From Branchiostoma floridae (taxonomy: Eukaryota > Chordata > Leptocardii > Amphioxiformes > Branchiostomatidae): a stretch of DNA of 64,000 nt. Below, piece by piece: positions 1 through 64,000 of the stretch (its first letter is position 1; the number at the start of each line of letters is the position of its first letter). The stretch spans positions 23,449,249-23,513,248 of the forward strand of contig NC_049980.1 of the NCBI RefSeq assembly GCF_000003815.2, given 5' to 3'. The notes beneath the pieces are model-generated. The model saw only the letters and a program-made list of their open reading frames with translations. It made no database searches and was not told where the DNA came from. Made by a program: the position numbers and the translations under genes.

Positions 1-3000
1 ATCCACTGCTTGGAAAGTATTTTCCAGTTCAACCCACCTCCCGGGATCGAGGCCCGGACACACTTGCAACTCGGCAGCTTATTGTTTACCCACACCAAAA
101 ACACCGACCTGGCGCGCTCCCACTTGGAAAAGGCGGTAAGAATTTTGTTTTCAAAGCAGTAAATGTCGCTTTTAGGCATTTTTGTGAATTCATCAAACCC
201 TTAGGTAAGTCTTCTATGTTAAGCTGTCACTCTATTTAACCTTATTGAAGGCCGTTTCTTGTTTCTGTTTCAGTGGCTGCTGACACAAACCGTATCCTTA
301 TCGTTTGCAACGCAAGATGATACTCTATTTGAAAGATGACATGTCCCGATCAGGGTTTGTCCTGATTCATGTATGTCATGGGTGATTTGTCCCGCGATAT
401 TTGACACATCATAAAACCTAGTGCTACCTAAGGTGCCCTCGGACGGTACGAACGTGGGCGGATCGGAGTGAGATGCATAAACCGTTGGTCTGTAGGAGTG
501 GTTACACGTTGTTAGAAGGTAACTGTACATGGGGTACAATACAGGTGATTCACTGATCCCAAGGTTACCCCGGGGCAAAAGTTCGAGGACAGGAAATGAT
601 CAGGAACATACTACAATAACAACCAGATTGTCTTGAGTGTGATGGTGTGCTTCCACACGATTCAGTGCTCTTTTAGGACACAGATTGCCGATAATGTGTG
701 GTATAAAATCAGAAAAATTACCATTCCCACTCAACGATGCACTCGCATTATGTCTCATCAAGAATCTGCTGATAGCTAGGAGGTGGAAAATCCCTCAGGT
801 GTGCAATTCTTCACTTTCACCTGCAAGTAGGATTGATTGGGTAATCAATACGTGTGTGGGCGTGTTACTGCTGCATGTCTACTAGTACGTGGAGGCGTGG
901 GGTTGTAAAGCCTGTCTTGCCCTTAATGAATATTCCTACACCTTAATGACATTATGGCATGACGTGCAGCAGTAATGTGCATTTAATGGTCACCAGAGGT
1001 GAAGATGGCACAGTGTAGTGCTTAAGATGGAGCCCTAATAATAGCAGCAAGGCAGAAGAATTATGTCTACACAAGATAGCTTAAAGCAAATCATCAAATT
1101 ATGATTTTTTAATGTGAAACACCATCCAAGTTACGTTTGATGTGCTTTTTTTCGATGGGTTTCAAATTCCACACCTTAAGAGGATGCAGATATACTGCTT
1201 TTGTTTTTTTCAATGTCCAGAGCATTAAGACAACTTGATTGGAGGAGAGCTTGATTTAATATGTGAATGCAAAGACCCAAAATCAATGTGTTTCTTACAA
1301 TGTGACATGATTCCATCCATAAAGAATACATTTCAACATTGATTTCCGTAACGTTGGTAATTTTACTAGTGCCCCAGAATTTTGAGTAACTAACAATTTT
1401 ATTACTAATTATCGAATACCATTTAAACAGTTTTCTTGCTTGCCATGTCACTGGATTGACATTTTGATTATATTGTGCAGGGAATCTGAGATGTTTTGTT
1501 TTGCCACATGGATTTGTAAACAATCATGGATCATTCATACAACACACCTGTTCTGACCTTGAAACCAGTGCACCCACCTGATTTTGTCAATTCCACTCTC
1601 TAGATACAACAAATTTGATGAGAGAATAAAAGTAAAACAGACTTACCTTAAGTTATAATAGAATGTTTTATAGTGTCTCTTGTTTTTGGATGGTTTGATA
1701 AGAGTCATGACATTTTTTGATTGATGGGAAGGATTTTTTTTCATTGCCTCTTAGATTGAGCCTTTTTCTAATACTGCTTGTCATTGCCAGTAAAGAATAT
1801 TTGAGCTGCTATGGGGGGACATGTACAGAATATACAGTATAATACTATAAATGTAAGTGTTAAAGGGACAAAAAAAGAATATTCAATGAAGACTTTTCAT
1901 TTTGGCAATACTTCTTGGATGTAGATTTTGGGAGATACAGAAGAACAACAGCAGGAGTGAAATTCCTACTGTCTAATTCTTAAAAACCCATTGATTGTAA
2001 AATCTTGCTGGTAATGTTATTTCAAATGTGCTCTATAGTATATATGCATAGAAGGGCCAGAACACTTTTTTTTTACTTTGTAAGTTTTGATCCTTAACCA
2101 GTTTTTAGGTCCCTGGATTTGACGATGTCAGATACGAGGCAGCAGCCATTTTGGCAAACCTTTATTACAAACACGTAAGTATCCCTCTCCTGACAGTTCT
2201 TTGTAGGTCAATCATTTAATAATACAAACTTAATGTCAGTACAATATTCATGTTACATGTTAGTGTCATAGATGACTAACTAATCTAGATCATTGTCTAA
2301 TCATTTGATGAATAAACCATTCATCATCATTTCGTGCAAACGAGGTTCTGATTTGGATAACATGGTTTGTAACTGATTATAGAATGTTGTATCTTAGTAA
2401 TATCTTACATGGTATAAATTTCATGCTCATGACAAGTTAAAACTGAGATATCCAGGTGAAATATAAGCTTACATGTACATTTGTGTTCCATGTAGCAAAA
2501 CCAGATTCAGCTTGCCAAGTCGTTGTTGAGGAAAGCCATCAGCACATCGCAGCCAGCACCTTACTGGCACTTCAGACTGCTCTTCCAGTTAGCGGTAAGT
2601 TATGGACAGTTGCCCGGGTCTTAATGGGCCTACTATAAATTATGTTGTCCCTAATTTTAGCCTACCTGTAATATGGTAGTCCACCCATAAATCCACAAAT
2701 TCATTTCTTTCACTAATGGTGTGTCAGTGCTAGGATGGGAATATCATTAAGTAGAACATACTTGGGTCACTTATAGGAATTAGAATTTCCAGTATTGTAT
2801 AAGTCAACAAATGTACTGCCAGTTCTGAAGTTAATACATGAGGTAACAAATGGTAGAACATGAGGTTTATGCAAGTATCTTTTTGAGTTCTTGTGTGGTG
2901 TGATTTTGCTTCTTTTTCTTGCAGGCTAAGTTTAGAAAGAAATCAAATGTGACTTTATGACATACACATGTAGTGTCCTAGACAAAAGTTTCAGTTTTTA

Positions 3001-6000
3001 TTTGTCAGGATAGCACATAGAATGACTCACATACTATTCCTATTGCCTTCATGTTGCAGTATTACAAAGAAGACATTTAGAAGTTTTCAATAACATACTT
3101 GATTTTATGTCATTTGATTGTGGAATCATGATTTACTCATACATGAGCCAACTTTTTGTTATCAAACTGGTTTGCTCTCTTAGGTGAACCATTGCTGGTG
3201 AATGTGAATCAGAATGTACACTTCCATTGCAGCAAATCCATGCATGGGAAGGAGACAACATATCAGCCTGCGAGCTGTTGGGACATGGAGCAGAGTCTGC
3301 TGCCATGGCAGGGGCATACTACACAAGGTGCGGCACACCAGTATTGTTAGCAGTGTACACAGGCCAGGGCCATTTCTGATATTTTCCTCTTTCTGACCTC
3401 AGGGCTCGAAATGCTTTTTTTTCTGCATACCTGCACTGGTGCAGGTAACATTGAAAATTACTTGCACCAGACAAACTTTACCTGCACCACTCTGAATGTA
3501 GGAAGTATTGATCATACTCAAATTGTTGATCAGACAGGAACCATTGCTATTTTTTCTTTTACCGGGGTACACTTAATAGGTGGTAAGAGTCAATGCAGCT
3601 ACATGTAGTAACGATCCACATGCATCTACATTATGCTATTTATAGGACATTCATGTCTAAAAACCAGTACATGGACCAGTGCATGCAGGTTAGGTGCAGG
3701 TAGACACCAGAAATACCTGCACAACTCCAATTTTACCTGCACTAACCTGCATATGCAGGTGGTATTTCGAGCCCTGGACCTTGTAGTTATTGTAATACTT
3801 GATACTATAGTAACCCAATATAGTGTATTATTATGAACAATACTACGGATGTCCCCAGGTTTCCACGGTAAGTTAAAGGATGAGGATTGTTCTTGAGAGT
3901 CAGAGTAGGGAGGTTTTATTCCAGCTGTCCTAATATGTACCTTTTGTTCTACCTTCCTGCTGTACTTCAGTGTGGGGTGGAGCTCACATCAGACCAACAC
4001 TAGGTATGTCCAACTCATGAGTACATGTCCAGAGGCATGCCTAGCATCACTTGTCTGTCTGATCGCTGCACACCCTCTAATCATCCTGCATGCTTCCTCA
4101 ATAGATAGGATCATATAGATCATGTGTTTCCCCATTCATGTATGTATCTATGTCTGATGTGGATTACCGCTGCAGAAATGATGTATGATTATGCCATTAA
4201 TATGATAACTGTCATCAATCACGAGTTTGTACTGTCTTGTCCAACCTCAATGTACATCTTACTTGTCACATACAATTTAGACCTTTATATGTGTAGAATC
4301 TTAGGAATTCCAAATGATTTGTAGTCATACTGAGCAAGAATGCACCTCAGTGAAACAACTGCATATGTAAAGATAGTGAACTTCTAACATCTCTACAGCA
4401 CTAGAACATTGCTTATCAATAAAGATCATTCTGTTGCTGATGTGTATAATCACCCCTCCATGAAAGCAGTGTTTTTTGCATATCATGATTTCTTGGTATG
4501 GTTGTACTGTTGGTAAATGTAAGTTGTTTGATCATTAAGTTTGGAGGATTGCCAACTGATGTTCATCACACATGGAGATAATGTTCATCATAGCAGATCA
4601 GTATGTGCAGACTGTACTTATTGGACAAAATCATTAATGACGATATCAAGTCATGGTTCTTGAGTATAACCCAAGAAAGTAATCAGAAATCTAGAGTGAT
4701 GACAGCTTCATTCTCATTTTAGCTGATGTTGGTAGTTTCTCTCTTTTTTTATTACTTTCAATCTGGTACATCACAGTCAGTTCAATTCAGTTCATCTGTC
4801 ATCATCACAAGCTTACACATATAAGACTAAATGTAATGTCCAAAAAAATGCAATTCCTTTGTAGCAAAATACTGGAAATTCCATAGTAATGACCTATGTG
4901 ACTAAGGCACGATTTACACTTGTAGTTTTATCTGTAGTACTACAGATCGTAGTCTACTACTGTAGTAGCCTACAGATTTTTTCTGGGTGTAAACAGAAAT
5001 GAAGTGTAGTCTACTACTGTAGTCTACTACACCCTCCGAGGCTGTATTACTACAGTTCAGCGGACGTTCTATGAGAATTCGAACAGGGTGTAAACAGAAA
5101 CTGTAGTAGACTACAGCTGACTGACGCCAACCGCGTCAGTCGCCTCCTGCGCTGCATACGTTCTTGGCGTCTCTGGTTGAAAACCTGGGTAACACTGCAA
5201 CATGAACATAATGACCTCCGCCTCTCCCGTCATTTTGATCCGTCCTGTGGTCAAAATTGGCACTTTTGACACAACAGGAAGAGTGAAGAAGACCAAAAAA
5301 TTGATGCTGTTCGATCTGGTGTAATTCGAAACGTACGCGTGTTTTATTTGGGTCATCTGCGGTCAATGTACTATTTTCTATTGTCATGGCCTATTTTTCA
5401 GAGTGCCTTGTATTAGAAAAAAAAAAAAAATTTTCACAAATATAAGATTCCCGCGCCCGCCAAGTGTCAAAGGTCACATTCAGTCACTACAGTTTCTCCG
5501 TAATCAAAGAACAGCAGGTGTCCCGCTATGCTCTCTGTCAGTGAGTGTAAACCGGACGCGAATCTGTAGTCTACTACAGTAGTAGACTACGATGTGTAGT
5601 ACTACAGATTCAAGAAACAAGTGTAAATCGGGCCTAAGGCACAGATGGATGTTGTTAGACGCAGATTGCACAAATAAGGAGAAAATACTATTACATAGTT
5701 TAACTGTTAAATGATGGTGGTGTTATGATTATAATGTTCTCATGCAATCCCCAAGCTTATATCATATAGAAGTTGCCTACATGTGATTTAAGATACTACA
5801 TCAAGAGTACTCAAATTTGACGTGCTCTTCTGGAAATATCTCCAGCAACTCTCAAGCACAAGTCATCTAGCAAAAAGTAGGCATTGAGCAAGGACAGCAA
5901 CAACAAATATCTAAAATGGTTGTCACATTTGTAACCACTATCCTTAGTACGAGGGGCGTTCAAGAAGTAATCCACCTGACCCACTTCCAGTTGTCTGATC

Positions 6001-9000
6001 TAGATGAAATTTTGCATATGTAATGATTCATATCTCTATGGGTTATGTTGCAAAAAACAGCTCTGAACTAATTTTGGTTTTTGATTTAAAGGTGTTTGAA
6101 CTGAGNNNNNNNNNNNNNNNNNNNNNNNNNNNNNNNNNNNNNNNNNNNNNNNNNNNNNNNNNNNNNNNNNNNNNNNNNNNNNNNNNNNNNNNNNNNNNNN
6201 NNNNNAGTCAGGTGTGAAATGGAGCCAGATGAGTGTCGCGCAGTGATCCGGTTTTTGTATTTGAAAGGACGCATACCAAATGAGACTTTTGATGAAATAA
6301 AAGAAACTTATGGTGATGATTCCCCATCATATGACGCTGGCATTGTGAATTCAAACATGGCCGGAAGTCTGTGGAAACAGCTCCCAGACCTGGTCGTCCC
6401 TCTTCTGCCATTGATGAGGCATCTGTTGCAGGACCAACCTGGGGCGTCCTACAAAAACGGTGTACAGAGCTGCATCAAACGATGGTAGAAATGCATAACT
6501 CTGGGTGATTCCTATGAAGAGAAAGACTAATAACTGCACCAAGTTTCATTAATCTCCTTCTTTGGGAAATGGGTCAGGTGGATTACTTCTTGAACGCCCC
6601 TCGTATGTATAGCATCCTTATCCTCTAATGTGCAATGATTTATCTTTTCTATAGGGTAATGTTTATGCTGAGCAAGGCAATGGTGAGTGTTTTTTAGTGT
6701 TAGTGTACATGTATGTATATTACCTGTGTCTTCAAAGGCTATGAAAACTATAGTTTAAAAGTAGTCATATGAAAAAACTACTTAACGTTGATATCATGTG
6801 GGCCATCCAAACTAATCCCTATGAGGCATCCAAATTCCTTTGATACAAAAATGTACTATACATGTCAATTCATTTGTTGATGTTCTCATTGGTCAATGAT
6901 CTGTGAACTCTCCTTCTGATTGGATCGGGTGATAGATGAATTGAACACCAATGATTTTCTATGTGTTATGGCATCATGAAATAGGGCCTTCTGATTGGTC
7001 AACATTGCCTGGCTATATGATAATGAAGAATAATGTCTTTACCCTGTATCTACTCTTTTAGCTCAAAGACAAAAATCTAGTTTGAAATTGGCCAGCTACT
7101 GGAGCTGCTCAGGGATTTATGAGAAACATATCTTTTTTTTTATCTCGTGTTTTCAGCTTCTGCTGATGGACAAGAAGTTCCATGAGGTCCACCCCCTGTT
7201 GGCTCTGTGTAACAGCATGTTGGAGTCCTGGACTGGACACCCCACTCATAGAGAAACACTCAGAGTGTATCTACTGGTGCTGCAAGTCACCAACTTCCTC
7301 ATGGTTGGACAGGTAAATACAGCACACTTCTCTAGCTAGTTTTATTTTACAAAAAGAATGCCACAGGAATTAACACCCTTTTGGAATGATATATGATGTG
7401 AAACAATGAAACAAAAGGCAAATGACAACCTGATTTCTTTGTTTTGCATGTTGACTTTGTAACAAGAAACAAAGCTTGTTATCCACAGAAATGAAGAAAA
7501 AAAGAGTTGGCTTGGCCTAGCCTGATAACAATGCCTGACAATCCAATTTGTTTTGAAAGCTCATGTTCATTACTCGGGTAAAAAATCATGATGTGTGGCT
7601 AAGTCACACACTATGGGCTGGTGTCAAAGAACAAGAGTAGATTTCCTTTGCAAATCCCCTAGCTAAGTTAGAAGCCTGATTGAAAGTGTGTACACGATGT
7701 TAATCAAGTATTACCTTTTATAATTTTTTTCAGGTAAAAAGTGTCAAACCGTACTTGAAACAGTTGCAGCAGAGTATACAGACCATCACAGCTCTCCACA
7801 CAGATGACGAGCCCCCTCCTTCCCACCCTGCAGACCTGTTCCAGTGGCTCCCCAAGGAGCACATGTGTGTCCTGGTCTACCTGGTGAGTTGTTCCAGGAT
7901 CAGGAAACTTTACTTATCTGTCAGTTATGTGTAGAGCTGCCTCCAGCTTTAATATTTGGTCCCACTTATTGTTTGGGTGGCCATTTTGTTTATTTTTGGT
8001 GTTAAATCTGTCGTTTTGAGTTTAAGAAAATGCATTTTTTATTAATTTCATGTTATGAAGTTCAGGTTGTGGGTATGGATGGGTTAAAATATTTATCTGT
8101 ACCAATGTATGTCCCAGTATGGAGGGACGTATCCTGGACACATCACTGGTTATGTGACAGTGTATATATGTACATAAAAAGGCTCTCTGTTTTAACACAC
8201 ATGTACAACACTGCTTCCATGTCTCCAGGTTACTGTGATGCACTCCATGCAAGCAGGCTACATGGACAAGGCACAGAAGTACACAGACAAGGCCCTCATG
8301 CAGATAGAGAAACTTAAAAGTAAGTGCTCTTGTATACTTCCACACTATCAACTTAAACATGAGAAAAATGTATTTCCTCATATTCATTAGGTTCACTATT
8401 ACAATTACATGTATTGGCATAATCTCTAAGAGGGTGCTTGCTGGTAGAGCCATACAATTTAATCTCTTGAGCTGTGTATTCTCTTGAATCTGTAAGAAAT
8501 GGCGTTCAGTGTCCCACATGGATGTAGATGCTTTCCTAATTTGACACAAGGTAGTCATTGCCTTCTTTAAAAAATCTTAGTAGTAAATGCTGTTTGTTTC
8601 TTATACGCAGTCCTGGACTCCAGCCCAATCCTGTCCACCTTCCAGCTGATGTTGTTAGAACACATCATCATGTGCAGACTAGTCATGGGGCAGCAGTCCA
8701 TAGCAGTGCAGGAGGTGGGTAGACTGGACACTCATACATTCCTCTGGCTATAGTTATGTACTCTCTTACTTTTACAGTAACATAATCAAAAGGGTATACT
8801 GATGGAAATACTGGAGTAACTATTTTATATTGTAATGTTAAACCTTCTTGGTACGATTAATGTGACAGATCTCATGTTATGCTCTTTCCTTTTTATTAAT
8901 CATTGAACAAACATCAAAAGACAAGGAAACATAGCAAAATATGCATTACTTTCTTCTCTCACTGAGAGTACATTATTAGGCAATATTTTTCACATTGCAG

Positions 9001-12000
9001 AAATGGATAATGATTCTAGATTTCTTATTGAAAGAGTTCGATTGTGAAATTTGGTTAGCAGGCCAGAAAGGGGTCTGTTCCTAAGTCTTAGGACTTGGGC
9101 AGTTGCATTTCATGAAAAGTTGAGCCATCTTTGCTTGTGCCCAATACAACTCTGTGTTCCCTCCTTCTACAGATATCACAGGCCTGCCATGTGTGCCACG
9201 AGCAGCCTAAGCTGTTTGTGACCCATGGAGCCCAGCTGCACACGTTACTGGGGCTGTACGCCATGTCCATGGGCTGTCTGGACAGTGCAGAGGGACAACT
9301 GAATGCAGCGCTTAGGGTAAGACATAGGTGTAACAGATCTGAGTGCTTAGTAGTATGTTGTGAGTTCGAATGTTGTGAGTTCGAATCTTCGCTGTGTCAC
9401 TTGCCCGACATGCACACTAATGGAAAGTGTTGCAGGCCCCAGGACAGTTCATTACACCATTGTCCATTGTAAGTGTGTTTGTCAAAAAGAGCTAGGGGAG
9501 TTTCCCGGGTACAATGAGCCTGTAAATACTGTACATAGTGCCTGTCCTCTCTGTCACGACTTGTAGAAAATAAGCTCTAAAGCGAGCTCAACTGGTTGGA
9601 GATCGCTTATCACTTTGTCACAACTGTACCTTTCTTACTGTAAGATTGTACAAGTTTTGTTTGAAGAACTTCTGACAAACCTTTGTTTCCCAACAGATCA
9701 TGTCGAACACCATGGCCGCCTCACGTCTCGCAAGCTCCACTCACCCAAGACCACAGACAGAATCCAGGGTCAGTATTTCTTCCCTACATCTAAGTAGATA
9801 TTTGACTTTGTATACTCTTTTTAGACAGATATTTGATGTGAAGTTTATTTCCTTTGATCCGTAGTCAAAAGCACATTTGAACTTTCATATGAAGACAAAT
9901 GAGTGTATCCTGTACATACAATCAGTCATGTAAAAGACTTTTGTGCAGGTTTAACATCAGGTAGACTCAACTTTATGTTCCCCTTGTACATTTTCCAACA
10001 GTTATCCCAACAGCCAGAACTGTGGATGTTCACATCATTGAACCTGGCCATTGTCTACCTCAGGAGTGGGAAGAACCAGCAGGTCAGGAGTCATTCGCAC
10101 ACTTTTTGGAAATGTTTTAAATTTAGATAAAGTATAAATGAAATAACAGTACTGAAAAAAAGACTGGAGTATCTCACTTTATATGCTGCTTGGAGACCAA
10201 GTATGTTTTATCTTGAAAGATGACATTGACTTATATATTGACTTTTTTTTCAGCTATTAAGTTTACTAGAAAGAATAAATCCAGACACCTATCCCAGTAG
10301 GTAAGTACAATTGAAGTGTTTTTTATCGCCTTTTATAGGTGATTTAGAAACAAAAGGATTCACAATCAAAGTTGCAGTGACCACCTCCACATAAGAACCA
10401 ACAGGCCAATGTTTGTACTCTTCGGTGGTACTTTAGATAATCTTCCCATTGACACTAGCATTAATAATCCTGTCTACCACCTGCCCACATTGACTAGATT
10501 TTATCACACACCCCACACACACAACTTAAGTTCTTGGGCACTGTTGACTGTACTTAACTATTCGTTAGACGTAAGAGAATGATGAAAATAGTGCCATCTA
10601 ATTTTTTGGCTATTGTTTGACTTACCTTGTTTGCTTATCATGTATGTCATGCTCTATTTCCCCCCAGTTCTCATGCAATGACAGCAGCTGGCTACTACAT
10701 CAGGGGCTTGCAATCATTCTTCCAGGAAAGATATCACGAAGCAAAGTATGTAAACCATTTTGATTTCTCATGTCTTTATATCCTTGGCAACATTGTCTTT
10801 CAATGTATCTTGTCATGGTGTATTTTTTGTTATGGGGACTGCCTTGGTAATACCCCTGTCAGACTGTCACATTATCCACGATCTTCGGGTGTATCGATGG
10901 AAGATAAGCCATATTTAAGATCGACAGAGGGTTGCGCGAATTTTTCACCTGAAAACTGTCCATGTCACATATAAGCCATACTTTTTACCTTGTACAATTG
11001 TTGTGCAATAAAGTTATTATTATAAGCAAGGCTCGAGCAATTGCCGCAGAATCGTTGTCCGATCGATTTTCGCCAAATGTGACGGGTATTAATACTATGA
11101 AGGAAGATTTTTTCTGTAGTTCACCATATCTCTAGTTCGCTGGATTAATTTGGATGAACAATAATGATGAGGATAATGTATACATTACATTCTGTGTCTT
11201 ACAGGAGATACCTTAGAGAAACCCTGAAGATGTCCAACGCAGAAGACTTGAATAGATTGACGTCTTGTTCACTGGTCCTGCTAGGTCATATCTTCTTGTC
11301 ATTAGGGAACAGCAGAGTAAGTAAACTTACGTAACTTCTCTGAAAAGTAACTACTTTTGAGAGTTGCTTGCTCCACTGTGAAATCCTTTTGGTGCAATCA
11401 TTGTGACATATCTCTTTTCATGCTCTTTCATCTTTACTCATCATTGGCCAAATTTGCATGAATAAAGTATTTCTGTTCAATGTCCTTGCTTGAATTTGTA
11501 GAAATGAGTTTCACCACAGGCATTGTATCTACAAACTTGTGTATCAGTTACAAAATAGCTCAAAATAGAAGAAATGTTGTACACAAAAACGATATACATG
11601 TATAAAGTTTTGCATCCTTTTGAGAACTGTAGCAACACCATGCTCTATTTGAGGCCATTTTCCAATTTGTCTGTGCTATAACCTTAAATAAAGTACATAT
11701 CCCAACATTGGCAACAAATTGCAGCACTGCTTTCAAATGTTAAAAGTGGGTTCTTTATTCAAGAAAATATGGTAGATCCCTAAGATATTCAATGTTCTTC
11801 CACAGGAAAGTATGAACATGGTCCTCCCAGCTATGCAGCTTGCCAGCAAAATTCCAGATGTGGACATTCAGATGTGGTCAGCACACTTACTCAAAGGTAA
11901 CTCTTAATATTGTTTCATATAGCAACTAGTGAAGGATTTGTATGTTGTTGGAATGATAATGTCATCATGACAGTGGTCTGTACATCTGTGCACCTACATT

Positions 12001-12946
12001 GTAGATAGACTTAGAGTTGACCATGTACAGAATGCAATCCCAAAATTTCAAGGCAAGTCATTGATCAGAATATCAGATATGAAGCATGAGTGGCATTTCC
12101 AGGCTACAGCTTATTCATTGATATCTTGAGTTTAGTCACTAAATTATTGAATGTTACTCGAGGTTGACTTAGTCTTACAGTATCACTTGTCTGACTATTT
12201 TATCGAGCCAGGTTTGGAGGAAGCTTAATGCATTCCTTACTTCTTGTGTTGCCCTCAGATCTGTATCACATGATGGGTGATCCCATTCGAGCAGGGGAGG
12301 GGGGACAGATGCACTACAACTTCTCTCAGCAGCAGATGAACGAGCGCTTTAGGTCTTCCCAGCAGATAGAGCACAACTTGATACAGGTAGGTTCTCTTGA
12401 ACCACATAGGTCATGACAAATGAAATACTTGGGTGTTGGGGTGGGGCAAGAATGCTCTTTAATAGCAAAAAGCAGTAGTAGTATTAGTAGTAGTATTTAG
12501 TATTTGATTATGCTACTGGATGGGGAGCAGTCAGCTATGTCTCGCAGTCTGCTGTGTCCATTGCTGGGAGTTAAGCAAGCATGCTCTTTAAAAGCAAAAA
12601 GCAGCAGTGATGATAGTAGTAGTAGTATTAATTCATATATGATTACGCTGCTGCGGACACTGACACGGATGGAGCGCAGTCAGCTAGTCTTCACAGTGTG
12701 TTTAAGTGGGTCCACACTGGTGAGGATGCTTATGATTAACAAGACAAAAAAGAAAATAGAGCATCTTCCCAACTTTAAAGCGACTGGATTTGTATGATTG
12801 CCCTTCATTGCTCAGTACCATTCCTGGGAACAGACTGTTAATGATAGGTCTGTTGACATTTTTTGTTTCTCCAGTGGTTAGATGGACCATGCCCCATGCA
12901 CCTGGCAGTCACCGACGGGCCCAGCCACAGTGGAACCATCTTGTAG
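1..12946 (+). CDS. MAU2: MAU2 (SCC4) cohesin-loading factor, 5' end missing
   Basis: MAU2 is the TPR-repeat partner of NIPBL/SCC2; together they load cohesin on chromatin. Coding exons: 1-135, 274-291, 2109-2174, 2496-2594, 3233-3327, 6655-6682, 7157-7312, 7734-7883, 8229-8319, 8611-8714, 9173-9316, (9697-9768 optional), 10002-10082, 10254-10300, 10668-10745, 11205-11316, 11806-11896, 12259-12386, 12875-12946 (TAG stop). Without the optional exon this gives 564 residues in unbroken phase; the vertebrate protein is about 613, so roughly 50 N-terminal residues lie before the window. Family landmarks read directly are [64 protein letters not shown] and [16 protein letters not shown]. All introns are GT-AG. 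Two exons are very short (18 and 28 nt). GATAD2 follows in the same orientation. Confidence 0.96.
274..291 (+). other. MAU2: 18-nt microexon of MAU2
   Basis: The acceptor (ctgtttcag) and the donor (gtatcc) enclose exactly six codons reading WLLTQT. They join the upstream exon ending LEKA to the downstream exon starting [11 protein letters not shown] in phase. The family has W-L-I-S-Q-Q here, so skipping this exon would delete a conserved helix segment. Its boundaries rest on protein continuity rather than on transcript data. Confidence 0.85.
3400..3776. mobile_element. Non-autonomous DNA transposon, CAGGGCTCGAAAT termini, 5-bp TSD
   Basis: The 377-bp segment in MAU2 intron 5 starts CAGGGCTCGAAAT and ends ATTTCGAGCCCTG, an exact terminal inverted repeat. 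It is flanked by GACCT on both sides (3395-3399 and 3777-3781). The interior repeats ACCTGCAC and its reverse complement GTGCAGGT many times, including CCTGCACTGGTGCAGG. It has no transposase. The CAGGG ends look hAT-like but the duplication is 5 bp rather than the usual 8 bp. A second element at 26571-27040 shares these terminal features. Confidence 0.8.
4906..5634. mobile_element. PIF/Harbinger-type MITE rich in GTAGTCTACTAC palindromes
   Basis: The 729-bp element in MAU2 intron 5 has ends GGCACGATTTACACTTGT and, on the other strand, GGCCCGATTTACACTTGT. A 3-bp TAA duplication flanks it (4903-4905, 5635-5637). Starting GG and duplicating TWA is characteristic of PIF/Harbinger. Each arm, about 75 bp, is itself full of short palindromes such as CTGTAGTACTACAG and GTAGTCTACTAC. 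The two small reading frames inside (5111-5387) are not recognisable as transposase. Confidence 0.82.
5950..6603 (+). mobile_element. Decayed mariner element with transposase remnants
   Basis: Perfect inverted repeats of about 34 bp start CGAGGGGCGTTCAAGAAG and sit next to TA on both sides (5948-5949, 6604-6605), as in Tc1/mariner insertions. Inside, 6219-6340 encodes the N-terminal helix-turn-helix of a mariner transposase ([17 protein letters not shown], then [10 protein letters not shown]). A small deletion then shifts the frame to one reading [18 protein letters not shown], and the sequence jumps to the C-terminal end (GVQSCIKRW, a stop, [13 protein letters not shown]). The catalytic DDD core is absent. 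A 100-N gap lies in the 5' part, so the true length is unknown. Confidence 0.9.
6106..6205. other. Assembly gap (100 N) inside the mariner element
   Basis: A run of exactly 100 N, probably a placeholder of unknown true length, lies between the left mariner repeat and the transposase start. Confidence 0.99.
9356..9600 (+). repeat. Possible SINE-like repeat with Pol III B-box match
   Basis: A 15-bp direct duplication (TGTTGTGAGTTCGAA, 9356-9385) ends in AGTTCGAATCT at 9378-9388, which fits the Pol III B-box consensus. Downstream sequence up to about 9600 looks like a dispersed repeat. I do not see a convincing A box or a target duplication, so this is tentative. Confidence 0.25.
9697..9768 (+). 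other. MAU2: Candidate optional 72-nt exon of MAU2
   Basis: A good acceptor (ctttgtttcccaacag) and donor (AGG|gtcagt) enclose 24 open codons ([11 protein letters not shown]..., ending PRPQTESR) with phase 0 on both sides. The flanking exons end AALR and begin LSQQPELW, which match the vertebrate protein directly joined. The segment would therefore be an in-frame insertion in the TPR array. It may be a lineage-specific or cassette exon, or a chance decoy. Confidence 0.5.
10848..11091. repeat. Possible dispersed repeat with TAATACCC...GGGTATTA ends
   Basis: The segment in MAU2 intron 15 begins TAATACCC, followed by GTCACATT. It ends AATGTGAC-GGGTATTA, an inverted pair. It contains CAATAAAGTTATTATTAT, which resembles the tail of a retroelement. 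No target duplication is clear, so the class is undecided. Confidence 0.3.
12452..12700 (+). repeat. Imperfect tandem duplication, period about 129 bp
   Basis: ATGCTCTTTA(A/T)(A/T)AGCAAAAAGCAG occurs at 12452 and again at 12581. Each is followed by (TAG)n-type trinucleotide runs and then by GATTA(T/C)GCTGCT...GAGC(A/G)CAGTCAGCTA. The two copies lie in the MAU2 intron before the last exon. Confidence 0.6.
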
Positions 12947-15900
12947 CACAGGCTGGTCACCACTGTTTGTTTGTAGCATAGGATGTAAAGCACACAACAT
13001 AAGGTGCCTGAGAGGCTCTGCCCTACAGCAAGGAGTAACAACTGCAAGGATCTGCCTATATTGTAGCTTCTGCAACTGTTCCAATGCCAGACAAGTCAAG
13101 AGTTTGGGAGGGGGCGGGGATTTAAAGGTCACAGTCACCTCAAATTAATTCCTCTTGATACTGCAGACTGCATGTATCCTGGCATAACATACCTTTCAAA
13201 GAAAATGTATCTTATTGTGATCATTTGTCATCGCTTATGCCAAAAATAAAGGAAACCAAAAACATACCTTTTCGTTATTGAAAGGAAATCAGAAGTAAGT
13301 TTTGGAACATGTAACTGCAATGTCTACATACAAAGCATATCCTTGCAGTGTCAATCCTTACCAGTGCACATGTCATTGAAGAACAAGGGAATGGGATAGA
13401 ACACTGGCCTCTTCTGTAAATGCCCTAACTCAAAAATTCTAGAATTAAGCAACACAAACTACATTTGGTCCTAATGCATGATTTTGTTACCATTCCCACC
13501 TTAGAACTTTTTTTTACAATCACAACCTAATGAAATATGAGACCTTCCTGAACATTCGCTATAGTTTTCAATTATATGTGCATTGGAAACTTTGCCAAGG
13601 AAGTCAGCTTAAATATTGTACATATTTGAATATAACCTATTTTGAGTAAATACGGTGTGAAAGTGGAACATACAAGCTCTGACAACAGGAAAACTTTGTA
13701 CAAATTGATGTGTCAGACTTCCTTGATGGTGTTTCTATGTTGGGAGAAATGTTTTACCTATAAAAAAAACTGTACACAAAATACCTTGCTCTCAATACTT
13801 GTGGCCCAAATTCTCTTCTACAATGGAAAACTACATGTACTGAAGATTGCTTCCAGATAAGAGACTAGTGTGCAGAGACTAGTATGATTTCTGGAGTTTG
13901 AGCCACCAGATTTGATACAAGGGACTGTCCATGTGGGTGTTGCATTTGATCTAAAATGTTGTCCAGGAAATGTACATGTCGGGTTGGTTTACACAATGTA
14001 TATTAGAAGGGTCCACAAAATATTTTACATGGAAAAAATTTGGTCCATATTTTTTACGGTCATTCCATAACTTCTCTCTAGTTTCATCAAATTACTGTTC
14101 TGATGATGGTCATGTCCTGATTGAAGTATTTTTCTGTACTGATGAAGTGAAGTATTTGATGTGAAGAGCAAGTTTGCCATGCAGAAAGCATTTTCTCTAA
14201 AGCACCTTTTGTAAAGATATGTGTAAATATAACAATACAGCAGTACTTGTATTATAAAAAAAATCACTGTTAGTGTCAGTCAGTGCATGTAGTTGTTGCT
14301 TGTCTGAGGGAATGGTGTCAATTCAGCATAGGAAGATGTCAGCTTGTGCTATTGTCAGTGCTATCAATTGCCAATTTTTGGTGTACATATAGCATCTACT
14401 AATACCAAGGTGGCCCTAACATTGTGTTGGTACACATCTGCATGTGTGGTTCCAGTCCATGGTAAAATGTTCTATCAAAAAAGAAAATTCAGAGAGCCCT
14501 CCGCTTAAGACCATCATCCTATTCTGCATTAGTATCTTCTCTGTTGTTGATGCACAGTCCGGTAGCCAAGTTGAGCAAACCGCCCCCAGACACTGGTGTA
14601 GGAAAAGTTTGTACATACATGTAGCAGCTGTAGTAATGCTGATGAGGCCATGGGCATCGGGTTAGAAGTGCGAAGGGATGTTGCAGTTAAGTGCATGTAT
14701 TAACATGACCAGATGGCACAGAAATCTAGGTTATGGCATAATAATGAATTACAATATTCAAAGACAAAACAATATGACCACCTATAAAATGTTGATGTGG
14801 AAATGCCTCACCCTTTGAAGCTTTGTTGAGATATTTACCTGTAATTTAAAGATGTCAGTTATGTATGTTAGGTTTATCAAGGTGTTCTATTTTTACATTT
14901 TTATAAAGACTGCTGACAGATTTTATCATTATTTGTGTTTCCAGTTAATTGTTAAGGACACTGTCTCTCCAGATGGGAGCATAGCCAATATACTTGAAGA
15001 TGTTGTGTGTTTCAGGTTCAGTGTTTGTTAGAGTAGTGTTATATACATGACATGTTCCAAAGTGTCTGGATATGGTAGTGCTGTACACACCTGTCTGGAG
15101 ATCTCTTTGTAAAGGTGACACAGTCCATCTTTACTTGCTACTGTCATGCTAGTACAATGTTACATTTTTTATTTGCTTTTGTGCTATACCTACATCTGTA
15201 ATATGTTGTAATGCTTGGAAGAGATCCTGCAGTCAATGCAAGTTAACTAATTCCTTGGAACAGTGAAACTTCTGTACAGTAGGAAATGTGTTGTGTGGCT
15301 GTAACTTTGACAGTTATACAACACAGAAAGCATCTGTCAAAAGTTAAACATGCTGTAACAATAGACAACAGCAAAAAATTCATAGCACTCAACTGTTATT
15401 TCTGATTTACTTTGGAACATTCCACTTGAAATCATCCATTACATTGTTGACTTTTGCTTTTGATTACTCATTGTATCTGTCCTTTTGTAAGCAAGAAGTG
15501 TATTCAGGACTTTCATCTAATGGAAGTTCTAATGGCCTAAATATCTACCCACCACAGTAATTCAGATGAAAATTTGATAGCTTTTCTGCTGATAAATTTG
15601 AAGCCTGCAAATTCTTCATGGTGGGGGAACCAAACATTTTTTTCTTGACAGCTGCCTTTTACCAAGTATTTTCTTCTTTACTGTTATTGCCTTCCATACA
15701 AATAAGTTTTTCTGTAGACTAGTGTAGACTTAGTAAAGCACCTTCTCTGTTCCATCTTGCTATACTATAGCATACAAATTATAGTTAACCATCTCAAATA
15801 TCAGTGTATATAGAATGCTTGTTCAAAATAAAGTCCCAAAACTAAACCTTTTTATAAGTTATAGTCTGTTTATTTTATTTTGTTAACTCCACAAAATCTG

Positions 15901-16465
15901 TGTTCTTTAACTTATATGTTCTTCCTAATTTCACTAATAAAACCAGTTGTGTTGCTGACTTGCAATGTATTAGTGTAGTGTTGTTATCTTGTTGCAACTA
16001 ACCTCTAAAATATGACAGGGGTGGAAGTTTATGTCATTTGGCAATGTATGTTATGACTCATGGGAAGTTCTGCTGTAGCACTCTCAGCAAGCTGCCATGA
16101 GAATCCATCTATTGTATCACTATCAATATAATGTCTCTGATCCTGAATGTTTTAAGAGTTGCAGTCTCCATGCAGTTCTTTTCAGGATGTGATTTGTACA
16201 GGTATAAACTCTTGTATTTATAATTGTAATGTTCCACTTTTGTATGTTCCATACTTCAGAAGAATGACAAACTGTAGCAGAGCAAAAAGCATTTATCTAG
16301 GTCTTAGCCTTTTGCACATATAGTATGTTTTGAGATCTTGTGGCAGACCAAATACTGTTTTCAGACCAAGGAATTCGAAAGGTATCTGACATTTTGTTAT
16401 TTATTTTTATTAAGTATTATTACTCAGATTGTTGTTGAATGGATGGGTATTGTAAAAAAAATAAA
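12947..16465 (+). other. MAU2: MAU2 3' UTR with candidate poly(A) signals
   Basis: No further coding is recognised after the MAU2 stop. AATAAA occurs at 13245-13250, 15827-15832, 15936-15941 and 16460-16465; a long AT-rich 3' UTR ending at one of the last three is plausible. Small reading frames here (13642-13860, 13970-14164 and others) have no family features. Which signal is used cannot be decided from sequence alone. Confidence 0.5.
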
Positions 16466-18400
16466 GTATTGTTCAATATCATTGGTGTATGAGTGATCAT
16501 TAGCACATTTAAAACTGTACCTATGTGTTTTGGGATGTCATACGAATAGAATAGAATAAGCAAGCAAAATTCACTTTTTGTAATAAAAAAAAGGATGTCT
16601 ACTGTACATGCGGGAGGAATGTATGTTCCATTTTCTTATTGCTGTGGGCTTGACTTTTTTTTCGCAAAAGGGCAAGAAACAACAGACTTAATTTGTTTTG
16701 GCTCCAGACTTGATTTAGCCTCACAATGGTACATGAGAGTAATTGGTGACAGGTGAAATCTCAGCCATGCTACCATGGTAACAAGTCACGTGACTGTTTA
16801 CGTAATTGTCCAATGACATATCTGTTGAAGCTGCCATGTCACCCACATCAAGTGCCAGTGGGTGTGGCTTGATTTGTCATGTGATGTGACCTAATTTGGC
16901 ATTCAGCAGGAGTAGCCAGCTTTGTTAGTGCTCTCGTGATTGATTGATATGCTGGAATAGAGCATCAGACATTCTTGCATATGGCAAATTCAAAATGATG
17001 AGGCTCATGGACAAAATACCCCTATTACCTTTTCTTTAGAAGAATTCATCCAAAGGACTTCTTGCTATCAGACATTGCCATGTAAAGATGCCCATTTTCT
17101 TGGTCAGAAAACATGTTTCTTTGCTCCTGTGTCAGGATCTGTGCTTGGAAAGTGCAGATGCAATCAGGACTGCAGGTATAATTTCTCCTTAGTATGAAAG
17201 GTTTCCCTGAAAGTATGTAGATGAAGGAATTTTCCTCATCCTTTAATTCAAGATGCAGTAAAGGATGCAGCTTCTCTAACAATTTTGGAGACCATACTGC
17301 CTCAAGGGGCTTATTACAGGTGTGACAACAAAACCAAGATGTTCAGACTAGCTTGTCTGTACATTCAGAGTCAGACATACATAGATATTAATTAACATAC
17401 ATGCATGCATAGAATATTAATAGGACAACACACTTCTTGCGCCTGTAATAGTGAAGGTACAAGCCAGAACCACAAATGTGCTGATGTTTTGATGTTATGT
17501 ATGTAGTTAGCCATTGAAATGCTCAATGTCAAGTGTAACCAATACGTGGCTGGCTGACGTCAACATTCTGCTTTGGCGACTTCTGAATTTCCTGTAATGC
17601 ATTATGAGGGCAAAGAATTTTGTGTAATTTGTAATATGCTACATCCATGCGGACCCCCAGAAAAAAGTTTCAGCTTCCGTGTAATTTGAATTGAGATGAG
17701 AGGCTTTGGCTACTTGATGCAGGAATTTATGCAACAGTAAGTATTATACCCAATTTTCCTATCACTAGATACTCAAATACCCTAAAATGTGCTCCTTTTG
17801 AATTTGTAGTAGCAGACTTTTACACGATGTACAACAGTTACATGTCGCTACTCAAAATCACTTCAAAAAGAACTGCGAGAGAAGTTAGCTGAACCCCCAA
17901 TATATATGAACTACACAAAACAGTTACCGGTATACGTTGGTATGAGCAAAAGGTTTACACCTACAGTACACAAGCTTCCTCTCATTGCGTGATAACCGTT
18001 ACCAAACCACTATTCGAACCTCCTTGGTTTACCCAAGTAGTAAAAACTCCCAACATTATTGCAAATGATGTTGGGAGCACCAGAAACAGAGCGAATTTCT
18101 ATGTGCCTTTCCAAAACTTTTTTTCAACTTATCGAGCCTGAATGTGGAACTATTGAGGAACAGCTGTTCAGCACCTATCAGATGCAAAATAGACAGGCCA
18201 TACTCTAATACATGATCTACTATGATCCTGATACTTTTATTCTTAAATTTGGTTGAAACTCAGAAGCTGGAAATGTTGGGATAATGACAGTTTTGCTATT
18301 GATCGATTGGTTACGATTGATCGATTGGTACCGTTATTTGTTAGATAAAAGGGAGAGCCATAAATGTGATGATCACAAAGGCTCCCGTTTCCTCCACAAA
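16466..18400. other. Intergenic stretch, no gene recognised
   Basis: It lies between the end of MAU2 and the upstream region of GATAD2. Apart from the palindromic binding-site cluster at 16771-16814, I see only AT-rich sequence and a tandem TTGATCGATTGGT(T/A) repeat near 18298-18330. Confidence 0.5.
16771..16814. promoter_or_regulatory. Cluster of palindromic factor sites (CACGTG, TTACGTAA, CCAAT)
   Basis: Within 44 bp there is TACCATGGTA, the 10-bp palindrome GTCACGTGAC (E-box, 16785-16794), TTACGTAA (PAR-bZIP type, 16798-16805) and CCAAT (16810-16814). The density suggests a regulatory element for GATAD2 or an unannotated transcript. This is inferred from motifs only. Confidence 0.35.
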
Positions 18401-18408
18401 CTGGTCAG

Positions 18409-18596
18409 CCAATCAGCTTGCGGTGTTCACTGGGTGATGATGTCACTGCTTCATTGAGTATGTAAAAACACACAACCTACCTTGACCTGTAAACAAACTT
18501 GTTTATTAGTGCCTCCTCAGCGGACTCGACACATGATTGATCAGGCGTTGCCATGGAGATGTTGATGAGGGTCGTAGCCACGACTGATGTGATTGG
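18409..18596. promoter_or_regulatory. CCAAT / X-box-like cluster upstream of GATAD2
   Basis: It contains CCAATCAG (18409), GTTGCCATGGAGAT (18547-18560, resembling half of an RFX X-box) and a reverse CCAAT box ATTGG (18592). It precedes the putative GATAD2 promoter by about 350 bp. Confidence 0.3.
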
Positions 18597-18889
18597 TCGA
18601 ACCCGAGTCACATGAGCAGGGTCACCAAATATGGGCGATACCCTGAAGGATATGTTTGTTTGTAAATTTCTTGTTGTCTTTAGCCCTGCAGTGCACACTG
18701 GGACACCCCTATCCCAGAAAACCACGCCAGTGCCAAGCTGAGGGTTCTTCCCCATTGTCAGAAGGGGTGAACGTCCACAGACAGGCCCCACTGGCCGCCC
18801 TTTGTCTTAGGTGTAAGAATAATATTCGACGTCCTTTGTCATATCTTACCTGTCAGACTTTCATCTACATCAAGTGAGGTCAGCATAAC

Positions 18890-19250
18890 GAGTCTTGAGT
18901 GGACATTTTGTCATCTGTAAAATTTCGGAACCCGTACGTCCCACGTTTGTGCGCTGACGAAGCGTCAGGTCTGGAGAGACACTGCGAATCGTGAGGGTCA
19001 CGGCCGTCACTCGGACGGTCTCGTTTTTCGGTAAGTGCGATCCTTTTTGTACCACCTAGTCTATCTGTTGGACAGCGCACCGGCATTTTGAACTAAGTGT
19101 CAACACGCCGGAGCACGAAATGCCGGTAGTTTCACGTGGGACTTGACAATTGAATCGGAATTGGCCCGCCATTTTGTCGGCTCGTACGGCGGACGAAGAA
19201 GGTTCGGAGCGAGAGACGACCGCGGGGTAGGGAGAATCTACGTATTTATC
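18890..19250 (+). promoter_or_regulatory. GATAD2: Putative GATAD2 promoter and non-coding first exon
   Basis: This is the most CpG-rich stretch between MAU2 and GATAD2. A strong donor (TTTTTCG|gtaagtgcg, 19031) could splice to the acceptor before the ATG exon (23096), making 23097-23143 the rest of the 5' UTR. CCGCCATTTTG at 19167-19177 and GGCATTTTG near 19082 resemble YY1 sites, which often lie just downstream of transcription starts. No transcript evidence is available, so the exact start is unknown. Confidence 0.4.
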
Positions 19251-19881
19251 AGGACATTTCCACATGTGATAGCAACAGCTGGACATGTCTTTCATCATAT
19301 TATCTATCCCTCAACCATCGAAAAGCACAATATTTATTATCGTCTATCATCCTCAATGACATAATATTACACAATTCCATCAATATTTTGTGAAATTTTA
19401 TAGCATACCTATATCAACTGAATGACTGCTGATCAAAAGAATGTTTCTCCCCTGAGTGAAAGAAGGTGGCTCAGTGACAGATGCTGAATGTGTGGTAAAA
19501 AATCCACATTTCCAACCTTGGCCTTTTTCCTCTCCCAAGAGCTCAGCACCCTTTAGAATAGTCCAGTAAGACTTGTTGAAGTAGGGGGAACTCTAGTGAC
19601 CTATATCATATCAGCTGGTTTCCATGGATGCAGTGGTACTGTGATATGATGATGGGTGCACAGTCAGTCCAGTCCTCCAAACTCAATTAATTTGTGTGCC
19701 ATAATTATTCCACTGACAAGGCAAAACCAGCTTCAGCGATGTTTTGTGTCGGCAAAGTTTTTTTCCAACCTCAACATGTCGTAAAGGTTTTTGCGCTTTT
19801 TCTGTATATCGTGTGGATTTTTACACCCCATGCAAGTTATAACTTGTCTTGAAGTTTCAGACTGAATCAGAGCAAAATAAT

Positions 19882-20058
19882 TAATCTCCAAGCAGATCCT
19901 ACAATGGCATAAGATAGTACCAAACTGGCCAAGGAGTGTAGTCAGCCAAGAGGTGTACATTTGCCATGTAGGTAGCAAAACACACTCCTAAGCCGGCTTC
20001 AGTCCTCTGCCAGCTTTTGATACTATATTATGCTACCGTAGGATCTGCTTGGAGATTA
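19882..20058. mobile_element. Fold-back MITE with 9-bp target duplication
   Basis: The 177-bp element is almost entirely a pair of roughly 60-bp inverted arms. It starts TAATCTCCAAGCAGATCC and ends GGATCTGCTTGGAGATTA. It is flanked by CAAAATAAT on both sides (19873-19881 and 20059-20067). A 9-bp duplication with long inverted arms fits a Mutator-like derivative. A related solitary end sits at 33830-33887. Confidence 0.85.
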
Positions 20059-20067
20059 CAAAATAAT

Positions 20068-23000
20068 TACAACATAACAACAAATGGCTTAATGAGACAG
20101 TTGATATTTTGCTTCTTTCCCCTTCCAGTAACGTTACCACGAAAGAGCTTAAGTTAAAGTATTGAGTTCCCATTGGCTCTCGGTCGCAGTCAGTGTAATG
20201 GTTCAGTACAGTTTACCACTTTTCCTACCCCAACCATATAACTGGCCAATGTAAAACGTATACGGTATAGCAATATGTCGCCACTTGTCTACTCTTGTTT
20301 ACAATGTTCTAAGAAGAGACTGTCTATAGATTTATGTAATGGCACAGTATTTCCATGCCTCCCCAGACTTCCAACTCAAGGTCAAGTATATAACTTGACG
20401 AATGTTCGGAATGGGCATAGAAAAAAGTGTAAATGTGGGACATACAAGTATCCTTTTCTTTAACACATGATGTTCTGTGGCTGCTGGCAGGATACCGGTA
20501 CATGTATCATCAAAATGATAGCGGTAAATCCTGTTTGTGTTTGCAAATGTAAACTAATTGCGACCTAGCTTGAAATATTAAATTATGTTGTTCAGTATCG
20601 CATCATAACCCAGAAGTAAGGCTGTTGTGATTTCTTTTAAAGTAATGTTCAACTTAATTACACTAAGAATGACGACATTGTATAACCATATTGACAAGGT
20701 CAATTGATTGATAGAGCTTACCCTTACTTCATTCAATAACATGATAACGAACATTCCAACTAACCAATAACTCCTGAAACGTGAAATATACTTCCATACT
20801 AGCATACTGACACCTCGTCTAATAAAGGATAGGGTGTGGCTCAGATGTTTGTTCGTTTCAAATGAGCATTTCATACATTTTTTCATATTACATTGATGCT
20901 TTCAGTCAAGTATGGTTTATTGTGGCTCTCTTAGCTTTTTAGCATTCTCTTTCTCATTGCACCACATGTACAACATAGGAACAAACCAACAAAGGTACTA
21001 GTAATAGTAAGTAAGTCAGTATACACTACTGCTGCTGTTGCTTTTGAAGACAATGTTAAGTGTTGATTTTTCGAAATTTCTATTTGGTATACATCATGTC
21101 AAAAAAAAGGGAAAAAGTGTTTCTTCAGAGATTTGGTTATTTATTTTATGATTTTTTTCCACATATGAAAAGTGATCATGAAATTGAGAGTTGTGTCAAA
21201 TGAGAAGTTACAATCAAGCTATCATTTTGCGCTCTGCACAATCTAAGCTGTGATCAGTGGTATTTCTTAATTTTATACCGTTAACATCTAATTCTAACAT
21301 TGATGGATGTGTCCTATCTAATTTGAATAGCTACAAATTGTTTCATAATTTATTATGAGTATGGTTGTAACATGAGCTTGTAGTTCCAGATGGTCAGTTT
21401 TCTTAGGAGATCTTCTTTTCATATGTAAAAAGATTTAGATGGTTTCAACCCTTTTGATATTGCGGCTGCTTATCATTTTTTCAATATGGTGTGTTACAGG
21501 TAGCGAATTCCTATCAGATTTTAGTCCCTGACATAGGGAGGAGGGCCAAATAGGGATGTAGTATTTCAGTATTTCAGATAGAGGACAGAATTTTCAGCTG
21601 TTAAACGGAAGTTTTTATATTTGAGTCTTTGACGTCATATAGTCAAGGGCATGACACGCATATGATGAATGTGACATTTCTTCTGTGCACTTAGCCATGT
21701 GGTGTAATTAACCTGGGTTAGATGAAATTGTTGCCACCTGCTCATTAGCAAGTGATGCAGGCTTCGGTAATTAAAGAGCGGTGATTGCATTTGATCTTAC
21801 TGCATAACATGAATTCAATGACCTAGGCTGGTTATGGAAATCAGTCAAGCTCGCTTGCCTCTCTGCCCTCCTGAAATGAGTGATAGTTGAGACGTTTTCT
21901 AGAAATCTTTGGTTTGAAATAAAAGTGTAACAAAATTGTGCTGCAATGTTTTGTAGGACATTTGGAATTGATCTCATCGCTGACCAATCAGCTTTCTCCA
22001 TCTGCCCGCCAATCACCAGCGAGCATTTTGTTGTCCTGTATGGGGTTTCCCAGTTTGTAGCCAAGGGCCTTGTTGTGGTAATAAGATCCGTCAAGTGGGC
22101 GGAGCTTCATGTGACCAGGAACTTCAGTCATGGTTGCCTAGCAACAAGGTCCGTGGAGACTACCTTACAAGTTGCCCCACTTGTACCTTTTGTGGCCTTT
22201 CATCTGTTACTTGATGGATTTCATCCAGCGATATTTATTTACTTTCTATCAGTACTGGGAACGCATTTTCTGCATGTAAATAGTGGCAGTGCATGTGAAG
22301 TGCCTGGATGTAAAATATGTGACCCGCAAATTATTTTCACATGCAAAAAGTACTTTTGAAAGTATTATTGTATTTAAATGTTTTTGAAAGATAACTTTGT
22401 TATGTTACTTAGAATGTTGACAACAGAATATTTTGATTGCTGACAAATATAACAAAATAACTTTTTTTCTTCAAATTGACAATGCACAAATCTGACAATG
22501 TAAGCAACCATACTCTAAGACTTTCATCCCTGATATTTATCTTGCATTCCTCAAGTCAAGAAACATACTTGCCAGGTGGATCCTCATGTAGGAAACCTCA
22601 GTCCCATTCTCCCAGGTCAATCTGACAAGTACTTGAAGTAGTGACCAGTATTTCCCTATCTATCAATAAATATATAAGTTTATTAATAAGAGCAGCAGTT
22701 GTTTTCCATCTGATGAACTGTAAAATAAGCCAAACAGAAACAGCTTAGCTTCCTATCATCAAACTTCTTACAGCAAAGTAGTATGTTATGTTTGATAAGC
22801 TTGACTTCAAGCAAACCAAAATGTTGGTGTTGTAGCTTTAGTATTTACTCTTTATGGTAGTCATTGTTAAGTGATAAATTTTAAAACAATATGTATGTCT
22901 CATTGCCTTATACTTATAGATTTTAACATACGTAGATGAAAGTATGCATAATGCTGGATATATGCTTGTCCATATTATGGTAACTATCTAAATTAAAAAC

Positions 23001-23096
23001 ATTGTCATAAAGGCATTTGTCTGTAAAGGCACTTTGTACTGACGGCCACAAGCTTTATTATTTCATATCTTACTTTTCCCTTTTTGTTCACTACAG
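20068..23096. other. Probable GATAD2 intron 1, no gene recognised
   Basis: If the first exon ends at 19030, this stretch is intron. It holds a compact regulatory-looking block at 21984-22145 and otherwise AT-rich sequence. The longest frame (21946-22359, + strand) shows no family features. Confidence 0.45.
21984..22145. promoter_or_regulatory. CCAAT x2, GC box and perfect RFX X-box
   Basis: CCAATCA occurs at 21984 and 22009, a GC box GTGGGCGGAG at 22096-22105, and GTTGCCTAGCAAC at 22133-22145, a fully symmetric X-box (RFX-type dyad). The arrangement looks like a promoter or enhancer. It lies about 1 kb before the ATG exon of GATAD2 and could be an alternative promoter. Confidence 0.45.
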
Positions 23097-23143
23097 GCAA
23101 ATTGATTTAATCATCAGTACTGTTGGGTGAACCAGAAATAATC

Positions 23144-26100
23144 ATGGATGCCTCTCCAAAGCCAGCAGATAGGTAAGACAATAATTTGTAGCTGATGCTT
23201 TTAGAAGACAGTATTCAGAGTTAAGATTGTATGGGAAAAACAACCACATTTGTCATTACACTGATTTAAGGAGTAATTTGGATAACCGTGTTGTTATATT
23301 GAATTTTCTGGACCCATTTCAGTGAGGCAGCCAATGCAGAGGTTCCAGACAAGTCTGAACTGCAGGAGGAGCCTGAGAAGGCATCAGAGCAACCATCACC
23401 ATCCAAAAGGTACTGTAAATGCAAGTTCGCGGTATCGGGAAAAATAATTTTTTGCGGTGGTTTCAAGTTCGTGTAGTCTCTTACTGAGTCTTAGTGCCAT
23501 GGAAAAATTAACATTAAACCTCCTTGAAAGTTTCTGCATTTACATTAGGTAGTATCATACAAGTGAAACACCTTAAAACAATTCACAAATAAACTTTTGC
23601 TTTTTGATTGCTGTATGAATCCTGTTTTGTTGTATGTTCAATACCAATTTTTTTTAAAAGGAGTGAACAAACAAAAACATCTTTCAAATTGTTGATCCAC
23701 CAGACCTTATGAAAAGGATGACTCAGACCAAGAGGAGACAGCAGATGCTCAGGCTGCAAAGAAGCCAAAATTGGACACAGATGCAGGAACAGAGGTGGAA
23801 GCAGAGGCTACGACATCATCAGAACAGTCTGCTGAGCCTGATGCTGAGGTTGAACCAAATGCTGACCCAAAGGAGAGCGCAGACATCGAAACGGACAGCA
23901 AGGCTGTGGAGGAAGGGACTACTGAAGCTGACAGCAAGGCTAGATCTTCTGAGAATAACACCGAAGATGAAGCCAGTCAGGACAGTATGCAGTCCATGTC
24001 CAGTAAAAGTTCCAAGCAGAACCCAGACTCCACCACTAACGAGCAGGATGAGGAGGTGTTGGACTTTTCCAGGTCAGCTCGAGATGCCAGCGACAGTGAA
24101 AGTGATAGTGAGAGGAGAACAAGGAATGCCATCAAGAAGGAGCCAGTTGACCACATGGATACATCAGAGGCTGTTAATGGGTAAGTTTTCTTTGATTTCA
24201 TTTGTAATGAACCTTGACATTTTTTCTCTTCAAGTAGTTTGAATTTGCTATCTGTACTTTTTTAATCTTCTAGATACTGTTAGAAACAAACGAAAAACAC
24301 ACATACAAGGTTATCACATGGTCTTATCACGAAGACCTGAAGTAGAGGGCTAGGAATATTGCTGACTGTCGTGTGCTTTGTTTGTAGTGATGCCAACAGA
24401 ACGGAGCCCAGCAGCCGAGCATCTTCACCTGACTGCATCGTCCTGTCAGACGACTCGGATTCCAAGAGTCCAGTCACCAATGGACATGATGAAGACGCAG
24501 CCAGCAAGTCTGCTAACAAAGGGGAGAAGAAGAATGGCCTAATGTCTGCCGAGGATCACGACAAGGTCATTAAAAAACTGAAAGAGGAGCTGAAAAGTGA
24601 AGAAGCCAAGCTTATTCTCCTGAAGAAGATTCGACAAAGCCAGGTTCAGGTACAAAGAGAGAACACAGCCCCAGGTGGTAAAGTGGCAATCCCACGGCAG
24701 CCCACAGCGAGTGGCCCACCTCCGCTGGTCCGCGGTGGCCAGCAGCCCAACCAGAGGGGCCAGGCCGGCATGCCGCAGCTCATGAGAGGTCCCATGGTGC
24801 AACAGGCTCGACAGCAAGGTCCGCCACCACTCATCATGGCGCCGCGGGTAAGCACGCCGAGCGGGATGAATGCCAACAACATGGTTGGGATGCGTGGCAC
24901 CAACATCAACATCATTCCGCTGCAGATGATCCGCCCTGTCAATCAGAATTCTGTTGCCGTGACGACATCCAACCTGTCAGGGTCGTACCAGCCCATCCAG
25001 GTGCACCAGGTGGCCTCGCAGCACCCAGGGACCCCGCCCAGCCAACAGCAACAGGCCAACGACCCTCAGACCGCAGCCAGCAGACAGGCGGCCGCCAAGC
25101 TCGCTCTCCGCAAGCAGCTGGAGAAGACGCTGCTGCAGATCCCTCCCCCCAAACCTCCGCCACCAGAACTCACATTCCTGCCCAGTGCTGCTAACAATGA
25201 GTTTATATGCCTGATTGGGCTGGAGGCAGTGGTGAACAATATCCTGGACATGCAGGACCCCAGTAGGAACGCAGTACGGGCCCAGCCCGAGCCTCTGTTC
25301 TGCAAGCAGTGTAAAACAGACTTCTCCGCCATGTGGAAACAAGAGAAACCAGGAAGTCCAACTGTCATCTGCGAGCAGTGTGTAACAACCAACCAAAAGA
25401 AGGCACTCAAGGCAGAACATACCAACAGACTGAAGACAGCATTTGTCAAGGTAAGACACAAAATGTACTCACTCAAAGCAAAGTAGAAGATGAACGAGAT
25501 GATCATAACAGAAAACAAATAGCACTTCGAAGAGATTCATGGAAAGCCTTCTTGGTTGATTTTTGTGTGGGCCTGCATGGTATTTTCACACCATCTGCTT
25601 TGGCTGTGTTGTTGGCTGGGATTTGGATATCCATCACTTTAACCAAGATTTCTTGTTTTTTTCACAGCTCATTGCTTGTCTTAATAGTTACCAATAACAG
25701 AGCATTACTAGCTCGATAATGATTTCAGTACTTCAATGATCCAATACCAGAAAGTATCTCGGAGTAGAGAGTGATGAGTGATCATAGAGGTAAACAAAAG
25801 CAACAGCAAGTTTTACTGTGAAGGTTTCTGGGTTGTGAAGAAATCTCTATGTTGCTGCTGTTGTTTTCTGCCCAGGTTAGTTCAGTGATGGATCTCCAAA
25901 CCAGTGCTGATCACTACCTGGTTTGTTGTCTTACTTCCTACTGTGTTTGGAGTGGAAGTTTAGATGTCCCAGCACACCTTTTGTTTGCCCCTTGATTAAG
26001 TGTTGTGCAGTTATGGAATATTCTCCCACCAGAAATGAAACATGATCACATGATAAAGCATGAAAATTTCAAATAAATAAAAGTCAGTTAACTTGTGTAA

Positions 26101-29100
26101 AAGTGCAACCTAAAGATGCATTTGAGTGCGTAGCTTTGGCTTGCAGTAGAGCATAAAGTAGTTGAAGCACATATCTGCTAAAATAGACAAAAGCCCATTC
26201 TTACAATACAAAGTAGGACCAATACTGACAATAGACTCTTTGGAAGGACCTGTCATCATGATTACTTTGATTCAACCTTGAGTCGTGACATTTTTCTTCT
26301 CTTTTGACAATCATTATGTAATTGAACTTTGTACCTTGCACTAGCTATTGCCTTTTGTGTATAATATGGGTGCTATGGGTTCCTGTTGAGTTCCTAAATA
26401 AAAAAATCAGGTTTGCCGTGGTTGCGTATGTAGTCATATGCTTTCGTTTTGTTGCTCCTATCCTTGTGCTTTCCTCTCCCATTTCACGGCATACTAAGAT
26501 CAACAAGGCTTACCTAATCATCACTTTGTGGGAGAAATATGAGAACAAATATTAATTTTTTTTATTATCACAGGGGTCGAAATACACATACTTAACTTGC
26601 AATTTGCACATAATGTTTGAAATTTGCATGTAAAAATATTCTGAACTTGCAATATTGCATGTTGAAAATACCTGGCCTATAGTAAAAATACTGAGGCCAT
26701 GGTGCCTTTGTTTGTCTGACGGGGATCATCACCGGTCGTCAGTAGGTGTTATAAATAATTAAATTTGGCTTTGCTGCAAACTTACATGCTGATTATGTGG
26801 ATATCTTTCCAAAATTTCAAGTTCTGTCTATACTTTCATGCACCAATTTCTGTCAACCAAAAGTGACAGAATGGGCAAAATTCTTATCTGTCTTGAGCAA
26901 CAAAATTCTGCCAAAGGACGGAATGATAGATGCTGGCTAGAACATTGCAGTATTTTGCATGTAAATTTTTCAAATTGCACATAAAATTTTTGCCAACTTG
27001 CAATTTTGCAAGTAGCAAAAAAAATGTATTTCGATCCCTGTATCACATTGTCATGCGTTTTGTTTGCTGTGTGTATAATTCTCAACATGATTCCCTTTTG
27101 TTTGGTTCATCTGTATGAAATTGTCTAAAAGCAACAACACTTCTCCTCCTTACATAAACCTCCCTGCTGTGTACCTTTGGTACTGTAAATCTTGAAATGT
27201 CTGTGATACTGCAATGAATTCATGGCATAGCCAACTGGCATTTCCAATGTAGTTCTGCTCAAATGTAGTACTGTACTACAGAATTCTTTCAACTGCAAAT
27301 TTAAAACACTGTGAAAACCTTCTTCTGTACGTGCAAATTTAAAACACTGTGAAAACCTTCTTCTGTACGTGCCACCATAAAATAGAACCATTACAAAAGT
27401 AAATCAATTTCCAGTACCCAAAGGCTTGTTCAGCAGGGAGATAGTTAACCCAACATGGTTGTTAAAGTAGCTTGTCCGTGCTGTACTTCTGCAGGCCCTT
27501 CAGCAGGAGCAGGAGATCGAGCAGCGCATGAACCAGACTCTGCCCACCTCCTCCTCCACTCCCTCATCCTCCTCCCCTGCCAACCTGACCACCACCCACC
27601 AGCACCAGCTGCAGCAGCTGCGCACCCACCAGCAGGTGAGGAGTCGGGGGCGGGGCAGGGGACGGGGCAGGGGCAGGGCTGGGGTAAGTTCCAATCCTCT
27701 CTCCTCCAAGGTCAGCCAACTGGGATGGACCAGCATGTACTGCAGGCTTCTGTGTGTGTGTGGCATTTTGGACAGGCGGTTTGTTTGATACGTTTTAGGG
27801 GATACTTTTCAGGGCTGTCTCCAGGACCTGTCCCTCTGTACTGTAAGTGTAACAGGAGTAATCTTCTGAGACAGAAAAATTCCAAGACGTTCGTCAAAAA
27901 AATTTGATTTTCATGACATGAAATTGATGATCCACAAAATCAACAACATGGTCTCCCAAACAATGAGCATGATAGAAAAGAATTCAAAGCTGGAGACAGC
28001 CCTAATACATTATATATTTCATATACAATGACTACATCCAAAACAAGGTTTCTTTTTTATTCAGTACTTTGTATGAAGTAGTGAATGACAGTGAACCTCA
28101 GTGCACTTTAATCAAGTGGTCGATGATATGGTATGAAATATTGTTTTACTAATAAAGTTGTTGAACAGAATTCCATGAAATGCACACAAGGCAGGAAATA
28201 TTTGCTGTTAATCTTTAGTTGGTTCATCTTGGGGATATGGTAATGTAGTAGTACGTAGTATTTTCTTTGCATTTTCAAATGTTATTATACCGTTTAACTT
28301 GATGATAAAGGCAAGGGATTTTTCTGGATAAAGATTGGTATGAAATGTGCCCCACCTTATTTATGTGCATGTGTTTCTAGGTTTTTAAGAATAACACTTG
28401 TTTGTGTCCCACCAGTTTTACAAAGTATAGTGGGACTTTTGTCATCAGCCCTGCATATCCGTGGACCAGTTCTTGTGAACATTTTCTGTTTCCTGTGGAC
28501 CTCAGGCAAACTCAAGTGTCTCTTCAGTCTTCTTTATACATTGTCTCAAACTCCCTCTTCTTACTATACCACAAGCACACATCTATGCACTAATTTAGGA
28601 GTGCTAATATTTTTAGTGGTGTCACTGTGCAAAAGCAACTTCCAGTTGTGTTAGTGTTCTCTTCGAAAGGTAAGGTAATAGATTTTTGTGCCCTTGTGAC
28701 ACCAAACAAACATATCAAAGCAGAGCTAGACAATTAAACAATTAACTCCTGCTCTTTCCATTGCTGTCAAGCTGTAGTTAGACTATCCTAACAAAATAAC
28801 ACAACAGTAGCACCTCCCATTTTTCTATTCAGTTTATCAACATCCCCATAGAAGTTTCAACCAGTCACCCTTCAGTTCAAAGATTAGTAGATCCTTTAGT
28901 CACAATGCTATATCCTCTCTTTTCTCCCAGCTTCTCCAAGCCCACAGTCGCCAGTTTCACAGCCAGTCTCGCAGCAGCAACTCTCACGTCTTCAGCCACT
29001 TCGGCCAGGCCTCCAACATGCAGCCAGGCATGTTTCCCTACCAGGTGGTGCAGAACAAGCCATCCTCCGCTGCCGACCGCCACCGCGAGTACCTTCTAGA

Positions 29101-29152
29101 CATGATCCCATCCCGGTCCCTTCCACAGACAACAATATCATGGAAGCAATAG
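23144..29152 (+). CDS. GATAD2: GATAD2 (p66), NuRD complex zinc-finger subunit
   Basis: p66 bridges MBD2/3 to CHD4 in the NuRD deacetylase-remodelling complex. Coding exons are 23144-23172, 23323-23409, 23704-24180, 24388-25450, 27495-27635 and 28931-29152 (TAG), giving 672 residues in continuous phase. The N-terminal third is acidic. At about residues 254-290 is the conserved coiled coil (KKLKEELKSEEAKLILLKK) that pairs with MBD2. At about 502-529 is the GATA-type finger, CKQC then 19 residues then CEQC, followed by TTNQKKALKAEHTNRLKTAFVK and ALQQEQEIEQR. Vertebrates have two paralogues (GATAD2A and B); only one copy is visible here. MAU2 lies immediately upstream, as in human. Exon 5 has an alternative donor. 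Confidence 0.96.
23411..23547. mobile_element. Small MITE abutting the GATAD2 exon-2 donor
   Basis: TGTAAATGCA at 23414-23423 is exactly inverted at 23535-23544, and the interior carries CGCGGTATCG-like sequence. This matches the general look of invertebrate MITEs whose ends read TACTGTAAATGCA. Its left end begins one base inside the intron, so the splice donor GTACTG is partly element-derived. No target duplication is certain. Confidence 0.45.
26571..27040. mobile_element. Non-autonomous DNA transposon, CAGGG(G/A)TCGAAATACA ends, 5-bp TSD
   Basis: The 470-bp element in GATAD2 intron 4 starts CAGGGGTCGAAATACA and ends TGTATTTCGATCCCTG. It has TATCA duplications (26566-26570, 27041-27045). 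The interior repeats TTGCAAxTTGCAC and TTGCATGTAAA, comparable in arrangement to the TGCAGGT repeats of the element at 3400-3776. It has no coding capacity. Confidence 0.8.
27297..27372 (+). repeat. Perfect 38-bp tandem duplication
   Basis: Positions 27297-27334 and 27335-27372 are identical 38-mers (starting AAATTTAAAACACTG, ending CTGTACGTGC), about 120 bp before GATAD2 exon 5. Identity implies a recent event. Confidence 0.95.
27636..27683 (+). other. GATAD2: Alternative exon-5 extension of GATAD2 encoding an Arg-Gly tract
   Basis: Exon 5 can end at donor 27636 (CAG|gtgagg) or at the closer-to-consensus donor 27684 (GGG|gtaagt). The 48-nt extension is in frame and reads VRSRGRGRGRGRGRAG, an RG-type RNA- or chromatin-binding tract. 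Seven G-runs at 27646-27684 make the stretch G-quadruplex-prone on the coding strand. Confidence 0.6.
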
Positions 29153-31457
29153 TCCTGTAGCTGCTAGGTCCAAACCAGTAGTGGGGATGGGTGGTTGTGA
29201 CATGTACGCACAGATGGTCTAGTGTTTGTAATTTGGAACAAGCGTTAGCTTGAAGTCCTGGTTTCACTTATATCTGCTCTGACTGTTGCTATCCGACAGC
29301 AGATACAAGCTAGACAAGAACAGACATCAGGCTAGGAGATATGATAGTGGACTTAGAATTATGTTTATGCCAGTATGAGGCCTCTTGGCCTTTAACTTAA
29401 GGATGGTCGTTCTGTAGCTATCAAGAATTTGTTAAGTATGGAGCAGTCTTGAAAAGCCCTTGATTGTGACATTCTTTTATACTGGTTGAAAATACATGCA
29501 TTGATTGGTAAATATATGTATCTACACATGTATATGTATAGGCCCTGTGAAAGTTGATACCAAGAAATATCGTATACGTTGACAGAAATCTTCCAGGTCC
29601 GTTGATGTAAAGAGTATTTTCTGTGTTATGCAGCATCAGTGCACATGACTGGTTTAAGTGCAAATACTGTGGTGCCATTTATGGACTTGAGATGTGAGAA
29701 ACCAAATGACTAGCCATAACAAATACCACACAACTACGTAATTAACATCAACCCTTTTCAAATGATATGATATAATCCACATACTTCATGACACTGGCAA
29801 AAATAAAAGCATTGCATTGCACAGAAAAGAAAGGACCAACAAATCGTACAAAACTGTGCTCATTGTGTGAATGTCAGGTACTCTTGAACCTCATATACAC
29901 CATACCTCAAGCTGTGGTCTTACTATAGTACTAACCAGGAATGTATTTAAAACTGACAGTTACCATGGTGTCTTGGCTCTAGTAGAACAATTGACAGCAT
30001 TACAACATTTACTTTGCTATCCTCACATTACATTAAAATAAGCGCAATGGCTGTCCAGCTTGAGGTAAATTGTTCATTCACATAAACAATTAGGAGATCA
30101 CAGCAAAACCATTGTATTTCCCTGTAGTATGCATATGGGTTCCCAAACATATCGAAGTAAAGGCTTGCCTACTGCATGAATGTGGAGAGTGCCATAAGTA
30201 GCATGGAATCACAAATTTCTACCAGTACTTGACACAGTAGTATGTGGAATACCGGCTAAAGCATGCCATAGAGTGTGCCCTTACCAGTTGGTTTTATGCT
30301 TGTAATACAGTTGCATAATTGTGAAAATTGTATTTTCCCCCGAATGGTTTCAAGGGAAAAGAAGGTAATGTGTACTGAAAGATGGTATGACTAAAGAAAC
30401 CCAGTATTGGTTTGTCAGCTAACATTGGTCACTTTGAATTTGGAAAGATGTTGGTAGTCTCAAGAAATGGCAATGCATGATTCTCTTCACTACACAAAAC
30501 AAATATAAGGTACATGTACTGAAAGGAGTGTACCACTTAATCCCATGGCACTTAACTCAATAGCCAGTTAAAATTTAGGCTACGCTTTTAAGTGGAACTT
30601 CAGAAATATGGAAATCTGCTTGTCAAATTGAAAAGAGATCAGTGTTGGCTGCAAGTTGTGTGCCTCTCGCCAGACGAATGTCCTGAGGAATTCATTATTT
30701 CCTGCTGCAAGAAACAGTAGACAAGACTGTCGTCCTGTACTTGCTTGTGCATCTCAGTTGTTTCATATTCTGATATCTAAACTTGGATTTTCATATTGTT
30801 AAATCCAGCAGGTCAATAGAATATCTCAAGACTGATGATAGAGAATTACCCTGCACGCTTCTTCAAACTGCTCTTATGTCCTTGATTTGTTATCATCCTT
30901 CACAAATCTTTTCCATTTGTTGACTGGAGACATAGATCAGTCTACTATTGTATGACATCATGTACTTACTAGTAACTTGAGGGTAATGCTGGCACTACAT
31001 GCAGCTCCTCTCATTGTGCCATTGATGCTGATAGGTTTGAATTATCACCTGCAGAGCATGTACATAAAATGTGTTTACTGCAGTTCATTTATGAAGTGCA
31101 AGGAGGCGTACGTCTCGTGTCCCTCTAGTACCAGATTTGCGACTACTCTTGAAAGAGAATATTTTGGCTTCTATATTTCATTACTTGTCATATTTGTACC
31201 CTTTATTTATGGTGACGTTAGGGACAAACCTGTAAGAACCTCCTCTTGTTGTCTAAAGACTCATCACCATTTTGTTTACCACCTGTGCAAAATTCCTAAT
31301 ACAATGTGAATATTTATTGTCAAGGTTTAGTTAAGATGTTGAATTCCACTGATGATGTGAACTGAGAGTACAGTATGGAGAGCCCATGATGGGTAGCCAA
31401 TTACAATATGCTAATGATATTTTCAAAAATTGATGTTGACATGTAGCAAAAAATAAA
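29153..31457 (+). other. GATAD2: GATAD2 3' UTR and poly(A) signals
   Basis: No coding family is recognised. AATAAA at 29802-29807 and at 31452-31457 are the candidate ends. The second lies only 34 bp from the TTTATT (reverse AATAAA) of the convergent gene. The 110-codon frame at 30977-31309 shows no family features. Confidence 0.5.
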
Positions 31458-31490
31458 AGCCTGTGAACAGGAGTGTAGAAGTATTAAGTC

Positions 31491-31496
31491 TTTATT
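31491..31496 (-). terminator. Poly(A) signal of the MINAR-like gene
   Basis: TTTATT on the + strand is AATAAA on the minus strand, about 315 bp after the stop codon at 31811-31813. It is the first such signal downstream of that stop. Confidence 0.6.
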
Positions 31497-31810
31497 GTGT
31501 AAAATGAAGCTTGGATGACAAGAAAAAGTCTACAAGGTTTCTATTAGCTCTTGCACTAGAGGGGATAACCTTTGTGGCGCATATGACCAACTTATACAAC
31601 GGAAGTGTTTTGTTTATGTAAATATACACGTATGCACATAACATATGACGTATAAATGCGACCACTTGTCGTAAGGATGAGAGAACGTGTTTTGTGCACT
31701 CATTGCAATACGTCCCCAAAGTAACTTACAACATGTCATAAAAATTGTCCCATTCCAAGAAGTGGAAACTCCTGTCCGACCAAGAACACTATATACGTTC
31801 CGGTACAGTA

Positions 31811-34800
31811 TCAACGGTCTAAGAAATTAAAGTAGTATAACGGGAGAACCACAGCCATGACGAACAGTCCGAGAAGTACCAGGATACCCAGCACGCACAG
31901 GAAGGCCCTCAGTACGTAACGTCGTCTCTTCTTCTCCAGGGTTTTCCATATAAGGGTGTCGTACCCGTGCATGATGACATCGGTCGTGTCGTACAGACGG
32001 CTGGACGTTTTCTGTAAAAGAAATATGAGGTATAACGTTGATAAGATAGCGAGGGGACGGACAGAAATGTGAGGACGTTGTGCTCTTCTGATCAGCCATT
32101 GCAGCTTTTTATCTGGACATGTTACACTAGCTTATGAATGACAGTGATAATCGCATACGGGTACTAGTGCTTTCCGTACCCCTCTGGTATCATTGACATG
32201 ATTTATATTATAAGCTCTTTCTTACATTCCCGATCGATAGCGTGCATGTAAATCTTTTGAAGTCCCCGTTTTGGGTCACTAGTTCATGTAGTACTAGACG
32301 TAAGCTGTATTCAGAATGTACTCATCTGTTCCAGTGGAAATGCAGGAGATGGAAACTGATTTGGCCTTTTCAGAGCTTCGAGTTTTCTCATTTGCTAAAA
32401 ATAGGCTTCAATGTGTGCGTATTTTCTTAATGAAAGAAGCTGCTTACCTTGTCCTTGTTTCCATCAGTTTTATCCTGTGTGCGTGCATTGTTGGACTTCT
32501 GTAAGGAGGCGTTCTTAACAAGTTGCGGGAGAGGTGCCCACTTGACGCATCCGTTAGCTCTCTGTTTTCCCGCAGGGCCGTTTGCTAAGATTCCGTTTTT
32601 CCTGGGCCCATATTCAGATTTGTGAAGTCCGTCCACCTTTGAGAAACCCTGTTTTCCCGAGTCCTGCGGCACGATGACGTCACCGTTGGTGCCTATGTGG
32701 TGCGACTCCGGCGTGTGAAACTCCGGCGCAGCCTCCTTTGTTTGCAGCGACCTGAGGTGATGGACGTCCAGGTAGTTGTAGGTCCCGTAGTGAGTCCTGG
32801 CGACGTGCGAGCCGGAGTTCTCTGAGTACAGAGGGTTGAACTTGATCCCAGCCTTGACCTGCTCAGGGGAGATGTGGTCCCCGAACACCGCCTGGATCAC
32901 CACATCGCTCACCTGGTCTTCCTGGATGGGCTGAAAAATACAAGAATGTGTGTTAGAACGTATTAAGCAAACGTCTGACTGGGGTTTGACATTTCTAACA
33001 TACAGTTAAAGCAATGACAACCATATAAATTCAGTCACATCCAGTCACTATTCACTAGCTCTGTCAGGAGGCCGTCGTCTCTAGTTTCCAAAAACAATTA
33101 TACAGTATTAACAAATCGAAATAAGAAATAGTCTCACATATAGTCAACCCAAAGAATAAAGAGTCAACGAAGCCATTGCAAGCATTTTAAGCTCAATCAT
33201 TGCTCGGAAGTACACATATCGGCAGGGAGGGGCTATCAGACTATATAAGGTCTTCGAAACGAAGCGACAACCCAGGAGAGCAACATCTCCTGGTAACGTT
33301 ACAGCTATAGCGCTGGTATATCATGCTAAAGGGCAAGGGCAAACAGATGAAAATACAGAGGTCACAATTACGGTTGTCGTCGGTCGACAAGCGACCTTGT
33401 CTATAAGCCGTACCAATGCAGAAGAGAGTACGTAGAAATGTCACGACCCGAACCTGCAAAAACCGATCGTCACCAGGGACAGCTGTTGCACGGAGAACTG
33501 GCATTGGTGGAAAGCGCCTTAGCCAGTGGCTTTCTGTCAACAAGAGCTCAGAACCTACAGGCGTAGATCCGACATACACATGTGACTACACCAGCAAGGA
33601 AGAAATGCTCGACAGTCAAAACAACCTTCCTAACGTCCCCACATATAGGGACCAGAAATCACAATTCATACCACAAATTACAATAAAAGATTAACAAGAT
33701 TGAGATAGCTGTTCACCTTAAAGTTGCTTTCAAGCAATCGATCACGGAAGAAGTAGATACGAATAAGAAACAATATACTGCTTTAGGAGTCCTACCTCAA
33801 TGATTCGGCTACTGTGGCGGTTGGGCACTGCTTGGTCGGCTTTTGATACTGTCTATTGCCACAGCTGGTAAATCTGCTTGGAGATTATACTCAGGCTAGC
33901 TTATGAACGGTAACGACGGACCTACATGTTAGTGACGGTAAGGCAAAATAAGGCGAACTTCAGCTAGTCCAACTGGCACGTCAGAACGGACCTCCAAAAC
34001 GTAGTCACAACTCAGGAAAACAACATATCCTAGTAACGTTATCGCTATTGTGATACGCCTATCCAGCAACCAAATCCACTTGAAAATTGATATCTGACAA
34101 AGAGAGCATTATGACATGTGACCAAACGTGCCCCCATCTATTGAACTCGGTTTTGCCCGTGAAAGCTTGTTGCGACAACCCATTTAAGTAGGCATAACCT
34201 TAAACAAGGAGGTTAAAGAATAACATAACACCAACAATACTTATTTACTGACACGAATAGAGAATACCCTATCCCTTTGTGTGTTTTTAAGGTCGCCAGA
34301 TGATGTACTATAAAAAAAATTATTATTCGATGTTCCAAATGTTGAGAATAGCAGAGAAAATCGGACAAAATTCCCGCATTTTTCTTTCATAGGAAGGTTG
34401 AAAATGTAGATAGAACGTTCATGTCAGGAGTGCATGTAACCTGCAGTATAGTCGCAGCCATGTACGTATAACATCATGACAAATTAATTTGTAAATAGCG
34501 AGAAAAAGCTTAAGGCGATATATGGAAAACATATTGTTATTTCGGTCTTTTATGGCTCAAGCTCGAACCAAATGAAGGAAATGTGTGACCCTGTGACTCA
34601 GTCGACGATCGAGCTGTGAACGTGTTTCTTCATTGCCAGGAGCTAATAACGTCGCTGAATTAAAAAAAAAAAACACCACAGACTCGAGCATATTTTTCAC
34701 CTAAAAATTGACCCCATTGTGTAACATTGGACAGAGGTAGGGGACCTGCCGCGGAACATCTAAAATCGCACGGTGACCGAGAGATAAAAGACATAAAAGA

Positions 34801-35864
34801 CAATGCTTCCTGATTTATTCCGGTTTCTTTCGTTAAAAAGTTTCCGCTCAGGTGCCTACACAACCCACAGGGTCAATGTGGTCAATACCGAACCAGATCG
34901 CAAGCCAGGGGAAACCAGCTGAGCTCAAATGAAAACTAGTTATGGCCAATGGTATATAATTTGTGCTTTTCTTTGTGATGATATCCATATTGTTTGTATA
35001 CTTTTGTCAATGACCACCTACTACAGCGGAGTACACTTACTGGATTACAGAAAACAAGTACACTTATCGGTCAGGACTCAAGCGCACTTAACCTTAATCG
35101 TATCAAAAATTTATGCTGACCTTTAAAAGATTCAATCAATCAAGACGTAGCCTTTATCGGGCGTTTCCTTTTCATTTGCAGAACTAAAAAGATGAAAGCG
35201 TCCCTGTACCCGTGTCACTAGGCACACCTGCATCCTTTGTTGTCCAGAGAAAGTAGTTGTACCATATTTACTCTGGACTGTCCGTCATACCGGGTCACCA
35301 ATAACGTTTTACAAGGTAAATACCTCAAAGCAGGCTAGCACCGTGCGACCTTTCTCCGCTTATTCCGATCACCACACATAAGCACGGAGGTTTCGAAGCC
35401 TCCATGCTATAAAAAGTCAACCGTCGGGGCCAATTTTCTCTCAACCGCATGTTGATCTAGGTGCATGTGGTTTATGACAAGAAGAAAAAACATTCCTTTT
35501 TTACACAAACATTATCACAACGTGTACACACACGCCAGGTAAACAAGCCTGGCTTCCTTTAAAAGCCTTGTCGAATTGATTGCCGCTAGGTGGGTCCATT
35601 TTAACATACCATGATGCCCTCCACTATATCGAGCGCGACCACGCAATGGCTGTGTTTTCCACCTACCTGATTGTTGTTGTCGACTGCCTTTTGTGGGCCA
35701 TTCTTTACTTCTGTTGTCTCCTTTTCTCCTGGGCCGACAATTCCCGATTTCTCCTGATCACTGCCCGAAGATGTCACTGTTTTGAGGCTGGGGACGTTTT
35801 CTTCTCCCTCCATGTCCGGGTACAGGACGTACTCTAGTATGCTGCGGGCGGCTTTCTTACTCAT
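31811..35864 (-). CDS. MINAR1/MINAR2-like C-terminally anchored membrane protein
   Basis: Exons in coding order are 35864-35667 (ATG, 66 aa), 32930-32448 (161 aa) and 32011-31811 (66 aa plus TGA), 293 residues. Residues 1-225 are polar and low in complexity, with an NPLY motif at about 98-101 (KFNPLYSEN). Near the C-terminus HGYDTLIWKTLEKKRRRY is followed by one hydrophobic segment (about 263-288) and only five more residues. By the positive-inside rule the long N-terminal part is cytoplasmic. From memory, vertebrate MINAR proteins have the same order: NPLY, a G-F-D-T-L motif, a basic stretch, then a C-terminal membrane helix. MINAR1 also maps to human 15q, like EDC3, IQCH and AAGAB. The exon structure is well supported; the family assignment is a proposal. 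Confidence 0.6.
32931..35666 (-). other. Intron 1 of the MINAR-like gene
   Basis: A 2.7-kb intron with no second gene recognised. It contains a solitary MITE end (33830-33887). It also holds two diverged copies of a segment reading CTCCTGGTAACGTTA / TCCTAGTAACGTTA near 33286 and 34028. Confidence 0.6.
33830..33887 (+). mobile_element. Solitary end of the TAATCTCC fold-back MITE family
   Basis: GGCTTTTGATACTGT...AATCTGCTTGGAGATTA matches the right arm of the element at 19882-20058. I find no opposite arm nearby, so this is a truncated copy. Confidence 0.65.
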
Positions 35865-36174
35865 GTTACCGCCTAGATCAAGTGGCTCCTTTACACAAAC
35901 TCGTGCACGTCAAGTGTACTCAAATATATTCCACTGGACTCTCTGTCAACACCCAGAAACGTGGCCCAAAAAGCGCGTCTGTTTACGAGAAGCTCAGGAT
36001 GAAGCAACAAATCTCCCTGTGCTCTGTCCTCCCTGTAGACACAATGTTAACACGACTGGGTGAAGAAATGCCGACAAATCCCGTATGTTCAGCCGACCTT
36101 CGTCCAACAGCTGCCAGCATCCCCGTCACACGGACTCTACCAATGCATTAACACAACGTCCTACCTTTAGAAAA

Positions 36175-36600
36175 GCGAAGAGAAGTCGAGGTAGATCTAG
36201 GGCAGAATTTGCCGCAAATCCTCTTCCACACAGTACTCTTTGATCAGCGATCCTCCGATATAATCCGTTGATGATGGTTTCCTTGACAATTCATCTTTAC
36301 CCACCTGTTGCCTTCATACTAAGTCCATGCAGTAAGGCCGCAGGAGGGGACTGGTGTCGGTTGTTCTGCTAATGCTTATCATAAAACTGCTAACCTTACG
36401 TTGACTACTTTAGCGAGGTCTGTCAGTCTTCTATAGAAATATCGTACCCGTTGTCGATCGTTCTTCCCTTCACAAAGCATTTGGGCTGTCAGAACTGCCG
36501 ACCGTTGATCGACCTCGTCACCGGGCGCGCTTTTATATGTAAATCTCTCATACTTCAGGTTGAGCACAAGCGCTCTCTAGTGGTTAGGATTGCATGCAAA
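36175..36600 (-). promoter_or_regulatory. Possible 5' UTR exon and promoter of the MINAR-like gene
   Basis: On the minus strand a donor (CTAAAG|gtaggac, exon edge 36175) could splice to an acceptor (gatctag) just before the ATG at 35864. The upstream sequence has more CpG than its surroundings. Only splice-site shape supports this. Confidence 0.3.
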
Positions 36601-38052
36601 CAAGGCTTCCAAGTTTCAAAACAATTCTTCGCGCTCATGACATGTGTCACTCAGTAGCTGTTTGGACGAGATGCGATCTTGGGAGCCAAAAAGGGGCAAT
36701 CAGGACCACCAACTAATTTTTTTAATGAATGATGAATAAATGGATAACCCGGAAAAAATCATTAATACAACCATGAATGTTGTAGGAAAATGTGATGTTA
36801 TCTTGCATATTCATTTATCTATCTTGCATAGTTATGAACGTCTAAGCAAAAATTGCCCCGAATCGCCAGTTAATCTGTTAAAGTGAAATTTCAGTGATTT
36901 CATGATTACAAAGAAGAAAAAAAAAATTATATACAATGCCAATGTCACTGACAAAAGGTAGTGGACAGAGTGAAACGTCTGACCGTTTCCAAATTGCTTG
37001 TATAGCTGCTATTTGGCGTACAATGTCATGTATTTCCCTTTCCTTAAGGGATGTTTAAAAAAGCAACTTTGGACGGAGTGAAGAGCCAAACGCAGTGCAT
37101 AAATTACTAGCTAACGTTATGTAGACTTCAGCCATTCAAAGTTTTGCCTTTCAATCCGCAATCATTGGTAATGGTATACTCTATTCAACCACTTTGGTAC
37201 TAGTATCGTTATCTTTTATGGAGATCTTTGACTTGATATGCTGGAAAGTCCGTTGTGACGCATAAGGAAACCCTCACTTGCATTAGATTTGGGTTTGTCA
37301 CCAAGATAACGTCATTGATGTTACTCATCAGATGACGTCCTGAGTATCAGCCTGCCACCCCTCTGACGTCTTTGGGTTGGTATGTTCTTGTACCCAGAAT
37401 GCAGTGCGTATCGCCATATTGAGGGAGACTTGCCGAGCAGCCATCGGAGAAACCAGTTTTGGTGAAGAGTTTTCCACAGGTTTGGGGACGTCTTCTGGTA
37501 AATTTCCCTCAGTAACACAAGTATGTAGTACAATACGTCTATAGATGGTTTGATTTGGCGTAAATTCATCAGCGATATGGAGAAAACGGTGTCCAGATTT
37601 AGAGGTCAGCCGTGACGACGACTTGTGATGATGTAAATCGGGTTGCACAAAACACCTTGGTGAAAAAAATCTGAGCCACACAGAAAGTCTGCCATTTTCC
37701 CCATTGTCTTGTCTTCAATTTTGACTTTATGTTACTTGCTAGATGTTACGTGTTTTGATGTTGCTTCTCATAAGTCATCGGTGGACTGAAAGGAAAGGAA
37801 ATATAATAATTTTTTTTAGCGTTTTTGACAACAAAAGACATACGGCAAAACAAACCCTAGGCAGATTGGCAAGCGTCCTGACAAGATCAGATTTCATTCT
37901 CAACTGCAGAGTTTGTTTTGTGTTTTACTTTGAGACATATACATGACAGGGTGAGTGAGTGTAGAAAATTATGTCTGATAGTGTTTTTTTGTTGAAATAG
38001 ACAGTGGTCAATTAGCACTATTTTGCCTACCACTAGTAGTATGCATTTAGCA
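36601..38052. other. Divergent intergenic stretch between the MINAR-like gene and EDC3
   Basis: No gene is recognised. A 117-codon open frame on the minus strand (37328-37681) lacks family features and splice context. CRE-like TGACGTC occurs near 37333 and 37364. No LSm-coding exon for EDC3 could be found here. Confidence 0.45.
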
Positions 38053-38137
38053 TTTTAGGGGAAGTCCCTTCGTCATAAAGAGGAAGTTCAAACATGATTG
38101 AGCTTCCCCTTCCTGACGAAGGGACACCCCCTATAAA
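38053..38137. ncRNA. 85-nt near-perfect hairpin, miRNA-precursor-like or minimal MITE
   Basis: Core 38064-38125: a 28-nt 5' arm starting GTCCCTTCGTCA, a 6-nt loop ACATGA, and a 28-nt 3' arm ending TGACGAAGGGAC. The core has only small symmetric mismatches. TTTTAGGGG and CCCCCTATAAAA extend the stem outward. Length, loop and mismatch pattern fit a microRNA precursor. A short palindromic transposon would look the same. Strand is undetermined. Confidence 0.4.
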
Positions 38138-38204
38138 AACGAATAGGAATAAATAATAATTCAATGATTTTGTTGCATAACGACTATACGACGCGATACG
38201 TTGC

Positions 38205-38476
38205 NNNNNNNNNNNNNNNNNNNNNNNNNNNNNNNNNNNNNNNNNNNNNNNNNNNNNNNNNNNNNNNNNNNNNNNNNNNNNNNNNNNNNNNNNNNNNNNN
38301 NNNNNNNNNNNNNNNNNNNNNNNNNNNNNNNNNNNNNNNNNNNNNNNNNNNNNNNNNNNNNNNNNNNNNNNNNNNNNNNNNNNNNNNNNNNNNNNNNNNN
38401 NNNNNNNNNNNNNNNNNNNNNNNNNNNNNNNNNNNNNNNNNNNNNNNNNNNNNNNNNNNNNNNNNNNNNNNNNNNN
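38205..38476. other. Assembly gap (272 N)
   Basis: A run of 272 N about 180 bp before the first visible EDC3 exon. Its size could hold the missing LSm-domain exon. Confidence 0.99.
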
Positions 38477-38652
38477 GCATTAATGTTGAAGAGGTCAGAG
38501 ACGCCTTTTCCTTGCTTGTCAAATGAAATCTGTTGCTGTTTATTGTTATATTTACTGCCAGGCCAGGTAGTCGCTTTTGACTGATATTACTACCAAATTT
38601 AATTACAGACTGTATATTGATTATTGCTAATTCCTCTTTTTCTCCCCTGTAG

Positions 38653-41600
38653 TGCAATAGATATTAAGGATTTAAAGATCCTGAAGTCACCTGAAAATGG
38701 AAAGGTAGTTAAGGTCCAGAAACCCAGGGTTAGTCTGGTATCGGCTACTCCTAAGAAGAAAAAGGAGCAATCTTCAGGAGACTCCAAGAAGTCTGAACAA
38801 ATAGGAGATGCCAGGAAGACCCCCAATGGAGAGTACCCCAAGAAGCAGAGCTATCCTGGGAAGGGCCAAAATGGCGAGATTGCAGCAAAGAGGGGCCAAA
38901 ATGGACATGTTGGAAAACCAGCCAATGAGGATTCCAAGAAGAATGGGAATGACTCCAGGAAGAATGGCAGTGATTCCAGAAAATTCCTGGAGCAGATGGG
39001 GGATGTTAGAACCAGCCAGATATCTCCAAGAGACTTTGGAAATAGGGACCAAAATGGAGAGGTGATGAACGGAGGGAGCAGAGAGGGGACTCCCACTAAG
39101 ATGGGAAGGAAACGGCACAACTCATGTGAGTGTCACTGTCACAGATTTTCCTGTTTTAGTTAGTGTTAAGGCCACACCAATTTAATCTCTTGGTTCACGG
39201 ATTCGCTCGCTCCTATTTTTTGGAAAGAAAAATAAAAATAAAAATTACCACTCAGCAAATTTTCACCATTAATGAAACCATTCACCAACTTTCTGGTGTA
39301 GCAAATTGGCCTTTATATCATAAGCTCCTTAAAGTGTGCGTACAGGTGCTGTTACTGTACAATAATAGTGTTTTTGTACTTTTTTCAAGCTGAAAACTTT
39401 TTTTCCTTATGTTTTGCATTAGCCGTTACCTTTACCCCAACCATTTTACAATTTTTATTTTCATTTTTATTTCGCCCTCTCGCGCCATATTTTTTATGAA
39501 AAAATCCGTGAACCAAGAAATTAAATTGGTGTGGCCTAAGAGCTATGTAGCCAAAAAAAAGCTCTGTTTTTTGTCTCATTGTTATGTTATATTAGGCCAC
39601 ACCAATTTAATTTCTTGGTTCACGGATTCGCTCGCTCCTATTTTTTGGGAAAAAAAATAAAAATAAAAATTACCACTAAGCAAATTTTCACCATTAATGA
39701 AACCATTCACCAACTTTCTGGTGTAGCAAATTGGCCTTTATATTATAAGCTTCTTAAAGTGTGGGTACAGGTGCTGTTACTGTACAAGAATAGTGTTTTT
39801 ATTCTTTTTTCAAGCTGAAAACTTTTTTCTTCATGTTTTGGATTAGCCGTTACCTTTATCCCAACCATTTTACAATTTTTATTTTTATTTTTATTTCGCC
39901 CTCTCGCTCCATATTTTTTATGAAAAAATCCGTGAACCAAGAAATTAAATTGGTGTGGCCTTAGAAAGCATTGAATGTATTCAGGAACCATTGTTTTTTT
40001 TCCTTTCCAGTCTCTGGTTTTGGACGCAGGTCTCAAAACACGACTCCCAAGAAGTTTGAAAATGGACGCCCGAGATCCAAGACTAAGCTGGAGAACAACA
40101 ACACGTTCTCCCCGATCTCCCCAACAGTTATGAATGAAGAGTTTGACTTTGAGAAGAACCTGGCACTTTTTGACAAGGCAGCTATATTTGAGGAGTTGGA
40201 CATGTTGAACGGGCAGGTCTCAGAGACTAAGAAGCCTCAGAACTACAGACATGATGAGAACATCCTCGGTGACCAGGAGGCAGTAGTGTATAGACAGATC
40301 ATTGTACCACAGCAGAGCAGCATGGAGTTTAACACAGGTACTCACAGTAGTAATGCTAAAGCATAGTTTAATTAATCATTTCAATGTTCTGTATGTATCA
40401 TATCTATAGCAGGCAAAGGCTGAGTCATAAAGAAGTTGTCAATGGCTTTTTTAGCAATAACTCTTTTTGGAATCATTTAACTGGATGTATTTTAGTGCAG
40501 TACTCAATGCCTTTCCAGCTTTATCCCTCGATCAGCTTGCATTGGACTTGTTGGCTCTGTATCTTGAGTCTGCATGTTTTTTACCCATGTAGATTGTGGC
40601 CTGGTGGTCCCTAGTATCTCCTTAGAGCTGAGAAGGAGGTTATATGGGGCAGCAGAGAAATGTGGGTTGTCGGATGAGAAACAGCTAGAGGTGATTGGTA
40701 TGTGCAGCAGTCAGATGGCACTGCAGCTGCTGGGTGGAAGCAGTAGGTATGTTGGGACTCTTCATGCAGTTTTGCTATCTCTTGTGAGATATTTAACATA
40801 GAAGTACAAAGAGCATAACAACTTAATATTCAAGAGTCAGACTTCAGACTTGTTTGTATCTTGTGACCATCTGATATGCAATCTCGAAGGTGACACGGTT
40901 GTGAAACATGAAGGCTGAAGTATTGTAATTTTTGTAATGTTTTACTTAGTAGTCTTGAGCAAGTGTTACTTCAAAGTGCTGTTTTTCTTTAAGATGTGTG
41001 ATGTACAAAATGGAGTTGAGAAATCTTGCGAAATAACTCAAGAGTGTTACCATCACCTTATGAGGTTGATGCCTACTACTGTGACATACCTGTCTTGTCT
41101 TCCTCCCAGGCTGAACCCACGTAACACCCATCAGATGCCCTCAGTGGTGGTCCTGTGTGGCCCCCACAGACAGGGTGCCCAGGGCATCAGCTGCGCTCGG
41201 CACCTCGCTAACAAGGGAGTCAACGTTACAGTGTTCCTGCCAAGCTTCAAGAAGATGTTGGAGTGTCTGACACTGGAGCTGCAAATGTTCAACATGACAG
41301 ATGGTGTACACACTCCAAGTGAGTATGTTTAGAGTGATACATTGTGGTGAAAGTAGTTAACAAGTTTGGCAACTTTCGACTGGATGTCTGATAGGTGTAC
41401 AGGTCTATGTTTTTTGAACTGGCGATAAAGCAGTTTGACATTTGCCAAGCTAATTTTCTCTATTTGCTCAGTGAATACTGATAATACTGTTGCCCCCACA
41501 GTACACACAGGTCTTCCCACAGAGCATGTGGACCTGATCATCAACACGTTGGATGGACAGGAGAGTGCGTTTCTCAGGGACCAGGCCTGGTACCGCAGTG

Positions 41601-41854
41601 TGGTGCAGTGGGTTGCACAGAACAAGGCTCCTGTGCTGGCTGTCGACCCTCCCTGTAATCCACCGAATTACCCCATCCAGCCCAAGTGGTCCCTGTCTCC
41701 AGCGCTGCCCCTTGCGTTACCAGAGGCAGCTGGCACACTGTACCTCTGTGATATGGGGATTCCAAGTAAGGTTTACGCTGAGGTGGGGATCAAGTACAAG
41801 TCTCCGTTTGGCCACAAATGTGTCATTGCCTTGCACCACATTAATGCTTCTTAG
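38653..41854 (+). CDS. EDC3: EDC3, enhancer of mRNA decapping 3, 5' exon missing
   Basis: EDC3 is the P-body scaffold that activates DCP2 and binds DDX6. Exons are 38653-39125, 40011-40337, 40593-40746, 41110-41318 and 41502-41854 (TAG), about 505 residues in continuous phase. The first visible exon begins at the end of the LSm domain (IDIKDLKILKSP), so the LSm exon lies upstream. A long Asn/Lys/Gly-rich linker follows, with repeated QNGE and (N/D)SRKNG units and RRRHNS-like KRHNS. Then come the FDF motif (EEFDFEKNLALFDKAAIFEELD region, DDX6-binding) and the YjeF-N Rossmann domain (SQMALQLLGG, LCGPHRQGAQGISCARHL, AVDPP, KSPFGHKCVIALH). The first intron carries two nearly identical MITEs. Confidence 0.94.
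39170..39536. mobile_element. PIF/Harbinger-type MITE, copy 1 (TSD TAA)
   Basis: The 367-bp element has inverted ends starting GGCCACACCAATTTAAT, continuing as TCTTGGTTCACGGATT, about 33 bp with one mismatch. TAA flanks both sides (39167-39169, 39537-39539). GG-start ends and a TWA duplication indicate PIF/Harbinger. There is no transposase; the small open frames inside are AT-rich chance frames. Confidence 0.93.
39595..39960. mobile_element. PIF/Harbinger-type MITE, copy 2 (TSD TTA)
   Basis: The 366-bp element differs from copy 1 at only a modest number of positions. It lies in the same orientation and starts 58 bp downstream. Its target duplication is TTA (39592-39594, 39961-39963), different from copy 1. 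It was therefore inserted separately rather than arising by tandem duplication. Confidence 0.93.
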
Positions 41855-42693
41855 TGTGTACTATACAATGTCTATGTCCCTTTAGACTTCAGATGACAGT
41901 TAGACAGAGACTAGATTGGAATGTTACATTGAAAGGCATGGATTTTCAAGCCTTCATAAAAATGTTACAAATGTAGGTGGCATACAGTCTGAGAGGTGCT
42001 ATCAGAAAGTGGAAATGGATATGCGACGGGTTATCTCAAAACATCTTGCCTAAGAAAGATTAAATGAGGGGTTTATTTTCATGATCATACCGTACTTAGA
42101 GAGAGATGTCTAAAGATTTATCCAATGGCATATGGGTTGAGAGGGGGGAGCTTTCTAATGTTTAAATCTTGGGTATAGAATAAGTGAATGGGGTAAGGGC
42201 TACTTTAAAGCGGCCTGTATTAGATAAGCATTTGATAAAGCACATAACAGATATATACCTCGTGGGGGTATTGGTCAGCTCTTTTAAAAGTCAGTACAAG
42301 GTATACATAGGCTTGAGGTGGGAATGGTGTACTAGTCTACACAGGTAGGCAGCATGAGTTCATGATTTGGTTTCAGATAAAAGAGTATTTGGCACCAAAA
42401 TCCACAGGACAAGACAGTAAAATAGTACAGAGGTTAAGATCCTTGTGGGGATCATTGAGACAAATCAGTGCAGGTTGCCAGATTAGGATGGGACAAACAA
42501 ACTATCTCCCTGCCCTAAAGGGTGAGAGTTTTAAGGGATATGAAATCAAAGAGGAAATAGTGTAGCGGGGTCAATTTCCAGAAGTTATGTTTTTGTTCTG
42601 TTGTGTGATTTAATGATGTATTTTACTGAAAAGACTAGCTTTACACCAATAGTGAATGATTTAGCATAAGAGAAAAAGATTATATGTTGATGT

Positions 42694-43045
42694 CAGGGCT
42701 CTAGCCAGCTCGAAATTTTTTTCCGTCAGCCAATTGCCATTGTCGCGAAAACACTATTCCAGGAGTTAGAGAGACTGAACTGAGACCTTAAAAACCTGTT
42801 TTAATGAGATTATCGTATGCGAAAGGGCACCGACACACATTGTCCACAATCATAACAATAGCAAAACAAACAGTGTGTGGCTTTTACGGCCGTGGACGGC
42901 GTCCCCAAGCTCCCTGTAGCTTCCACCAAGGAGCTTTTATCAGATTTTTGTCCATCAAGGTTGACGGATTGGTTTTAAAATTTTTCCGGCACACGCAGCA
43001 AATTTCCGTCAATTGACGGAAAAACGGACGCTGGCTAAAGCCCTG
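42694..43045. mobile_element. hAT-type MITE with 8-bp target duplication
   Basis: The 352-bp element starts CAGGGCTCTAGCCAGC and ends GCTGGCTAAAGCCCTG. It is flanked by perfect GTTGATGT duplications (42686-42693, 43046-43053). CAGGG ends and an 8-bp duplication are the hAT signature. The interior has CCGTCAATTGACGG, a 14-bp palindrome. It has no transposase. Confidence 0.93.
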
Positions 43046-45637
43046 GTTGATGTTAAAAGACTGTGCAGACCTTGTGCAATCTGTCTGTTTGTAAATCAGT
43101 CCAGATTTTTTAAATCGCAAATAAGAATGGAAGCCAGTTTTAGTTTGTCTTCAGAATAATGCCCTTACTAGTGCTGTGTACCAAAACTCATGTACAGGTT
43201 CAGGTCTTATGGTTCAGGTTCAGGTCTGGACTTAACCCGAACCTATCAAATATGTGAGCTAGAAATACTTCTTTCCAGTTGGATGTAAAATTGCATGTTG
43301 ACATAAATTTTAACTGCAATTTGAAAAAAAATTGTTAACAGTCAGCAGAAAACAAAAAGGCTCAGCGATAAACATTGCTGTTTTTTCTAGTGTAAAGTCA
43401 CCACAGACGGAAGGTTTTGGGTGGTAGAACAAAAAGGGGAACATAAGCTAGCAATATTTTTTGCGAGTTCAGAACTGGTACCTGGCGTTTAGGATTTTTT
43501 ATAAATTAAAAGTCCAGACTTGACTGCAAATTTCTGAGTTAATTCACAGATGATTCAGTGATTTTTTTAATGAGCCATGGGCAGTCTAATCACAGATTTG
43601 TGATAGATATCATCTAAGAAATACAGCTATTTCAATTCAAAAGCTGAATTTTTGCAACTTCCAAGATAGTCTCAAACTCATAAGCTGGATATTGCTACTA
43701 AAACTGAAGCAGGGAATCCTGTGGCCCAGGGGTATGTTAGGGTGTACCCTATCTGCCAACAGCGCTTTGATAATTCTGTTTGTTGGCTACAGCACTTAGA
43801 AAATGTCAGGCCTGAATTAGACATGCTGTTACATTTAGAGTCCAGCACCCTTTTGAGCACAGATTTCTAAGTACTGTGTTTAGATGTGCCTAGACATTAT
43901 TATCTGTTGATGACAGGCCAGTGATTTCAAAGCTATCTCAAGTATTTGACTTATATTTGGTTTGTATAGTTTTAATGTCAGTTACGACATTGATAGTGCC
44001 ATCAAGTTGATGGAGAGAATCCAAGCACAAGCATACAGTACTTCTTTAAAGTCTAATGCCCCAAAAATATGATAAACATAGACATAAAACTACAATGCTT
44101 TTGTGAAGTTTCTTCCATACTTTGAAGTCAGTGATCTTTCTGTGTTTGAAAGAGATGTTTCCTGCACAAAATGTAACAAAGATTATAATGTCCTGAGTGT
44201 AATTTGTACAGTATCCGGTGATACATGTACATATTGTTTGAGAAAGACAGGTATATTTTTTGTACATATTCAGACTTAAGTAGGTTACTAACAGTATTTC
44301 GTATCCGTCTACTCTCATATCTCTCATGTTTGTCTCCTGTAAATGACAAAGATCTCTTTAAATGGTGTCTTGGGCACAAAAGTAAGTTCTCAATGGTGTA
44401 TGTGATATGTTATCTATATCCAAGAAGGGATCAACTTACATGTAGTTCTAGTTTTGTGTTGGCCAGATTTGCAACAGCAAAAATGACTGTTGGAATTGAG
44501 TTGTCTTTACATGGTTGAGACTATCATGTGGATGCATAAAAGTCAGAACTTGGTAAAACCTAGTTCTCTACTGAAGAGTTGATGAGTGTATCATAGACAT
44601 TGTTGTCAGTTTGCATGTTCTCAGATGGAAGTCGTTTGTAAATTCTATCAGTTCCATTGATTTCAATGTGTTCAATGATTTTATGTGCATTTTGAGGATT
44701 TTAATGTTCACCACTTTGTCCTTTTCTGTCTGGGCTTTGAATGTTTTTTTTTACTTTGTGAATATTCCAAACTATGGGATCTATAAGGTAAGCATTTGTA
44801 CATTTTGTACTTTTGTAACTTGGTTGTGTCTGACATTTTAAAAAGTACTTTTAGTCCTTTTGTGATACTGTGTAGATACTGTATCTTTGTAATTAAGTGA
44901 GGCTTTTATGGGTATACAGTCAGACAGCCTTAGTGTTGATGTTACAGATCTTCACAACAAAGTCTGGAGTTGAAGAAATGAAGATCATTGAAATATAGAA
45001 AATTTCACTTGTATGCAAATGACTCTCTTCAATGACATTTTCATCAATGCAAACCTTTTAGTTACAACTGGTAGTGGATTGATGAACACATCAAGTTCAT
45101 GTGTCACATTGTTAATGAGAAGTCATGATAATTGGACAGATTCTGAAAAAGTCAATGCAGTAAGAAAGCCATTCTTCACATCTCAGTCTCAAAGGTTTTA
45201 CTTGAAATACTGAAGATCAGCCATCATCAACATTAAGTCTGTCTGGCTTGATTTAGAGATGACCCTAATTGCCAATGTGTCACCATATCCTGTGCCCCTT
45301 ATATGGTGATGTATTGATGATGGGTGGGAAGGTCTATTGTGCCAATGGTTTGTACCATACTTAGTGTCAAACTGTGACAGAAATTGCAATTTGTCTCCAA
45401 AGAGCACACAGTTGTACCCACAGGTTGGTTGTACATGTTAGATGAGATTCTGATAAGTATTTGTATGAAGATGTAAGCGTATGTATATTGTTCGGTGTAT
45501 TCATAAACAGCTTTGTTGGCAGCAAGTATATGGATATTGATATGGAGAACATGTTGTGTGCTTGTTTAAGTCTCCAGGTAGAAGGGGAGGGAAAAGAAGA
45601 TTTTCAAGAAAGTTCAGCTGATGCCACATTGCATGTA

Positions 45638-45737
45638 NNNNNNNNNNNNNNNNNNNNNNNNNNNNNNNNNNNNNNNNNNNNNNNNNNNNNNNNNNNNNNN
45701 NNNNNNNNNNNNNNNNNNNNNNNNNNNNNNNNNNNNN
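45638..45737. other. Assembly gap (100 N)
   Basis: A run of 100 N in the gene-poor stretch downstream of EDC3. Confidence 0.99.
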
Positions 45738-47323
45738 TGAGTACAAATGTGTATGACAATGTTAACAAAATGTTAACATCATAACTAAATGTACTCTTAT
45801 TTTCTTGTGAGCAATAGAATTGCCAGCGTGGTGAGAAAGACCATGTTATCAAACTTGTTAGCAAGACGTCTCTTTACATTCTACATCTTATTGTCATTTG
45901 ACAATTGACATGGTCTTGCTTTAAGTGGCTGCCTACTAATATTTGGTGGGTTTTACTGTAACATCTGAATGGCCCTTGTAATTGCTGACAATTCTGATAC
46001 AGATTCTTGTGGCACCAGTTGTTTCAGAGTTCTTTACTCCCACAACAAGTGCTGTAATGGCATCGCAATAATGTCACAAACAATCCAAGACATGCTAGTA
46101 CTTTGATGAAAAAGTCTGATGTCGAAAGAAGAACTCATTAACAACTGGTGAACTACAAGGGTCGTACTTGGCCTCAGACAGGATCAGACTTGTTCTGTGA
46201 CCAGTTAGTGCAAAAACAATTTAGTAAGTAAGTAGTAAATTGTAGTGTCAACTAAGTAAGAACCTGCTTCATGTGAAGGATACATTATGAAGATGTGTTT
46301 TTGTTGTGATAGAAGACGATGAGTAGAAATTGTCTATGAAATTTAGTTTGTTCATAAAGAAAGTCATTAACCAGCCCTTTCTTTTATCTGGACTCTGTAG
46401 AATTAAACGTAACTAAACGTTCCATTTTGGGACTTGAAATTGCTTATTCACATCCATCTTTTCACCTTCCAAAATTTTTATTTCTCAGAAGTGAAAATAT
46501 CATTTTGATATTCAGTCTCATGGGATGTCACAGCAAAATCACCTAATAATGTAACTACTGAGGTAAAGCATTTATAATTCATCCAAGAAAAGAATATTGA
46601 TATGTCGTAATGGAATTCGTGAATACAGTCTTCAAAAACTGATGTTGTTTTAAAGAGTTGGTGCACAAGTAAGGAAAAATGCTGAAAAAATGCTTATAGT
46701 TAGGGAAATAATGTTCATCAGCGTTTCCAAACTCGTACTTTTACTGACTTCTCCTTTGCAGATCCTTCGTTTTTGTAAATGTGCTGGTTTGGTAATTCTG
46801 ACATAGTAAATCTTGAATAGTATAACATATTGGACATAGCTGTTGCATGTCATGATCATGTGTTGATGTTGATATGCAGGGTTGCTAACAAGACTGGTCT
46901 CACTACCATAGTGATACAAACTTGCAGTAATCATGTGCTTGCATGTTCAGTACTCAGTCAGGCTCTCATGTCTGGAAAAATATTTTAGCACTTACAGGTT
47001 TCCACGGATAATGCTACTTTTATGAAACAAAGTTATTTTCCATGCTGGCTACATGCCAGTTTTCATGTTGGTCACATCACAAATATTTCAGTTCTGTATG
47101 TTGCTGTCTCTGAATAAAAGCTACAAGATTTACAGTACTGGTGTGTAGTTTTGACTTTGTATGTCTCATTTTATCTAAGATATTGTACATGCAGGATAAA
47201 GCCTTTAAAAGGATTGAATCAGGATAGATGAAAAGACAGTCCTCATGGTAGTTATGATTTGATTAGTCTGGCATCTTATGGTATGTTGGAATACAGGAAA
47301 GCCTTTTCATTTGATGCTAGTAA

Positions 47324-48572
47324 GAGGGTCTGCATGGGGGGGTCTTGGTAACGCTTAACGGTGAATTCAGGAGGCCCGGTAACGGTTAACGGTAAATTCA
47401 GGAGGCCCGGTAACGCTTAACGGTAAATTCAGAAGGAGTTACAAAACATAACACCGTTGAAAGTAACATTGACGTGCATTCCTATTCATACAACGCTGGA
47501 GTAGTTATATCAATGGGGGAAGATATCCGACTAATGACAAAGCAAAAGGTGCCCAGAATCCGGAGGAATGACAGGGACGATGTCCATGGCATCTGTAAGT
47601 TGACGGAGGCAGAGTTCCCGGCTCGCCACAGAGACGGCGGCAGCAAATTTCTTATGGAGGGATCGAACGATTGTTTCAGCACATGGATCGCCGAAGGCGC
47701 GAAGCATCCCAGGGGGGTCCGGGGGTATGCTCCCCCAGGAAAATTTTAAAATCAAGACCCTCTTAAAGGCTGTTTCCTGCATTTTCGGCAAATTTTGCCG
47801 ACTGACTAAGCTAGGTTGATTTTGACATTTTCATCAAATTACACAATGATTTTAGCTTTGGCCTCCACCCCCAGAGCCCCCGACATATTTTACCATTTCG
47901 AGCTCAGAAGGCACGAAACGTTGCATTATAAGTCCGGGAAAATTAAAATCTGGACCGTCTGTAACACCATTTACTGCATTTTGAAGGACACATTTTGCTG
48001 TAAGACAAAGCTAAATGAAATGACTTTTTATTAGAGAGAAAAGTTTTTTTGTGCCTACCCACGCCCCTAACATATTTTCACCATGTCATCGTGAGTGCCA
48101 AAGGCGCCAGCCGTCGCAAGGAAGGTCCGGAGAAACCTCATTTTCTGCATTCTAGGAGTACTTTTTGCCCGAAACTAAGCTAAGTTTACACTGAAATCTG
48201 TTTGAGTGATAAAGTTTTTGAGGGCGACGCTTCCGCAACATATTTTACCCTGTCCAGAGCCGAAGGCCGGGAGGCTCGGAGAAAATTTTGAAATCTGGAC
48301 CCTTTGAAACGCCATTTCCTGCATTTTCCGGGGTTCTATCTGGCATTTGACTTCGTGTATGTGTGTATAACGGGTTACGAAGAATTTCTTGGTAACGCTT
48401 AACGGTGAATTCGGGATAACAAATAACGGTTAACGTTGAATTGAAACGACCAATAACGCTTCACGAAGAATATACCGATAACGATTAACGTTGAATTAGA
48501 GCGGGTCGGTAACGATTAACGGTGAATTAAAATGGCTCGTAACGCTTAACGGAAAAAGGCATGCAGACCCTC
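47324..48572. mobile_element. 1249-bp element with 6-bp TSD and TAACG(G/C)TTAACG subterminal repeats
   Basis: The ends are GAGGGTCTGCATG and CATGCAGACCCTC (13-bp perfect inverted repeat), flanked by TAGTAA on both sides (47318-47323, 48573-48578). Both subterminal zones carry arrays of GGTAACGCTTAACGGTGAATT-like units: three on the left (about 47346-47432) and about six on the right (about 48390-48552). The centre has about four diverged units of roughly 170-200 bp sharing AAATCTGGACC and CCTGCATTTT. The 91-codon frame at 47474-47749 is unrecognised. The superfamily is not assigned. Confidence 0.8.
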
Positions 48573-48578
48573 TAGTAA

Positions 48579-49965
48579 TGCAGTAAACTCACAGAAATAT
48601 TGCCACCCAGTATGACATTGGTATGGTTCTAGATTATTTCTCTAACTGAAGCTGATGTAAGATATAGACAAAGCCTTTGAGCAGACAAGAGTGACAATGT
48701 GCAGTTACAGAATCATGCTTTAATTGGTGAAAATATTGACATAAGATAATGAATTTTTTCTATATACATAAAAACTCTGTACTAATATCTTACAATGGGG
48801 TACCAAACCCTCAAACTCTTTACAACCACATCACAGCTTCTAATTGCACTCCCCTACACTTGAGAAAAGCAATTTGTTTATTTGGTTCACGAAATTAATG
48901 CTATTGGAAAAATTGCAAACCAAAGATAAATGCATGCACAAGCAAACCATAAGGTTATTGGTAAGAGCACAGCAAAGTATAAAAACATACATTTGTATAC
49001 AGCATTTTTTGATCCACTTCAACAAAAAATCTTTTGAGTGATTTCTTTCAGCGAGTAAAGTAAAAATGCCTGGATGTACCAAAATGTCAACAGACAAAAA
49101 TAAAGCAGAGAAATCTATATGCAGCATAGTGAAATAAAACGTTTAAACCTCAAAACAGATAAAAATAGAATATACCTTCCAGCAACAAATCTTTTGGTAA
49201 ATTTCTAGTTTTATTGCTTCTCATTATTCATGGCACTGAATCATGTATAGGACTGATATACACATCTAAAAGCATGTGAAAAGGGCTAGACAAAATATAT
49301 CTTTTTAAATGTTACATTTGTCATGTTTTGTACAAGCAGCAAGTTAGGAACAATTTCGTTAGTGATGCTCTTATTTGAAAAAAAATTGCTACAACTCGAT
49401 TCCAACTTTAACATTACATATTGGCACCAGTGAGATACTATACTCTTCTTCCCAAACTGGTAACTCTTAATTTGGCAAGACGCAACCTCCGCAACTTTAA
49501 AACTTGTTTAGCTGGTTGCTTAGTGTACAGTGAAAGTTTTCATTATTACATGTAATGTTATGTCTTTATTTGTGTCATGTATAGATATATAATCTATAGA
49601 TAAAGGGATATTCACTTTAAAAGTTTTCCTAATTATGAGTGACCAGAATTTTCACATTTTTTGCATGCCTTNNNNNNNNNNNNNNNNNNNNNNNNNNNNN
49701 NNNNNNNNNNNNNNNNNNNNNNNNNNNNNNNNNNNNNNNNNNNNNNNNNNNNNNNNNNNNNNNNNNNNNNNGCTTCTGTTGCCCTTAGGTTCCCCCCAGC
49801 CCCTTCTGTTCTGCCCTCATATTCCCCCCAGCCCCAGTTTCTCCTACTGCTCCCCTCATGTTCCCCCCAGCACTACAGTTTCTCCACCCCCTTATGTTCC
49901 CCCCAGTCCCTACAGTTTCTCCTCCCCCTCATGTTCCCCCCAGCCCCTACAGTTTCTCCTCCCTC
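48579..49965 (-). other. IQCH 3' flank / 3' UTR
   Basis: Downstream of the IQCH stop on the minus strand. Reverse poly(A) signals TTTATT occur at 49565-49570, 49210-49215 and near 48878. AT-rich, with no other gene recognised. It includes the gap and most of the minisatellite. Confidence 0.4.
49672..49771. other. Assembly gap (100 N) at the minisatellite edge
   Basis: A run of 100 N directly adjoining the 37-bp minisatellite, suggesting the array collapsed or was not assembled through. Confidence 0.99.
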
Positions 49966-49984
49966 TCATGTTCCCCCCAGCCCC
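49790..49984. repeat. Minisatellite, six units of 32-39 bp
   Basis: TTCCCCCCAG recurs at 49790, 49822, 49861, 49897, 49934 and 49971, separated by TACAGTTTCTCCTCCCC-type sequence. The innermost unit overlaps the last codons and the stop of IQCH. On the + strand each unit resembles a polypyrimidine tract plus AG. Confidence 0.9.
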
Positions 49985-52900
49985 TGCTGCTGCTGCTTCT
50001 CCTCCTCCTCCTCCTGAGCCTCCACCTCCTGCTGCTCACGCTCCACGTTCTGGATAGTCGTGCCCAGGATACCCTCAATGTCTGTGATGGCAGCCTGGGA
50101 GAGACGAAGTGGAAACAGGATATCAGTATTAGAATTCTGCAACTCAGTAGTAATGAAGTGGCAACTAGTAGTCCATGATGGTACTCTACCCTAGAACTGT
50201 CTTGTCTATATCTAGAATGGAAATGAGTAGGTGGCCGGGAGGTGACAGGATCTCAAGACTGTGGCACCCACTCACTCACTACCCGCTAATGCAAACAAGT
50301 TGTGCCCCTGTAATTAAGAGCCTGATAACACTCATAGAACTGAGCCTACCTTAAAGTTGGTCTCTCCCTGCATATTTGGTGCAGAGATCTCCTGGTGGAT
50401 GACTGACATGTTCCTGGCAAATGTGGCAAGCGCCCCCTGGAGACTTTCACCAACAGTGCTGTAGAGAAAGATTATAATGCTTATCAATCTACTAACTACT
50501 GATACAAATTTCAGGAACAAAGGCCTGTGTTATCACTGTTTAATTCTTGCAAATGCAGATTTTAGACAGAATTATAGAGTTGTAGACTTACAGCATGCCA
50601 ATGTGCTCTCTCCTGAAGCTGTCCAGAAGGGTAAAGACTGTCCCTTGTTTCTCCTGAGGATGGAAGAAGGGATTTGTATGATTACAATTTTAAACAAAAG
50701 TAAGCTTGAGTACTAGATATTTAAAACAAGAAATGATAGCTTCTTACAGGAATATCTGTAACGTCAAGCCTAAAGAAATGACTATAATAATCATTCTCAT
50801 TCTAGCTGACAATTTTTCAACATCAATGTATCCATATCCTTCTAATGACAAGCCTTGTTCCCATACCTTGATGTCAAACCCAATGCCATGTGCCCTGCAC
50901 ATCTGGAAGAACACGCTGTAGTGGATGACAGTCAGGTTACTGTGCAGCAGCTGGGTGCTCATCACAGCATACCGAGGCAGCGGAGTCGGGGGCTGGCAAG
51001 GAACAACATGGCTTTCAATTATTAACTTTTCTCATCATGGTGGACAGTCACTCATAGAGTGATGATCTTTATTTGCATGTTCCTGCCCATGTAGGCTAAG
51101 TGCAACAAATCCCATGATGGGATACTAAAGACTAAGTACTGTTAAGTAAGTAAGTACTAAGTAATGCGAGTGAAGTGAGTCTACTGGCTCAGAGTCAAGT
51201 CCTTTCTCGTCATAATTGGAGGTTGATAGAGAATTTCTGAACACACGAACAATAAATTGAGGCCTCTGCTTTTTCATTTTAGGTGTCAGACACTGCAGAA
51301 TATGCAAAAACAGGAATATCAATCTGACAAAGAATGCACTTCTGCAAGATATGCTCACCTGTTCCTCCTCCTCTCCTCTCCTTCTTCTCCCATCCTTCTT
51401 CTCCTTCTTAGGTAGTGGCGGGGCCTGGATCACACAGTTCTCAGCATCAAAGGTGCCGGACGTCACATACAGCATGAGTTCCCTCATCCCTGTGGAGTCT
51501 CCATAGGACAGGTTCAGGTCTGTTGCCCACAGGACCTGGAGAAACATCAACAACCATCAACTGTGCTGAACTGTGGAGGGGGAATATCACCATTTTTCTA
51601 CATATTGTTTTATTTATGGGCAACACACTAAGTTAGATTTGAAACTCTCAAAAAATATGCAATAATAATATAGTCACATTATCTTTGACTAAACACCTAA
51701 ATAAGTAAGTGTGGTTTTGATGTGTTTTTTGTTGTTGTTGACAAAAGCTCACAACTAAGATTAAGTTCTTCAGCCATACTAGCAGGACAGTCTTACCTGT
51801 TCCATAGTTTTGGGGTCAATGAAGGTGACGAAGTCCACAGAGAAGTATCCCAAAACTCCTCTGGTGCGGCAAGACTCTCCTATTCTCATACAGCACTCAT
51901 TCAGCACCTGTTAGAGAAAAACATTGGAGGATTAACCTTGCCTTTTTAAAGATTGTGTTCTTGATGATAACTATGAAATACTTTTACACATTTTGAAATT
52001 GTGGTCTAACCAGGCTAGGTTTCAAGCCTTTACTTCTTCCATTCAAGCTTGTCTTGCAAGCTTGCTGTAACTTCAACATACTGCCTTTTCCACTTACTTA
52101 TCAGACAAAGTGTTTTATTACTTTTAGTCATGCCTCCCATCCCTCCCATCTCTCACCTGAGGTTCTACAGAAGACTGAGGCACAGAAAGGCCCCAGCTCA
52201 CAAATGGCCCCTCCGCCTTGATCTGGTCACCGTTGGCAACCATCCGGATCTTCCCAGTCGGCTCAATCAACATTTCGGCAGACAGAGTTGTCACACTCTC
52301 TGACGGAGGGCAGGCTTCAACAATACCTCCTGTTGTAGGTGAAAGAAAGTGAACTGTCTTTATATCATTTTCTCATCCTTCACATATCCTTCTCCAGTTG
52401 ACGTTTAGTCTGCAGTTACATCTCAATTCAACTACAAACTGCTCAAAATGACCACTCAGGGGACTGATAAAATCTGTTCTATAATAGACTATATCAACAG
52501 GTGGTCACTCCAGACAGGAGTCTTAATGCTTGTGTCAATGGAAAAAATGATAATTGTATTAATCAAAGTGGCCATGTTGGCCTGGTGGTCCTTATGCAGA
52601 GGGTCAGGTTTTATGGTACTTTATTACATTTACTTAGTAACCTAGTTCACACCACAAGTTGTAAGCAGCACAAGACTTAACATACAGTGCCATAACAAAC
52701 AATAACTGTTACATAACTTTTACTGACCCTGACTGAGGAAGGCCTCCAGGAACTTGTCCCATGTTGGGAACCTTTTCCTGTTTGCAGGAACTCCAAACTG
52801 ATCCAGGATGTCTGGGATCTCTGCCTGGATCTTAATCAGAGCTGGCTCCTGTATGGACAATGGTGAGATCATTTAGCCACACTTCAAACCTCTTCACCGA

Positions 52901-55900
52901 AGGAGAACACCTTTCATTTCTATTTTTATGGTGTGTCATCTGCTTGTTCCCTAATTTTATTGCTGATCACAGATAGTTCCAGCTTTAAGTTACAATTTGT
53001 CACTTATCATAATTGAATCAGCGATGAAAGACTGTTCTGGAAGTCAAACTTTACTTGTTGAGCCTCAGAGGATGATTAATGATGATGATGACAATTGAAT
53101 CAATAGAATTATCAATTACAAAGTGTGACAAATGACAATTTTGAAAGCAATCCTAAATATTACATTGCATGCCTTCTGAGTGAAACATACCTGACTTTGA
53201 ATAAAGAACTTGTACAAAATGACTGCTCATGAGAAATGCCACCTACATGTGCCCATTTCTTGCTCCATTTCTCCCCGTATCTGTGCTGCTCCTTGATGGC
53301 CCACTTGTAACAGTTGAGATGCTCCACCACGTCGCAGTAAGCGATGCCCCTCCCCATGTACTCATCATCCAGCTTGAACAGCCACCTCCGAACATTCAGG
53401 TTCTCAGTCACCAGCAGGGCCAGGGACTCGTGCAACTAGGGTCAACAGGGCAGAGATTCAGCATGAACTGATATGTCTTACCAACATCACAAGCCAAGGA
53501 GTAAGGAAGATGTGAACATGGTTTGTCCACAGACCAGAAACAATGGATATGTGATGGATTGAAATTTTAACATTTTTAAAGATATAAAAGCTATGGTTTA
53601 TAGAAGTCATTGAAACATTTAGCCAGTGGTAGAAAAGTACGAATCAGAGAGTCCTGAGCTCCTATGGGACTGATTTCTAATGATAAAGAATACTGAGCTC
53701 CTATTGGTTGCTCTGGGAGTGGGACTGTTCTATAGAGTTGGAGGTGTGTGGCCACAAGCTCTCGGGGAGGAGGCCCAATCAGCCCCTTATACCAAGAGAC
53801 ACAGGCCACTGTCCCAGCTTGCTGCACTTGCCATTACCTGTTGGAGACTGTAGATGTCGTACTCCCCAGGAGGGGTGTCCACCTTGGCACTGGCAAAGAT
53901 CCTCTTGGAGCCAGACTTGGTGGTGTAGAGATGTCCCACCTCAGGCTCACTCCCCAGGATTGGCACATCTGCAACAGGACACACGTATCACTTACAACTC
54001 TGATCAGATCCCTTTGTGGACCACGTAAAAGCCGTAATAACGATTTTTTCAGGTTTATGTTTTATCTATGCTTCTCAGACTTGATAAACTACATAATAAG
54101 ATGCTTGAAACAGCTTCTCCAACAAAGTAATGGTAGCTTCTTGAGATGGTACAAAGATGCAGTAGGTAGATTGGCCATACTTAATATTCACATCTACAAG
54201 TCACAGTGTTCAACCTAAGTAGAGTCTGCTTTACAACTTACCCAGGATCTGTGACACTGCCAGGTCATCCTTGTGCATGACGCCTGGAACAATGTAAGCT
54301 TCTTTCCCTTTGATCAGGTTCCTTATTCTGGAATAAGATGGAATGAGATGATAATATCAGCTGACCATGATAACAGTGTCCTATAAAAGCATAGAAATGG
54401 CTGCTGTCTAAGGGTAGAAGCACACTATTTTCTTCAAACAAAAACCTGACATGTACTGATGATAATCACTATCACAGTAATCCAATGAAAGTACATTGAA
54501 ACTTGAGTCTGTCCTTTTGCCAAATGATGTCACCCTACGTGTATTCTATATGTTTCTTATTGCTTCTGTATAAGATGCCCTCAAATGCACTGAAAACATA
54601 ACCTTCTTGGCAAAGTTAATAATGGACAATAAAATATGACATGACAACAAACCTTTGCAAAGCTTGTGGACTGTACTTAAGATGGGTGGCTAAACACATG
54701 GAGTGACTCTGTGAGGGAAACAGGAAAACAATCAATGAGCAAAATAACCAGAAACTACCAAACAAGGACTGAACAGCAACAATTTGCTCCAATTGTAATA
54801 TTTTGTATGAAAGCATATAAAAGTACATAAATGCCTGTCGAATCTTTCTATGAAAAAAATCATACCGGAAATTTGTCAAAAGCCTCTGGAACAACAATCT
54901 TGTATCTATCCTGCATGTCAGACTGGTCCTCTACTGCACCAGACTCCACAGCAGGTCTGAGTCCTAGCAGTTTGGAGTAGTACTGCAGCATCTCTTCACT
55001 CATCTCCACAGGAGACACATAGATCACATCCACCTGAGGATCTGGATGGAAGATATTGCTGTTTTATACACAATAATTTTGATAAAAGATGTAATGAAAA
55101 ACAAATGTGGACACTTGTGTGAACTCTTTACAGATCAATAAAAAGTATGAAAAAGATCAAAAACACAAACTTACCCCTGAGGTCACATAATCTTGACATC
55201 TGCGTGTTCTGCTTGATTCCAAAGTCCTTGATAGAATCTCTTACTGCCTGGCTATAGCCTACAGGGGTGACAAATAAAATTACTATGAGAATAATAGAAA
55301 ATAATAAAGATTAGTAAAAGAAAATCACAAAAGACTTCAGACCATCCAGAATAGTTATTCCTACAAGAAGGCATATATTATGTCTCTCATGATTATCTTC
55401 AACACATGGTACTGACCTAGGGAGGGTATATGGATGATTGTTCGTCTGGATTGCTTTATCTTGTCCCAAGAGTCAGAAAATACCTGCAAACATATAAACA
55501 CAACATTGCAGGTTACTTCATCGTCATGTTACAGGTTACTTACTTTTAAGAAAAGAGGACTACCATGGTATAGGACTTACACCACTGGCCTACAGTAGAC
55601 AATGGAATCTACCACATTTGTCTAACTTTTCAGGGCTGTCTTTGAGTACTTTTCAAAGCCCTGAATAAATGCTACATAGATCCTGTCCATTATCGAGTTA
55701 ATAAAAGTTAAGACTTCCCACCTTCCTCCTCCTCCTGTAGGAGTCCAGCTCGTACAGCCTGGTCTCCTTCAGCTGTTTCCTGATCTTGGCCATCTTGATG
55801 TTCATGATCCAGGAGATGGCGATCACCCCTGCTGCCCACTTCCTCTGTCGGTAGCTCACGTACGAGCTACGCGCCGTGTACCGCTTCCACATGGCCTGGA

Positions 55901-58900
55901 TCTTAGCAGCGGCTACGTGCTCACCGTCTGGGCCCAGGAACCTCCGACCCTGGAATGAGAGAGGGATTGTGTCAGGAAAACTTACTCTCTAATGTACCAC
56001 TGTCAACATCTTTCTTCCATTTCACACGTGGGGTGGGCATCCTGGAGATGGCCTCAGTCTACTTGTTGCTTCCCTCTCTTGAATAATGTTGAACTTTTAA
56101 AATTTCAACACAGATATACAATGTATTTCATGAAGCCCCCACAATCTCTGCTACTAACTAAGATGGCAGGCTATAATTTATGCACATACATTGATAATAT
56201 ATGGATAATATACAAGGCCCTTGTCAGGAATCCTACGTAGGTGAAACTAGCCGCACTCTCAGAACCAGGTTTCTAGAGCATAGATGGCCCAGCTCAGTCA
56301 AAACATCGGAGGTGGCACAACACATCCACATAGAATCTCCGGGACACTCAGTGGATTTCGACAAGGTGGAGATACTTGATTCCGAACAGGATTACTTTCT
56401 CAGGGGAGTGAAAGAGGCTATTTACATCAGAGCCCATCAACCTTCCCTCAACCGAGACGGGGGCCGATACCGACTGTCAAGCACCTTTGACCCTTTACTG
56501 ACGTCACACTTCCGTTCCGGAAGTGCGACTTAGGTCTTGGGTCATTTCAACTTGAGAAGGATCAGAGGACTGATCGAAAGCTTGTTGGTAAGCGCTTTAT
56601 TTTTGTGTACGGATATAAAGTCTTAAATTAAAATCGTATCATTATGATAATATACAAGTATACATTTACTTGTGTCCTGTAGTTCATTAAGAACTTAAAA
56701 GTATAACATTGCCCACTTACAGGTCTGCGAAGGATGGCTTCCACATCGTCCCTATTGACGATAACAGACAGCAAGTTCTCCTTGGTAGGAGCTTTTTCCA
56801 GCTCAAACTCCAGGGCCAGATCAGCCAGCTTGTCTCCATTGATGAAGGCAAGGGGCACTGCAAAGTCTCTCAGTAGTCTCAAGAGATGCTCCAGGGCTGT
56901 GATGATGCTGGGGAAGGAAGGTAACCATAGTTCAGTTCAGTTCATTGTGACATCAGTGTCATCGTGACAGAGAAGAACCATGCCAGCCATTTCCTCATGG
57001 CGCATTTCATGTCCTGCTAGTGACACCCCAAGACTACAAAAGACTGTTGAAATCCAATGCAGGTCACCAGAAAGTTGAATCTTTGTTCTTTACAAAGTTT
57101 AAAATTTCATGGTCTAATGTCATGTTGTTGGAAAGCTTACAGAGCAGACCAATTGATTGAAGTAAAGTTTGTTCTATAAGGATTGAAGAATGTTTGAATA
57201 GCCTTGTCTCCTTGCCTTTGTTTAAAATGTCCACACAAGACAAGTGACTACAATTACAAATGACTTTGGTTTAGGGACAAGAAAAGAAGCAAACATCCTG
57301 TTGAAACCTTTGTGTTATATCAAAGCTGGATTAACATGTAACTGATGTAAAAAATGTACACAAAGCCAAGCTCTCACCTTCCCCAGGAAAGCACGTAGTG
57401 TTGTCTAAAAGCCACAAAGTCTGGCGCTTCGTCTCGGATGCCGCCATTCTGGATAGCGAACCTGTGGCCACTGCGCTTGAAGTTGACCGTGCTGGCAGGA
57501 GTGGTTGGTGGTGGCTGAGATATGATGGAAATAATGACCAATAAAATCTACTTCTTCAGATTAAGCTACTTCCTGAGGTTCCAACAGCAGAATATGTGAT
57601 ACATGAATCCTAAAGTCTAGAATAGTTTACTGTTTAGTCTCTGAGTATCCTTTGGGATTCATCAGATTATTAGTATGCCTCAAAATCTGCAAAAATAAAT
57701 ACCCATACTAACTTTAAAGCATGTACATTGCACAAGCAAATCACATCATAAAGATGTACAAAATAGAAAAAGAGACTTTCTATGTCTGTTACAAGCTGAG
57801 CTCACCAATGGTTGCAGCTGAGCCTCGAATGTTTTGACCTGAAGTGGGGTCTTGGTAATCCTGGAGTCTGCCGTTTGTGGCGTCTTCTCTGGTTTCTTGG
57901 TGTCCATGGAGTCCAAGGACTTATTGGAAGATACATCCAACTGTAAAGGGCATGGCAAGGTTAGCACTGATTCATATGGAAGTTTTCTTTATTTGCAACA
58001 CACATTATGGGACACTAAAATAGATAAATGGAAACTTTACAGCTTTTCTTGTAAAGACTCAACTCAAAAGCATTGATTTTTTAACTTACCTTAACTTGAG
58101 CAAGGTTGAACCTTCCATCTGTGAGCAGAAGAATGAATGGTTAGAGCAAAATGGAATATGCAACAGGGAATCTTGTAATGGATTGGGTGACATAAGAAGG
58201 CATATGCCCTATTCTATTCTCAAGTGAAAATAATCTACCAACAACATATTTACTGTAAACAAAAAGGGGTTGTGCCAGTGCTATAAGAAAGATTAGCCTC
58301 TTCCCTTGTCCAAAACAACATGAAAGGGTTTGCTATGAGAACACCATTATCCACCTCCACCGTACCTAGTGTTGGGTCGGCACCTGCTTTCTTCGGCTGG
58401 AACATCTCGGCCGGGTCATGGAGGGGAGCCACGCGGTGCTTCACAGGGGAAGGGTCAAGGGTGAGCTCAGCAGCAGGGGGGATGAGACCCCTCTCCATCA
58501 GACTGAGAATCCCCTTCCTGGCGTCCCGGTCAGCGATGGGGGGAGGGGGGATCTGAGGGTCCACTCTGTTGGCTCGAGGCAGTACTGCAAGGTGGTCCAC
58601 TGTGGTACCTCTCATCAGCTTGGATGGTGATGGCTGTGTCACGTGGTATAGCACATGTCATTGGAATTAGAAAATAATGTGCTCTTTGGAATCAAGCTAG
58701 CAAGCTGTTGACAAGAACTAGAGGCAGTTTAAGTAGATACCTTTGGAATATATTTCTAACAACAACGTAACCTTACCATAGCAATACATTGAAAGGGGCA
58801 ACCTAAATCTGTGTTTTACATCGATAAGAACTCATCCTGATGCAAGGCAATTTCCGACAGCAAAGTCCAACCCACCTGTTTTGTTTCCCTCTTGTTAATG

Positions 58901-60840
58901 AGAGGCAGCTGGATGCCGTAGCTGTCACTCATCACCTGTCTATTCTGGGTGTTCTCTGGGTTCACCACTGCCTTCATACTCATGTCCATCTTTGTCTGAA
59001 GAGGAAACAAAACATACGTCTCAGACACAGAAATGTGGGAGATAATAATCAACATAATAAGAAGTCTGACACAGACTTTGATGTTGGTCTTGCAATGGTA
59101 CCCAATCTTGTTGTTGATATGTAGCAACCATTTTATGCTCGGGGTCAAACTCAAAGACTCATCATGTGCATAGTTAAAACATAACCATTAATCTCACCAT
59201 CTGTCCCGGAGCCTCGGTCAGCGGCCCTCCCCCCTGAAGTCCCTTGGTCAGCTGTGTCAGTTGGGCCACAGGTCTGCGAGCCAACAGTCTGGAGTCCGCT
59301 CGCTTGGGAGGCCGGATAATCAGCTGAGACTGGCCTCCTAACCGTGGGTCATACTGTTCACTGGAAAGAAAAATGAAAGAGCATTTTAAGGTTTCAACTT
59401 TTGTGGATTATTATATTGATCTGAATAATATGTTAATAGCAGAATGAATACATTCATTTGGTACAAAGTGTCTTGTTTCAACTTAAAACTGAGTAGTCTG
59501 GAGTCCAGTCTTGTTTAGTCCACTTTAAACAGTCACTATCCTGCTGACCATTGAAAGCAGACTAAAGCTAACATGACTGGACTCTATGCAAGTAAATAAG
59601 TCAGTAACATTACATACTATGGAGCCATTTCAGGGTAGCGAGGTTGTGGGGTGGCACCAGTGAAGTCAACTGCAGGTAAGGTCTGGACTCTGTTGTTGAT
59701 CATCCGTAGCACATCATGAGTTCGGCCCTGTACATTTTAGGATAGGAAATAAAATCAAAAAGTTATGAATTTACAATCAAAACATTGTGAATTTCTACCA
59801 TTTAGATCTCATCACATGGTTTAGCTAGTTTGGAAAATTTTGACAGCAAGAAATACAGCTTTTATAATGATATCAAAGTGACTTCTACAACCAACCACAT
59901 TCATATGGTCAACTCCTTGAGAGAAAAATGAGCAATGTTATGTAAACACATGTTGTTGGTCAGCTCAACGAGGTTGAAAGAGGGTCAGCTCAACCTGATT
60001 GGGGCTCACCTTCACTCCAACCTCTGTGCGTTCGATAGCATTCTCCAGAGCCTTGAGGTCGATGACCTCTGCGTACTGCCCCTCGCCATGGCCGACCTGG
60101 TGTACCAGCCTGTCCCTCAGCTGACGCAGGTCCTCCTGTACCTGTTGACAGGACATATTCTTATTAGATCAGTTTCAAAATTTGTTATGATTTGATATGG
60201 CCCATACATGAGATAATGTCCTGGTCTGTAACGTTACTTTAAGATATTTGTATTTTTCACTCTCTAAATGTTTGAAGTTCTGAAATGGCTTTTCCTGTCT
60301 CAGCAGGGAATTATGCGGCTAGTAGAACTGACGTTAGTATCAATTAAAGGTCTAACAGTTATATTTGAAATCTGAAACCAATGACCTCATTTCTTCAAAT
60401 TCTTGTCACAGGAACTAACTACAAAAACAGTGACCAAGAAAGTGGTCAGGAAATCTTGAACAGTTGGATCAGATCCCCTTCCATCCACCGTAACATTTGA
60501 TATGGTTTAATAAGATTAACGTTAGAGTCTAACGTTATGTATTTTGCAACAGGTGGGCGTTTGAAGTTTTGACCTAATTTTTTATTTTTGTCATTATCTT
60601 TTCTTTTGAAACACCATGTAGACAAGATATGAATTTTTGGCGGTTGCATCTTGCTAGATCGATAAGCATGTGACAATGATGTATCAATTTTTAATCTACT
60701 GCTGGCTGCTTCAGTTCCAAGTTCGAAGCCGGCCTGCCGAGATCAGTTTACTGTTATAACCACAAATTGTGTTATGTTACCTTTACGAGGATTTCCCCAA
60801 CTTCCTCGGGTCTCCTTTCCATCATCGCCGCTGCCTGCAT
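49966..60840 (-). CDS. IQCH: IQCH, IQ-motif protein with ATP-grasp-like region
   Basis: Exons (left-right, coding order): 60781-60840 (ATG), 60010-60141, 59618-59727, 59198-59360, 58876-58995, 58366-58633, 58090-58118, 57806-57940, 57378-57514, 56721-56907, 55722-55949, 55417-55483, 55175-55258, 54866-55041, 54653-54708, 54242-54327, 53838-53968, 53247-53435, 52728-52848, 52157-52329, 51797-51907, 51359-51535, 50867-50992, 50592-50653, 50350-50458, 49966-50094. The total is 1121 residues with unbroken phase. An IQ motif ([20 protein letters not shown]) lies at about 459-478. About residues 600-980 read like an ATP-grasp fold: [35 protein letters not shown]. The C-terminus is Glu/Gln-rich. Vertebrate IQCH (about 1030 residues) binds calmodulin and is needed in sperm. 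It is head to head with AAGAB, as in human. Confidence 0.93.
56220..56620 (+). mobile_element. Penelope-like retroelement fragment (GIY-YIG domain)
   Basis: A frame ending at 56533 reads [18 protein letters not shown], then [16 protein letters not shown], then [22 protein letters not shown]. This is the GIY-YIG endonuclease end of Penelope-like elements. The reverse-transcriptase part is absent, so this is a 5'-truncated copy. It lies antisense in the IQCH intron 55950-56720. The right boundary is approximate. Confidence 0.85.
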
Positions 60841-61820
60841 TTTGGCTGTAGTTTATTACAAAGCAGAATTCACACGACTACTAAAAGTTCTACAAATTGG
60901 ATAAGTGTCAGTCCCACTGGTTAGCCATTTTCCTGGTCTCTGGGGCAACAATCCGCTAAACAGCACACTGCGCCTGCGCCTCCTTTGTGTTTGTTTTGAA
61001 GCCGAAATATCGCTTGAAGTAACACGAGAAAAAGCGAGATCTTTTGCTTGAGTCAGGCGATTAAATAATGGGGAGAATGACATATTCATTATGTATGAAA
61101 TAGATACTTTATCCATATTTATAAATATTATATAGCTTTATTCAGTTACAATAAATGTTTAAGTTATTATAGTATAGTTTTATTACAAAATAGTGCTATG
61201 ATTATATAAATATCTGCATACTATTATCAAATGCACCCCTCAGTAAATGTTAAGGAATTCAGAGTTCCAACAAACAACTATTAGACTATACCATATTGCC
61301 AGCAAAAATGGGGATATATTTCAAAACTGATTATACATTACTCTATACTATTAACCACAAAGTCTTGATATATCCATACAAATATTTGTATTTTAATATT
61401 TTAATTGAAAACAACTTTTATTTGTGATAATTTTTGGGTTCTACGTAAAGTGTAAATACTACTCAGTTGCATGCCTTACCCAGAAAGTATCGGGATCGAT
61501 ACTCAAATATATGCGATATGATTGGTTAAGCAGAAAAGAATGTAAAACGCGCGGTGATTGGGTATTGGCAGAATTTCTCTGTTGTAACGGTATCGCTGAT
61601 TGGTTATTCCTCGCGCGGGACGCGGAACGAGAAAAACAAAGGGAGCGGGGGCACAAAAAATCCGCCTCAAATGACATTTTTTACGCGAACTTTGTATTAT
61701 TTTCAGTTGTACGCGAACATGCCCCGCTTTTTATGACCGCAGCAGAGGATCACAACCAATGGGACCGAGAGTAACAAACAGAAAGTTGTTTATCTTGAGG
61801 TCACTCTTGGGGAGGCAAAA
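60841..61820. promoter_or_regulatory. Shared head-to-head promoter of IQCH and AAGAB
   Basis: The start codons are 980 bp apart on opposite strands. The AAGAB-proximal 300 bp hold reverse CCAAT boxes (ATTGG at 61521, 61557, 61564 and 61599) and one CCAAT (61756), plus CpG-rich sequence. The middle (61080-61440) is very AT-rich. It may be two separate promoters or one bidirectional one; the CCAAT array suggests NF-Y input. I see no full X-box near IQCH. Confidence 0.6.
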
Positions 61821-62588
61821 ATGGCGTCCACTCCTTTGGTGTTGATAGCAAGCTGTACCCCCAATTTTCAGGCCGAAGACCTCGTGAAACGTAAGTACGA
61901 CGATTTACGCTATTTACACAAGAAGCTAGGTTATCCGTGCATGCAAAGCTGTTACGTTCAGGCCACCATATGCCCTAATTTTATCACTAGAGGACGAGAG
62001 CGGTCCCTTTATCAATGTTTTGATCATGTCAGCTTTGTCAATTTTTCAAATGGTCAGCTCGGCCCGCCCATTCAAGCGCAGCAAGGCCAAATCGTCTAAG
62101 ATTTGACCGCCGAAACTAACCATGTGCCTTACTACATTGCTATCATCAGGTTAATGTTAATTTTTCTGAAGTAGGGAGAATTCATGGCGCCGTAAATACG
62201 GCGCCAAAGCAAGGTTTCTATGTTTGAATTCGCAGAAAACCGCGCGCGGGCTTGTTGAAAATCCCGCTGTTGTTGGGAGCGGGAAGCGGGCCGGCGGATG
62301 CTGCTGTGCCCACTCTTGCGTTCCGCGCCTGTAACGGTCCACTTGTCCCTTCCCACCCCGGTTCAAACCACTGACAGTTATTATTTCCTTCTTACAGAAA
62401 TAATTGGGAAGGATGATCTGCCTCCCGGTGTGGCTATTGTGGAGAAAATGACGGGTTTTCCCTGGACGATTGACAACAAATACTACACCGCTAACGTACA
62501 CATTTGTATCGCCCTGGAGAAGACCATCGGCAACGCAGAGTTTGCTGAAGCTCTGCAGGCAGTGATTTTACACTTCGACAGCAAAGAG
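61821..62588 (+). CDS. AAGAB: AAGAB (p34) adaptor-binding protein, 5' part
   Basis: AAGAB is a cytosolic chaperone for assembling the AP-1 and AP-2 clathrin adaptors. Two coding exons are visible. The first is 61821-61890 (ATG after ggaggcaaaa; MASTPLVLIASC). The second is 62398-62588, read in phase across the junction, with IIGKDDLPPG, FPWTIDNKYYTANVHICIAL and EALQAVILHFDSKE. The FPWTIDNKYY signature and the Rossmann-like small-GTPase start match the family. The vertebrate protein is about 315 residues, so only about 87 are present and the rest lies beyond the window. No later exon is recognised up to 64000. Confidence 0.93.
62185..62206. promoter_or_regulatory. 22-bp palindrome TGGCGCCGTA-AA-TACGGCGCCA in AAGAB intron 1
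   Basis: Perfect 10-bp arms separated by AA, with nested GGCGCC sites, lie in CpG-rich sequence 300 bp after the first exon. It could be a dimeric factor site or cruciform-prone DNA. Confidence 0.5.
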
Positions 62589-64000
62589 GTATATATTCTG
62601 CACAGTTTAAATCAAAAGATTTAGGTCTTAATTCCTTGCAACATGAAAATAATGTAAGACTGAGAGAAATGTAAACCAAATTTATAAATTATTTATAAAG
62701 GTATTTATAACACAACTAAAAATTGAATTTCAAACTCAACCAGTGGCAAAGAAAGCAGCATCAAGGCAAAATACAAATGTTGAGTATTAAGTATACAAGC
62801 CAACACACCCCATGCCAAATATATGGCTGTTGAACAGCCATATAAATGACGTATAGTTGGCGGCAACACATTCAGAAGTGTCAACCTGGATCAGGGTGCC
62901 CTCTGTATCTACTAGTACTACTCTGTAACCTCCAATCCAGCCTCCTCTTTGTCAGTGTGTGTTATGGCACATAGTCCAGGTAACTTTTTATCTGTCTTTC
63001 TCTACCATCGGCAGTGGCTGCTGCAAAACTGCACATGCTGCTCATGAGCCTAACTTTGGTAACTAAGGGGTGTTAAGGTGCTGAAATTCTGTATCAACTT
63101 ATTATTTACAATCTCAGCAGGTGTGGAGCGCACTAAATAGTCATTTGTGAGATAAACCCTTTTTTTGAAACTCACTGTGGGGGGCCCATGGACCTAATTG
63201 CATGTTTTGGCCATTGTAATACTCTGTATTCCATTATAGAGGTTAGTACTGGCTAGTATTAGTGGTAAGCCAGCTGATTGACCAGATTTTCAACCCTAAG
63301 CTCTTCCCCTACCAGCTGTTGCTGCAAAACTATCATGCTCCTCATACTCTTTTTCATCTAGGTAAAAAGTATTGACAATGCTGTTTTATAAAGATTTAGT
63401 TCCCTGTCTTGATCATGTTTAGAGAGAAAAGGCATTGTCTGATTGGTCCAATAGATGGACAAATAAACAAGTCACACAAGCTGCTCCCCAGAAACAAGCA
63501 ATCTGTATGTTTATGTACATCAGTTATGTGGTTGTTTATTCCAAGTAAGAAGAGAAGAGAAGTTGATTTTGAAGTTGCCAAGATTTTGAGTATTTAGCTG
63601 TAAATTACTTAGAAATTGAAGTTGATCTGTCGTTCTCTATGACCAATCTGTAAGTCACCGTCTCATTTGCAAATTTCAGTCTGATGTTCTCTGTGTATTA
63701 TGAGGCAACTAGTAATTTTTTATTTATTTATGTATGTATTGAATTTATGTTTTTTTTATGTGTTTCCATTTAAGCCTTATAATTGCTTATTGTTGGTATT
63801 CTAATTTCTATAATAGTATCTTGTTGCTTTAAGTGTGATGTTTTTTTAATTTTAATACATGTAGGTCCAGGGGTAACAGCTTGATCAGAATGACAAATGA
63901 TAGAATAGCAAGTCTATCCTGATATGTATTGATGACTAATTATGTTCTGTCATTGTACACATGTAGCAGAATATCATGTTGTCATATTTGCATACTGTTA
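62589..64000 (+). other. AAGAB intron 2, no exon recognised
   Basis: The donor at 62589 (GAG|gtatat) opens an intron that runs past the window. It contains a 25-nt palindrome at 62820-62844 (TATATGGCTGTT-G-AACAGCCATATA) and otherwise AT-rich sequence with no family features. Confidence 0.6.

Follow-up and report, generated by a model that had tools for sequence, protein, structure and literature searches.

MINAR1 (UBTOR, KIAA1024) and MINAR2 (KIAA1024L) belong to one protein family with links to deafness and to the control of growth, and its Pfam domain, PF06789 (MINAR1_C), is named for the C-terminal domain of MINAR1. MINAR1 has 917 aa and MINAR2 190 aa, and a transmembrane segment lies at residues 896-916 of MINAR1. 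Residues 1-467 of MINAR1 form the DEPTOR-binding region, and MINAR1 without residues 852-916 loses DEPTOR stabilisation; MINAR2, located at 5q23.3, binds Raptor. A cholesterol pattern, small-S/T-aromatic-S/T-aliphatic-x-x-aromatic, has been published for MINAR2, with W112 and Y117 in the human protein. In one paper, a UBTOR/MINAR1 homologue was not found outside vertebrates, and another describes MINAR2 orthologues as restricted to vertebrates. Vertebrate-only orthology of MINAR2 could stand even with a pre-duplication gene present. A search of open-licence papers found none joining MINAR1, MINAR2 or UBTOR with amphioxus, or KIAA1024 with Branchiostoma, and the searched passages of a paper on MINAR1 in interneurons are silent on conservation.

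We analysed a window of 64,000 nt from the lancelet Branchiostoma floridae, in which a minus-strand gene comprises three exons (35864-35667, 32930-32448, and 32011-31811). The initial annotation had proposed a three-exon, 293-residue protein and gave no strand; splicing the exons with consensus junctions confirmed that protein. Exon 1 (198 nt, 66 aa) begins with an ATG at 35864 and is followed by intron 1 (32931-35666; 2736 nt, GT-AG, phase 0), whose junctions read CAG/GTAGGT...TTTTTCAG/CCC. Exon 2 (483 nt, 161 aa, residues 67-227) encodes an NPLY-terminated segment and then a long linker. It ends after Lys227 in phase 0, at intron 2 (32012-32447; 436 nt, GT-AG), with the junctions AAG/GTAAGC...TTTTACAG/AAA. 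Exon 3 (201 nt including the stop, 66 aa, residues 228-293) encodes GYDTL, KKRRR, the transmembrane helix, and a short tail. The nearest AATAAA 3' of the stop, a candidate polyadenylation signal on the same strand, lies at 31491-31496, and further copies begin at 31318 and 31207. The splice model was picked by eye for consensus splice sites, with no scoring program, and 324 splice combinations (GT/AG sites in the enumerated ranges) keep the frame open between the same start and stop.

The GC content of the coding sequence by codon position was 0.558/0.371/0.667, with third-position values of 0.576, 0.702, and 0.672 in exons 1 to 3. For comparison, overall GC of the two introns was 0.42 and 0.40. 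ORF length was rejected as evidence of a gene; in 15 of 40 windows simulated with a first-order Markov model the longest frame reached 160 codons or more, and length alone therefore proves nothing. What decides the matter is that the protein scores above the curated cut-off of a Pfam family.

The features listed in the initial annotation were all found in the spliced translation: NPLY near residue 98 (98-101), GYDTL (from 243), a KKRRR cluster (from 254), and one C-terminal helix. Hydropathy peaked at residues 265-283, with a Kyte-Doolittle 19-mer mean of 3.17, and no 19-mer that starts within residues 1-237 averaged above 0.54, the highest value there. The AlphaFold2 single-sequence prediction for exon 3 showed a helix over exon residues 5-65 (mean pLDDT 79.7). 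The hydropathy peak and the predicted helix correspond to a MINAR feature, the single C-terminal transmembrane helix with a short tail. The tail, previously given as five residues, is indeed short, and by our reading it measures about 5-9 residues, according to the position chosen for the helix end. The same type of prediction yielded a mean pLDDT of 34.2 for exon 2, whose product is modelled as disordered. The predictions describe a small, disordered, tail-anchored membrane protein. Among solved structures, no relative of the protein was found (three matches, all at E 1.3).

In the profile check that the initial annotation had suggested, the full protein matched PF06789 with 26.1 bits (E 9.5e-6 in the Pfam library of 24,736 models), narrowly passing the curated gathering cut-off of 25 by only 1.1 bits. 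The human MINAR2 sequence used in our comparisons was a provisional one, and it scored 133.9 bits against the same profile. The lancelet match fell into two profile stretches, the better one covering columns 15-57. Removal of the linker (residues 110-193; 32550-32801, minus strand) merged these into a single colinear stretch that spans almost the whole profile, columns 20-157 of 160 (28.8 bits). The tyrosine of NPLY fell on profile column 55 in both the lancelet protein and the provisional human MINAR2.

Both halves of the domain contribute to the match. None of five constructs with a shuffled N half matched the MINAR family, and shuffling of the C half (5 shuffles run of 9 made) left 18.3-24.8 bits, with the match ending at columns 57-82. 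By itself, exon 2 scored 16.6 bits, under the cut-off, and the Pfam scan gave no match for the exon 1 translation and no PF06789 match for exon 3. A chimera carrying lancelet exon 3 on exons 1-2 of the provisional human sequence reached 77.7 bits and column 157; these human exons scored 67.9 bits without lancelet exon 3 and 68.4-69.7 bits with shuffled exons (four of four). Cutting the chimera after GYDTL yielded 69.7 bits, ending at column 94. As this is no gain over the shuffles, GYDTL alone is not decisive. A genome search with the MINAR family model returned no match, not even at this locus, and is therefore uninformative. FANCI_S3 (PF14677), the next Pfam match, was rejected as a better family: its weak similarity covers the linker and exon 3 region and is not significant (13.1 bits for the full protein and at most 16.1 in fragments; cut-off 25).

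In the pairwise comparison with the provisional human MINAR2, the exon 3 region gave a BLASTP E of 8e-4, with identity at 12 of 51 aligned positions. In a separate shuffle test, none of 2000 shuffles reached the exon 3 score. The score of the soluble part of exon 3 was reached by 5/2000 shuffles and is weak alone. The NPLY-region similarity, reached by 46/2000 shuffles, was too weak to serve as sole evidence. Intron position was also compared, as previously recommended. The exon 2/3 boundary of human MINAR2 follows Lys131, with 59 residues remaining; lancelet intron 2, in phase 0, likewise follows a Lys codon and leaves 66 residues for exon 3. The two boundaries match in their phase, in the residue just before them, and in their spacing from G-F/Y-D-T-L, the human spacing being taken from the provisional sequence. 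Mapped through the profile, the counterpart of lancelet intron 1 in human MINAR2 would fall at roughly residues 58-65. The two small proteins share PF06789, NPLY, G-F/Y-D-T-L followed by a charged stretch, the C-terminal helix with its short tail, and the exon 2/3 boundary, and differ in length (293 versus 190 aa), in the long post-NPLY linker of the lancelet protein, and in their low identity. The difference from MINAR1 lies at the N-terminus: only 97 residues precede NPLY, leaving no room for a long DEPTOR-binding region like MINAR1 1-467, which is absent from the lancelet protein. The MINAR1 deletion of residues 852-916 is about as long as lancelet exon 3.

The initial annotation had suggested that NPLY could be a PTB-domain docking site. 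The canonical PTB ligand, FxNPxY, has a hydrophobic residue at -5 from the tyrosine, although binding relies on different contacts in some PTB domains. The lancelet context is G-I-K-F-N-P-L-Y, with Lys at -5 and Phe at -4, unlike FxNPxY, and the docking proposal is accordingly weak. The published cholesterol pattern was present in the provisional human MINAR2 at residues 110-117 and had no match anywhere in the 293 aa of the lancelet protein. CRAC/CARC cholesterol motifs were uninformative, as the loose strings matched 3 and 12 times in this one protein (overlapping CARC matches counted).

The window contains 122 ORFs of at least 85 aa, of which the Pfam scan covered a chosen part; Rfam at gathering thresholds gave no match in the window. 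The divergently transcribed neighbour is EDC3 (39965-41854, plus strand), with FDF at 39965-40363 and YjeF_N at 40919-41329 and, just under the cut-off, 41429-41851. On the opposite side lies a GATAD2/p66 exon (24341-25486, plus strand) with P66_CC and a GATA finger just under the cut-off. IQCH exons (51128-55988, minus strand) carry ATP-grasp_IQCH at 53163-53435 and matches just under the cut-off at 51128-51556 and, for the IQ motif, at 55701-55988. No Pfam match supported the ORFs that by eye might be further exons of EDC3 (38621-39160, upstream), IQCH (50747-51031, 56631-56936, and 58253-58657), or GATAD2 (23696-24181), nor two exons of a neighbour that we take to be AAGAB. The initial annotation had placed MINAR1 on human 15q like the neighbours of this gene. 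EDC3 and IQCH, identified by Pfam/PDB, share this arm with MINAR1, as does AAGAB, whose identification here is tentative. The claim is qualified by MAU2 and GATAD2A, which map to human 19p13.

The profile match above the cut-off, the contribution of both domain halves, and the shared exon 2/3 boundary argue that this lancelet (cephalochordate) gene very likely belongs to the MINAR/UBTOR family (UPF0258, PF06789), as first proposed. The barely sufficient full-length score and the single C-half shuffle at 24.8 bits could also be expected of an unrelated tail-anchored disordered protein that came to resemble MINAR (NPLY, D-T-L, helix) by chance; short motifs recur in disordered proteins, and a helix after basic residues is common. 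Such convergence is nevertheless highly improbable given the E value among so many models, the colinear match of the linker-less construct, the independent match to human MINAR2 in intron phase, preceding residue, and spacing, and a compatible gene neighbourhood. Within the family, the lancelet gene is probably sister to vertebrate MINAR1 and MINAR2 together, and its putative status as a single, pre-duplication relative is plausible. With three coding exons and 293 aa it is nearer in length to MINAR2 than to MINAR1, as would suit an orthologue of one paralogue, such as MINAR2, left by a duplication before lancelets whose second copy is elsewhere in the genome or lost. We consider that history quite unlikely, as the locations of MINAR1 (15q) and MINAR2 (5q23.3) fit a pair from vertebrate whole-genome duplication. 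Simakov et al. likewise describe amphioxus as without large-scale duplication.

The gene model, profile match, anchor, and shared intron were obtained by computation, and the topology, compartment, and partners considered here are drawn by analogy from vertebrates. Tentatively, and with somewhat less than even confidence, we propose that the C-terminal helix would be a tail anchor that enters membranes of the ER/endomembrane system post-translationally, and that about 255 residues, most of them disordered, would remain cytosolic. The NPLY-ending segment and the G-F/Y-D-T-L/charged juxtamembrane stretch, together with the anchor, may then hold partner proteins at the membrane, most likely for mTOR-complex regulation by analogy with MINAR1 (DEPTOR) and MINAR2 (Raptor). 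Family membership and the loose CRAC/CARC-like strings would also fit a cholesterol handler working exactly as proposed for hair-bundle MINAR2, in which a caveolin-scaffold-like pattern recruits cholesterol; the lack of that specific pattern in the lancelet protein makes this unlikely.

The MINAR family may have originated before vertebrates, with an ancestral core, made up of the juxtamembrane tail-anchor module and the NPLY segment, that acted in mTOR-type regulation at endomembranes, and with the cholesterol-binding pattern of vertebrate hearing added later; we regard this history as possible but, on balance, doubtful. If it holds, the lancelet gene would show a human deafness gene in its pre-hearing state. 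A lancelet member would be an incremental correction and not a new kind of system. It would date the family to the chordate ancestor or earlier, provide an outgroup for telling ancestral features, and point to a juxtamembrane tail-anchor module that predates the hearing-linked cholesterol pattern.

On the minus strand, three coding exons of 198, 483, and 201 nt (35864–35667, 32930–32448, and 32011–31811), beginning with an ATG at 35864, encode a 293-residue protein. Both introns are GT-AG with consensus borders and lie in phase 0, and three AATAAA signals follow the stop codon on the same strand. The third-position GC content of the coding sequence was 0.667, versus 0.42 and 0.40 overall in its introns. 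ORF length alone is unpersuasive for the gene model, since ORFs of 160 codons or longer turned up in 15 of 40 simulated windows. The splice sites enumerated allowed 324 combinations that were open and in frame; the three-exon model was selected by eye for the quality of its splice sites. The motifs named in the initial annotation were all located in its product: NPLY at 98, GYDTL at 243, KKRRR at 254, and the C-terminal helix, with a hydrophobic segment peaking at 265–283, a few residues before the C-terminus. AlphaFold2 returned one long helix for exon 3 by itself (mean pLDDT 79.7) and disorder for exon 2 by itself (mean pLDDT 34.2). By computation, the protein thus has one C-terminal anchor and a long, probably disordered remainder.

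The proposed membership in the MINAR family was borne out by Pfam, in which the full protein matched PF06789 (MINAR1_C) at 26.1 bits (cut-off 25; E = 9.5e-6). The sole other family listed, FANCI_S3, was far below its cut-off (13.1 versus 25 bits). The PF06789 match was split into two stretches, which we attribute to a long linker missing from the profile; a construct lacking residues 110–193 and the N-terminus gave one match across columns 20–157 of 160 (28.8 bits, E = 1.5e-6). Shuffling the N half of this construct left no family match in any of five trials. When the C half was shuffled with the helix composition kept in place (five of nine shuffles run), the scores were 18.3, 19.8, 19.8, 20.0, and 24.8 bits, and the matches ended at columns 57–82. 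Most of the signal thus derives from the N half, with about 4 to 10 bits contributed by the C half. Exon 2 by itself scored 16.6 bits, and exon 3 by itself showed no PF06789 match in Pfam.

The protein was compared with a working human MINAR2 sequence that is not a database copy. Its length of 190 residues is as published, and it agreed at six of six residues taken from papers: W48, K131, and R138 (excerpts of PMC9245706), W112 and Y117 (excerpts of PMC9714970), and the literature-derived K107. This sequence scored 133.9 bits against PF06789, and the NPLY tyrosine occupies profile column 55 in both proteins. Without exon 3 the human sequence scored 67.9 bits, and with shuffled lancelet exon 3 (n = 4) 68.4–69.7 bits; with the native lancelet exon 3 it reached 77.7 bits, extending to column 157. 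A graft truncated after GYDTL (69.7 bits) gained nothing over the shuffled exons, indicating that the anchor region is required for the gain. The exon 3 regions of the lancelet and working human proteins aligned by BLASTP with E = 8e-4 (12/51 identical). In a separate shuffle test, none of 2000 shuffles reached the exon 3 score, whereas 5 of 2000 did so for its soluble part by itself and 46 of 2000 for the NPLY region by itself.

Intron position, another of the checks proposed, agreed with human MINAR2 at the exon 2/3 boundary. According to the excerpted text of PMC9245706, exon 2 of the human gene ends with c.393, the third base of Lys131, so that the following intron is in phase 0 after Lys and leaves 59 residues. 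The second coding intron of the lancelet gene is likewise in phase 0, follows Lys227, and leaves 66 residues, and the G-F/Y-D-T-L motif starts 17 (human, working sequence) and 16 (lancelet) residues past the junction. This agreement is evidence independent of the profile. We consider it very probable that the gene is a real, ordinary-looking cephalochordate member of the MINAR family.

The suggestion that MINAR1 maps to human 15q like the neighbours found here stood in part. EDC3 (FDF 39.3 bits, YjeF_N 46.8 bits), divergently transcribed beside the lancelet gene, and IQCH (ATP-grasp_IQCH 87.5 bits) are supported by Pfam, while a plus-strand gene from about 61.8 kb is tentatively named AAGAB-like; an EDC3 fragment shares 63 of 109 residues with an EDC3 PDB chain that we take to be human, a divergence that we judge too great for a vertebrate. 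On the other side lie GATAD2 (P66_CC 53 bits) and MAU2 (Cohesin_load 28.4 bits for joined fragments; 18.0 for a single ORF, under the cut-off of 25.8). In human, EDC3, IQCH, AAGAB, and MINAR1 lie on 15q, but MAU2 and GATAD2A on 19p13. Chicken 28 presumably corresponds to human 19p13, and chicken Z to parts of human 5 and 9. In excerpts of Simakov et al. (PMC7269912), BFL2 comes from linkage groups J and C, chicken 28 goes back to C, and chicken Z goes back to C together with L; an excerpt of PMC10267597 places human MINAR2 at 5q23.3. If the contig studied here is BFL2, the data are consistent with a gene on that group having given rise to MINAR1 and MINAR2 by whole-genome duplication. A family-model search of the whole genome returned no match, this locus itself included.

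About 4.1 kb separate the lancelet MINAR gene from the first Pfam-supported EDC3 exon (35864–39965), with an N gap around 38.2–38.4 kb and a plus-strand ORF at 38621–39163 that, by eye, is possibly an earlier EDC3 exon. IQCH (minus) and the AAGAB-like gene (plus; tentative name) stand head to head at 51128–62624, as they presumably also do on human 15q23, possibly forming a conserved microsynteny pair. Elsewhere in the window, the stretch at 6207–6485 (+), adjoining an N run, matched HTH_48 (Mos1-type transposase) at 23.8 bits, marginally below the cut-off of 24.1, and is likely a mariner-like remnant. An ORF at 56198–56533 (+) resembles, by eye, the end of a Penelope-like retroelement that carries the GIY-YIG endonuclease, and had no Pfam match at E 0.1. 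A proline-coding tandem array at 49773–49985 (37-base unit, 4.6 copies, 87% matches) is overlapped by 32- and 39-base arrays. Two 31-base arrays at 47347–47436 and 48479–48552, about 1 kb apart, have the common core TTAACGGT and are perhaps remnants of a single repeat element.

Regarding function, NPLY had been suggested as a PTB-domain docking site, a weak proposal because the hydrophobic residue is at −4 instead of −5. A cholesterol role for MINAR2 has been proposed on a pattern containing W112 and Y117 (excerpts of PMC9714970); human MINAR2 has this pattern, whereas a pattern search of all 293 lancelet residues did not find it. The C-terminal helix would be inserted post-translationally as a tail anchor, leaving the protein bulk in the cytosol, a topology modelled on that of UBTOR (MINAR1), most of whose residues are on the cytoplasmic side (excerpts of PMC6095612). 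The introduction of PMC10267597 attributes to MINAR1 and MINAR2 an extracellular domain together with a short tail in the cytoplasm, and for ER MINAR2 excerpts of that paper assign the short C-terminus to the lumen. MINAR1 without helix 896–916 still stabilises DEPTOR, but MINAR1 without 852–916 does not (excerpts of PMC6095612). The latter deletion, 65 residues, approximates lancelet exon 3 in length, so the juxtamembrane module would be the best candidate for the shared working part. In the mouse, MINAR2 binds to Raptor and keeps mTORC1 in check (excerpts of PMC10267597); excerpts of the eLife paper consider mTOR regulation likely MINAR1-specific (PMC9714970). Because of the DEPTOR deletion data and MINAR2–Raptor binding, we prefer an adaptor mechanism: by analogy, and at somewhat short of even chances, much lower than our confidence in the family assignment, the lancelet protein may act on mTOR-type signalling as a disordered adaptor tethered to the membrane.

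Excerpts of earlier studies report no UBTOR homologue detected beyond vertebrates (PMC6095612) and MINAR2 orthologues confined to vertebrates (PMC9714970). We found no open-licence paper joining MINAR1, KIAA1024, MINAR2, or UBTOR to amphioxus or Branchiostoma, although database annotation could already include the gene. The lancelet gene represents a new MINAR member, outside vertebrates, in an already known family.
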